Assembly (NCBI GenBank): GCA_021442155.1
Contig: CM038228.1
Location: 85,142,114 to 85,206,113, forward strand
Source of the DNA: Cymbidium sinense
Taxonomy: Eukaryota > Streptophyta > Magnoliopsida > Asparagales > Orchidaceae
Direction of reading: 5' to 3'
DNA: 64,000 nucleotides
Every line of letters begins with the position of its first letter. Positions within the stretch are counted from its first letter, which is position 1. A program made the translations under genes and the position numbers. Below are positions 1-64,000 of the stretch, piece by piece. Below the pieces are notes generated by a model. It did not search any database and was not told the DNA's origin. It worked only from the letters and a program-made list of their open reading frames with translations.

Positions 1-540
1 CTTGGATCTTCACCGCCGCCAGAAATCATCCCCGGTGAGGTAACTTTCGTCAAACCGTAGCCGGTCTTAGGATTTTGCATATTTTGTATTAAATTTCCCG
101 ATTCTAGGAATTTCCTTTAGAAAATCCAACACTTTTATTTTAAATCATTCCAAATAGGAAATAGAATTTTTTTGATGCGAATCGGCGTGAAAATGGGTCC
201 ATTTGGATAAGTTTTGGCTTATAAACTTTCATTCATTTCAAAAATACCCCTGAAAATAATGTTCACTGTCGGGGCTCATAGCCACCGTCCGATCTCGCAG
301 TTCGCGGGATCGGACGGCTCGGATCACGTGATTCGCACGATCGGACAACTCCGATCACGTGATTCGAGCTTCGGAGCTAGCGATCTGAGCTTTGTATCGT
401 CAAAAATGATCTGGATCATCCGATCGCAAGGTTCGCAAGATCGGACGCGAAGCGCCGTCGCGATCACGGCCTCTCGATCGCGGTCGATCTAGATCGTCCG
501 ATCGATCAGACGGTCAGAGAAAGTCTCGCTCTTTCCCGCC
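1..540. other. Unidentified GC-richer segment with a GATC-dense stretch
   Basis: No convincing coding sequence is seen. From about 295 to 520 the sequence is packed with GATC and CGATCG words, and GATCACGTGATTCG, which contains the CACGTG palindrome, occurs twice (near 325 and 354). This differs sharply from the A/T-only sequence that follows. It may be the promoter or leader part of the long repeat that starts near 590, but the equivalent place before the second repeat copy (5640-6085) shows no clear similarity. Function unknown. Confidence 0.4.
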
Positions 541-546
541 CAAACC

Positions 547-547
<1 letters not shown>

Positions 548-586
<39 letters not shown>
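548..586. repeat. (TA)n microsatellite
   Basis: Uninterrupted TA dinucleotides pass into a short run of AAT trinucleotides. The tract marks the border between the GC-richer segment and the first copy of the long AT-rich repeat. Confidence 0.95.
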
Positions 587-588
<2 letters not shown>

Positions 589-589
589 A

Positions 590-3500
590 TAATAATTTAA
601 ATCATCGAAATTTCAAAAATTCATAGAAAATAAAATACTTAACCAAAAAATACAAATGATGGCTCGTTGGATTTTTCTATCCGAGAGAAATCCAAAAAAC
701 TCAAAAAACTTAAAATTGATTGAGTATTGTGAGCGTACTTTAGGTTTTAGTGAAAATCATATTTCATTAATTAAGCCAAAAATATAAGTTAGATTAAGTT
801 GAGATTTTTAGATATTGAAATTAATGTTAAAACACACCTACAATAAAAATTTCAAGTTAAAAAAACTTCTGGATTGGGAGAAATTAAATTTTTAAATTCA
901 GATTATCAATTAATAAAATAAATTAAATAAAAATTCAGAAATTTACAAAAATCTTCAAGATGATCTAAATCACTTCAATTGATATCTAAGACTCTTAAGA
1001 AAAATAATTTGATCTTCTGAATCTTAAGAAACCCAAATAAACACTTAAGATTAGAGTTTAAACAATTAAAAGTTAATTAAAATATAATTTAAAAATAACT
1101 CAAATATTAAATCAAAATCTTGAATAATATTCATTAAATCATTAATCAAACTTTAAATCAGAAAAATATCATCTTTAAAGGAGATTAAATTAAATATGAT
1201 TAAATCTATTTAAGTTAATAAAACTTAATTAAATGATTAAATCTTAAATCAAACTCAAAATCCAACAAACTTAGAAAACTTTAATAATTTGATACTAATC
1301 GAATTAAACTAAATAAAATTAAAGCAAACTTAATTAATCTATGATTAAATCACATCCATTTGGAATGAGATAATTAAATAATCATTGAATATTTCAACCT
1401 AATAACTAAATTGAATATGTTAATGAAATCAAACAAACATAATAAATAAATCAAATCAAGTAAAACCCTAATCATAAATAATCAAACTCAGTTAGTCATA
1501 CATTTAATTAATACATCATCTTAATTAATCAAATTAATATAAATAAGCTACATTAAAGATAACTCTAAGATTAAGCTTAAATCAAACCCCTAATTAAATT
1601 TAATAATCACACCCCTCGAATAAACTAATTAAATTAATCATATAAAACCTAAACTTAATCAAACATAATTAAGATGCAATTAAACACTAAACAAAACTTA
1701 AATTAAACCTAAATCATTAAGTCATTAATCGGTAATCAAACAAACCTTTAATTAATCTAATAATTTTAATTGACCCTTAATCAAACTTAATTAATCAAAC
1801 ATCTAATAAATGTAAACTTAATAAATTAATCCATTATCTTAATAAACCAAATTTAACTTTATAAATTAGATTAAAGTTAATTCAAATTAAATACTTAATT
1901 AATCTACTAATTAATTTAATCACACCTATTAAATAAATTAATTAAGTAAATTACGTTAATCATATTAAACTTTAGCTTAATCAAACATAAAAATGCAATT
2001 AAATGATAATCAAACCCTAATTTAAACTTCAATCATTAATTCATCAATTACATCATTAACTCAAATAAACATGAAATCAAATTAAAAGTTAAACAAATCT
2101 TTATTTAATTTAATCATACCTCTTAAACAAACTAATTAATCAAATTAATTACGTTAAACTTAATTAATCAAAATGCAATTAAATATTAATCAAAACATAA
2201 ATTAAACCTAAACCATTAAGTCATTAATTACATCATTTGTTTAAACAAATATGAAACTAAATTAAAAAATTAAAATACCTTTATAATTAATATAAATACA
2301 CTTATTAATTAAACAAATCACATAATCACAATGAACCTAAGCAAACCCATAGACCAATAAAGCTAGTTAAATCAAATTGAATCAAATTATGTTAAATCAA
2401 GAAAGATTCTCATCAATTTAATATAGAATCAAATCAAATCTCATTCAACCTACTTAAATAAAATAAACTAATTAACTATCCAATATATAAAATCAAAATG
2501 CAAACCAAACTTTGATGAACATGGCAAATGAATATGATTAAAAATAAATCCCAATTACAAAGAATCAAACCCAATTAGAATCAAAAATAAAATCTTAATT
2601 AATCTAATCTGATCAAACTACAAATAAATGGACCAATCAATTAAATAAACATAAAGTTAAATCACATAACCATGATCAAAGAAAAGAATTAAATATTTAA
2701 AGGATATTGAATTATCAAGATTCAATTAAATCAAAACACCTAATCTTAAATTAATCAACCAAAACACATGAACTTAAACAAACTTAAACTCCATTAGACA
2801 TTAAGGATATTGAATTATCAAGATGCAATTACTAAAACATATAATCCAAAAAATCAATTAATCAAATACTTAAATAAACTCAAATTCTAAATTCTAAATC
2901 AAATCGAATCAAATGAATTACACAAATTCAAATGGACTAATCAGGATACTTAAGGACTTTAGTTAGATTCCTTAGGAACTAGGATGTAGAATAGGGTGAG
3001 TCCTGTCTACAGATGGAATTCATCCTACTCTTCATTCTTGAGAACCTAAATATCATTTCAACCATATAAAATTGAAATAAAAATGAAAAGCAAATCATTA
3101 AATCATTTAAATTGAGATCACCCAAAAGTAAAATTTAAATTCAAACTTCAAATTGGAACTTAAACTAAAGAAGTCAAGTAAAATCTTGCTACACAAGCCT
3201 TAAGCACAAACATTAGAATACCAAGTCACTACTTCTAGTGCTAAGTTAGGGCGTTGTATGTATGATGTTGTGTTTTGTTTTGTGATGTAATATTTTAGAC
3301 TGGATGTTAGGGTATATATTTCGTAGACTGGATGTTAGGCCGTTATTAGTCTAATTATATTTTCTGCAGGGGGTTGTGCTTAAAGTGGCCTTTATAATAA
3401 AAAAAATATAAATGTTTTTATTGTGTAGGTTACTTAGCCCCTAAGTGTAACCCATGTTAGGACAGGTGGGCTTGGTTACCCATGTGTGGGTGCTAAGTCC

Positions 3501-5215
3501 AAATTATTCTGCTTGGGTTATATGGTGTGTTTAGCATTTATTTTTCGGTGTAACTAGATTTACTTTTCTTATTTTGATATAATTTTGCATTAGAAATTAG
3601 GATTAGTGCTATGGGGATTAGGATGAGCGGTGGCGAAGGCTTTTGTCCCTGGGGTGCCCTGTGATGCCTTTGGAACAAATCAAATCAAAAGAAAGAGAAT
3701 GAAGAAATGAAGAAAAGAAGACCCCATAGCATATATATTATTTTTGTAATCCGGGTTGTATAAGGGTAGAGCTCGGCTACCCATCTTTTCTTTTCTCTTT
3801 TTTTTTGGGGTGTACTGCGAATCACACTAGCATTTTTTATTCTTACGGTAGTCTATAAAATTATTTGATGTTGTGTTTAGATTGCACATTAGAACAACAT
3901 ATTTTTCATAGTTTATTTATGATTGATGCTTGAATGTGTGGCTGGATGCGGTAGGCTCTTAGGATAAAAATTAATTTTTTTACCCCAATTAATAACTCAT
4001 AACTAAAATTTTAAAATAACTCATAACCTCACATAAAAGCTTAGGGATTAAACCAAGATAATAAATTTTTTAGTAACCCCTTAGCTGGATGGTTGAATAT
4101 ATAATATCATGCATGTCATATTCTTTCACTCTTGTTAAGAAGGGGCTTCCATCCTTGCCAAAGAATCAAGGCTTAACTTATGAGAGCCTTTGGTGGAAAA
4201 CACCCCTTTCTCTCTTGATTTGGCCCATAATCAAATTCTCATACATTTAGACATATAAAATCTCATAGCCTGTGTCAAAATAAAAAGTCCCAAAAGAATC
4301 AAATAAATTTGATAAAATTTGTATTAGATTAAGTCATGGATTCATACCACTCATGCTCTAGTCTCTTGAGTGAGTCTAAGGACTTAGTTTCCTTTCTAAA
4401 TGAACAATGACCTAGCCATCTTGCAAAGCATAAGACTTTACATGGATTTAAAGCGTAGGATGAGTTAGCTGGCTGCCACTCCATGCGGTAATAAGTCCAG
4501 CAGTCGGGTGGTTTATTCTCTCTTATGGAGGTAAACCATATACCCATTTTCTCCTTAGATTTAGGTCGTGCCTTTGTTTTGTATCAAGGCTCCTTAGTTT
4601 AGGAATCTAAGGTAGCTATTTTCTTCGGGCTACAAGCATAAATCCTCACCTCTTAGGCATTTCCACAATCTTATATTATGGAATTATAAGCCCAAGCAAT
4701 CTAATAAAATGTCCTCAAATAATCAACTCTCTTCAATTTCAAAAATATAAAGCCCAACTATAGGGTAGATTGGAATGCTCACTAGGCTTCCTAATATCAT
4801 GAGCATTTCCTACTTTCTCCCTTTGGATTCCAAAAATAAGTCTTCTCTTTGATCTATCCCATTTGATTTTCTAAAATAGCCAATCCTTTGATAGTCTTAA
4901 CCTTGAAATCTTTGGAGACCCTAATTGTCTACTTTAATCGAGAGTATTCTTAAGAAATTCTCACTTCTTATGACATAATTAACTATGGGGGTTTGCCTCT
5001 ATAAGGAACTTAACGAACCAGGCTTAAAATAAACCCTACTTTACTTTTCCATGTAAAGTAGGGGAAAGATCTCTGGTATATTCGAAGACCCATCGTGCCT
5101 TAAGAATCCTTATTAGGTGATTAGGTCCATTATATGGTGGTGATTTCTATCTTTTGAGATAATACATCATTTCTTAATGTCATACTCAATCACTTCAATG
5201 ATCTACGTGGTGTCC
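590..5215. repeat. Long AT-rich noncoding repeat, copy A
   Basis: This stretch matches 6090-9755 in the same orientation as a diverged direct repeat. Matching landmarks occur in the same order: AAAAATTCATAGAAAA (near 615 and 6108), two TAGACTGGATG words (3297/3326 and 7870/7900), ACAGGTGGGCTTGG (3462 and 8040), GGTTGTATAAGG with CTCGGCT (3745 and 8336), CCCCTTAGCTGGATG (4078 and 8631), CGAGAGTATTCTTA (4940 and 9465) and ATCTTTTGAGATAAT (5150 and 9672). Copy A carries about 1 kb more of simple AAATTAATC-type sequence. No coding region is visible. It could be a very long LTR or a non-autonomous element; ends were not located. Confidence 0.6.
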
Positions 5216-6089
5216 CACACCCCAAAAATAAACACCACAGAGGTTAATGCAAGCAAAGGAAATGAAGAGGCCAAATTCCTTCTTCCTTCTTCGCACCTCT
5301 TCACCTTGGACAAGTCTGGGATAGAAGAGGAGGGCATTAGCTAACTTCCAAGACCCTCCATCATCAAAATTGACTAAGGAATAAAGGAAAAAGAGCTTTA
5401 AAGCTCTCGACCACATAGCAAAACACACACACACACACACACACTTCCACAAGGCAATTTGAAGTTTCTTTCACCTTCATACATCCAAACCGAAGCCAAA
5501 CGAAAGCTCTTCCCCTTCCCAAGTGTCCTTAACCATTGCAAACCACCAAAGCTAAAATTTTGAAGCCAAGGGTTGGTCTAGGGAACAATCTGTGAGGAAT
5601 TAACCCAATTCTTTTGGCAAGCAAGTTTGATTCAAGGTTCTGAAGTTCTAGGATCAATTCCAAGGTCAATCATCTAACGAACTGAGGTATGTCATTAACG
5701 ACCTTGAGCTTTATCCTTAAAGATTCAGTTGTGATCATTTTCATAGGAAATGTGATCTTCAAGTTGATCCGACCATATAGAATCATAGGATTTCCTTCAA
5801 CGATCATGTAGCAAATGGTCGATTTCATTTTGATCAAAAGATATTAGCAAAATAAGATGGACTCTCAACTCCGCAAGAAATGAAGGAGCGAGCTCTCCCA
5901 TCGATCCGTTTATTTAGATGGACATCTTTGGATTGATTTTCTCCCTTTACGAACCGCAAAATCATCCCACATAACGCGGTGACACGCGGCGCTCTGTGAA
6001 CCAACCCACATGCATGCACGCGTAGATCCGTGTGGGCCCGTCACTTAAATTTCTTTAAAATTAATTAAATAACAATTTTAAAATTGTTT
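5216..6089. other. Spacer between the two long repeat copies, with an (AC)n tract
   Basis: This holds a perfect AC-dinucleotide run at about 5422-5444 and otherwise ordinary, moderately GC sequence. No ORF in it has a recognisable product. It could be leader or internal sequence of the element that supplied the flanking repeats. From 5830 to 6040 it becomes GC-richer (ACGCGGTGACACGCGGCGC near 5973) before the AT-rich repeat begins again. Confidence 0.4.
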
Positions 6090-9000
6090 AAAAATTATAA
6101 AAACTTTAAAAATTCATAGAAAAATAAATACAAATCAAAAATTGCAAATGAAAGCTCTATAGATTTATCTTGATGAGAGAAATCCATAGAAATTAAAATC
6201 CCCAATTTTTATTGAGTATTTTCTCTTAATTTGGGTTTAATTGAAAAGTATTAAATCTTAATTACTCTAAAATTAATAATACAATTAATTTGAACCTTTA
6301 AGAAAATGAAATTAAGCATAAAACACACTTTAGATAAATTTTTGGGGATTTAATTTTTTTGAATTCAAATAAAATTGAAATTTCATATGTTTAACTTTTA
6401 AATTAATTAAATTAATTAATCCTTAATAAAATAATTAGGAATTTTAATCTAACAACCTTAAATCACCCTAATGAACTTCAATGAACATTAAAACATCACT
6501 TAAACTCAATTAAACCTGAAAATCCTTAAATTAACCTAATTAGATAATTAAATGAATTAAATAATTCACTTAAATAACATGAACTTAATTAAATCATAAT
6601 AAATCAACTAGTTAACCAAAAATTATGAATAAACTCTCATTGGAAAGATATTTTAGTGAGAAATTTATAAAAAATAAAACCCTTAACTGAATCTCATTGA
6701 ATTAAGCCTGATTTAGGTTTTAATGAAATAATTAAAATCCTAATTATTCCCTTAATTACAAATATAATCAACATGAAACTTTGAACAATTAAAATTGGCA
6801 TGTAACCCCACTTGCCAGAAAATTTTCAATCCCAATTGATATCTGGATTAGGAGTTGTTAAATTTCTAAATCCTTTGGTCAATGTTAATCAAACATTAAG
6901 TTAAGGAAATTAATTAATCTATTAAATTAAATGATAATTCAAATCAATTTCAATCAAACATCAGAAAACTATTAAGGAACTTCTCTAAATATCCTAAGTC
7001 AATTGATGTGATCAAACTCAATCTTAAGATAATGAAGTAAAATCTTAGATTAACAAAATTGTTAATTAACTTAAACCTTAAACTTTGAATCAATGAAATT
7101 TAATGAAAACACTCATCTCTAATGAATTTAAGAATGAATCTAAAATTTAGGTCAATTAAATCAGATCAAATAATTAACCTAAGTACTTTAGGTTAAGCCT
7201 AATCTATGAACAAATCTAAGGTACTAATTCATATTAATGAACTTAAACCTTAAACATATAAATCCATGATTTAAACAACTTAAGTTAAATTGAATGAAAT
7301 CAAACTTTAATCTAAACTCTTAAAATTAACATGAACCAAATCAAATAAAACTCACATAGCTTAATTCAAATGAAACAAATCAGACAAATTAAATCAAACA
7401 AAGCAATTTAAACAAATGAAATAACATAAATCAAAGCCAAACATAAATAACATCAAAAAGATTAATTAAGATACTTAGGGATCTTAGTTAGACTTTTTGA
7501 AACCTCATTAGGATTTAGGATGTGGAATAAAATGAGTTTCACCTAAAAATAAAATTCATTCTATTTCTCATTCTTGAAAACTTAAATATTTCTTTAACCA
7601 AATAAAATGAACATAAAAAGAGAAATTAAATCACAAAACCATTTGAATTGAAACTAATCAATGATAAAAATTAAATAAATTCAAACTTCAAATTTAAACT
7701 TGAACTTAAAGAAGCCTAGCAAAGTCTTACCACACAAGCTCAACTTCTACACACACTAGATTACTTAGGTCACGGGCTCTAGATCTAGGTTAGATCATTT
7801 TGTGATTTTTTTTTAATCTCCTGTGATATGTTATGATGTGCTTCACATGTATATGTGGTGTATTGCTTTAGACTGGATGCCTAGGCTTGTTGTTCATTAG
7901 ACTGGATGTTAGGGCGTTCTTTCTAGATTTAATATTATTTTCTGCATGGGACTGTGTTAAAGGGATCGCTATAATAAATAAATCATAAAATTATTGTTTG
8001 CTTGCAGGTGCTGAAAATCCATTAACATAGTCCATAGGACAGGTGGGCTTGGCAAGCAACTAATGCTAAGCTCGTATGTTTGTGAAATATAAATTATTTT
8101 ATGTGTTGTGTGTATTTCCAAAGATATGTTTTGCAGGGCTTAGAATTTCTTTTTTTGAATTTTAAATATAAATTTGAGCTTAGAATTATGTTAGGATCTA
8201 TGGGGTATAGGATTAAAAGTGACCCAACTAGGAGGTAGTGTGGTGGTCCCTTGTGGAACCTTATGGATGTCCCTGAAGAAGGAGATTTTCCTGAAAAGAA
8301 AACTCATAGATCTAAAATTTGTAGTTCTAGGTCGGGTTGTATAAGGACAGAACTCGGCTGCCCATTTTTCTTTCTTCCAGAGTGTCTGTGATCGCATTTT
8401 TTATATAATTTAATTTGGCTTGATTTATTTTGGGTGTGCAATAGAAACATCATGCTTTTCTTAGGTTTCTTTTTTGCTATATGTTTGTCTTTGTGATGAA
8501 TGCTGACGTAGGCTCATAGGATAAACTAAATTTTATACCCAACTAAATCAATTGAAACATAAAATTAAATACAACTCGTAATCTTCATATAAAAGCCTGG
8601 ACATTAAAGCAAGATAAAATATGTAGCAACCCCTTAGCTGGATGTATTAACATCATGCAGAAATCATATTATTTCACTCTTGATTAAGGAAGGGCTTCTA
8701 TCTTTGCTAGAGAACCTGAGCTTGACCTTTGAGAGCCTATGATGAAAGAACACATTCTCTTCTGATTTGGTCCATAATCTTTTTCTAATTGCATGCATTA
8801 AGCATAAAATGAATCCTGAGTCAAAAATTATAAAAATTTGAAAAATATGCATTTGTCAGATGCATCTTCATACCATACATAATCTTAGGGATTAGGGAGT
8901 GAGTCTAGGTTCATAGATTCCTTTCCTAAGAATACAACAGTCTAGTCATATTGCATTTATATGACTTAGCCTCATGATTGTAAAATGTGCATAGATAGTT

Positions 9001-9755
9001 TTAGCTGGCAGTCTTCTCTAGGCAGGTTGTAAGTCTAGAAGAGTCAGCAATATGTTAGTTCCCTCAAGTGAGGAGAATGGACAATGATTCTCAAAATAGA
9101 ACTAGGTCGAGCATGTAACATGTGTCAGAAGCAGCTGTTGACTAAGTTCTAAAGCATCCTTTTAGGAATAAGTCTTCAATCCTAGGCTTTTCTGCAGTCT
9201 TGTGCTGCTAGAATCTAAGCCTTAGATTTCTAATAAAATATCAACTTAAAATCTAAAATTAAAATCCTAAATTTGAAGCTCAATCATAGGATAGTTGAAA
9301 TGTCTACTGGGTATCCCAATATCAATAGGTGTTTCCTACTTTTTCCTATTTGACTCTTGAAAATAATTCTCTCCAATTTGGACCTCTCCCAACTGAATTT
9401 TCCAAAAATCAATCTTTTGAAAGCTACCTTAGTAGTCTTTAAGAATAACCACTTATTTCTTTAATCGAGAGTATTCTTAGGAAGAGAACATTCCTAAGAT
9501 GTAATTAACTATAGAGGCTTGCCTTTATAGGGAACCATAATCCCAAGATAAAATAAATCATGTTCTACTTTTCCATATAGTTTAGGAGAAAATACTCTGG
9601 TACATGAAAGACTCATTAGCCTTAGGAGTCTTTTATTGAAATGATCGAATCCATTATATGAGAGCATATTTATCTTTTGAGATAATATGTTTATTCCTTA
9701 ATGTCTTATTTAATCATCTAAATAAAATATTCCTAAACTCTAAGTGGTGTCATTT
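6090..9755. repeat. Long AT-rich noncoding repeat, copy B
   Basis: Second, diverged direct copy of the 590-5215 repeat. Landmarks are in the same order, with an offset of about 5.5 kb at the start and about 4.5 kb from the middle onward. Mismatches and indels throughout indicate an old duplication. It carries no recognisable coding sequence. The two copies may be paired long LTRs with almost all internal sequence lost, or tandem copies of a noncoding repeat. Confidence 0.6.
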
Positions 9756-10440
9756 TTTTTTTCTATTCCAAAGAAAAAACCAACAACCTCCCTTAAGGTT
9801 AAATTAATTAACACTAGACCAAGCTTAATGCATCTATCCCACTTGAAATTCTAATCCTCTCTATTTAATCCAAGCTAGACTAACACCTCTCCTCTAAATT
9901 AACCTAATTGATAATGATCATAGCCCAATGGACCATTAAACTCTTTAATTGATTTCTTTTGGGTACTCTAATGTATCACTCTATGTCATGGTGAAATTAC
10001 CATTCCACTGGGGTCCCATTACCTTGAGATGATTTCCTTCACCTCGAAGCATATAATATTTTAAAAGATTAATCCTCTATTGTAATATAAATAAATCCTA
10101 ATGCAAAGAACATTTATTAAATAAAAGTTAGACAATTAATTTAACATTAACCTAAATAATCACCAACCTAAGATTAAATTTTAAACAATAGTTTAACACC
10201 ATGATCAAAGCCTATGTTCAACTTGCGAAGCATTTATTGGCCTTCAAAATTATAAAAAGATCAATAGTTATGACTAATAATTTCTCATAATGCATTTACA
10301 CACAATCTCGCCTTTATACTTGTTAAAGCAATTGTAAAAATTAAGTTTCAATCTATTAAGTGTATGCTTAATCATTTCAATAACTTTACTCGAAAGTGTT
10401 CTTAGCAGTTTTGATTATTCATAAAATTTTATTAACAAAA
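9756..10440. other. Unannotated AT-rich sequence
   Basis: No ORF, RNA gene or repeat boundary was recognised here. Confidence 0.5.
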
Positions 10441-10454
10441 ATCATTAGTCATAA

Positions 10455-10456
<2 letters not shown>

Positions 10457-10487
<31 letters not shown>
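10457..10487. repeat. (AT)n microsatellite
   Basis: Perfect AT-dinucleotide tract just upstream of a fold-back element. Confidence 0.9.
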
Positions 10488-10490
<3 letters not shown>

Positions 10491-10549
10491 AAATGATATA
10501 TGTAAATATCGAATTTTAGATGATAGATATATAAATAGATTAAAAAATA

Positions 10550-10903
10550 TTTGCTATATAACACACAATTCTTACATATTTACATATCTAACACCTAAAG
10601 TTAGATATTTACTCATCTAATACTTTTATATGTTTAAAAATGTGATTTTTTTTTTTTTGAAATATTTGAGCGAATCTAATCGTAAACTCATACGCACAAT
10701 CCAAGACTTGAGCCTAAGATATCTTAATTGAAAACTAAAGCTTTCAACCACAAAAAGTGCATTCCATTTTTAAAAAGTAGATGATGATAATATTTTTGAT
10801 GTGATATTGATATTTGGAGTGTTAAATATGTACAAAAATTAAAATTTAGATGTTAGATATATAAATATATAATAATTGTATGATATGTATGTAAATCCCC
10901 TTA
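10550..10903. mobile_element. Small fold-back (MITE-like) element, copy 1
   Basis: The left arm reads CACACAATTCTTACATATTT followed by CATATCTAACACC (from about 10560). The right arm carries the inverted equivalents: GATGTTAGATATATAAATA, then ATTGTATGATATGTATGTAA (about 10847-10898). The same paired arms recur at least seven more times in this window, which defines a repetitive family. No coding capacity. A MITE-type non-autonomous DNA transposon is the simplest reading; superfamily not assigned because no clean TSD was found. Confidence 0.6.
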
Positions 10904-11038
10904 TATATATATATATATATATGATAAAATATATTTACAATCATTAAATAAAAATCAATAGATGCTGACAAGCGCCTAACTCCACTAACCATGCAGGTGG
11001 CATCCATGTGACATATGGTTTGTATCATCACCTAGACA

Positions 11039-12465
11039 TAGGAGTGTGCATTCAGTCGAATTAGATGGATCGATTTTTTAATTTGCTAATCCGTTCTGTT
11101 TGAAATTCAGAATTTAAAAATCTGATCCGTATAAGATTTAATATAATCTGAACCAATCCAATCCAAAAAAAATTTGGATTTTCGATTCGGTTTTTAGAAA
11201 ACTGAAAATAATAAAAATGAAAAACTATATAAATATTCTTTGCACTCTATATTATTTCTACTAATTATCCTAACACAAAAAAAATCATTCAACACAATAG
11301 ATCTTCTGACAAGAAATAAAATTGATTTCTCTGATGCTAACATGACTTTCTAAGATTTTATTTTACACTAAATCATAACTTCATTATGTTATGCATAAAT
11401 TTATAATCTGCATAATCCTAATACATCGTTTAATTTAAAAATAGCACTAAGCATATTTTTCTTATTCTTTAAGATTTCACTAAAAAATTATTAAGCAAGC
11501 TAGCCTATCTCCTACTAAATTCAAAATATCTATATATAAAGAATACTTAAATATGAATGTGAATACAACGCAGAAAAAATGACATCTTATGAAAAAATAC
11601 AAAAGTTCATACAAAGATAATCCCACTCATTTCAAATGAAAGATAAACCATGAAGGATTACTTAAGAGCTCATGAAACATGACAAAGAATATACTGGAAG
11701 AGTTGCATATACATGGCGTATCATCATTGCTATCCTCATTAGCTAAACAACATAAAAAACAAAAAAGTCGAACAAATCAAAGATATAAAATAATCCATTA
11801 CTCATTCAGTTTCAGATAGAATACCACAACAAAATTACATCCCCTAATAGTAAACAACTCCAACTCAAGTCTCCAAAGAAAACACTAAACAACATAAAAA
11901 GAATCCATGAAAATCGAGACAAAACATGTTGCATTGTTGAATGCTATTCTTGTGAAACAGGCCTGAGTCAATCAGAACGAGAATCGAGACCGCGAGACTG
12001 AGCCCGAGAATAATAACAGAAGAAGGGAGAAGCCCTTTTAGTTCAGAACGAGAGGCAGAAGGGAGAAGCCAGAAGAGAATAGATGAATAGAGCAACGTCG
12101 ACAACTACAACGAAAGTCGGTGTGCTGAGTCACAGTCGAAAGAAGTAAGAGCGACCCACAGGGATTGCCTTTGCGGCATTGCCCTTCGCCTCTAATCGCT
12201 TTTGGGTTTACCTAGTATCCGATATGTATGTTTTTTTGCACAGACAGGACCTGACTAACAGTCAGTCGAGTCGGACTGACGGACTAATCGGCTAAGCCAC
12301 TAAATTTCGAATTTTTTATTTTTTTTTTATTGTAAATTTTTAAATCCAATTCATAATCCAAAAATCAAATTTACCTAAAATTAAATCTGAAATCCAAAAT
12401 AAAATTAAAATTTCGGTTAGATTTTAATGGAATTTTCAGTTTAAATGGAATTATGCACAACCCTA
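11039..12465. mobile_element. Non-autonomous hAT-type transposon with 8-bp TSD
   Basis: The element is flanked by a perfect 8-bp direct repeat, CCTAGACA (11031-11038 and 12466-12473). It begins TAGGAGTGTGCATTC and ends GAATTATGCACAACCCTA, giving short terminal inverted repeats built on TAGG..TGTGCAT. An 8-bp TSD with short TIRs is the hallmark of the hAT superfamily. No transposase is recognisable in the 1.43 kb interior, so it is a deletion derivative or other non-autonomous member. A GC-richer patch (about 11940-12200) may be captured or ancestral internal sequence. Confidence 0.82.
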
Positions 12466-12622
12466 CCTAGACATGCTTCACCAAATACAAATAACCCAAC
12501 GAACCAACTTTATTTACATCATTGCCACTTTCCCTTATGTTTATTAAAACCCTCCTAATCCCTCATCTCCGTAAAATCATAAATATCTAATCAGCTCTAG
12601 TCGCTATACTTATCCATAAACC

Positions 12623-15143
12623 ATGCCGTCCCTCAAACCCGACTCTGCCTCCGCCGCCGCGGCCGTAGAAGCCGTACCACACGCCACTGGAGAATACCCA
12701 AAGCACAATCTCGCGTCCCTTCTGGCCGCAGCTCGTCCCTTCCTGCGCGACCAGGCCGACGCCGTCCCTTCCGACCCCGCCCTCTCCTCCCTCCTCTCCA
12801 CCCTCCGGGCCGCCGGCGCCGGCGAGTGCTCGCACAAGCATGGCACCTTCGCCCGCCCATCGGCGTCCACCGCATCGCCAGCCCTATGGGCGCTCCCCTC
12901 CCTGTCGCCCGTTTGCGGCCTCTACCACTCAGCTTACTCTAATTCCTATGTTAACCTAGCCATCTTCGAGCCCGGCGCCACCTCTCGCGCCGCTCTCAGC
13001 CTCACCCTCGGTCCCTCCGCTGAGCGACTCATCCACCTCTTCTGCATCGTCCCCCGCCAAGAAATCATCCACGATTTCCTCCTCTTCCGCTACTCCGACG
13101 CAGAGCTCGCTGATCACCTCATCGCCTCCGCTGATTCAGCCCGCCGGGGGATCGACGAGCCCCACAAGATCAATTCCCTGCTCCCACCACAGGAGATCTC
13201 TGTTAAGCACATCCGCACAGGGGAAGACGTTCTGGTTTCACGGCGGGTTATCGCGACGTTCCTCCTGATGACAATGGCTGATTTCAGCGAGCAGTTGTTT
13301 AATTTCCAGGATCGGTTCTTCAACAACGAAGACGGCCGGTTTCAGTTCACTGGAAACAATGTTTCCGGAGCTCTGTGGCCGGGGGACGGACGACCTGGGT
13401 TATGGTCCTATGGATGAATTCTATCTCGCGGATGGGGGCAATTAGGGCTGTAAATGAACCTGTGCACTTGTTGAATTACCGAATTGCGATTAATCTTCGT
13501 ATGTTGCTCAAATTAATAAACAAACAAGTTTCAACAAAAAACTCCGATGTTAAACGAATCAATACAACACGATCTTACTCGCTTGTTTATGATCATGAAT
13601 ATACTATATTTATCTCGATAATTAAATCATAAATAATTAATATTAAGTTTTGATAATAATTCATATATTATCTTCAAAATATTAGTAAATATTATAAAAT
13701 TTATTTTAAGGAGTCTTGGAAGACATAAAAGTTATATTAATTCAGTTTTACCTAACAAGAAAAAGAAGACATCAAAGTCATTAATCTTTCTTAATGAGTC
13801 TTAGAATGTGATATTATAAATTTTTTTGTGCAACCATTCAATGTGAAGAATAATATCATTGTTATTAATCCACTAAATATATGAATGATTGTATATTTTT
13901 GGGAAAAACTATTATCAAGTTTTGAATACGTTATGAATATTTTATTCATTAATATGTGTTTCAATGTTAATCATTTTTTTTTTTTTGAAAAAATAGTAAT
14001 ATATTATCACTCTCTTATGAATTTGAAGCATATGTTAGATTTGTAAATACATAAGAATTCGGTGGTATGTATGTAAAGCCCCCATTGAGGGGTTGATAAG
14101 AGCTTATTCTATATAGAATGATTCTAATTAGGTATGTACTCTTTAATTTTTTAGTATTTTGTTTTCAAATTAATTTTTTATTATTATTTTTTGTTTTAGA
14201 TGCCTTGTTTTAAAAAAATTATTGTAATTTGTGAGCATACAATAACTCAATAAGGCATATTAGCAAGTTTGATTATGTATTTTAAATTTTTTTTAAAAGT
14301 TGTCTTTATTTTTTTAGTAAAAGGCCAACTATTTCCTTCATATTTTGAAAATTATCGATCTATATATTTTTTATGAATTTATATGATCATATTATCAAAA
14401 CATTTAACTATTTATTTTTATGTATTTTTTAATCAAGCTTACCTTTTATAGAATTTTTCATGATTTAGTTTCTTTTTAGAATCTAAATTTTGTATTCTAA
14501 GTAAAACTTGCTTGAGATTTAAGAGGATAATTACAACAAAAAATTAGAGAAAATATAAGTACTCATTTAAAACTCATTAATTAACTCAATTAAATACTGC
14601 TTTGATTAATTCAAACCAAGACAAAGCTCAACATATATAAATTAGAAAGCAACATCCATACAAAAGCTTCGAACTCGCTTTAACACGAACAACATTTAAT
14701 TTGTCCAAGCCAAGTCCAATCCGAGGAGTACTCGGCTCAGCTCGGCTCGATTACAGCCTTAGGGGCAATCTATAACCTCATAGTGAATGAAGAAGAGATA
14801 TACATGGAGGAGAAGCGGAGAGACGGAAGAAGAGTGGAAGAAGAAGATGAGGGCATAGACTGTGGTTCACTGTTCAGAGTCGCATGAGGGTTTTGGATGA
14901 CGATCGAAAACAAATGAGGGACTTGTACGTGAGGTTGGGTGGCTGAGACACTGGAGGGGACAAGACCTAAAAAGTGCTGAGGAGAGCTACCAGAAGAACC
15001 CATTCGTCGGAGAGCCACATGTGGTTTAAGCAGTTTATTTGGGAATGGAGAGGTGGGAGGAGGCTGAGAGAGAGGCGAGAGAGGGCTGAGCCCTTGTTGG
15101 GGTGGGGAGTGCATGGGATAAGAGGGTGACATGGGAGGGGTGG
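12623..15143 (+). pseudogene. Broken gene: conserved plant protein with TPR-like C-terminus, split by a hAT insertion
   Basis: The GC-rich reading frame opens at ATG 12623 and runs to 13417. It matches a conserved plant family I know from its motifs: NLASLLAAARPFL, HKHGTF, GLYHSAYSNSYVNLAIFEPG, IHLFCIVPRQ, VKHIRTGEDVLVSRRV, ADFSEQLF and ALWPGDGRPGLW. The family may be the one with a DUF6817 domain; its biochemical role is not known to me. Several lesions are visible. About 12853-12912 is read out of frame: the +1 frame there gives the expected IGVHRIASPMGAPLPVARL, so two compensating frameshifts are present. An 8-bp insertion at 13406-13413 shifts the frame just before MNSISRMGA. A hAT element sits at 13443-14761. 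Beyond it the homology resumes (YNLIVNEEEIYMEEK at 14770, then CEKNPFVGEPHVV-like sequence near 14990) with more stops and shifts, and is lost at 15143. No intact protein can be made. Confidence 0.8.
13443..14761. mobile_element. hAT-type transposon inserted in the gene relic, 8-bp TSD
   Basis: A perfect 8-bp TSD, GGGGCAAT, lies at 13435-13442 and 14762-14769. The left end is TAGGGCTGTAAATGAAC; the right end, read on the other strand, is TAAGGCTGTAATCGAGC, so short TIRs are present. Removing the element and one TSD copy restores the reading GAI|YNLIV across the join, which proves it is an insertion into an exon. The 1.3 kb interior is AT-rich with no recognisable transposase, so the element is non-autonomous. 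A half copy of the fold-back family lies inside it near 14030-14080. Confidence 0.85.
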
Positions 15144-15500
15144 AGAAATGTCCGAGTCCATAGACGTAGCTTTACGCGCGACTCAATCCATCGACGTCCG
15201 ATTTTTCCCGCTTTAGCGTTAATGGAGCGATACAACGGATGGCGCCAGAAGGGATGGCGATTCACGCCGTTTACACTTCCCGCCGACCCGCCCGCAGGTC
15301 GCTCAAAAGCGGAGAAGAAGAACGAGATATCCGTGTCACATTCCTCGCCACGTAACGCTTTAGTGCTTTCTTTCGACGGGATTTTTCTCGCCTTAGCTGC
15401 TCTCTCGACATCCGCCTTCGCCGGATATAGAAATCAAAAATTGAGGTATCAGTGACTACATGAGGTATTTACACATGCATTTTCGAACTTGAATGAATTT
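15144..15500. other. Unidentified GC-richer junction segment
   Basis: The gene relic ends abruptly after GGGAGGGGTGG (15143) and this unrelated sequence begins. It is GC-richer than its neighbours and carries an open frame at 15102-15455 with no recognisable product. It may be the left end of the composite element whose tandem array starts near 15500. No matching inverted end was found on the right side (25561-25785). Confidence 0.4.
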
Positions 15501-18080
15501 AGGGTTTACTCGTTTCTTCTCACCCAGTGAAAAATTGGTTATTTTTATATATTATTTTGTATTTGTACTCTCTCAGATCTCTCGAGGGTACATAGCATTC
15601 GTATTTTTTTCCGCTTTAGCCTATTTCTTGAGATTATGTTCATTACATTCAAATGTAAGTAATTTGAGGCGCTTTAGATAGGGGTTTTATGATTCAGCAC
15701 TCTGATCTCTTGAGGATAGTGATCATTTAGCCTACTTTTTTTTCGCTTTATCTTGCCTTCTTCTTGAGATTATATTTAGGCATTCCAATGGAAGTAATAT
15801 GAAGGTTGTTTGGATGATTTGATTTTTGCATCTCAGACTCTCTCTTTGAGGGTATAGATCATTTATGTCATTTTTTCATTTATTTTGCCTATTTATTGAG
15901 ATAATGTTCATTACTTTATGGAAGTAATTTGAAAGTTTTGATTTTTGGGGTATTTTGCATTCAGACTCTCTGCCTCTTGAGGGTACATATCATTTTATCC
16001 TTTTTTCCTTTATTTTGCCTACTTCTTTGATTATGTTTAGGGCATTCCAATGGAAGCATTTGGAGGTCGCTTGGATGGTTTGGGGATATTTTGCATCCAG
16101 ACTCTATACCTCTCCTGAGGGTACATATCATTTATGGCCTTTTTTCTAGTTTATTTTGCCTGATTCTAGAGATAATGTTCATTAGATTACAATGGAAGCA
16201 ATTTGAAAGCTGTTTGGATGGTTTCGGGGTATTGATTCGTCCAGTACCTCTTTGGGGTAAGATCATGTCATTTTCAGTTTATTTTGCCTTAATTAGAGAT
16301 TATGTTTAGCATTCCAATGGAAGCAATTTGATGGTCGCTTGGATGGTTTATTTGGGGTATTTTGCATCAGACTCAGACCTCTTTGAGGGTACAGATAATT
16401 TATGGACTTTTTTTGCCGCTTTATTTTGCCTACTTCTTGATTATGTTTAGTGCATTCCAATGGAAGCATTTGAGGTCGTTTTGGATGATTTCGGTATTTT
16501 GCATTCAGACTGCACTCTTTGAGGGTACAAATCATTTATGGACTTCTTGCCGCTTTATTTTTCCTACTTCTTGATATGTTTAGAGCATTCCAATGGAAGC
16601 ATTTGAGGTCGCGATGGTTTCTGTATTTTGTATCAGACCACCTTTGGAGGGTACAGAGCATTAAGGGACTCCCGGGTCAAGTTTATTTTGCCTATTTTTG
16701 AGATTTTGGCATTCCAATGGAAGCAATTTAATGGTCGCTTGGATGGTTTATTTGTTTTTGACAGTACTGTACCTTTGAGGGTACAAGCATTTGACTCTTT
16801 TTTCATTTATTTTGCCCGATTATTGAGATTATATTTAGACATTCCAATGGAAGCAATTTGATGACTGCTTGGATGATTTGGGTATTTTTTTGCATCTGAC
16901 TGCACCTCTTTGAGGGTACGAGCATTTAGAGACTTCTTTTTCCAATTTATTTTGCATGTTTCTTTAAATAATATTCATTACATTATAATAGAAGCAATTG
17001 AGTTGGATTATTTGGGTATTTTGCATCAGACTCTCAGACCTCTCGAGGGTACATTATTTATGGCCTTTTTTCAGTTTATTTTGCTGATTATAGATAATGT
17101 TCATTACATTATAATGGAAGCAATTTGTCGCTTTGGATGGTTTGGGGTATTTCAGATTCACTGCACTCTTTGAAGGATACGATCAAGGACTTCTTTTCCT
17201 AATTTATTTTGCTTGTTTATTGAGATTATGTTTAGGGCATTCCAATGGAAGTAATTTGATGGCTACTTGGATGATTTATTTGAGATATTTTGTATCTGTA
17301 CTCTCTGTACCTCTTTGGAGGGTCCAGAGCATTTGGGACTTTGCGCTTTATTTTGCCTACTTCTTTTGATTATGTTTAGTGCATTCCAAAGCATTTGGAG
17401 ACGCTTTAGATGGTTTCGGTGGGTATTTTGCATTCTCAGTACCTTTTGAAGGGTACAGATCATTTATGGACTTCTTTGCCGCTTTATTTTGCCTACTTCT
17501 TTGATGATTATGTTTAGGCATTCCAATGGAAGCATTTGGAGGTCGCTTGGATGGTTTGGGGGGTATTTTGCATTCAGTACTCTGCACTTTGGAGGGTACA
17601 GATCATTTATTCTTTTTGCTTTATTTTGCCTACTTATTTTGATTATGTTTAGGGCATTCCAATGGAAGCATTTGAGGCTATTTGGATAGGTATTTTGCAT
17701 CTAGATTCTCTGTACCTCTTTGGGGGGTGCGTGATCATTTATGGACTTCTTGCCGCTTTATTTTGCCTACTTCTTTGATTATGTTTAGACATTCCAATGG
17801 AAGTATTTGAGTCGCTTTGGATGGTTTCTGGGTATTTTGATCTCAGACTTTGTTCTGAGGGTACGACATTTATGGCCTTTTTTCCGTTTATTTTGCCTGC
17901 TTTCAGATTATGTTCATTACATTACAATGGAAGTAATTTGAAAGTCGCTTTGATGGATGATTTGGGGGTATTTTTCATCTCAGACTTTGTCTATTTGGAG
18001 AATACGAGCATTTGGAATAATTTGGAAGCTATTCGCTTGGTTTTGATGGGTGATTTGCATCTGTACTCATTACCTACTGA
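15500..18080 (+). repeat. Left tandem array of a degenerate ~125-140 bp unit
   Basis: About 17-18 units follow one another. Each carries, in order, a TTTGAGGGTAC word, CATTTATGG, TTTATTTTGCC, GATTATGTTTAG or ATAATGTTCATTA, CATTCCAATGGAAGCA, a TTGGATGGTTT word and TATTTTGCAT. CCAATGGAAG-like words recur near 15785, 16047, 16190, 16315, 16455, 16588, 16709, 16838, 17240, 17519, 17656 and 17791. Units vary by substitutions and small indels. Open frames within the array are chance products. The same unit occurs in reverse orientation at 21585-25560, so the two arrays form a giant imperfect inverted repeat. Confidence 0.88.
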
Positions 18081-18095
18081 CTTTTCTTTTTGAAG

Positions 18096-18644
18096 TTTAT
18101 CATGTCTGGGAAAAGGATAACTTCGAGATGCAGGCCTACCACTGTAAGAACTGTGTTCGATAATATTGCAGCACGCTTTACTGATGAAGCCACTGACATT
18201 TTAAAGAGGCTTCATCTCCATCAATTCATTAGACTAATTAAGCAAGACTCAGTTGCCATTACATCGATCGCTTTGGACATAAAAGCAAGCTTTCTTGGTG
18301 GGCAAGGCATTCCTTTCACCCCAATGAAGTTGATGATGATAGGGATGCCAAATGAGGGGAGAAGGTATATATGAATCCCAGCCGCAGCTTCACCATCTGA
18401 CTACAAGAATCAACTTGAGAATTGATGGCTCGTTGCTCAGAAAGCACATTTTGTGCTTGTATACGTCTTGCCAAATCTATTTTTTATATATCACAATTGT
18501 AGGGTGGCATTAGAATTGATTGCCTACGCCGATGACATAGATAGATTTGCTGAATACAACTGGGCAGAGGCCATTTGGGACTTTCTGGTTTCCCAATTTG
18601 ATATTATTACATCAAATATTCGCACCCGTGAGGTAGGTACATGA
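18096..18644 (+). pseudogene. Mobile-domain / DUF1985-like protein remnant of a transposon
   Basis: Two open stretches (about 18090-18374 and 18453-18644) in different frames belong together. The first includes HLHQFIRLIK and GGQGIPFTPMKLMMIGMPNEGR; the second includes YADDIDRFAEYNWAEAIWDFL. This pattern, a G(I/V)PFTP..(T/I)GMPN block followed by a DI(D)xFxxYxWxxAxxDFL block, resembles the DUF1985 / plant-mobile-domain-like part of MULE proteins that also carry a Ulp1 domain. Stops and shifts between the blocks mean it is not functional, unless introns separate them. The family call rests on pattern memory. Confidence 0.5.
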
Positions 18645-19821
18645 GTGGCTTTGTCATCTTTTGGTATGTTCTATATCTCCGTGAATGTGTAATTTAATGC
18701 ATTGAAGTTTCTTAAAATATTTATTGTAGATATGGGTGAGCACATAAGCATCATGGCTCATTTCCATCTGCAAAGCCACGATGCGATGGGGGAAAAATAA
18801 GTTTTCAAATAATATTTTCACTAGTTTGGGAGGAAACCAGGTGACATATAATAATATCACTTAGTTCATATAAGAATGTCTTTATTTATATTGTATGTCT
18901 TCACATTTTCTTATCGATTTATCACAGTGCCGCTTTCATTCAAGGACATATTAGAAGAGGAGAACTGCTCCTTCTGTCCCGCCAACATCTACATGTCCCC
19001 GATACCCATTTTAAGTCCAATTAGTAGCCCCACGAGTCTCCATATCTCTCCTCGATATTCTCCCGGCCCAGGTATCTAGCATGCTCTGCTACTACCCCCA
19101 CAGACTTTCAGAGAGGATACTTGTGTTTCAAGGACTTGAAAGATACGATCATCTTTCATGCAATAATGACGAGAGGATGGATGGGCTTGATTTGTGGGTT
19201 CTGCTATCAGGAAGTTCTTACCGTGCAGGTCCTACCACCCCAAGTGTGGGGGAGGTTCCTGTGGGGGTCACCACAGGGAAAACTCTTGAGGAGGCTACCA
19301 CAGAGCTGTGGAGGGTACCCCGGGAGGCTATCCACTTGGAAAGCCCAGGAGGGTAAGAAGCTCTGGAGGCTACGAGCTTCCACTATGGAGTTGGATACTC
19401 CAACGGGAAGCCCATGTGGAATTGACCATAGAAGTTCTTGAGGACCTCCACTACACATGACGATTCAAACCCAGAATCGGCAACATTGAGCATGGTGTGA
19501 AAGCTCTAGATAAGAAAGAGGAAAGCTATTCCTCCCTTCACACACACTTACAGAAGTCACGAAAGAATAAGTGATGTGGTGGCCTCCACTCAAGATGAGA
19601 AGCCAGAAAGGTATTAAGTTACTTTCTTTTAAATTTGAGATAGAAATAGATTTCACTAAATATTTTAGGTTCAAGAAAGATGAGCCAAAGGTCGACCCAG
19701 ACTATCGTTGTGGTGGAGGAGCATCAATCGGAGGTATGAAAAATACTCAGTAGATCGATCCTTAATTCATAGTGAATCTAGATCTTCATCACTAACTTTC
19801 GACATCAGTAATTTCCTTGCA
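18645..19821 (+). other. Internal region of the composite element, no domain recognised
   Basis: Short open stretches occur on the plus strand (for example 18876-19079, ending in a Ser/Pro-rich segment, and 19081-19356). They could be linker exons of the transposon protein between the mobile-domain-like block and the Ulp1 block. A GGAGG/CCTCC-rich patch (about 19240-19450) shows short internal repetition. Nothing supports a host gene. Confidence 0.35.
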
Positions 19822-20659
19822 GCCATCAGAGGCACTTCATGTTGTTGAGTTCTCATCCAGAGTTATTTTGCCTAAGCCGATGCTCGATCTTATCACACGC
19901 CATGCTCCCGAAGGACAAGTCAATCTTCACGCCTCCTTCATACATAAAATAACCTATTCGCTTTAATTAAGCTCACTTTAAAATATTTATCACTTGCAAG
20001 GGTGATACAAGATTCATTGAGAATATCACAGATGAGTAGATCGATGAGTTGCTCAGATCAATATCTCTGATGATACATCGATGCCTTCGCATTTTTTCCG
20101 CCGATATTTCGCTCGTCTATGTCCCCTATTTGTACATTTCATGCTTGCATCGTTACCCGGAATGTTGGGTAATTCAATTTTGTTTAGATAAAAGCTATAA
20201 TCTATAATCGTTTCTCTTCTTTTCCCAGAAGTTATGTGCACGCCTAAAAAGACGAAAGAAAAATGTTTATCCAACATGTCACACAAGTGTGTCGGTGAGT
20301 TAATCTTACCGCCGTTATAGATAATCATCGACACTCGGTTAAGTATAGTCGTGGGTATTTTTGACTCATTATCCAAACCAACCCATAAGAGCATTCTTCC
20401 CGAGATTGTAAGAAGCTTTTCAAATTTGGTTCCTCTTAACTATTTTTTTTTTCGCCAACTTGTTGAGATTATGTTTGCTATTCGATCAAATTACTTGTTG
20501 AAGATGTCGCTTTTCGAAGCGATCCCAAAAAATGGCCAATTGAAATGGTGAGGATACCCAAGAAAATAGACGGAATATTTGTCCAAATACTTGGAGGCGA
20601 ATTAGAAAACCTTAAGTGGGTAGACCACCGATTGGCCAAAGAAGATGAATATATTTAGA
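19822..20659 (+). pseudogene. Degenerate Ulp1-like (C48) cysteine protease of a transposon
   Basis: Plus-strand fragments fit the Ulp1/SENP peptidase layout. The first is a 5' block (VVEFSSRVILPKPMLDLI, from about 19825). A central block at about 20345-20440 reads VGIFDSLSKPTHKSILPEIV, matching the usual V.D(S/P)L.. stretch after the catalytic region. A final block (from about 20527) reads WPIEMVRIPKKIDGIFVQIL, where family members have a GDxCGIFV catalytic-cysteine motif. Here the motif is shortened and the Cys is missing, so the copy is catalytically dead. Blocks lie in different frames with stops. Ulp1 domains captured by MULEs are known in plants. The coding direction matches the mobile-domain remnant just upstream. 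Confidence 0.6.
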
Positions 20660-21580
20660 AGTTATTATTATATATTTTGTTTGGGACATAAAATCCAAAT
20701 TGAGAACAATAGTATTTAGTTTGATATAGAATTTTGTATAATGCATCGGTTTGGTGGCTTCGAAGACTTAGCTGTTTTTGTTGAAGTGAATGGATCGTTT
20801 ATGGATCTGGGATGCTATTTTACTCTGCTTTTTGTAACTTCTGTTCTCTCATTTTATATAGTTTGATTTCATCGATATTTTACTCGGGATGATATTTTGA
20901 ATCATATTTTATCTTATAGATTTGGTTTTGGGGCTATACTCTTAAAAAGAAATGCATTTAAAATCATTTTAATGGTATTTTGTTATGAGCGTAATGCATA
21001 AAATTAATGCGAAATGCATAAAATAAATGTTATCCGAATTCATAAAATTAATGCATAAAATTAAATTAGGGATTACGCCATTGTGATTATTTTTTTTAAA
21101 AGTTTCATTGTAAAATTATTGTGGTTGGTGTAAGTAAATTTTTGATTGTAAAATCATGATATTTTAACAGTTTTAATTTTAACTCATATGTATTAAAATA
21201 TGATTATGATTGTTGTTAGCTATTTTTTTATTATGAAAATAAAGCAATTAAAAAAATTAAATCATATGTATTCTTAGTATGCTCATGCTCGAGTGAAATG
21301 AAGTTGAATATTAACTTGAACCTTATCATTAATTAATTTGTCTATTTATGAAATAAAAAACAAAATAAGTTAATCTATTATAAAATATAGTATTTTTTTT
21401 GCATTGCAATATGAAAAATTTAATTTTATAACCAGAATGAAACTTGTAAAGAGATAACTTTTAACATTTAATTATATAATAATTATTTTTAATTAATTGA
21501 ATATTGTAAATACAATAGATTAAGAGGTTTTAAATTTGTCACCACATTATGAGATTAAATTAACTAAATTTTGACTAGAT
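20660..21580. other. AT-rich sequence between the transposon core and the right array
   Basis: No gene or clear repeat is recognised. The word GCATAAAATTAATG or close variants repeat a few times near 20990-21060. Confidence 0.45.
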
Positions 21581-22574
21581 AGTTATAAATGATCGTACCT
21601 CCAAAGAGATAGAGTACGATGCAAAAAATATAAATAAACCATCCAAGCAACCATCAAATTGCTTCCATTGGAATGCCCTAAATATATAATCTCAAGAACA
21701 TAAAATAAACAGTAAATGCCTGTACTCCAAAGAGGTACATAGAAAATGATGCAAAACACCAAATCATCCAAGACCATCAAATTGCTTCCATTGTAAATGA
21801 ATGAACATCTAAAGAACAAAAAAATAAACTAAAAAAAACTCCTAAATGCTCACTCCAAAGAGGTACAGAGTACGATGCAAAATACCAAATCATCCAAATA
21901 GCCATCAAATTGCTTCCATTGGAATGCCCTAAATATCTCAATAATAAAAGCAAAATAAAAAAAGTCTAAATGCTCACCCTCCAAAGAGGCAGAGAGTACA
22001 GATGCAAAAAAATACCAGAAATTATCCAAGCACATCAAATTGTCCATTGGATTACCCTAAATATATCTCAAGAATTAGGCAAAATAAAATGAAAAGAAGT
22101 CTAAATGATACCTCCAAAGAGACAGAGTACAGATGCAAAATACCCCAAAACCATACAAACAAACAAATTGCTTCCATTGAATGTAATGAACATTATCTCA
22201 GAATCGTAAAATAAACTAGAAAAAAAGCCATAAATGATATCCCTTCAAAGAGGTACGAGAGTACAGATACAAATATCCTCTAAAACCATCCAAACTTTTC
22301 AAATTGCTTCCATTGTAATGTAATGAACATTATCTCAATCGCAAAATAAACTGAAAAGACCATAAATAATCAGATTTCTAGAGAAAAGTTACATACAAAA
22401 TACCCCCAAATCATCCAAGCTCCAAATGCTTCCATTGGAATGCTAAACATAATCAAAAAGAGGCAAAATAAACTATAAAAAGGAAAAATGATATCCTCCA
22501 AAGAGGGCAGAGTACAGATGTAAAATACTCCGAAACCATCCAAACAAATTTCAAATTGCTTCCATTGTAATGTA

Positions 22575-22860
22575 ATTGACTTTCTCAGATATTTTAATCA
22601 TCCAACCTTCAAATCAATGAAAATCAAAAAACCAGCAAATCAACTTTTGAATTTTGTTATCATTTGCTATTTCTTACCCAAAATATAGAAAATCTTTAAA
22701 TTTCTTGAGTTTAATAACTAGTATATCCACAAATTTGATGCATAGTCATAAGATGCATAATCTTCCTCGATTAGAAAGAAAAGTTCAAAAAATTGTAAAA
22801 CTTCATAAAATTGACTGATAGCCACAAAAATGTTAAAAAACAGATGTAAAAAAAACCACC
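22575..22860 (-). pseudogene. Second, more decayed copy of the FAR1-type fragment
   Basis: This insert matches 23825-24180 at several words in the same order: GACTTTCT..ATATTTT next to the array junction, AATTTTGTTA, TTTGAGTTT or TTGAGTTTAAT followed by AATAACTAGTAT, and TTTGATG.GCATAGTCA. It has lost any open frame. Its spacing from the better copy (about 1.25 kb) matches a duplicated array block. Confidence 0.55.
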
Positions 22861-23822
22861 GAATCATCCAGCCCATCAAATTGCTTCATTAGAATATAAT
22901 AAACATAATCAAAAAGAAAGCAAAATAAACTAAAAGAAGTCAATGCCTGCCCAAAGAGGTACAAAGAGTGGATGCAAAAAAAATACCCAAATCATCCAAG
23001 CATCCATCAAATTGTTTTATTGGAAAGTCTAAACATAATCTCAAGAATCGCAAAATAAACTGGAAAAAGGTCATAAATGATATGTACCTCCAAAGAGGTA
23101 CAGAGTAGATGCAAAATACCCTCAAACCATCCAAGCCCTCAAATGCTTCCATTGGAATTCTAAACATAATCAAGAAGAAAATAAGTCAAAAAAAGAAGTT
23201 CTAAATGTTAGACTCCAAAGAGGTACAAAGAGTACAGATGCAAAATACCACAAATAAATCATCTAAGCAATCATCAAATTGCTTTCATTGGAATGCTCTA
23301 AACATAATCTCAAGAAATAGGCAAAATAAACTGGAAAAAGGTTATAATGATCATCTCTCCAAAGAGGTACAGAGAAAATGCAAAATACCCCAAATCATCC
23401 AAACAAACCTCCAAATGCTTCCATTGGAATGCTCTAAACATAATCAAGAAGTAGGCAAAATAACCGGCAAAGAAGTCTTAATGCTCTCAAATCAGAGCAG
23501 TGTATAAAAAATACCCAAATCATCCAAGCATATCAAATTGTTTATTGAATTCTCAAACATAATCTCAAGAAACAGCAAAATAAACTAAAAATGCATAAAT
23601 GATTCACTCAAGAGAATCAAAAGTATGATACAAAATATCCCCAAATCATCCAGCGACCTCAAATATTTCTATTGGAATGCAAACATAATCAAAAGAAGTA
23701 GGCAAAATAAACTGAAAGAAGAATAAAATGATCGCTCTCCAAAGAGGTACAGAGAGTACAAATGCAAAATACCCTCCAGAAACCATCCAAACAGCTTTCA
23801 AATTGCTTCCATTATAATGTAA

Positions 23823-24140
23823 TTAACTTTCTGTATATTTTTTAATCATCCAATTCTCCTCCAAATCAACAGAGAATCTAATCATGGCCGGATAACTAGT
23901 CCTTGTATCAATTTTTTGGAATTTTGTTAAGCCATTTAGACTGACAGACTTCTTCCGACTAGCTTTTGCACATGGAAAATCTTTTGATTTCAATTGCTTT
24001 GAGTTTGGCCAATAACTAGTATGGTCCTTCCGAACACTGAAGCCAATTTGATGTGCATAGTCACAAGACAGGCATGCCTCCGTTTCTGGTGCCAAAGGAG
24101 TTTCCAAATTCATAGACATCACGACTTTATCGCATCCATG
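23823..24140 (-). pseudogene. FAR1/FHY3-type DNA-binding domain fragment embedded in the array
   Basis: Read on the minus strand, about 100 residues stay open. They fit the FAR1 DNA-binding domain, a WRKY-like zinc-finger fold found in FHY3/FAR1 factors and in their MULE transposase ancestors. Visible blocks are DYAHQIGFSVRKDHTSYW, KDFPCAKASRKKS, DTRTSYPAMIRFSVD and a terminal WMIKKYTES just where HNH would follow. The fragment stops at that point against array sequence, so the domain lacks its last metal ligands and any transposase or SWIM region. It may be captured host sequence or a leftover of a FAR1-related transposase; the abrupt ends favour capture. Confidence 0.68.
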
Positions 24141-25560
24141 ATCGCATTTAATCCAAACAAATACAAAAAAATATACAAAATACAGATGCAAAAAACTACC
24201 CAAAAATCATCCAAGCAGCCATCAAATTGCTTCCATTAGAATATAATGAACATAATCAAAAGAAACAGGCAAAATAAATTATCAAAAGAAGTCTCTTAAT
24301 GCTCTGTACCCCCCAAAGAGGTACAAAGAGTACATATGCAAAAAAACTCCCAGAAATCATCCAAGCATCCATCAAATTACTTCCATTGGAAAGCCCTAAA
24401 CATAATCTCAAGAATCGTAAAAATAAACCGGACAAAAGGCAAATGATCCTCCAAAGAGGTCAGAGAGTACAGAAAAATACCCCCAAACCATCCAAGCAAA
24501 TCCAAATGTTTTCATTGGAATGCCTAAACATAATCAAAAGAAGTAGGCAAAATAAACAAAGAAGTCTAAATGCTCTGACTCCAAAGAACAGAGTAATGAT
24601 GCAAAATACCCCAAATAAACCATCCAAGCAACCATCAAATTGCTTCCATTGGAATGCCCTAAACATAATCTCAAAAAACAGGCAAAATAAATTGAAAAAA
24701 AAGCCATAAATGATATGTACCCTCCAAAGAGGTGCAGAGAGTACAGATGCAAAATACCTCCCAGAAATCATCCAAACAGCCTTCAAATGCTTCTATTGGA
24801 ATGCTCTAAACATAATCAAAAGAAGTAGGCAAAATAAAGCAAAAGAAGTCCTTAATGCTCAGACCTCCAAAGAGGTACAGAGTACTGTACAAAAAAACCC
24901 GTAAATCATCCAAACAGCCATCAAATTGCTTCCATTGGAATTCCTTAAACATAATCTCAAGAAATAGGCAAAATAAATTGGAAAAAATGCCATAAATGAT
25001 ATGTACCCTCCAAAGAGGTATAGAGAGTACAGATGCAAAATACCCCTCAGAAACCATCCAAACAACCTCCAAATGCTTCCATTGGAATGCCCTAAATATA
25101 ATCAAAAGAAGGCAAAATAAACGAAAAGAAGTCCTTGTACCAAAGAGGCCAGAGTAGATGTAAAAAAAATACCCAAAAAAATCATCCAAGTAGCTATCAA
25201 ATTGCTTAGAATTCCCTAAACATAATCTCAAGAAACAGTAAAATAAACGGAAAAAGGCATAAATGATCTCAGACTCCAAAGAGGTAGAGTACAAATACAA
25301 AAATATCAGTAACCATCCAAACAAATTCCAAATGCCATTGGAATGCCCTAAACATAATCAAAAGAAGTAGGCAAAATAAACTGGCAAAAGAAGTCCCTTA
25401 ATGCTCTGTACCCTCCAAAGAGGTACAGAGAGTACAGATGCAAAAAATACCTAAATCATCCAAGCAGCCATCAAATTGCTTCCATTAGAATTTTCTAAAC
25501 ATAATCTCAAAATAACACTAAAAAGTAAAATTCAACAAAAAAGCATCCAAATTGCTAATG

Positions 25561-25785
25561 GAATGTAATGAACATATTCTCTTCATACCAGAATATCACT
25601 AACAAACCAGTAGAAAAATGCGAAACATTATCGATGAATTTCTATTTAATAGATCCTCGCCTAAATTGGTCGCTATTTCTCAACGCTCTACATCTTCATG
25701 GTTCTTTTGTAAAAGGAAATGAGATTTTCTATTTCTTTTTTAGCTCATTTTGCTGAAAAACTAACCTAAAACCCAATAAATGGAG
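25561..25785. other. Junction segment between right array and gene 3' fragment
   Basis: Unique sequence with no recognised gene. It should contain the right end of the composite element, but no inverted match to 15144-15500 and no TSD could be seen by eye. Confidence 0.4.
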
Positions 25786-26084
25786 CCAGACACGGAGGAG
25801 ACAAGACGGAAAAGCTGTTGAGGGAGAGCTGCGAGAAGAACCCATTCGCCGGAGAGCCACATGTGGTTTTGGCGCAGGTTTATTTGGGAATGGAGAGGTG
25901 GGAGGAGGCGGAGAGAGAGGCGGAGAGAGGGCTGAGCCTGTTGTTGGGGTGGGGGAGTGCATGGGATAAGAGGGTGACATGGGAGGGGTGGGTGGCTTGG
26001 GCTAGGGTTTTGCTCATGAAGGCTAAGGAGAAGGATTGGCCCAAGAATCCTTGGGGGATTCTTAATCTTGGCTTGGTTAGATGA
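25786..26084 (+). pseudogene. Orphan 3' end of the TPR-like gene, open to the natural stop
   Basis: An open frame at 25818-26084 reads ESCEKNPFAGEPHVVLAQVY, then MERWEEAEREAERGLSLLL, then VTWEGWVAWARVLLMKAKEK, and ends WGILNLGLVR-stop. This is the expected C-terminal TPR-like end of the family whose 5' part is the relic at 12623. About 200 bp (25792-25993) duplicate 14947-15143, but this copy has kept its frame. The last ~90 bp have no counterpart in the upstream relic. Without a 5' part it cannot make the family protein. It is either the true 3' end of the broken gene displaced by the composite element, or the remnant of a second tandem gene copy. Confidence 0.7.
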
Positions 26085-28324
26085 AATACTGTGATCAACG
26101 ATCAATTGTGGTACCCGACAAATTATGATAGATGATTAACGATGACAGTCTTCACTCTACAACTAGCAATGATGATTTTATTAAATTTAAAATGCACTTA
26201 ACTTTTATATTACAATTCAAACATCAAAATTTTCAAAACTAATAAATTTGAAATACAATACATTCAATTTATAATAAATCAAAAATCTCCTAAATAAATT
26301 TTAAAATATGATACACAAATATAAATACGAGACATTTTAATTTTTAAAAATATAAAATATAAAAATGTATTGAACATGATATTATAATAATAATTAAAAA
26401 TAATATGTATAAATAAAATAATAAAAATAAGTTATTTAATTAAAAATTTTAAATTAATTATTTAAATTATTATTTAAATAATTTATTTTATTATACTTTA
26501 AAATTTTTAATAAATAAAATTTATTATCAATTTTAAATTTATAAATTTAATTATAAATTTTAATAATTTTAATTATTTATAATAAATATATCTTATTATT
26601 TTTTTAACTCAAATATCATTATCTAACTTTTTAAAATTATCTACACTAATTTAAAATATAATAAATTATATTTAAAATATTTTTATATATTTTTAATTTA
26701 ATTATATAAGAAATATATTTATCATACATATTTTTTAATTTTTTAATTTTAATATTATTTTTAATTTAACACTTTTTTGTGATATCCAACATGTATCCAT
26801 ATCTACACACTTAATTTTTAAGAATATCAATACATCATAAATTTTAAAACATCTAATGAAACAATGAGTGCCTACAAAAGCTACTAAAGATTCTCAAAAT
26901 AGCTTCATAACCCAAGTTTTTTTAAACGCCATATAGAAAACTTTCATCATTCTATTTCAAGGGAAGTAAAAATTCTCCCAATCTTTCAATGCTACATCAT
27001 TTGCAAGTGTTCTACAAGCGATCAAATATATTTTACACACTTTTTTTGTAAGATTTCTCTTGAAACATTTTGCCAAAACATTTAAAGCAAACTTCGCATT
27101 TAAATTTTATTATTTTGTTTATTCTTTGAAAAGTCATTTAGATACAAACCACAATTTTTATATATTTACTAGCACCTAAATTTAAATATTAACATACATA
27201 ATACTTAAATATTTAATATCACATCAAAAATATCATTAATATTACTTTTTTAAAAGTAATAATATCTTTCCATGCATAAATGTTAAAAATATAAATAACA
27301 AAACTTTAAATATTATGTATATATACACATACACACAAAAGAATTGAGCAATTTGTATATAAATCTTCTAAAAAGTATATCAATTGTGACTTACACACTC
27401 AACTATAGCCAAATATTATCAAATTCTCAAAAAATGTGATATGAATCATACCATAAGTGATATTTGAAAAATTACATTTTATCTATACTTTCAAATTATC
27501 ATAAAAAAATTATATTTTTCAACTTAACCTAAGACATAACAAGATGCTTTTTAGACAGTAGCAACTCCACATTATTATCAAATTATGACTTACAAGCTCA
27601 ACTAAAGCCAAATATTATCAATTCTCAAAACAGAAACATGAATTCAAAAGATGCATTTGAGACAGCTTTTTGCCCACAATGTGATTTTGAATCTCACAAC
27701 AAGTGACATTTGGAAAATTATATTTTGCCAACATTTTAAAATTATAATGAAAAAGTTATATTTTTCAACCTGACCTAAGACCTAATAAAATGTGATGATT
27801 ATAAAAAATTACAATCTTAACTTTTTTAAATAAAAAAAATATAATATCCATCATAATTTTTAAAACAATAACAACCCTACCATTACTTTTTCAAACAACT
27901 ATAACTACCCCTAAACAAACTAGAAAATAAAAAAAGACTAATGATTGAATATATTATCACAAACACATTTATTCCAGATGAACAATAAGAAAAACCAACA
28001 AGACAAGATAAATTTTTATAATTTTCTTATATATCAAAGTAATGAAAACTTGGTTTCCTTAATCAACCTCCAATAGAGAAAAAAACAATATTAAAGGGTT
28101 AATCACTCCCATGGTTAATGTAACCCCCCCATAGTAAACGAAACTTGCTAGCAACAATACAGGAGATCCTATTGAAGAGGGAAAAAAAATGCGAGGAAAA
28201 TTAATTAAGCAGCTGGAATTTTTCTTCCATCCTCAAAAAATGACGGGATAAATTTTTAATATTTAAAAAAAAAGGAATTAAAAAAAAATTTTAAATGGCA
28301 AAATTGATTTGATTCCAAAAATAT
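26085..28324. other. AT-rich intergenic region (3' flank of the OTU gene)
   Basis: Extremely A/T-rich, especially 26350-26780. No coding sequence is supported. One fold-back element copy lies at about 27128-27366. The part just left of 28325 should contain the 3' UTR of the minus-strand OTU gene; no polyadenylation signal was confidently chosen. Confidence 0.5.
27128..27366. mobile_element. Fold-back (MITE-like) element, decayed copy
   Basis: Left arm ACCACAATTTTTATATATTT followed by TAGCACCTAAATTTAAATATT. The central AATATCACATCAAAAATATC and AATCTTTCCATGCATAAA-like words match other family members. The right arm is degraded but ends in GTATATAAATC. Confidence 0.5.
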
Positions 28325-28521
28325 TTAGAGAACAACCGCAGCTTTGTCCTGGGAGATGAGCGGCATGGGACTGGCCAACAAAGGCTCGTAATGATCTGCC
28401 CCAGCACCACACCAACCTGCAAGAAAAAAAAAAATTTAATGCTATATTATTATATTTATAGATAAATTTTTAAGTGATTTAATAATTTACTATTACATTA
28501 TTATATTTACATACATATCAC

Positions 28522-28558
<37 letters not shown>

Positions 28559-31500
28559 TTAACATAACAAATTTTAATCTTTATAAAAATAACACCTAAT
28601 TTATATATTAAGTCAAGAATATAAATGCATCTCTTCATGCATAGAAAATATAATATACTTATAAATATCAAGCTTTATATATTAGATATATAAATGCATA
28701 AAAATTGTGTGACATGTATATAAATCTACCAACAAAAATGAGAGATTTACATACATATCACATGCCTAATATCTAAACTTTAATACGTACATAACACTTA
28801 TAAATATAAATATAAAACTTTAGTTGTTAAGTATGTAAATCTACCAAAAAAATAAATAAGAGGTTTATATATATATATATATATCACATAATTTTTATAT
28901 ATTAACATGTCTAATACCTAAACTTTCTTACATAACATTTATATATATAAATATAAAACTTTAAGTGTTAGGTATGTAAATACATAAGAATTGTGTGATA
29001 TGTATGCAAATTTGTGGAAAAAAAAGGGTTTAACTGAACTGTCATGATAACAAATAAAATCACATTGAAAAAAATATAAATTAGTCCTTACACAAACATG
29101 GAGTACATGGAGTGAATTGCAAGTAGAAGAAAAAAAATATCTAAAACTATTCTCATATTTCAATTATCTTTTAACTAAATACCAATAAAGTTTTTTTCTT
29201 AAAGTGCACCAAATCAAATTCTCTCATTATTAAGAATCTTAAACATTTTCATGGTTAATGAAAATCACATGAGATCATTTCGTAGATATTTATAGGGAAT
29301 TTTTTTTAAATAAGTATCCTTAAAATTTTAATTAGGGAATTAAGTATTATAAAAAAAATTAGAAATGGGCGACAGGTATTAGGTCTAACGCATGAAAGTT
29401 GTCACGTTAACGTGAACCGCCCAGTAGTAACTAGCGGAGGGTTAAAGAAATCGGGCCGATCAGACCGATCGGCCCTATTCTTTCCCTCTGTAATCATTCA
29501 TTCCGCCCCCGATGACTCCGACGCCTCCACGCAAGCCGCCCACCGTTTTGCCCCTTCCGAGCACAGTCATCTTCGTCTCCAAGCTTCCTGGCAGCCGTCG
29601 GCATTGTTCCAACCGCCGGCATTATTCCGTCTTCCCGGCAGCCGCATCCACGGCGTTTGACGACTTCCCTCTCCATCTAGCAGCAGCCGTTGGAAGTCAA
29701 CATTAGCTTCCGACGGCTCCATTTTGTTCGGGAAAGTTTCCTGCGACGGATTTTACAATTTTTTGCGCACATTCCCGTCGTTCTTGGTCAACACACGATA
29801 AATCTCTATTTCTTTTCATTTATAAATTAATAGAGTATGTGTTCTAAGGATTAGAGCCGTATGGTTAGAATTGTGGTTGGATTTGATTTGTATGTTTGTG
29901 TTAGCGTTGCGATTCAGGTAATTTATTTATAATTGTAGGTGATAATATGTCGAGTATAATATTATTTAGGGTCTACGACATATTTTTGAATGCTATGAGT
30001 TGGGTTTGAGTTGTTACAGTTGATCTATAAGCTTAGAGCCCAGTTAATTGTAATCACGTTAGATGGTGGCGTTTGTATAACGTGTCGATTGATTTAAATT
30101 TCTTATAATTTATGTAGTTTGTTCTACAATAATGAGTAGAGAGTTTATTTCGTTGATCCTTTTCCATGGGCTAACCAAGTATCGACGGCGTCACCGTTAT
30201 GTGGGAGGTCGAATCGCCATTAAGGTTTATGCGCGACCTACCGGAATTGAAACAGCGAATTATGTTGTCATTAAACATTGATTCAGTTCGCCACTCTGTA
30301 AGTCTTACATGTCATTATCCGATGGGTAACGGATTTATAGCGTATGTGTTTGTGATGTTACACTGGACGAAGCTTCCCGACATATATTAATGTTGTATGT
30401 TGAAGTGGAGGATGCTAATGTTGCATCCACATCAGCTGATCCGGTAATAAGGTCTATGAATATACCAATGACGCATACACAAGATTTCATCGCACATGTA
30501 CCTGTGGCGACACAGAGCAGCTTTGATGAATTGATTCTCAGGTAATACCTTGTCAACATTTTCCCTGTTTATACTTGTAATATTTAATTTCCAAGTTTTA
30601 CCGTCCTGCTTATGACTTTTGTGACAGCAATGATGTTATTTATCGTTCAGAGGAACCGTATGTGACATAGAGTGTTGCAGGCGATGATGAGTATCGACTA
30701 CGAGAAGGTAGTGATAAATTAGGAGCAGGATGATTTAATGTCACTCGAAGTTTGTGATTGAAAATATAACCAGTCATGATCTTTTAAAAAATCATTCACT
30801 CCGGAATATTGATAGTAAAAGTCAGATGTTGTCCACAAACGAGTATTCAAACTACGAGAGAGTGGGACAATGATATTTACTTTGACGGTCCATCTGATAA
30901 AAATGTCCTAACAAACGATATTGAAATCTCAGGTGACCTTGTCGAAGAAATGTGTTTTGCAAGTAAACGGAGTCTTCAGTTTGCTGTTATTGGGTAGTGT
31001 ATAGTGAATAATATTCAATTTCAAACAGTTATCTCTAACCAAAAAAACTATATGGTTACATGTGTACATCATGATAGTCCTACCAGACCATATAATTGGC
31101 ATTTGCATTGTAACAGCAGCAGACACTTAAGGGGTGCTTGGAGAATATCCAGAATTGGGGAAACCATAGATGTATCAATGCAGTTAGCGCAGGCGGTCAT
31201 CGGCAGTGCAGTTCAAAATTCATAGTTTATTTCATTATACCTGCGATCAGGCATCAAATTAATCTGAAACCTAGGGAGATTATAAATAGAATGGAGTCAA
31301 AGTTTAATGTTAAAGTTTCTTACATGAAGGCCTGTGACGCAAGGCGTAAGGCAATAAAAACAATCTTTGGCAGTTAGAAAGAGTCTTACAAGACTCTAAG
31401 CCTTTACATGGAATCAGTACTTTCGGTACATACAACAAAATTCAATCTAGCGACACGTAAAGACTTTTTGGGCATTTGGTCCTTCCATATGGTAGGATAA

Positions 31501-34500
31501 ATGCTGCCTTACTTACGACATTTTGTTAAAAGTACCATGATACGTTATTAAATGTTGTTGGAATATATAAAAACAATGGGTTGTTTCCTCTTGTTTTTGT
31601 TGTTGTAGAGTCCAAATCGACTGATTTCTAGTTGTAGTTCTTAATATGCTTACATGATATGTTGGCTGTAGTGTCTTCTAGATGTGATTTGTGCATCATA
31701 TCTGATAAACATGCTGGTTTGTCACGTGGGTGTACAGAAGTTTTTCCATGGGCCGCTCACAAACACTGCTTGCATCATCTACGTGAAAATTTTAAAAAGG
31801 TGATACGTAGATTGGGGATTGGTGATGTTGAATTTCTATGTCAGAAGATGTATATGGCAGGAAACATTGATGATATTCGTGAGTTTAATCATTTCATGTC
31901 AGATATTAAAAATATGAAAGAAGAAGCTCGCAAATAGTTTGTGGAGCGCAACCCTGTTAAATGGTCACTTGTACATGATCGTGGAATGCGTTATTACGAA
32001 TGACCAACATCCGAATGTTTCAATGATATTAAAGCGCTGGACATTCAAGCTCTAATTATAGCTATTTACTACAACTTAGTTGCATTGTTCATGAAAAGAC
32101 TTGCCTCTGCAACTCAGCAATAGGAGGCCAACTTATCTATTTTCACCCAAAGGATATCCACAATGTTACAGGGTACTAAAAGGGAAGTCAAACATTTCCC
32201 TGAACCGGTGAACATCAACGCCCAGAAGATGCAGGTGTTTGACAAGTCAAGCCGATCATTTAGAGTTGATTTACTTGATAATAGTCAATGTAATTGCAGT
32301 TGCAACAAAACGATCATATATCATTAGCCATGCCCGCATGTTGTTGTTATACTAGGATTTAAAAGATTGAACCACCTAACGTATGTGTCACAGTACTACA
32401 CGCTGCATCTATATAAACTCACATACTTGAATGAGTTTCACACTTTGCTTGACCATTCTGAGTGGCCATCTTTCAGTGTAGAGCACGAACTAGCAATATT
32501 GCAGCCACCCAATTTTCGTAGAAGGTCAGGTAGGCCTCATACCAGTAAGTTCAGAAATACAATGGATGAAAATAGAGCTAGCAGTAGAACCCGCAGCCTA
32601 TGCAGCATATTCACCAAGGTTATCATGTCCACACAATGTTAATAGTAGAATTTATGTCGTAGATATTAGCATACAATGTATATGTTTAGTGCATGTTACT
32701 AAGATTTTCCTTGTAGGTTGCAGTACTCATTTTTTTTTTGCTTACTTTACTCTTCAGCTTTCCCTTTCATTATTTAAAACCGCGAACCGACCATGTGATT
32801 TGTTTGTTTCAATAAGTACGATGGTCGAGGAGCACCGCCCGCTAGACGCCGACGCCATGCTGGGAGGCCACCCATTGGAGCCACCTACTGAGGTCTACCG
32901 TAGCATAACCTCCCTACGTGGACGGCATAAAGTCGCTCACCCTGATACTGTAAGTAATATTTAATTGTTTCTACATTACACCTGCATAATTTTCATTTTG
33001 GCTAATGACTAATCGATCATATTTTTTTGCGAGAATCGCTCTGTAGTCGCTTCACACTCGCTTATGAAGAGTCCATCACACGAAAAAAATTCATCGGGCC
33101 TGGAGGCGGACCTACAAAGATGCTAGCTGCCTTTGTTTCATCCGCCAAGATCATCATCTCTGCCGCGATCGGTTGAGGAATGGTCCACGACCAATACCTT
33201 CCACCGAATCAAGACGACCGCGACACTCCGCGGATGCGAATGATTATGGGATGATGATTGATGGCCACCTATCATTGGCCCAAATGTGACGCAGAGGGGA
33301 AGAGATGGCCCGCCGATTGCCGCTGACAAATTGTTGGGATAACACCGTATACCAAATGTGGTGTACCATGACCCAATCAGTCCACACATCAGATCGACCT
33401 TCATGATGGTCGCACGCGCAGTAGTACATGCCATGGGCTTTTACGAGAAATCACGCCGAGATCCGAGCACTGAGTACTTCAAGCACCCGGTGCCTACATT
33501 CTGCTTCTTATCAGGTGTTTCACCGCCGATACATCGTACAAAGCAAACATGCACGCCATCGAGGTGGCTTTAGTGGGCTTATTACAGAGTCATACGCGAT
33601 CCGGCACCGAGAGTACTTGCACCTACATTTTGTTTCTTATCGAGTGTTTATCGCGATACATCGCGCTCGAGATTCACCGCAGATTCTACTCTGGGAGGAC
33701 CTAGATTCATTCAATACGCTGTTTATAGGAGGAGCGCTCTAGCCCACCTACGAGAATTCCTACGAGTCTACTAGAGGAGCGCTTCTAGCCCACCTCACAG
33801 AGAATTCTAATGAGTCTACTAAGCCTGTGACCAACACCGACGCCTACACCTCCTACGATATGGCCTCGGGAGCATATTCATATGAGAAGACCGACTACAT
33901 GTGTCATATCCCACGATCTACAGCCTCAAAGATTGATGAGGTATATTTTACTTTCTGCACTTTCAAATTTTTAGCGTATATGTTAGTTTTAAATGTGTTG
34001 TGTGCATAGGTGGAACGAGAGATATGTTCGTCAGATGCTAATGGCGAACATTGCATTGTATAGAAATGAGTTGGAAGGCTTATTGCATACTCAGGTTGGA
34101 CTTGCAGAGTACATATCGATTCAAATTTCTATAATGCATATTCTAATTTAACATAATTTTTAACATGTGCACCTTTGAGAGTCGACATTAAGCGAGATCG
34201 CCACGCCGTCACATACACCCAGCCTCGATATATAGCACGAGTCCGCCATCACCGGAAGAGGATAGAGTGGCATTTACCCCGATCGAATGTCGGCTGACTC
34301 ATACCCGTAGAGGGATGGCACCATTTGACCCTAGTTTCAAAATAGTCGATGATCGAGGCAAAGCGAATGTTGACTGAGTTGATTATAATCAGGTGCACAT
34401 TGTTGCATGGGAGAGGCGGAGGGATTACCTCGTCGAGGGCTTGGATGAAGATGAGGATAGTGGCGCTATCAATCGATACGTTTTGCCGTGATTCGCTTCT

Positions 34501-37500
34501 CCACTTACTCGCCTCGTGCATCCTCCGACCACTTACTATCCCAGAACATCTGTAGAGCGTATATATGTAAGCGTTAACATAAGTATTCAATTGAATTCAA
34601 TATATTACTTGAGGCTAATTTCACACACTATTTTTCCATGCAGTCGAAGCACATCTTAGCGACTCAGAACATCTTCCAGCCGCACTTCGACCGTGTAGAT
34701 GAGCACGAGCTACAGAGAGTCGTAGATAGGTACGAGGTATTATGCAGAGACCTGCGATTGCATGTACATATCGCTGATACACATTACGGATCGGAGCTTA
34801 TGGAGGATATCCCATAACATGATTGGGGAGTCAGAGCATCTACATATGCTGATCCAGGTCCATCTATGTATGTTGATCCAGGCCCTTCCTACATATCAGC
34901 CTACTTATGAGTCACAGTCGTCTATCTTCCCGTCACAGGACTATCTGATGCATAATTCCGAAGATCTTGCATTGGAGGGTTACCATCAACTGCGTGATCG
35001 TCCATCACGCGCACTGACCGCACACACTGGTGAGCGATTCCGACGCACGAGGCGTTAGATGTTTAGATACTATTTGCGTCATTACATTTATTCTTAGTTA
35101 TTTTATTTTTGTTTCTGGATCATCAACAACAACAACAACAACAACAACAACAAGCCTTAATCCCACTAAGTGGTGTCGGTTACATGAATCTTTTGTCTCC
35201 ATTGTGTCTTTTTATGTGTCAAATTCTCATTTAATTCAAGTATACTAAGGCCATTTTTATACATCTTAACCAAGTCTTTTGTACTACCTTTCTTAACATA
35301 AGAAATCTAATGCATCTACTCTCCCATCATCTGGACGCAGACGCTTTATGTACTTAATTCATACATACATCTTTCACCTTCTTTTAAGATCTAATCTATC
35401 AGATAAATCACTAAAAGTTAAATTTTTCATCATATATTACTTTCTTATAATCTCTACAGGCCACTTTATATCTTTCTCAATTCTCTGAGTTTTTACATCT
35501 AAAACAAGTTTTATAACAATGCTTCATATTTCTTATCTTTTCTTACATACTCTGACTCCACCACCAACTATTCTTATTAAAAGAAGCTTTTCCTTTTGAT
35601 TCTTCAAACACATCTTTAACAACTTACTTAATTTCACTTGCTATTTTTTTTTCTCACATAACATTAACTTCCTTATGAATATCCCAAATTCTAATCTCAG
35701 TTTCTTAAAAATATTTTATTTACGTTTCTTTAATTGTCATCTAATCCTGTGACAATAATTTGATTTATTTTTCTCTTACAACCTTTCATCTTAAAATCTA
35801 AAACTAACAATCGATATCGACTTAAATTTTCATTTGGAACACCTTTACAATCTTTACAATCTAAACGATCTATTTTTCTTATCGAAAATAATCAACTGTG
35901 TTTTACTAGATTCATTTTTATAAGTAATAATATATTCATCTCTTTTCTTAAATAAAGATAAGAACTACAAAATCATAAGTTAAGACAAAAAATCTAATAT
36001 ACCCTACCTTCTTCATTACCACCCAAATCCATAACCACCATGAATATTTTTAAAATCTTCTATCACTCTACCAACATGTTCATTTAAATCTCCTCCGATA
36101 TATACTTTTTCTTCAAGAGGTATCTTTTGTTTCTGGATCATTCATTTATATAAATACTTGCACTCACTTTTTGGAATGACTTGTAAAACTTGTATTCAAT
36201 TTTGTTCTTAGTTTTAGATCTACTTATGTAAATACTTTGTTCTTAGTTTTAGATCTACTTAAATGAAAACCTGCCGACTTTAAGATTGACCTCTATAATT
36301 GACGATATGAGCTTAAAGCTAACGAATGGAACATCTAAACTTAAAGCAAAAAAACATAAGAGCTTAAAGCTAATCCTTGATGTAACAATGCCTACACCAA
36401 CCAATAATTAGATCGTTATTACCTAATCTCAAATTAACGTTTGAGTCGACGCTATACTTACGCCCACTTAATGGGAAACTATACCTATTTCTAAATTTTT
36501 TTTTAATGATACTTAATTCCCTAATTAAGTTTCTAATGATACTTATTTTAAAAAAATACCCATTATTATACATACCAATAATTGTCTAAATATAAAATAA
36601 TAATAATAAATAGGATAACCATTTTTTCTTAAATAAAATTGGATTAACTCTCTAATATTGTGTGTGCTTTTTCTAAGCCTTATATTTCATTATCCTCTCC
36701 AATATATTCAATATACAATTCATAAGTTTGTATCAATCTATATGAAACTTCATGATAGCATAGATTCACACTTCCTAAGAAAAAAAAATCTGTAAGCCAT
36801 AATTAAGAACTCCTAAACAAAGTTTTTATTTTCTATTTCATTAGTGAGTTCAATGACAACTTATTATAAGTCTTAATAAATATAATTTGATCAAAATCTT
36901 GACTTATAAATTCGACATCTCAGTTTGTATACCAAGCAAGGAACTAACAAACCTTTTATATATATCATCAAGAATTATAACTTTGGTTTTACTTAACATT
37001 CTTTTGTAAAATGTCTAGCTTCCATGATATAAGCACTAGAAAACAAATGAGATTTTTTTAAAAATCTTATTTCACGCACAAAAGAAGCTTTCAGCGTACC
37101 TGTCCCTTTCATGAAGAGAAAAAGTGGACTGTCGCATATTTTTCCCCTAGGTCGGTGAGGGAAAAAGAAGACGCAGTTTTCTTCATCAACCATTGCATCA
37201 GAACCATGGGATTGAACCTAAAAAATAAGTTAAAGGGATTATTAAGAAACAAAGTACTGTATTCCAAAAAGAAGATCCTCTTTGAGCTATATTAGTACCA
37301 CTCAGTTTCAATGTTCATGGAGAGGAACCAAGGCATCAAAATGTTCTAGTGGTGTGGGATTTATATATATATATATCACACAATATTTAAGTATTTACAT
37401 ATCTATCACCTAAATTTCAATATTTATATAAATAATAATTAAATCTTTTAATATCACATCAAAAATGTCACTATCATCAATGTTTTAAAAGCGAAGTCAC

Positions 37501-40500
37501 CTTCTCATAAATAGTAGATATGAAACTTGAGGTGTGAGATGTGCAAAGGAATAAGAATTGTGAACTTGTGTATGTAAAGCTCTCATCACAAGAGAAATTG
37601 CTTAGTTCCAGAGTTAAATCGACGTCAAATCACAAAAGAAAACTGTTCATCATACAGTGAACTATAAAAGGCGCCAACAGGGAGACATGGAATAGATGAA
37701 AGATCTGCTATCATCAGCTTTAACATTTTAAAAACTAATTCATCAGATGCCAATACAGAGGAAATGAACTATTTCACGTTCTTCATCCATGCAGCTTCAA
37801 ATAGATTTCAGAAAATACCTGATTCATGAGCAAACAATTTATTAAGATTTTATTTTCTCAAAATCAAATGTGAAATAGTTAATTATGCTCTTGCTTTTAG
37901 AAAAGTGTGAGTTGCTCAATACACATTGAAAGTTTTAAAAATGTAAATGCGATAGTCACTATTTATTGCTCGTTGATCAAGTAAACTTCACAATTTTTAG
38001 TAAAAACCTAACTGATAAGAAATTAATATTTCTACTCAAAAACAAGTATCATCATCATCATCATCATCATCATAAGCCTTCTCCGATCTTTTAGGAGTCA
38101 ACATAATGAAATATTAAATAATGCATTATGCAATATTTTTACCCATGATTCTCTGTAATCAAACATCTTTGGATTAAGTAAATTATGAGTTATCATGATT
38201 CCTTTTGATCACCATTAAGAATAATAAAATAGAGCGTGCTTGATCATTATTTCTTTCATAAAAAATGTCAACATTGAGATCTTCCTCTTGTAATTTATAA
38301 AGCCACTTGGGCTTTGGACAGTTAATAAAAAAAAAATACAACAATTTCGAACCCCTAAAATAGAGGCGCCTGCCTCATCACATACACCTCAACGTGCACC
38401 TTATTACACGTGCCTTACAATTGAGATATGTGCAATTTTCTCTCACTGTGAAGCATAAACCTCAAGAAACTTTGAATGTGCCTCACCCTAAGGGAAGTAT
38501 CAAATTGCACTACTTTAAACAATGTTGTCATTTTCCATCATCAATTGCATAACCATTCACAAGTTACATGATTATCAAAAATCATTCAATTATATTCTCT
38601 ATCATTTACAAATATTAATATCACTCAAATATTAATGATTTCACAAAATAAATAGCTGAAAAAGTTAGATAATGATGTACGGCAAAAAGCACACCTATCT
38701 TACGATGATTATAAGCTTGGAGCACTGCACAACTAGCACTGCTCAAGCATGTCAAAGCAAAGTTTCTAAATCTCCTCCATAAGAATTGTAAGCACCTAGT
38801 ACCACGAATTTAAACGCATGACAAGAAAAAGGGAGGATACTCTACAACCTAAATTGGTAATTCACAATTTAAGTCCAACTCAAAGATATCTAGTACTAAG
38901 CTAATATCAACAATCCTAGGAGATCTAACTCATAAATCAATGGGGCCAACTCACTACAAGGCTACAAAACCAACTTCTTAATAGTACTCCTAAGAGAATC
39001 TCTCAGATGTGGATAAGTTCACTTCTTAAATTAGCCTTAAATTCTTAAAAGTATAATAACCCTTACTACTCTCTTTTATAAGCTCTATATCAAAGTTATA
39101 CTCTTAATTTTCACCAAGGAAAAAAGAAAATTGAGAACTCAAATGAGAGAGAAAAGAAGACAATAAAAGTAAAATAAGGCAAGTTTTGAATATAGTGGAG
39201 AAAAGGTCATCAAAAACCTTAATGCATTCTCAGCTCTTATCAGTCAAATTAACTTCTCCTATCATCTTCTCAGAGAAAACCATGAACATCAATCAAGGTA
39301 CTAAAAACGGAAAGCTTTTTCAAGCACCACAGATGAGAATTGTGAGAAAGAGAAGCAGAATGAGAATTTATTGGGGACTAAGAAAAGAGAAAATTAAAAA
39401 AAAGGAAGATAATTTCAACCAAAGAGAAGGGAATGTCCTCTGAAAAGAAATTCCTAATACAATAACGGAAATCCATAAATAGATCAAATTTCTTTTTCAG
39501 GGCAAGCAACCTTCAAATTTAAAGAAGTGCCGTCGAACAAATTTCATGGCCAAGACAAAACAAAATACAGTAACAAAGATAACGCATGAATACTGACAGA
39601 AAATTTGAAAAATAGAAGCCTGACAGAAATGAAAAAACAGGCAGACACCTCCATATTACACAGATCACAAAAAATTCCCTTTAATCAGTAAAAGCAAAGA
39701 AAATATCAATTTAAAGAAATTAAAAGGAAATTGAAAAGGATAACATCACAAGGCACTCACCACAAAGATTTCACGCTTGAATTCAGTTGCAAGACTCTCA
39801 ATTGCTATGTCATCTCCAAAAGCCCCTGCACGGCCATCTCGGTTCTCGTCTATTGTTAATAATCCCTCCTCTGTAAATTGTAGGGTGATAATGTCATAGT
39901 CATCCTCCGAGGAGCCAGAGATGGACATATATTTAGCCCAACTCTGTCCATCATTTACTGCGATGCATCTTTCCTTGTAAATAGATTGAGCAGCGACTTC
40001 CCTTCATCAGAATATCAGCCAAGATTATTACTACAAAATATTAATACCATTTCATGGCATTATCACTCATGCAAAATGGCATAATCCATTATTAAATGCA
40101 TTGAGATGACAAAGAAACATAATAACTATACATTTGGCAATGAGAAACATCCAAATACGAAAAAAAACAGAGAAAAAGAAAAGATGGGCCTTTATAAAAT
40201 TGTGTCCAAAATGCAACAGAAAATGAGATTATAACAAGAGATAAAACACCACGAAGCACAAATCATGTTTCCTTTCCACTAGGGAGAATAATTTCGAGAT
40301 AACTGAAAATTGAACTTATCATTTATGATACAACATTCCAATTTTCCAAGTACGGAAGCGCTAGATCGAATAAAAAGATGGGCGCGAAATCATCAAAAGC
40401 AGAACAATTAAATAAAAGAAAAAAAAAGGACACGAAATCTACCTCTGCAAGCCTAGATCTACAAGTTCCTGGATGGCAGAGTCGAGCGCTTCGCGATCTT

Positions 40501-41002
40501 CCTTCTTAGCGAGCAGCTTCACCTCCTGAACAACATGGATTCCCCATCCTGCCTGTAGATCCGGCAAATAGAGGTGACGGATAGCGGCATCGACGGCATC
40601 TCTACCCGGCCCATCGTCTGATCCGTAGTCCTCCAAGAACCGCCTCACCGTCCTCAGCCTGAGCTCTCTGGGCCCAATCATGGCTCCCATTGCCCTTCTA
40701 GCCGCTGTAAAGAGGCAGTTCCCATCCGCCTCAACGTCGCCACCGTGAGAAAGCCTGAACACCGTTCCCGTCGCCGCCGCTCCTTCTTGCGGATTCTTCC
40801 AGTAAACCCCCCTCGTGTGGATCCTCTCCAGTTTCCGCCGCTGTTGTTCCTCTAGTCCTCTTACCGCGTCCCACCCCCCACTCGAAATCGACTCAGGACC
40901 GACTCCCGCCACCGGATGGCACGAGTCCGACCAAGGTAGAAGTGGAGGAGGGGGTTTGAGAGCTTCGGTGACGGCAGTCGAATCGCAGAGCAATTTCCCC
41001 AT
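28325..41002 (-). CDS. OTU-domain cysteine protease (deubiquitinase-like), four coding exons
   Basis: Minus-strand exons are 41002-40443, 40001-39761, 37217-37100 and 28416-28325 (stop at 28327-28325). All introns are GT-AG, phases agree, and the total is 336 aa. The start chosen is the ATG at 41002, with G at -3 and +4. Upstream in-frame sequence is CT-rich leader, and the open frame there begins with TTG, not ATG. A Pro-rich N-terminus precedes the OTU domain. The motif EADGNCLFTAARRAM gives the catalytic Asp93-Gly-Asn-Cys96; GDDIAIESLATEF lies in exon 2; DEENCVFFFPHRPR in exon 3; and GAGADHYEPL, with the likely catalytic His315, in exon 4. OTU proteases cleave ubiquitin or ubiquitin-like conjugates; substrate specificity is not readable here. 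Intron 3 is 8.7 kb and contains a whole MULE. The plant subfamily was not assigned, so no symbol is given. Confidence 0.85.
28495..28735. mobile_element. Fold-back (MITE-like) element in OTU intron 3, copy a
   Basis: Starts ATTTACATACATATCACACA with a long (AT)n run in the left arm (28527-28551) and ends with TTAGATATATAAATGCATAA then ATTGTGTGACATGTATATAA. The internal CTTCATGCATAGAAAATAT word matches other family members. Confidence 0.6.
28740..29018. mobile_element. Adjacent fold-back (MITE-like) copies in OTU intron 3
   Basis: Two shortened copies lie side by side. One (about 28744-28850) starts ATTTACATACATATCACATG and ends TAAGTATGTAAATC. The other (about 28860-29015) ends TTAGGTATGTAAATACATAA then GAATTGTGTGATATGTATGC. 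The cluster of three copies within 520 bp suggests preferential insertion into, or local duplication of, this family. Confidence 0.55.
30180..32640 (+). pseudogene. Decayed MuDR-type MULE transposase
   Basis: Plus-strand fragments in several frames follow the MuDR order. The N-terminal domain reads ELKQRIMLSLNIDSVRHSVS then LTCHYPMGNGFIAY (30255-30340). The MuDR-type DNA-binding region includes DLVEEMCFASKRSLQFAVI and YNWHLHCNSS (30940-31120). The catalytic-core piece at 31659-31937 has LCIISDKHAG and HKHCLHHLRENFKKV. A SWIM zinc finger, CNCSCNK with a later CPH (about 32290-32345), follows. Stops and frameshifts throughout make it inactive, although some breaks may be introns. It is in the opposite orientation to the host OTU gene. 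Confidence 0.75.
32821..35058 (+). pseudogene. Plant mobile domain (MAIN-like) relic within the MULE
   Basis: The plus-strand open stretch starting MVEEHRPLDADAMLGGHPLE (32821) is followed by broken fragments: ERYVRQMLMANIALYRNELE (about 34018), GMAPFDPSFKIVDDR, and VHIVAWERRRDYLVEGLDED (34395 on), then a tail region up to 35058. The H(I)xxWxxRxxxxVxG spacing resembles the C-terminal half of plant mobile domain / MAIN-like proteins that often accompany MuDR transposases. Frames change repeatedly. The family call is based on pattern only. Confidence 0.5.
35124..36124 (-). mobile_element. 5'-truncated LINE (RTE-type) nested in the MULE, 17-bp TSD
   Basis: The insertion is bounded by a perfect 17-bp direct repeat, TTTTGTTTCTGGATCAT (35107-35123 and 36125-36141). 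The tail is (AAC)n on the plus strand at 35125-35154, so the element reads on the minus strand and ends in (GTT)n. Its 3' end (AAGCCTTAATCCCACTAAGT) and body match the longer LINE at 51081-53995. Only the 3' ~1 kb is present, as expected for target-primed integration with 5' truncation. Confidence 0.85.
37358..37596. mobile_element. Fold-back (MITE-like) element in OTU intron 2
   Basis: Left arm ATATATATATCACACAATAT then AGTATTTACATATCTATCACC; middle TTAATATCACATCAAAAATG; right arm GAGGTGTGAGATGTGCAAAG then AATAAGAATTGTGAACTTGT. It lies about 140 bp on the intron side of the exon 3 acceptor. Confidence 0.6.
38048..38110 (-). repeat. (ATC)n tract with retroelement-like 3' end
   Basis: A perfect (ATC)n run at about 38048-38073 is followed by AAGCCTTCTCCGATCTTTTA. 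The layout, a short tandem tail next to AAGCCTT, mirrors the LINE 3' ends in this window. It is therefore probably the end of another minus-strand LINE or SINE in OTU intron 2. The body of the element was not delimited. Confidence 0.45.
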
Positions 41003-41089
41003 AACCGGTTTTAGGGTTTCCCTCCCCTGCTCGGCCCTTGCCCAGAGGAGAGAAAATAGAGAGAGATAGAGAGAAAGAGGCAAACGGAA

Positions 41090-43229
41090 ATGTTTCCGTT
41101 ATCGACCGGCGACGTGGACTGCGCCACGTGGAAAACTCTCGAAAACTGTCCAGAGAAATGGTGCTCCAATAGTCCGCTGGGATAGGATAAGTAGGTATCC
41201 GTTTAGGTTTATTGTCCTATTGTCCACAGCACATGCAACAGCTGGATGCTAGATAATGTTAGGTGTCAGCCCTCTTAATAGGCTTTAGTTTTTTCTGATT
41301 AGTCCTAATTTTTGGGAATATTACAAATTTAATCTCAAATTCACACACAAAAAAATTATATATAGTATGACCATTATTATTTTTATAATAAAATATGATT
41401 TATCAATATGGTTTATTACATCAATAGTGATATTATGCATGAAAAATAAATATTTTCACTATAAGGAAAAACTAAAAAAGTAGGAATGTATATGACAACA
41501 CAACTTGATATTTCATCATGGTCATAAAAATAAATTGATTTGCATGCTTATAATGCATAATTGAAAATATAAAAAAGAGTGGCAAGCATATAAAAATTAA
41601 GAACCTATTAGAAATAATAAGGAATGACACATATAATAAAGAATGATATATTTATCTTTTAATAAATAAAGTCACATACCTCAGTATCGATACAACATTG
41701 CAATCTTAGTTGAGGTCATATTAGATGACACTTGGTGAAAATTTAATTCAAATGTTTTACACAAAAAACATTGAATTATCTAGAACTATATGAAAAAAAA
41801 CACATAATAATATAAGGCATATTATACTCTAAAATAAATTATGTCAATCTTAAATGAAGGTATCAAAGGTCATTAGGCAAGCTTAATCAATAGGATACTC
41901 TAAAATCAATCTATGCTAATCATTATTTTGATGAACTTGAATAATTAAAATTTTCAATATCAACCATGATGAATTATAATTTTTGTAAGAATTAAATCTT
42001 AATCTATTATCAAATGCCTAAATTCATATAGACTAGTAGACAATATGACTTTTCCCTAATAAGCTATCCCAAAGCTATATTAAAATGATTATGATTATCA
42101 AAAGATGAAACAAATAATAATAAACTTAATTTGTAACTTTTCCAAAGTTTTATTTAGATTCAACCTCAATTTAAGAATATCTTTAATTAGCTATAAATAT
42201 GATTTTTTTTCAAGTTATTAGATGGTCAAAGATGGGTTACAATAAGCTCTCTAATGATGAATGATGACAAACCAGTCAAGTTCTTAAGCTGCATAAAGTG
42301 TTTGCTTAAAGGTGCTGCAATTACCAAAATATTAAAAAAATTAGAAGACATAAAATAAGGATGATAAAGAAGAAAAAAATTGTAAATGTCTTGTAGTTAA
42401 GAAAAAAAGAGGTGAAAGCGATCTACCATAAGAAAGGTCTTTGTTGTCACCTTGACTAGAAGTGAAAAGCTGAGGTGAGGAGGAAGGTTGGCTAAAATTA
42501 TAGGAGAGATATGTCTTAAAATGGGAGGTTCAAAGGGTATGAAGAGTGAAATGAAGATGCCATAGTCTTGATTCTCTAAAATTACAAGTGAGGTGGCAAG
42601 GGGAAGAGGGACTGATGTAAAAATCACTATAATGGTGATGTCAAAAATTTATGTGTGAAGGAGAGAGAAAATAATACAAGATATGCACAATCAAAGGAGG
42701 TGAAGGCAAATATGAGTGATTAGGCAAACAAAAATGCTTTGGTTGTTTGACATTAGTCTCGTTTAAATCAGTCTGTCTCAATTCAACTAAGGTTTGATTT
42801 GGTCCTTTCACAACCATTAAAAATATGCGTCTTACTTTTTTTTTAGTTTGTGGCAGCATTGAAATAATGAACATATAAGTTAAAATTTGTTTAAAGGGGT
42901 AATTTACCAAATAAAATATGTTACTAAAATTACATTAATCAGCAAGCACTTCAAAAGCTTGAGAAATAAAACAAATACATCATGTTTATAAGCAAATTAT
43001 CACAAATTAATCTAAACATAGACATCCCAAACTTGTAAAAAAATTCTAGTAAGGTAGCAAAAGTACTTGCTGAAAAACACCACGTATGCATTATTCTTTG
43101 TAAGTTCTAGCTTATTGCATCTTTCGAGATATCAATGTATTTTTAGCATTCTCATTTTTGTTGAGTTTATATATTCACTTTATGTTTAGATTAATTAAAT
43201 TTTTTCTTTGCTAGTGTAGCCTTGTGAAT
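41090..43229. other. AT-rich intergenic region with the divergent OTU promoter side
   Basis: Directly upstream of the OTU gene (about 41003-41180) the sequence is GC-richer and contains two CCACGTGG/GCCACGTGG-like words near 41110-41130 (GACGTGG, GCGCCACGTGG). These are candidate G-box-type sites. The rest, to 43229, is AT-rich and shows no supported gene. Confidence 0.4.
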
Positions 43230-45100
43230 GTATTTAACAATGGATATGAATGGATTTTCTTATAATTTTTAAATTTGATGGACATTGGGCACAAGTCAAG
43301 ATTACGGATAGGAAAAATATGACGGTGAGAAGTAAAAATGTATTAAACTTGAAAATTATAGCGAGTTTTTATGTGTTCATAGATGAAATTCAAGTAATTG
43401 ACCTTTGGCAAAGAGTTTATGAGATTAAATTATACTACCATATTTATATATCATTATCTAAAGACTTTACACTTAAAATAGGTGATACTAAGTTGACAAA
43501 GGTGATTGTATAGTTAAATGGAAGTGGCCAGGCTGAGTTAATGGTTATGATATGAGATGATAAAGAAGATAACATATATTCACATGATAGAAGGAACAAG
43601 AATGATAATCACGCTTTTGAGTGCCACGATTTAAACTCTAATTATATTGACAGTGAAAACATCGAGCTTGAAGTTAAGAGGTAGTGGTTATGATATGAAA
43701 TGATAAAGAAGATAATATACATTCACATGATAGAGATGACAAGAATGATAATCACATTTTTGAGTGCTATGATTTAAACTCTAATTATATTAACAATGAA
43801 AACATTGAGCTTGGTAGTTAAAATGATGAGTTTTTAATTATTGATGGTGACGATGATAAATCCTTTTAGTAGGTGCACTTTTTCATTTTCATGATTCAAT
43901 AAGTTTCAAGAAGTCCTTTGATCCAAAGTTATTATGAATACTTTTGAAGTTAAAATCAAGGCTAGTAGTAGAATTTGAGTCATAGCTATTTTTAAAACTA
44001 AGAATGGTAATGAAAAATATGGGCAATATTATGTACAAATAGTCACATTTTTGAGATGAGAAGATTAAATACAACACATTTATACTATAATGTTAATAGA
44101 GATAGAAATCCACTTGGATAACTCACCATATTATAAAAAATATTCCAACTATTATTCTAAAACATATTAACTTAAAATGATATAAAATTATCATTACTTC
44201 ATATGAAGTTCTCAAGAGAAAAAGCTTGCAATATCATATTTAAATCAACTAATGATAATTATATGTGGGCACCTATATTACCTACATTAAGAACAAAACT
44301 TTTTTATAGAAATCATAGCCCTCATATTGCATATACTAAAGATAGTGATGATTATTATTTTAATAAGTTTTATGTTAGATTCAATATTTGCAATAATTGT
44401 TTCCTAGTTGGTTGCAAACATCAAATTAGTCTTAATGTTTGTTACTTAAAATGAAAACATTTAGGTGTATTCCTATCGTAAATGCTCTAGGCAATAGTAA
44501 TGATTTGTTTACCTAAACTAGAAGATGAATCTAAGTCAAAGAAAATATGACAAAAGTTCCTAAATTTTTTTCTAAAATTATTATTCTGACTTACATCACT
44601 TACCTTTTATATCAAATATAAAAAAAGTTTAGGTGGAGGAATAAAGAATGTATTTATGAGTATTCAACATAAGGATTGTTTATGACATTACTAAAAAAAC
44701 TTGAGAAAATATTTTCATTATCATTATATTTATAAGCTTCAAAGCTTAGTATGGCCAGCTACAAATATATATTAAGCAAGTTTGAAGATAAATTAAATGA
44801 ATTTCACTCTTATTCATCTATTTGTTTTCTTTGTCATATAATTGGTCTAAAAGTAATTTCTCACCGACAAATGAAATTATTACAATATAAATAAAATGTC
44901 AATATCATTTAATTAGTGGATTAGATGCAAGAAGTAGGGCAATTGCTGAGTTAGTTGACATAATTAGGGGAATGCATATGGAGGAAGGGGAATTCAAATT
45001 CATCAAAGTCAAGAGGAGAGTTAGTTTTATGAATTAAAGAGTGGATTAGATACATAAATATAGTAAATTTTTTTTTAAATGTCTATCATAATATAAGCTC
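43230..45100 (+). mobile_element. Decayed MULE transposase relic
   Basis: Fragments on the plus strand follow a MuDR-type transposase. A first open stretch (43250-43513) includes a DGHWAQV word. A later one (44203-44454) has PTLRTKLFYRN and then VRFNICNNCFLVGCKHQISL, where active relatives have F..GC+P.I.LDG at the start of the catalytic domain. After the stop, weaker matches continue to about 45060. Acidic-residue codons are replaced or frames broken, so it is inactive. No terminal repeats were found. It includes an internal ~145-bp tandem duplication (43547-43830). Confidence 0.55.
43547..43830. repeat. ~145-bp tandem duplication in the MULE relic
   Basis: Two adjacent copies begin TTATGATATGA(G/A)ATGATAAA (43548 and about 43689). 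They share ATTCACATGATAGA, AAGAATGATAATCAC, TTTGAGTGC and GATTTAAACTCTAATTATAT in the same order, with about 10% differences. Confidence 0.8.
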
Positions 45101-46105
45101 TGAGGTAAATTTCCCATTAGAAGAAGATCATGGCTTAGATGGCTTTGTGACATATATATAATGCCATAAAAAAATGATTTGGATATGTGGATCTTATAAT
45201 TTATAAATGGAAGACTACATAAAAATTAAATCAAAGTCATCACAACAAGTTCTTAGGTTTTAAACTAGATTTTTGCTAAGGACTTAATATACGATTAGGA
45301 AATGACTACATAAACCTAATACGAACTAGTTTGATAAGACTTATGGCTTGAAATCTCACAAGGGATTAATAAATCCTGATATAAAATCTTATACTCTCAA
45401 ATGGAAAGAACATCCATTTAGATCCATCTAAGCACTTTGAAATTCTTTATATAAATGCAAGATAATGCTAATTTGAAATTAATAAATATAGCTTATAATC
45501 ACACCATTGAAGCAAAGATAGGATGTTCAAACTATACAATTTTTACTAAAAGTAATTAAATTTCTTGATATAAGAGCTAGAAAGTAAAATTACTATACAA
45601 ATCCAATGTGCTTTTACATATTAAATATACAAAATTACAAATATCACGCCCTTTAAAAGTCCCTTGTTATTTTGGATCTTGATCCAATAACCACTAGATC
45701 TTGACCCAATGACTTCAACTAATCTAAACTAGCCCCACAGGCTTCGAAGAACATATAGGAACAACATTAATATTCGAGATGGTTTAAATAGGGAGGTCAC
45801 ATTAGGTGTTCTCTCATCTCTCAAATTTGATTTAATAGCACCACTATTTTGAGTTATTTATCTAATTATTTAATTATTTAACCTAATTGCTTAATAATTT
45901 CAATGATATTTTTAGCATTTAAATGAATTTTTAAAAATACTAATAAATATAATTTCTAATTAATCAAATAAATTTATTTTTTAATATTTTATAAAAATGA
46001 TCAATCTTACATGCATAATATTTTATTATGAACTTTTCTTACTCTTTTTTTTTATAATAATTTAGTTTAGATATAAATAATTCTTACAAAAAAAATTCAC
46101 ATAAT
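45101..46105. other. AT-rich intergenic sequence
   Basis: No gene, RNA or defined repeat recognised. Confidence 0.5.
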
Positions 46106-46109
46106 ATTA

Positions 46110-46320
46110 TTTTATAAGGACATATACATATGTAGCACACAATTGTAGTATGTTTATATATCTAATATCTAAATTTTATATTTATAAAAAAAAATATTTA
46201 AAATTTAAATATTATATTAAAAATATTATCATCATTAATTTTTTAAAATAAAATACATCTTTTTATTTTATATCTATTAAAAAATAAAAAAAATTAAATT
46301 AAAATTAAAAAAAAATAAAA
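46110..46320. mobile_element. Truncated fold-back (MITE-like) element upstream of ARP2
   Basis: Left arm TAGCACACAATTGTAGTATG then TATATCTAATATCTAAATTT; middle ATATTAAAAATATTATCATC and ATACATCTTTTTATTTTATA match the family. The right arm is missing. It ends about 80 bp before the ARP2 start codon, so the proximal promoter of this gene is partly transposon-derived. Confidence 0.5.
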
Positions 46321-46402
46321 GTTAAGACTGCCCTTAAATTTCAGGCATTGAAAACTCGAGAGGGCGATCTTCGCCACAGTGGAGGTTATCGTTGCTTCAG
46401 AG

Positions 46403-48273
46403 ATGGATAGCAAAAATGTAGTCGTCTGCGACAACGGTACAGGGGTAAAATCTTCTTTTTCAAGATTATTTATTATCGATATTCCTTCACTAGATCTCCG
46501 ACGGTTTCTTAGATTTTTTTTTTGTTCAACCCACTTTCAAATCCCCATATGAACTCGGTCTGGATTAAACTGATCTTTTATTTATTTGCTAGCTCATGGA
46601 TCTTGATTTTTTTTTCCTTCCGCGGCTTTGGAATTCGCCTCCTCTTCTTACAGTTTCGTTCTGCTGTTTCAGAATTAGATCTTCACTCATCGCAAAATTG
46701 ATATTTTTTTGCCAAGTTTTTTTTCTCGTCACTTAAAAAGCTGAGATTTTGTCTAATTCAAATGCCTATGACCTGAAGACATGCTCCGATTCGGCAACTT
46801 TTCCTGATCAAATGGATCATGATGGCCTATAATGGGGCAAGTAGGATTTAGTAAATCCTATTAATCCAGATTTAGTAAATCTTGAGGGAATCATAATCGA
46901 AAAACTGTTTGGCATGACAACTTTTAAATCTTGCTAAAAAGATTTGTGTATTCCTTTCTAGATTTTGAGATGAGAAATCGGTAAATCTGGTGGCGTGATT
47001 TAACAAATCCTAGATTTTGAACAATAACTGAGCTGAAATGAGATTTAACAAAACAGTAGGATTTAAAGTTCCCAAAACGCTTTTTGACAGCATTTATGCT
47101 GAATCTTGCTTAAATCCTGTCTAATGTAGAATGCTTAATAGCCCCCATGTCTGATAGGATTCAATATTTATTTAGAAGCAAGTTTTGGATTGCATTTCTA
47201 TATTTAATCTTCGTTTCTCTAAATGATTTGTTTCACTTCACTTTCTCAACTCCTGCTGTTAGACCTTACTGACACATCACATTAACGCAGTATGTGAAGT
47301 GTGGTTTTGCTGGTGAAAACTTTCCTACTTCTGTGTTTCCTTGTGTGGTTGGTAGACCCCTGCTGCGTTATGAAGAATCACTCATTGAACAAGAGCTGAA
47401 GGTTTGAGGTCAAAAGTTTCAGTCCCCTTTCATGTATTGAAATTAAAATAAACTAGTAATCTTCACATCTCGGCTTGGTTTCACTAATATGTTGCCTGAA
47501 TAAACTCTTACCATTTCGCCTGTTCAGGACATTGTTGTGGGAGAATCTTGTGCAGACTTTCGAAATCAGCTGGATATTTCTTACCCTGTCAATAATGGCA
47601 TTGTACAGAACTGGGAAGATATGGGCCATGTTTGGGATCATGCATTTTTTAATGAACTAAAGGTATCAGTGGTGATCTTTTTGTATGTATGAAGTTGCAG
47701 AATGGCGTTAATCTTAGTGTACTTTTATCAGTTATCATTTTACTGTTGACCTCAGATGTTTGTGTCCTATTTCTATATTCATTCACTCAAGTATAGAGAG
47801 AAAACTAATTAAATGATCCTTTTTTTGATGTGCTTGCTTTAGATTGATCCAACTGACTGCAAAATTCTACTCACAGACCCTCCCCTTAATCCTGCAAAAA
47901 ACCGTGAAAAAATGGTGAGTTTACCACTTAATGTTGAAGTTGGTCTTCTATCTTATATCATTGACATTGTATTTTTCTTATAATTATTTTGAAAGTATCA
48001 CTATGTTGGTTTTCTTGCTGAACTACAAAATTTGTTTTTGGGCGTGTATGGTAATACCAGATAGAGACCATGTTTGAGAAGTACAATTTCAGTGGCGTCT
48101 TCATTCAAATCCAAGCTGTTCTAACATTATATGCTCAAGGTGCTTATTATGATGCCTGGGATGTTTGAAAATTATTGAATTAAGTTTAATTTTTCATGCG
48201 ATATATCACATTTTAGATTTCATGGTATATATTCATTGCCAATTTGTCATATATATATATATATATATATATT

Positions 48274-48316
<43 letters not shown>

Positions 48317-51300
48317 ATGCATATACTTCCTCCCATTCTGATTCTTCTGAACAACTGTTTCTTATTAATTTTTATTGCACTTCAATAGGATTGTTGACTG
48401 GTCTTGTAATCGACTCGGGAGATGGTGTCACACATGTGGTAATTATTTTACATTTTTGGAAAAGTCTTATTTTTTTTAGAGCATTGCAAGAACTTTTCTA
48501 TTATTTATTACATGACATGTTTTTGCACTTTTTTTTTTATTTTGTTGTTAGGTTTTAAGCCATGTTCTACCCATGAGAATAAGTATTTCAAAAACACTCA
48601 AAATCATTTTGGAGATTTCTTCCTGAATGTTGAAATGAATGTGTATTGAAAGCATAAAACAAATGGTTTCTGAAATTATTATTATTTTTGATAATCTCTT
48701 ATTGATTTAGAGGAAACAAAAGAGCAAGAGAAAGAAATTGGCCCAATCTTGGTCTAAGACATGGAGAGCAGAATTTATAGAAATCTATCCTCCAGTGCAA
48801 TGCTAGCATCCTCATCAAGTTTATTTTTCATGCTAGTTCAATTCTCATGAAACTCACAAGGGGTCGTTTGGGATCACGTTCATTTTTTATTTTCATTTTA
48901 TTTTGGTTATGTTTTGCTTCAAAATTAAACATATTTTGGTGGTGATAATTATTTTTAAAAATATTTAAAATATCTAAAAATTCTTTTGAGTATTTTTAAA
49001 AATGATGTTATTTATTTTTAAAAATAAAAATACTTTAAACAAATATATTTTTAAAAATAACATAAAAACAAAAAATCACAAAGCAAAATTGATCCCAAAT
49101 AACTCCTAAAATTTGAAATTTTTAACTCCAAAGTAGATGTTGGATTGGAAGTCAAAATTGCCAACCTTATGCCACCACATCTTTTAGTTTAGATAATCCT
49201 GGATATTATCATTTTAATCCAAATAAAGTCATGGTTTCCTATGTGCATGCTTATTTAAGACAACTGTGATCATTTTCATGTTACAGGCATCAATAGACAA
49301 AACAGCTGGTGATGTTGAGTTTTAAAAGACTATAGTTTATATGTACAACTAGCTACTTTATTTTCTTACATGCCAGTTTAGTTTTTAATAATGTTTTGTC
49401 TCTTTGAGTAGAGCCAAACACATTAGAATCCATTAATCTTATCAGTTCCTATTTAGGTGAAGATACATAAAAAATCACAACAATTATCATTTAGTAGACT
49501 GTGGAAGTAAATGAAACATTAAATCAGTTCTCAGAATACCATTTTATTTTGAAACTTGATGATGAATTTTTTTCATAAATCCACGACTCAGACATACTGA
49601 AATTGATTTTTTGTTTCCATGTTTTATGAGCATGGCTAATGACTCTACCCAGGGGGTATGAGCGATAACATAGTTTAAGTTATCAGATATTTTCTTCATA
49701 GATCTTCTTTCTCACTGTTTGTCACTGTTAGCTTGAATTTGATTTATTCTTTCTGATGAACAGCGGCTCCCGCAATTCATCCATCGCCAGTATATATATA
49801 TATTTTTTTAATATTAAGGATGAGATATAGGGGGATGAAGGCAGAATTTCTTGAAAATAAAAACCTTTTTCATATATGATTTAGCCTAAGAGGCAAAGGA
49901 TTACATGGGATTAAAGAATTCTTTTACTTTTTATTTTTCCCTATGTTTCATCGCTTATCTCTACTCATTAATAATATTATGAAAATATTAATAAAATCTA
50001 AAAAAATGCGAGAGATTTAGTTCAAAATATAGCTCTCTCCTTATAACTATTGGAAGAAAACCCTTCTCTCTATGTTTCTCTTACGATATTGAATAAAGAT
50101 AAATGACATTATTCTATAAGTTATTTCATTCGGTTGCCATGGAAGTCATCTATTTGAAGCGGCTGTCAGTTTTTAAGTCGTTTATCTGTTAAGCTTTAAT
50201 ATTTGCTTCACCTTCTAGAGAAGGGAAAAATTCTGTGTTAGGAGCTCTCTACACTAAACACAATCAGGAGTGGCTTGTTAAGGCAGTCCATGGCATTAAT
50301 CACCTAAATCATGTGATATTGATTCATTTTTGCTATATTGATTATAAAGAAATTTACAATAACTTTGAAGGAAAAAAGAAAAAAAATTGAAGGCATTTAT
50401 TTAAATTATGTTGGATGTAAAACTGCAATCAAATTATAATTTTGACTCGACCTAGAAGACAAAAAATTTGAAGACATTTACTATAATTTTGAAGGAAAAA
50501 CAACAAATTTGAAGAAATTTATATGAAATGTACATGACACAAGGCTGTAATTCATTGTCTTCAAATTATGCGATTAGTTCAAAGTGTTGTTGTACACCCA
50601 AAAGCCTATGAGGACACTCGTTAAAGCTACAAAGACCACATTAAAGGAGAGCATATTGATATTTACAATACTCGTCACCTCAATTACCACCAAGGAAGTC
50701 CCGGCTCACCTAAAGAAACATAGACAACCACTACGAAGAAGACTCACCTCATATGAGAGACTGACACTAGGAGACTCGCCTCACACGAGAAGGTATTATT
50801 GAGGCACTCTACTCCCCCAACCACTGGGAGACAGACAGTATGATATCTATGGTTACGTCACAAACTTTTGAATATAATCTATACAGTTGTCATATTTGTT
50901 GTAGCTTATATATTTGTAATTGACTTGTGGTTTCTATTCTTGTTATCGTCCCTCAAGCCCTATAAAAGGCATGGATTTGGGAGAGTGGAGGGGGGCTTTT
51001 TAATTAGCAGAATTCAAGTTGGATAATTGAAGTTGAGGAATGCATCAGGCTTGTTGTGTGATAGGAAGGTACCGCTTAGACGACAATAACAACAACAACA
51101 ATAACAACAACAACAACAACAACAACAAGCCTTAATCCCACTAAGTGGTCCATACATGAATCTTTCGCTCCATTGTGTCTTATTATGTGCCAAATTCTCA
51201 TTTAATTCAAGTATACTAAGGCCATTTTTACATCTTAACTAAGTCTTTAGGTCTAACTCTACCTTTCTTAACATAAAGCAAATCTAATGGATCTACTCCT

Positions 51301-54300
51301 AACCCAATCATGACGGATGCTTTATGTGGCCAAACCATCTCGCTAATTCTCTAATCTTATGCCAGAGTTACTCCAACTTTTTCCCGAACATACTCATTTG
51401 CATTTTATCTCTAAGAGTAAAGCCACTCATCCACCTGAGCATCCTCATCTCGTAACACTTAACTTAGTCTTAAGCTTCTTTATTGCCAACATTCGCACCA
51501 CAAGTCGTGTCTTATCACTATCTTATAAAATTTTCCTTAAGTTTAAGTGGAACTTTATCACACAATAAAGTAGATGCATTCCTCCACTTCAACCATCCAA
51601 CTTGAATTCTACTAATAACATCTCCATCTTCACCATCATTTTGAACAATGAGCCTAAATATCCAATCACTCAAATAACTTTGTTCACCTAATGTCACAAC
51701 ACTACCACTTGAACTTCTACAACTAAAATTACACTCCATATATTGGTAGATCTACTTAAACTAAAACCTTTAAAATTGACCTCCATAATTCAAGTTTCTC
51801 TTGGACTCTCTCATTATCAAGAAGAATGTCATCAACAAAAGCATACACCAAGGTACATCTTCTGTAAATGCCTAGTAAGAACATCCATAACTAAAGTAAA
51901 AGATAAGGGCTTAAAGTCGATCCTTGATATAATCCAACTAAAATATAAAATATTTTCTCAATCCTCCTTGTATTTGGACACAAGTAACAATGTATATCCT
52001 TAATGACTTGAATATAACCAATATTAACTCCTTTCACCCTAACTCTCCAAAGAACATCTCTTGAAACTTTATCATAATCTTTCTAAATCAATAAATATCA
52101 TATGTAGATCCTCCTTACTTTCTATGCTTCTCCATCAAACCTCTTAACAAATGTATAAGATCCATAGTAGATCTACACGCATGAAACCAAATTGAGAAAC
52201 TTTGTATCATATCGTAACCTACGCTCAATTACTCTCTCCCATAATTTTAATGTATGACACATTAACTTAATTCCTCTATAATTTGCACTCTTGCATCACC
52301 TTTATTCTTAAATATAAAACCAACAAATCTTTCTTCACTCATATCTTTTAGATTTAAAATAACATTAAAAGATTTGTAAAGCCAGAGAATTCCTTGATCT
52401 CTAAACATTTCCACACATTGGAATATTATCGATTCCACATTTCATTTTTCTTTAAAGCTTCTAACTTCATTTACTAATCTGATAAAATGAAATTCTTTTT
52501 TGTTTAGGTATTAAGGTTGCTAAAATCAAAACTTTCAGATCCTTCATTGAAAAGTTTATCAAAATACCTCATCACTATTTTCAATATCCTTTTCTAAGAA
52601 AAGCACTTTATTATTTTCATCCTTAATACACCTCATTTGAACTATGTCTTTACTTCTATCTCTTTGGTTGGCTAACTTATACATACATCTTTCACCTTCT
52701 TTGGTATATAATCTATTGTATAAATCACTAAAAACTAAATTTTTTCATCATATATTGCTTTCTTAGAATCTCTATATTTCTTTATTTTTAATTCTCAGAG
52801 TTTTTCTAAACCAAGTTTTATAATAATGCTTATTTCTTATTTTTTTTTTGCACTCGACTCCACCACCAATTATTCTTATTAAAGAAGCTTTTCCTTTTGA
52901 TTCTCCAAGCACATCTTTACTTGCTTAATTTCACTTGATACTTTTCTCACATAATATTCTTCTATGAACATCCCAAATTCTAATATGTTGTAGCTTGCTC
53001 TTAAAATATTTATTTGTGTTCTTTAAGTGTCATCTAATCTCTCGACAATAATTTGATTTAATTTTTCTCTTACAACCTTTCATCTTAAAATCTAAAACTA
53101 ACAACGATGTTGGGTATTTAAATTTTTACTGAATGACTTTTCATCTTTACAATCTTTACAATCTAAGCGATCTATTTTTCTTATCAAAATAATCAATCTG
53201 TTTTCTTAGATCCATTTTTTAGTAATAATATGTTCATCTCTTTTCTTAAAATAAAATATTAGCAACAAATCATAATAAGACAAAATCTAATATAGTCTTT
53301 CTTCATTCAGTCATCAAATCCATAACTTTTAAAATCTTCTTCTTTCTACCAACATGTCATTTAAATCTCCTCCAATAAATACTTTTTTTTCTTGAGGGTA
53401 TCTTTTGTATTAATCCTCTAATTCATTCCAAATTTTTTTTGAGCTTACATCCAAACTCTTGAGGAGCATTATATAATATTGATAATCTTAGTATGATAAT
53501 CTTTAAAGCTATAATTCTATCTCCACATCTATTAATATTTATAACATTATCTTTCAAACTTTTATCTATAATCACACCATTTCTAGTTACTACAGAATGC
53601 CAAAGTTTAAAACCTAAACTATCAATCTCCTTGGCCTTCTCCCCAACCCATTTGGTTTCTTGAACACATAAAATATTTATCTTTCTATGAACCATAATAT
53701 CTATTAATTCCATTAATTTACAAGAGTACTATATTCCAAGATCCTAACCTAATTCTAGTTTCATGGACTAACTTCTTTGCATCCATCCATAATGTAGAAC
53801 CCTTGCTTAACACCGGGGTAGATCAGCGGCATTTTTTTTCCGTATTCAAGTCATCTGACCGCTGCTTCAGGGGCCTTCTAGCGTAACACAATGATTTAAA
53901 GGATTCATGTCATGATTATTCGACAAGTTTTACGTTGTTTTACTACCTATCACAACCCTCTACTTTTCACATCCGGACTTGGGACCGGCAAAGGTAGTGT
54001 TAAATATTGGCCAGTAAAAGAGAAGCATAAAAATAAGTGTTGTAGAGATGAGGATGCTCTGGTGGATGAGTGCCTTTACACATAAAGACAAAATGAGAAA
54101 TAAATATATACGTGATAAGGTTGGAGAAGCTCTTATGACTAATGAGATTAGAGAGAGTAGTCTTAGATGATTTAATCACATAAAATGCCGACCGTTCGAT
54201 GACCCGGTTAAGAAATAAAATGTATTAGATTCGACCTATATTAACAAAAGTAAAGGTATGCCTAAAAAGACTTTTTTAGGAAGTATAAAAAATGGCTTTA

Positions 54301-57300
54301 ATTCATTAGGATTAAATGAGAATATGACACTTAATAAGCCACATTAGAGAAAATGATTCATATAGCCAACCCTACATAGTAGAATAAAGACTTGTTGTTG
54401 TTGTTGTATATGCATTTTGGACAAAGATATTTACCCCTCAATCTTTTATTTAGGCTTTTATTCCTGCTATTCTTCTTTTTGTTGTATTACTTATCCTATC
54501 TCACGTCCCACTCTTAGTAGGTCTCTAGTAAGGTCTGGCATCATCTCTATGGATAAAATTTGGATTCAACATTGTCAATCCTAACGACAACTATTTTAGA
54601 AGATCCTGATACAAAATTTCCGCTTGGCAAGACGGTGGCTTGAAAGTTTATTTTTGAAGCTTGAAAGTTTATTCTTAAGAAGTTTCCAAACTCCCATAGT
54701 ATTTTCGTCTCTTAGATATGTTAGCAGTTACTACACCCTTTTCATAAACATTTTCTTTCTTGCTAGGAATTTCTCAAGGCATAATTCTTGCAGGTGCCTG
54801 TTGTTGATGGCTACTCTTTTCCGCATCTCACTAAGAGAATGAACGTAGCTGGCAGACACATCACATCTTATCTTGTGGATCTACTCTCTAGGAGGGGGTA
54901 ATAGTTTTCAATTTTAGCTGCTTAAATCTTAAATGCAATAGGAATTTGGGCAAGTTTTTATTAATTGCTCTATTGTTGTCTTGTAAGGTACTCAATGAAT
55001 AGGTTGGCAGATTTTGAAACTGTAAGGGATATAAAGGAGAAACTCTGCTATATCAGGTGTTTTTCTTTAGGAAATTTACATGCATATCTGCATAATTCTT
55101 ATGTATTTTCATATCTAACACCTAAACTTTAATATTTGCATAAATAATACCTAAATCCTAAATATCACATCAAAAATATCACTATCACGCTCTTTTTTAA
55201 AGTGAATTGCATCTTTATATGCATAGGAAGTTGTTATATATGTAAATATCAAACTTTGGGTGTCAGATATGTAAATGCATAAGAATTGTGTGGTATGTAT
55301 GTAAATCTTTTTTTTCTTTATTGATAGTATGTATACATGCACTCGTTATGTCAGGAAAACTTAATGATGGAACTTCTACAGCTATGATTACAAGCGTGAA
55401 TACCAACTCGGCCTTGAAACTACCATTCTAGTCAAAAACTACACTGTAAGTGGATTTTCTGGTTCCATTTGTTTGATCATCGCTGCTTGAAGATAAGTTT
55501 GGCTTACTAAACACATCTTGCAAAGCTTGATTTCTTTATATTCTTTGGAAATTTCTAGGCACTCATAATACTTATTAAATGTTCCTACTTTATTTAATGA
55601 ATGTGAAAATCATAAATGTTTTATATAGGTAGGAATTATTCATGTGTGAAACTCAATGATACTTAGTAGGAAAATATGAATCCATTTATTGTACTTGCTT
55701 TTTGGGAAGAGTGTAGATCACTTGCAGAGTGCTTTAGTTAAGGGGTTTCATACTTCTTGCCAAAATTAGCACTTGCATCTCTTGAGCAAATTTTGCTTAG
55801 TAAATCAGATTTATTTTATGCAATTCTTTGATAAGGCATTCTGATAATTAAATTAAGTATTTGCATTGTAAATAAAATCATTTCTTAGAGATGGATGGAT
55901 CATTAATAAAGCACTAAAAGTTCTCTTGTGATCACTAAGAGAATTATAAGTGATACCATGTTTGATCTTACATCATGGCATTATAATTTTTTTGTTTATA
56001 TATAATAATAAAAAAATATTTGAATGTGCCTGATCAGCTGCCTGATGGAAGAGTCATAAAAGTCGGCACAGAGAGGTTCCAGGCCCCCGAGGCTCTCTTT
56101 ACCCCGGTATTTAGATCTTCTCTTGCAATCAATTCTCTTATTTGCTGGATTGTTTTTTTTTTTTTATAAAATTATTCTCATTAATAGTCACTTCATTTGC
56201 CAAAAGAACTGTGATTTAACATAATGGTGATTGGAAACCAAGCTTATCAAATTGCATCCATCCTTAAATATTAATAGGATAATACCATCTTGGTGTGAGA
56301 ATTCTTTATTTAGGTTAGAACATAGATCTAAACTTTTTCCTAATGGATAATGCACAATCTTTCATGCTCTCTTCCTATAGATTATTTTATCTTCTATGAA
56401 AAATCACTGTCAAAAGGTAAAATGGTTCAATATGTTGTTGTGAGGTAATTGTTCCCCACAGTCTACTCCACTCCACGCTCTTAAAAATCACTGTCAAAAG
56501 TTTTCTACAAAATATGAATTTATATTTTAAGAGCATAAAAAAACAGAAGTTAGTACCCTAAAACAATATGCTTGAATTTAAATGGTGAGAAATTATTAAT
56601 CTTATTATACATTGCTAAGAGAGAAATTAGAATTTATTAGCTGAGCTTAATTTTAGGGGTGTAAACGAGCCGAGCTTGAGTGAGGAACTCTTTGTTAGTT
56701 TATTCGTTTGAAATTTGTTTTTTGTTCGATATATATATCGAACGAAATGTCTTAGGTGTTCGTTTAGTTAACGAACAACATGACAGCTTTTTGTATTTCT
56801 ATATGAGGGAGGATTGCCAATCTTTCAGATAACAAAGTTTTAATCAAGTCGTGATTGTTTGTGATATGTAAATGTGTTATATGTATATATAATAATAGTA
56901 ATAAATAAAAATAATAGTAATAATAATAATAATAATAATAGTAATAATAAAATAATAAATAAAATAATAATAATAATAATATAATATAATTTTTTATTTA
57001 GCTAAATCGACGACACGATCAAACAATGATTGTTCGTACCACTCGTTATATATCGAGCTGAAATGTCGTGTTTCATTTCGTTTAGTTAACAAAATAAATG
57101 AAGCCACGCATAACGAGCACATACATTTCAATTACATTTACAAATTTGATGTAGGATAGAATAGCTAATTCCTTTAAGAGGATAGTAAAAAAAGTTTTAA
57201 GAAAGTTTAGAATAGATCATACACTATTAAGGGAATTTGGCGTTGAAGTGAGGAGGTATAAATGTTTATTAAGAAAAAAGAATCATTTTTAAGAGGTGGG

Positions 57301-60300
57301 AAAATTGAACACTTTTGAAACTTATAATTATCATAGGAAAGCTGAAAGTATTGCAAAAAGTATAGTGAGTAAAGCAAAAGCTATAAATTTTTTTAATGAT
57401 TTTGTATAATAGGTTTTGTATTAAAAAAGGAGAAAAGGAATATTCAGAATAACTAAGGAAAAAAATAAGAGGTATTTAAGTCTTTAATTAAGTCTTATGC
57501 TTTATGAATGGTGATAATAAGATCTCAATTGAAGATGAAAATATCAAGGAAAGATGAAAATACTACATTGAGAAATTACTTAATGAGAGCCTTAAGGAAG
57601 AATTATTTTAAAAGAGCACATTGAACAATAATATGATTTATATTATAGATTGGTCTATAAAAGTGAAGCAAAGTTAGCATTGAAAAAGATGCATTAAGCT
57701 AAGACTGTAAGTCTAGATGAAATTTCTATTAAGATTTGGAGAGTTTTGGGGGGTATTATAGTGATTGGTTAATGAATATTTTCAATAGAATTTTGAATAC
57801 TAATAATGCATTTAGAATGATTATTTTGATATCAATATTTAAGAATAAATTTGATGTTCAAGATTATGCTCATTGTAGAATAATCAAGCTTATGAGTCAT
57901 ATAGTGAAATTATTAGGGAGAGTAGTGAAACATAGATAGAGAAAAATACATTAGTTTCAAAATACCAATTTGATTTCATGCTAGGAGAATCTATTATAGA
58001 AGTAATTTTTTGTTGTGCCAAGATAGCTAATGGAGAAATATAGAGCAATGAAAGAACTTCATATAATTTTTGTTAATTTGGAGAAGGATTGTTTGCTATG
58101 AGAGTTATTTTTTATGAGGCAAAAATATGTGTATGATCGGGTACAATAAGAATGCATTTAGCATATATTGAGGCAAAAATATGTGTGCTAAAAGCATGCT
58201 GACATTATTAAATATATTTATGATGGTGCATTGGTTAATTTTGTAATGGTGACCAATTTTATTGCTTTCGAAGAAAATTTAAAGTGGAGTGTAGATAGAA
58301 GACTCAATTAATAAAATAAAGATTAAGTATATGATATATAATTTTAGTAGGTTTAATATTCGTTAATTATGAATCAATATTATTAGAAAATAAGGTTATA
58401 ACAAGGTGTGATTGATAGAAGAGAATGTAAATTTCGATACACTTAGTGTGGATGTCTAAAATGGAGAAATATATAAGAAGTTTGACTCTCATGAAAATTT
58501 ATAGGTGTATTTTATTTAGTTAGCTGATTGTATGCATCTAAATGATAACAATAAAAAATTTATTGATATCTAAGTTGGGGTAACAAATGATAATATTAAG
58601 ATGAATATATGATAATATTAGGAATGATACAATAAGGAATGATTATATTATGGGAACAATTAGAGTAACAAATCTATTGAATATAAGATAATCATAAATA
58701 AACTTAGGTGTTTTAAACTTGTATGCTAAACATTAACGCGTGACCCTGTATGAGCAAAGAGTTGATCTACATACTTAAAAATATATTGGTAAAAATACTA
58801 GAATATGAATATCATGTCAGAATGGTAGAGCATCTGGTTCAGGAAGCATCCATGAATTAGTGACATCATTCCTACTAAAAAAGAGAATATGCTTGAAGTG
58901 ATTTACAAAGAATATGTTTAGGACATTGGACAGCACTCAACAAAATGATTGAAGAATAAGAATTTGTCAACCCAAAATAATTTGGATATGTCTAATGATC
59001 ATGTGTATATCATAGGACCAAACTTGTTTTATGCTTGAGACATCCATTATAGAGGTGACAGTTTTGTTAAGGCAATCCTCACGAAAGTTTAGAGTGAAGA
59101 TCATATATTTATTATGATTTTTATTTATTTTATGAAGTGATTTATTTCATATTAAGGAAAAAAAGGCATGTTAAAGTTATACTAAAATTATTAATTATAT
59201 GCATGATGGATCATTAAACCATTGTTGCTAGTAATATAGTGATAAAATTCTCAACCTATATACTAATAGAAAATAAAGTGAATTGGGTCTTTTAGGCAGA
59301 AGAATAAAGGATATAGTGAGCATATAATTTTTAATGTTAAGACTAAGTGGATAAATTGAAAAATTCCTTGAGAGTACAAGTGATGAGGAAATATCATGCA
59401 ATAATGTAAATTTTATTAAATATTAAATAAGATTGCTTTGTTGTGTTGATTTGAGTCTATTCATAAATAAATTGAGTTTGTTTGAAATGTGAAACTTAAG
59501 ATGCATGAAAAAAAATTAGTGAAGATAGATTAAGAAATGATTATATACTTATGTCAGAGGGAGGGAGTAACATATATTGGGATAGGTAGTGGAAAATAGA
59601 TCCAAGTGGTTTGAGAAGCATAATATACATGCTAATAAATTAACGTTGAAGCATTAGGAAGAAAAATGGAGAACAAGCACCAATATACATGCTAATAAAT
59701 TAATGTTGAAGCATTAGGAAGAAAAATGGTGAATTGGGTGAGATTGTTATAAATTATAATTTGGAGCTACTATTTGTAATGGCTAGTTTTGTTCTAAAAT
59801 ATCACATTTCTTTAATTTAATCCCCAACTATACAAAATTGATCTAAAATAGTCTGGAGACTATTTTGGGATTTAATCTACATAATTTGTATAAAAAAACA
59901 GGTTTAAGATCTTGTGAAGCACTCAATAGGAATGAATGAAGAATGAGGATTCATAAAACTTGACCCCAAATAATTGGATTAAGGCTAATAATGATGATGA
60001 TGAATTTATAATTTTGATGGTTCAAAGGCTCTTTATTTATTTTTTTAATTGTTCAAGGTTGTCGTTCTTCCTTTCCTATGTTATCAGATTAACCTATTCA
60101 TTTGAGATAGTTTCTTTTTTGCACCATTGTTGTTTCCGAAGTTCAGTACACATAATATTCGGTAATTGCTTTTTCATAATTTTCTTCCTGAATATGTTTA
60201 GCGTAATGCAAGTCTTCTTTCATTTTGTTGTTCTACCATATTCCATACATTATGTCACAATACTAAAAAAAACATATGTTATTTTGATGCAGGAGCTTAT

Positions 60301-62973
60301 AGATGTTGAAGGTGATGGCATGGCTGACATGGCTTTTCGATGTATTCAGGAAATGGATATTGATAACAGGATGATGGTATGTATAAAAATTATAATACTG
60401 CACTTAAATCTTTGTTCACTAAGCGGACCACAAATTGGAGAAAATATTATATGCGGAGTCCACATGTAAAGCTACGTACAAACTCCAATCTAAATATGAC
60501 ACGTACAATATCGTGCGTGATTTTAAATGGCAAATTAAACTTATTTTGAATAATATTTACTATATAACATTGGTGTATTGTGAGTACAATGGAGTACACA
60601 GTTTGTTAGGATGATGTTTGGTGCATATTTAATTTATGATTTAGTTATTTAATTAAGAGTATACGGAGTACGCCAACTGTGTACTCTATTGTACTCACAG
60701 TATACTCATGTTGTACTGCATATAGGATGTTCTAAATACCTTTTAAAACCTTAGGAACAAAAAAAAATTTTTTTTGGAGTACTTTCACTCTAAAGTTCAT
60801 TACATGCGAAATCTGCATGTATCAGGACTCCGCACATAATATTTTCTCCAAAAATTGACCCATTGAGTTGCTTTATCTTATTAAAAATTTGGCAAACTGA
60901 AAGCATCTGAATGTGACTGGCTGGTGTTAGTAGCTTTCCTCCTATCCGGTTATGTATTTAGCCGGTTATCTTTCTTAATTTTAGCTGTCTAATTGCAGGG
61001 ATTTACAGATCTAAGAGCGCTCTTAAAGCACATACAATATATATCCATGTTATGGATGAAATAAATGGATCTGTAAAATGTGGACTCTGGATATTATTTG
61101 AGTAATGCAAATTTTTGTTATAGCTCTTTTAGATTTTTTGAAGATTTATATACATATCACATAATTCTTATGTATTTACATATCTAACAGTCGAAAGTAG
61201 AGATTTATTTGTTTAACACTTTCCTATGCTTGCAAAATTGTATTTTACTTTCAGAAAGAGAGTGATGATGATATTTTTGATGTAATATTATATATGTAAA
61301 AATCAAAATTTGAGCGTTAGATATGTAAATACATAAAAATTGTGGTATGTATATAAATCCCCCTGATTTTAATTTAGGGACCGACCATATATGAATTCTA
61401 GCTAATAACTGTCTAGTTTTTTTTTTTTTTTTCTCTGTTGAATGTGTCAGTATGTTGTGATGACTACCATGAGATGGCTCCTGAACCAGTAAATTTCTAT
61501 AACTAATATTCTTGCATGAATATTTTAGTACCACTCTATTATGCTTTAATTAAAAATCTCATTTTGATGAATTTCCTTGCGAGTTCTCCACATTTACAAT
61601 TTGCTTTATTTGTGCAGCTTTACCAGCATATTGTTCTCAGTGGTGGCAGTACAATGTATCCTGGATTGCCCAGCCGGTAAAATGTTACCCAAAACATAAT
61701 TTACTTATTTAATACTTTTCTGTATTTGTGCATTTCACTTTAAAAGTTCAACAAAAGAAGTAGCTATTTCCATGAATCTAATCTATATGACCTCTAAATC
61801 ACAATAGAGGCAACCTAACTTCTGTAATCCTACCAACAATAGCCACAAATCCAAAACATGTTCCTTTTTCATGATGATATTTGATTGCGCAATAATTTAT
61901 TCTGTGATTCTAACAGCTTGGAGAAAGAAATACTCGGCAGATATCTTGAAGCAGTGTTAAAGGGAAACAAAGATGGGCTGAAGGTGATGATTTGTTTTTT
62001 ATATCGTTCTAATCATAATAAATTTTATGACTTATGGTGCAGAATGTTAGCCAATAAAAGAGAAACATAAGACTAAGTTAAGTGTTACAGAGATGAGGAT
62101 GCTCAGGTGGATGAGTGGCTTTACCCTTAGAGATAGAATGCAAAATGAGTATGTTGGAAAAAAAAATTGGGTAGCTCATGGTAGATAAGATTAGGGAGTC
62201 GCCTTAGATGGTTTGGCCACATAAAGCGTCGGCCGTCCGATGACCGATTAGGAGAGTAGATGCATTAGATTTGCTTATGTTAAGAAAGGTAGAGGTAGAT
62301 CTAAAAGACACTTAAGATGTATAAAAAATGATCTTAGTATACTTGAATTAAATGAGAATTTGACAGATAATAGGACACAATGGAGACGAAGGATTCAGGT
62401 AGCGATCCCACCTAGTGGGATTAAGGCTTGTTGTTGTTGTTGTTGTAATCATAATAAATTTTGTTCATCCGCCATTCATTTATTCAATAAACCTATTCTT
62501 CATTCCTCTTCTGTAAATATATAAGAAAAATCAAATGTATAGTTGAGTTTGGAACTCATATTTGTTAAAACCATGGCTACATGGTATAAATTACAGCGCA
62601 GTCTCTCTCTCTCATTTCTTATACAAGTAAATGCATGCTACATTATCATAACAGAAGCTTAGGTTAAGAATCGAAGACCCGCCGCGAAGAAAACACATGG
62701 TGTACCTTGGTGGTGCAGTTCTTGCAGGAATCATGAAGGTATTTCTTCTTATTTTTCCTTCTCTTGTGACAAATTTCTCCGTCTGCTCTTCAGATAACTT
62801 CAACTTCTTAAGGATGCACCATCATCCCCTTTCTCAGAATTCAAAGTTTTAAGTTTAAATCTTCTTTGCTCTTTTCCTGTAAACTTCTTAAGGATGCACC
62901 AGAATTTTGGATTAACCGGCAGGACTACCTGGAAGAAGGGTTAGCTTGTCTCAGGAAATGTGGACAAGTGTGA
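46403..62973 (+). CDS. ARP2: Actin-related protein 2 (ARP2/3 complex subunit), 15 coding exons
   Basis: Coding exons are 46403-46444, 47291-47401, 47528-47662, 47843-47914, 48061-48139, 48389-48438, 54794-54897, 54988-55056, 55382-55445, 56038-56106, 60293-60376, 61618-61676, 61917-61983, 62655-62738 and 62893-62973. All introns are GT-AG and all phases agree; the total is 1170 nt, 389 aa, the usual plant ARP2 length. ARP2 has the actin fold and, with ARP3 and five other subunits, nucleates branched actin filaments; in plants it acts with the SCAR/WAVE complex in cell shaping. Visible signatures are DNGTG at residues 10-14 (first nucleotide-phosphate loop), [24 protein letters not shown] from 155 (second loop), [16 protein letters not shown] from 302 and [12 protein letters not shown] near the C-terminus. 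Introns 6 (6.4 kb) and 10 (4.2 kb) are swollen by LINEs and other elements. The last intron has a duplicated acceptor sequence (see 62802-62901). No residue expected to be invariant is missing. Confidence 0.97.
46832..47148. mobile_element. Candidate MITE in ARP2 intron 1
   Basis: The left end ATGGGGCAAGTAGGATTTAG and the right end ATGCTTAATAGCCCCCAT form rough terminal inverted repeats (ATGGGG/CCCCAT). Between them are repeated GATTTAGTAAATC / AGATTTACAAATCC-type palindromic words. No coding capacity. The pairing is imperfect and the TSD unclear. Confidence 0.4.
48248..48315. repeat. (AT)n and (GA)n microsatellites in ARP2 intron 5
   Basis: A TA run (about 48249-48271) and a GA run (about 48278-48314) are separated by a few bases. 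The compound repeat sits between the exon 5 donor and the exon 6 acceptor and is likely length-polymorphic. Confidence 0.92.
48859..49107. mobile_element. MITE-like element in ARP2 intron 6
   Basis: Terminal inverted repeats AGGGGTCGTTTGGGATCA (48859) and, inverted, AGGAGTTATTTGGGATCA (ending 49107) enclose about 250 bp of low-complexity TTTTTAAAAAT sequence with no coding capacity. No matching TSD was found. Confidence 0.65.
50584..51078 (+). mobile_element. Possible LTR fragment with TATA box
   Basis: The sequence starts TGTTGTACACCC and contains CCCTATAAAAGGCATGGA near 50952-50969, a TATA-box arrangement typical of LTR U3/R borders, followed by a G-rich stretch. It is interrupted on the right by the LINE tail at 51081. 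No second LTR or internal coding region was seen, so a solo LTR fragment is only a suggestion. Confidence 0.3.
51081..53995 (-). mobile_element. RTE-type LINE, minus strand, decayed
   Basis: A long (AAC)n tract at about 51083-51127 followed by AAGCCTTAATCCCACTAAGT marks the 3' end, read on the minus strand. Near the 5' end, an open stretch (53713-53423, minus) encodes the apurinic-type endonuclease region: [28 protein letters not shown] and DRIIALKI. The reverse-transcriptase region in between is broken by stops. The length (about 2.9 kb) is close to a full RTE element. It lies antisense within ARP2 intron 6. A GC-richer 5' leader (53780-53990) precedes the endonuclease. Confidence 0.75.
54002..54408 (+). 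mobile_element. RTE LINE 3' fragment, plus strand, head-to-head with the previous LINE
   Basis: It starts at TTAAATATTGGCCAGTAAAA and includes GAGATGAGGATGCTCTGGTG (about 54036), GACCGTTCGATGACCC and a (GTT)n tail at about 54392-54407. The same segment occurs at 62027-62445 with its own TSD. It is full of stops. It abuts the 5' end of the minus-strand LINE, with tails pointing outward on both sides. Confidence 0.72.
55069..55306. mobile_element. Fold-back (MITE-like) element filling most of ARP2 intron 8
   Basis: The best preserved copy of the family. Left arm: ATAATTCTTATGTATTTTCA then TATCTAACACCTAAACTTTA. Right arm, inverted: CAAACTTTGGGTGTCAGATA then GTAAATGCATAAGAATTGTG. It occupies about 238 of the 325 bases of the intron, starting 12 bases after the exon 8 donor and ending about 75 bases before the exon 9 acceptor. 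No coding capacity. Confidence 0.75.
56655..57130. mobile_element. hAT-like relic in ARP2 intron 10
   Basis: It starts AGGGGTGTAAACGAGCCGAG, close to the end sequence of the hAT at 13443. Several inverted words follow: TTCGATATATATATCGAACG, GTTCGTTTAGTTAACGAAC, and later TTCGTACCACTCGTTATA and TTTCGTTTAGTTAACAAA. A degenerate AAT-trinucleotide tract (about 56886-56990) lies in the middle. The right end and TSD are not clear. Confidence 0.5.
57160..58510 (+). mobile_element. RTE LINE reverse-transcriptase fragment, plus strand
   Basis: Decayed plus-strand coding sequence in RTE order. The pre-RT region near 57340-57600 includes RKAESIAK and [18 protein letters not shown] words. RT blocks follow: [13 protein letters not shown] at 57710, [20 protein letters not shown] at 57809, [17 protein letters not shown] at 57876 and IFVNLEK.C near 58065, then IIKYIYDGA near 58190. 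Numerous stops make it dead. It sits in sense orientation within ARP2 intron 10. Confidence 0.7.
58700..60010 (+). repeat. Retroelement-like debris and a 60-bp tandem duplication
   Basis: Two stretches resemble 3' ends of a LINE/SINE family with GAT-rich tails: GGACATTGGACAGCACTCAA (58921 on), and near 59950 CTTGACCCCAAATAATTGGA followed by AATGATGATGATGA. A direct duplication with 60-bp period shares AATATACATGCTAATAAATT and GTTGAAGCATTAGGAAGAAA (59622 and 59682). No coding sequence is supported. Confidence 0.45.
60435..60851. mobile_element. Fold-back element (MITE) in ARP2 intron 11
   Basis: 27-bp terminal inverted repeats: TTGGAGAAAATATTATATGC (60435) continuing GGAGTCC, and on the other side GGACTCCGCACATAATATTT ending TCTCCAA (60851), with one mismatch. 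The arms extend inward: GTGAGTACAATGGAGTACAC (about 60581) is inverted in GTGTACTCTATTGTACTCAC (about 60680). The 417-bp element is therefore almost one long hairpin. No coding capacity. Confidence 0.82.
61144..61364. mobile_element. Fold-back (MITE-like) element in ARP2 intron 11
   Basis: Left arm ATTTATATACATATCACATA then ATTCTTATGTATTTACATAT; right arm GTTAGATATGTAAATACATA then AAAATTGTGGTATGTATATA. It is the same family as the intron 8 copy, with a diverged centre. Confidence 0.68.
62027..62445 (+). mobile_element. RTE LINE 3' fragment with 17-bp TSD in ARP2 intron 13
   Basis: Flanked by TAATCATAATAAATTTT at 62010-62026 and 62446-62462. It contains GAGATGAGGATGCTCAGGTG, GGCCGTCCGATGACCGATTA, CACCTAGTGGGATTAAGGCT and a (GTT)n tail. 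It is about 80% similar to 54002-54408 and represents the last ~420 bp of the LINE. The perfect TSD suggests it is younger than that copy. It starts only about 43 bases after the exon 13 donor. Confidence 0.85.
62802..62901 (+). promoter_or_regulatory. Duplicated 3' splice-site sequence before the last ARP2 exon
   Basis: The 20-bp word AACTTCTTAAGGATGCACCA occurs twice, 80 bp apart (62802-62821 and 62882-62901). The second copy contains the acceptor AG (62891-62892) that gives the conserved C-terminus. The first copy offers an identical local acceptor context, with AG at 62811-62812. Its use would add 80 bases, shift the frame after DAP, and replace the last 26 residues with an unrelated tail that ends at a stop about 40 codons on. 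Confidence 0.7.
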
Positions 62974-63006
62974 CCATGGTTAAAGGATTAGTGCAATGTA
63001 TTTTTT

Positions 63007-63012
63007 AATAAA
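63007..63012 (+). promoter_or_regulatory. Candidate ARP2 polyadenylation signal
   Basis: AATAAA 33 bases after the ARP2 stop codon. Plant poly(A) signals are loose, so this is a plausible but unproved near-upstream element. Confidence 0.4.
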
Positions 63013-63327
63013 AATAGAAACAAAAATAGAAGGTTTCAGCTTGTGCTGAGAGGCTTCAGTTTGAGCAGGCAGCATTGCTGTAGAGGGAGGCTTTGCTATA
63101 TTTGAGAACAAAAGGACATTTTGCTGATGCTGTCATTGTTAAGTTGTAGAGTTTAGTTTTATGCAAAAAAATTTAATTTTTTTATTTGCTCTTTTTTATT
63201 CTTATTTATTTTTTATTTCTAAATTAGGACTCTCATAATTAAATCATACTGAAATCTATAGTGATAAAAACATGATAGTAATTCTTCATAATCAATTTTA
63301 CAAATAATAAGTAGCCGTTAATCAGTG

Positions 63328-64000
63328 AATCTATTTAAAATTTTGGGGTATTTGCATACATAACACACAATTCTTATTTATTAACATATCTAACATCCAA
63401 ACTTTAATAAAAAAATATCACTTTTCTTTATTAAAATTTAGGTATTAGATACGTAAAAAAATTAAGAATTGTGTGGTATGTATGTAAATCGCTCGTTTTT
63501 TTTGTTGCCGGAGTAATCATTACAATTCTTTATGATCTTAGGCTCAAAATTTAGAGACATTCTTGATTAAGGATATCACATACTTTGTATTGATTGCGAT
63601 TAAGATTGTTATTTATGATTTGGGGTTGGGGGATGCATTAATCTATTTAAAATTTTGGGGTATTTGCATACATAACACACAATTCTTATATATTAACATA
63701 TCTAACATCCAAACTTTAATAAAAAATATCACTTTTCTTAATTAAAATTTAGGTATTAGATACGTAAAATAATAAGAATTGTGTGGTATGTATGTAAATC
63801 GCTCGATTTTTTTGTTGCCGGTGTAATCATTACAATTCTTTATGATCTTAGGCTCAAAATTTAGAGACATTCTTGATTAAGGATATCACGTACTTTGTAT
63901 TGATTGCGATTAAGATTGTTATTTATGATTTGGGGTTGGGGGATGCATTAATCTATTTAAAATTTTGGGGCATTTGTATACATAACACACAATTCTTATA
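63328..64000. repeat. ~311-bp tandem repeat, more than two copies, open at the window end
   Basis: ATCTATTTAAAATTTTGGGG recurs at about 63329, 63641 and 63951, giving periods of 312 and 310 bases. The copies are nearly identical, with only a few differences. Each unit contains a compact fold-back family copy (CACACAATTCTTAT.. to ..GAATTGTGTGGTATGTATGT) plus unrelated sequence (TTGTTGCCGG.GTAATCATTA). The array continues beyond the window. Confidence 0.9.

Follow-up and report, generated by a model that had tools for sequence, protein, structure and literature searches.

A candidate decayed foldback-type element with tandem-repeat arms lying between parts of one plant gene in Cymbidium sinense

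Positions 15144-25787 (~10.6 kb) of the 64-kb stretch of Cymbidium sinense DNA analysed here (the window) consist mainly of ~45 copies of one ~135-letter unit, which run in opposite orientations on the left and on the right. This arrangement raises the question of whether the two arrays and the core between them entered the locus together, as a mobile element, or arose in place as ordinary satellite DNA. A search of the window with an iterated unit profile (nhmmer, E<=0.01) gave 47 unit matches, three of which were fragments of less than 75 bp, and none outside the two arrays:

15553 to 18071, forward strand: left arm, 20 unit matches (18 near full length and two fragments), spacing mostly 124-144 bp
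21587 to 25581, reverse strand: right arm, 27 unit matches, one of them a fragment of 40 bp, forming three blocks with a spacing of mostly 118-150 bp

When the limit was relaxed to E<=10, five stray unit matches were seen off the arrays (top E=0.21); a locally shuffled window used as a control gave two matches at E<=10 and none at E<=1e-3. The left array (15607-18000) aligned with the reverse complement of the right array (25530-23088) at 68.7% identity over 2572 columns, an alignment spanning almost the whole left array, and no match was obtained in the other orientation. As both arrays were also detected independently by TRF, the claim that one degenerate unit forms two oppositely oriented arrays, made in a preliminary description of this DNA, is borne out by the profile search, the arm-to-arm alignment and TRF alike. 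The unit counts given there (~17 left and ~28 right) need only slight adjustment, to 20 and 27. No Rfam match was found in the window, and a 25-bp unit pattern had no exact match in viral and bacterial/archaeal contigs, neither of which is a plant collection.

Units were about as similar between arms (mean identity 0.695) as within the left (0.707) or the right arm (0.711). In a tree of the units the arm label required 12 changes, against shuffled means of 14.3 (R) and 14.0 (L), and values as low were reached in 63 and 86 of 500 shuffles. One tree group contained four left and four right units with support of 98/95, and a second combined seven left with eight right units (92/87, below the program's star). 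The two arms draw on a single mixed pool of unit subtypes. Only one of 544 column-base tests for arm-specific divergence passed Bonferroni correction (p=1.5e-5), and it fell where the alignment is rich in indels. Within the right arm, units eight positions apart had the highest mean identity of the 13 lags viewed (0.742; p=0.0038 for that lag alone, uncorrected for the number of lags). A strict mirror order of units across the arms was considered and rejected, since no offset stood out (mean identity 0.667-0.735 for offsets with at least five pairs); the register at the outer ends was best in the arm-to-arm DNA alignment by a small margin (965 bits, the next 898). Hairpins of single units were weak (mean z -0.69 against mononucleotide shuffles, 44 units). 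The near-palindrome TTCCAATGGAA lies where the unit is best conserved (20-column maximum p<=0.003 by all three measures) and is present 11 times in the left arm, nine times on the opposite strand of the right arm, and nowhere else in the 64 kb. This block would be the best candidate within the unit for a putative protein-binding site.

The arrays and core are bordered on both sides by pieces of a plant gene, which are given below together with the ends of the intervening stretch:

12624 to 13443, forward strand: 5' exon of the split host gene; its first half holds DUF6817 (PF20680, E=8.1e-16)
14741 to 15143, forward strand: middle part of the host gene, frame-shifted, ending abruptly at 15143; matches residues 30-71 and 104-172 of homologue P0014
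14946 to 15143, forward strand: left copy of a ~200-bp direct repeat of the host gene, 89% identical to the right copy
15144 to 15552, no strand assigned: left non-array end of the insert
25582 to 25787, no strand assigned: right non-array end of the insert, compared with the left end
25788 to 25991, forward strand: right copy of the ~200-bp direct repeat, flanking the right end of the insert
25794 to 26084, forward strand: 3' portion of the host gene, with an open frame up to the stop codon; matches P0014 residues 107-202

The frame of the 5' exon is open to 13417 and then shifts. Homologues P0014 and P0016 match the end of this exon (13274-13443) and run on into the C-terminal part, and P0014 is met along the DNA in the order 13319-13443, 14741-15143 and then 25794-26081. 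At the left border 23 of 24 homologues stop at 15143 and one reaches 15182; the 3' part is matched by all 24. Since parts of one plant gene lie on both sides of 15144-25787, that whole stretch has the appearance of an insert, although it might also lie in a former intron or between two partial gene copies. We regard this stretch, with a probability of roughly 0.55, as the decayed remains of a foldback-type DNA element that disrupted the plant gene and may be related to MULEs.

The outer ends also suit a different explanation, in which an ordinary local satellite array gained an inverted copy of itself on the spot, as could happen in break repair, with unrelated transposon debris enclosed between the two, and never moved as a unit. 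The left non-array end had no counterpart at the right end, inverted and direct comparisons being no better than shuffles; for a terminal inverted repeat outside the arrays the score was 10 against a shuffled mean of 11.4 (p=0.93). The longest word common to the outer flanks was 8 bp, as in shuffles, so that no short target duplication was seen there, nor the 9-bp one typical of MULEs; the flanks carry the direct repeat of ~200 bp instead. Decay could have erased a short duplication. Repair of a staggered break can yield a flanking direct repeat, and one of ~200 bp fits such repair better than transposition; differences in unit number and the duplication of blocks are also ordinary satellite behaviour, and a transposase is missing from the findings along with defined outer ends and a short target duplication. 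Against this, one host gene has parts on either side of the whole stretch, both arms included, and the core is enclosed by the arms, with 31 bp separating the end of the left arm from a core ATG. An origin in place is on balance unlikely, though it is the rival that best survives.

The core between the arms was described initially as a mobile-domain/Ulp1 core, and comprises the following:

18102 to 18644, forward strand: reading frame with its ATG 31 bp past the last unit match, interrupted by two TGA codons, without a database match
20321 to 20658, forward strand: reading frames resembling, by eye only, the end of a plant Ulp1-like protease, without a database match
20661 to 21586, no strand assigned: AT-rich stretch (22.5% GC) leading from the core to the right arm

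All 44 frames of at least 40 aa between 17900 and 21700 were scanned against Pfam, and none passed a curated threshold, the best stray match being at E=0.082; two stitched core proteins and one read-through likewise had no Pfam match. Neither DUF1985 nor Peptidase_C48 (Ulp1) was detected by Pfam in any of these, and the MULE transposase domain PF10551 had no match between the arms in the same set. Four core frames had no NCBIfam match, a stitched core piece had two PDB matches, both at chance level, and a stitched core protein compared with a protein database had no match at E<=10 among 4698 candidates. AlphaFold modelled 18105-18641 with a mean pLDDT of 46. Since every core search was negative or at chance, the Ulp1/mobile-domain identity was rejected and the label is a by-eye remark only; decay may hide DUF1985 or Ulp1 domains in the core. 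Outside the element, a relic of PF10551 was observed at 31638-31934.

These searches weigh on a further possibility, that the locus derives from a MULE of the VANDAL or KAONASHI (KIU) kind, whose arrays would be non-coding target repeats bound by an element-encoded anti-silencing VANC protein and whose core frame, with a DUF1985/Ulp1-like layout, would be its relic. Non-TIR MULEs of this kind resemble the locus in carrying non-coding tandem repeats with short conserved motifs (PMC5735166, PMC10398659, PMC13317346), and in Arabidopsis the targets of VANC are often arranged as tandem repeats outside the coding parts of the element (PMC5735166, PMC10398659). KIU has an Ulp1-carrying protein, and Ulp1-carrying VANC genes exist (PMC13317346). 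The repeats studied here flank the core and retain one conserved, putatively bound motif, and the core looks DUF1985/Ulp1-like by eye. However, neither DUF1985 nor Ulp1 was recovered as a domain in the 44 frames, the two stitched proteins or the read-through, and no VANA-type transposase was found. Moreover, VANDALs carry degenerate TIRs (PMC10398659), and the passages on VANDAL and KIU repeats do not describe them as inverted arms of kilobases, which is what the repeats form here. Such a derivation is improbable.

The right array is broken at two places that the preliminary description had missed, each occupied by a piece related to a FAR1 DNA-binding domain:

23831 to 24179, reverse strand: captured FAR1 DNA-binding-domain piece, domain at ~24065-23835 (PF03101)
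22588 to 22840, reverse strand: second FAR1 piece, decayed and deletion-ridden, with the same unit neighbours as the first

The first piece reached 38.6 bits for PF03101 against a cut-off of 28.1 (E=1.8e-9), and has an open frame. The two pieces are homologous end to end, with a local alignment score of 65.5 that none of 1000 dinucleotide shuffles reached (maximum 33); BLAST of the first piece against the window returned only itself at E<=0.01, thus missing the second copy, and a protein-database search with the FAR1 frame gave one candidate and none scored. Both pieces are flanked by sister units, R11/R19 (97/82) and R12/R20 (93/92), the rows of the latter pair in the unit tree including a few bases of the FAR1 piece. 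FAR1 domains are present in FAR1-type MULE transposases, a subset of MULEs. They also occur in the host FAR1 gene family, itself derived from MULEs (PMC8599713), and the piece could be a captured host gene fragment. As FAR1 domains occur in both settings and the region between the arms yielded no MULE transposase domain, the MULE link is only suggestive. The locus has PF03101 in common with FAR1-type MULEs and host FAR1/FRS genes (PMC8599713, PMC6000157); it differs in having the DNA-binding domain only, as a piece inside an arm, the transposase catalytic part not being found. Of the MULE-like or fold-back reading offered initially, the foldback geometry therefore stands through the inverted arrays, the MULE link is suggestive, and the Ulp1 cargo lacks search support.

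The decayed foldback element that we favour has known parallels. Tetris (D. virilis), Galileo (D. mojavensis) and Tm1 (root-knot nematodes) are foldback elements with long inverted arms of tandem units, the number of which can differ between arms (PMC4079207, PMC3573991, PMC3169594), and because tandem-repeat arms are a known feature of foldback elements, the earlier suggestion of an undescribed type was too strong. In the same accounts, ~220-bp units of Tetris have grown to arrays of up to 66 copies, with long arrays inside Tetris seen by fibre-FISH, and for Galileo and Tetris it is proposed that the repeats provide additional binding sites for the transposase. The locus differs from these elements, as their arms are described in those accounts, in several respects. 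Tetris arms are at most ~1.7 kb and Galileo F has two or three ~210-bp units per arm in the sequenced copies described, compared with 2.5 and 4 kb and 20 and 27 matches here; Tm1 units are 13-15 bp rather than ~135; Tetris and Tm1 have target duplications of 8-10 bp and defined outer ends, neither found here; and a FAR1-domain piece sits in one arm of the present locus. The FARE2 foldback elements of Arabidopsis are similar in being plant elements with modular inverted arms and a large internal region. According to Windsor and Waddell (2000), FARE2 arms are reportedly ~550 bp, with 9-bp target duplications; the locus departs from FARE2 in that no transposase and no such duplication were found. 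The present copy is without a recognisable transposase, and would be dead or non-autonomous. A single decayed copy serves well as an example but does not yet amount to a new class.

It is very improbable that this structure is an assembly or consensus artefact, whether a misjoin of an inverted repeat or noise in the consensus of a tandem array: many small indels separate the units (up to 15% in TRF) and the flanking gene copies differ by six indels, five of them of 1 bp, but the indel-to-substitution ratios (0.03-0.31 in four chosen unit pairs, 0.27 in the gene repeat) lie near the span of eight other repeat pairs in the window (0.06-0.25), so that there is no clear indel excess, and noise would create neither subtypes common to both arms nor a FAR1 piece with an open frame.

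For a decayed foldback element, the arrays would have grown through unequal crossing-over or slippage, and the subtypes would either predate the inverted copying of the arms or have been exchanged afterwards. The FAR1-domain fragment would have entered the right arm later and then been copied along with ~8 units. A transcript through both arms might form a long hairpin and feed small-RNA pathways, as was suggested initially, and this is possible, but pairing would be imperfect given the arm identity of 68.7% and a longest exact complementary run of 35 nt. The unit may supply repeated putative binding sites for the element's own DNA-binding protein, be it a transposase or a VANC-like anti-silencing factor, and more sites per array would then mean stronger recruitment of that protein. 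It is a highly speculative extension of this that the locus represents a plant foldback type in which kilobase arms serve as regulatory arrays, with dozens of putative sites for an element-encoded DNA-binding protein, and in which a FAR1 DNA-binding-domain exon lodged and multiplied in one arm, site array and binding domain co-evolving. If true, this would join foldback geometry to VANC-like anti-silencing.

Should further copies exist, the element would show foldback arms expanded to satellite size in a plant, parallel to Tetris in Drosophila, and offer a visible record of an arm taking up a coding piece and copying it with its neighbours. It could then be asked whether arrays grow in step with DNA-binding sites, which has been proposed for Galileo and reported for targets of VANC.

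A composite query joining the two remnants of a plant gene on either side of the insert retrieved 24 homologues (all 7 carrying an organism name being plants), and every one of these matched both the left and the right remnant at E≤1e-3. The left-side match ended at 15143 in 23 of the 24 homologues and at 15182 in one, and most right-side matches continued to the final codon ahead of the stop at 26084. The end of the 12.6-13.4 kb exon was also matched by two of the 24, P0014 and P0016, which connect the end of the first exon with the C-terminal part; P0014 was collinear across the host gene (13319-13443, 14741-15143 and 25794-26081). DUF6817 (PF20680) was found in the first half of the first exon, and the C-terminal part appeared TPR-like by eye. 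An AT-rich 1.3 kb at 13444-14740 within the gene is an intron or another insert. The reading frame is shifted in the left remnant and open in the right, and the two remnants overlap by ~200 bp as a direct repeat of 89% identity (14946-15143 / 25788-25991). The remnant boundaries and the repeat place the foreign stretch at about 15144-25787, between two parts of one host gene.

Features of the split gene and its probable insert
12624-13443, 14741-15143 and 25788-26084, + strand: parts of the host gene, from homologue matches
15553-18071, + strand: left arm, 20 unit matches at E≤0.01 with the nhmmer profile
Between the arms, 3.5 kb: core
18102-18644: core frame, 180 codons with two TGA stops, starting 31 bp past the last left-arm unit match
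21587-25581, - strand: right arm, 27 unit matches at E≤0.01 with the nhmmer profile
23831-24179, - strand: first copy of the FAR1 piece, an open frame with the PF03101 FAR1 DNA-binding domain (38.6 bits, cut-off 28.1, E=1.8e-9)
22588-22840: second copy of the FAR1 piece, shorter and decayed, from end-to-end alignment with the first copy

A reading of the ~200-bp repeat as a MULE target duplication was ruled out by its length of 200 bp. Break repair with duplication can leave a direct repeat. Break repair, insertion between partial gene copies, and intron insertion beside a partial duplication would each produce such a repeat, intron positions not being visible in protein homologues.

With an iterated nhmmer profile of the degenerate ~135-bp unit (126 positions), 47 matches at E≤0.01 were obtained in the window. 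The preliminary description had claimed two arrays of one degenerate unit in opposite orientation, and this was borne out both by the profile (20 matches on the + strand, 27 on the - strand) and by alignment of the left arm to the reverse-complemented right arm, which gave 68.7% identity over the left arm's length; in the same orientation the arms gave no alignment matches. The tandem-repeat finder check proposed there recovered both arrays (TRF). Start-to-start spacing of the units was mostly 124-144 bp in the left arm and 118-150 bp in the right. The profile search of the 64-kb window found no unit outside the two arrays at E≤0.01; relaxing the limit to E≤10 gave five stray matches outside them (best E=0.21), and a locally shuffled window gave 2 matches at E≤10, neither of them reaching E≤1e-3. 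A weak, solitary unit likeness was seen in the core at 20446-20497 (+), with BLAST at 73% over 52 bp (E=0.002) and the profile at E=0.21 (20451-20476). CGCTT was over-frequent on the + strand at 14676-20508 (25 of the 39 + strand copies in the window, versus 3 of the 19 on the - strand), alike in units, core and left flank. As to the suggested hairpin from a transcript across both arms, pairing is possible but would be imperfect only, the longest exact run being 35 nt.

For 44 units (three fragments <75 bp were left out), mean identity was 0.707 for left-arm pairs, 0.711 for right-arm pairs and 0.695 for pairs drawn from different arms. On the maximum-likelihood unit tree, in which 5 of 41 inner branches were starred and the bootstrap was unsettled, the arm label required 12 changes against shuffled means of 14.3 and 14.0, as few changes being reached in 63/500 and 86/500 shuffles. 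One group of eight units (4 left, 4 right) had support of 98/95, and motif scanning found a TTCATTACATT variant in seven of them; a second of 15 units (7 left, 8 right), supported 92/87 and thus below the star, carried the shorter GAAG[CT]ATTTG variant in 11. As these subtype groups mix both arms, either the subtypes predate the separation of the arms or units were later exchanged between them. No offset stood out clearly for a mirror order of units between arms.

The right arm was interrupted twice, by the two FAR1 pieces. These aligned with a score of 65.5, compared with a maximum of 33 in 1000 dinucleotide shuffles, 27.5 for the reverse complement and at most 28.5 for 148 other window pieces; plain BLAST of the first piece against the whole window missed the second. 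The units preceding the pieces were sisters (R11 / R19, support 97/82), as were those following them (R12 / R20, support 93/92, alignment rows that contain a few piece bases). Sister units on both sides of both pieces argue for a single capture copied with its neighbours, the captured segment probably having been duplicated together with the adjoining units. Within the right arm, mean identity peaked at a lag of 8 units (0.742; 18 pairs, range 0.52-0.85), with p=0.0038 in 5000 shuffles for lag 8 alone, uncorrected for the 13 lags viewed. Unit spacing in the left arm revealed no break of FAR1-piece size.

The initial label of a mobile-domain/Ulp1 core found no support from any tool: all 44 frames of at least 40 aa were without a Pfam match above cut-off, as were stitched and read-through core proteins and, in NCBIfam, four core frames. 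Searches of the protein database and PDB with core sequence found nothing, nor did the low-confidence predicted fold of a core frame. By eye only, the 18102-18644 frame resembles the N-terminal portion of those plant transposon proteins that end in Ulp1. A separate MULE relic lies outside the insert at 31638-31934 (+), probably within about 29.4-36.1 kb (PF10551 MULE transposase, 28 bits, cut-off 27.6, E=3e-6; PF00872 Transposase_mut, E=4e-6). Elsewhere in the window, repeats scattered in both orientations, with 71-85% likeness between listed partners, were seen at 35121-36130, 51096-51506, 52673-53408, 54003-54407 and 62029-62446 (35355-36130 versus 52673-53408, 80% over 797 columns), together with an old direct duplication at 2895-5192 / 7427-9716 (65% identity across 2.4 kb), a 310-bp tandem repeat, 97% alike, at 63328-64000, reaching the window end, and a 219-aa open frame at 40439-41098 (-), OTU-protease-like by eye and without a Pfam match.

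Tandem-repeat arms are a recognised hallmark of foldback elements that this insert shares, and Tm1 is described in PMC3169594 as a foldback family with such arms and a Mutator-type transposase. In build the insert resembles FARE, MULE and VANDAL elements; it was not assigned to any of them because no short target duplication, outer ends or transposase, the formal marks of membership, were found. The proposed undescribed MULE-like or fold-back type is too strong a reading, such arms being already known. Among the titles and abstract openings listed from a limited literature library, none described plant inverted arms of 2.5-4 kb that consist of ~135-bp units and hold a FAR1 piece.

Within the unit alignment, seven of the best eight 12-column windows fell in ATTCCAATGGAAGCAATTT and one in CTTGGATGATTT; by column permutation on all three measures, the best 20-column block had p≤0.003 and the best 12-column block p≤0.0065. 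Within the window TTCCAATGGAA was confined to the two arms, with 11 occurrences in the left arm and, on the opposite strand, nine in the right. A near-palindrome preserved amid unit decay has the look expected of sites bound by a dimeric protein. In PMC3573991 and PMC4079207, arm tandem repeats of Galileo and Tetris are proposed to provide extra transposase sites, and in PMC5735166 and PMC10398659, VANC binds tandem repeats in non-coding parts of VANDAL elements, lifting silencing. By analogy, the arm units are putative protein-binding sites, with a role as in the Galileo/Tetris or the VANDAL repeats.
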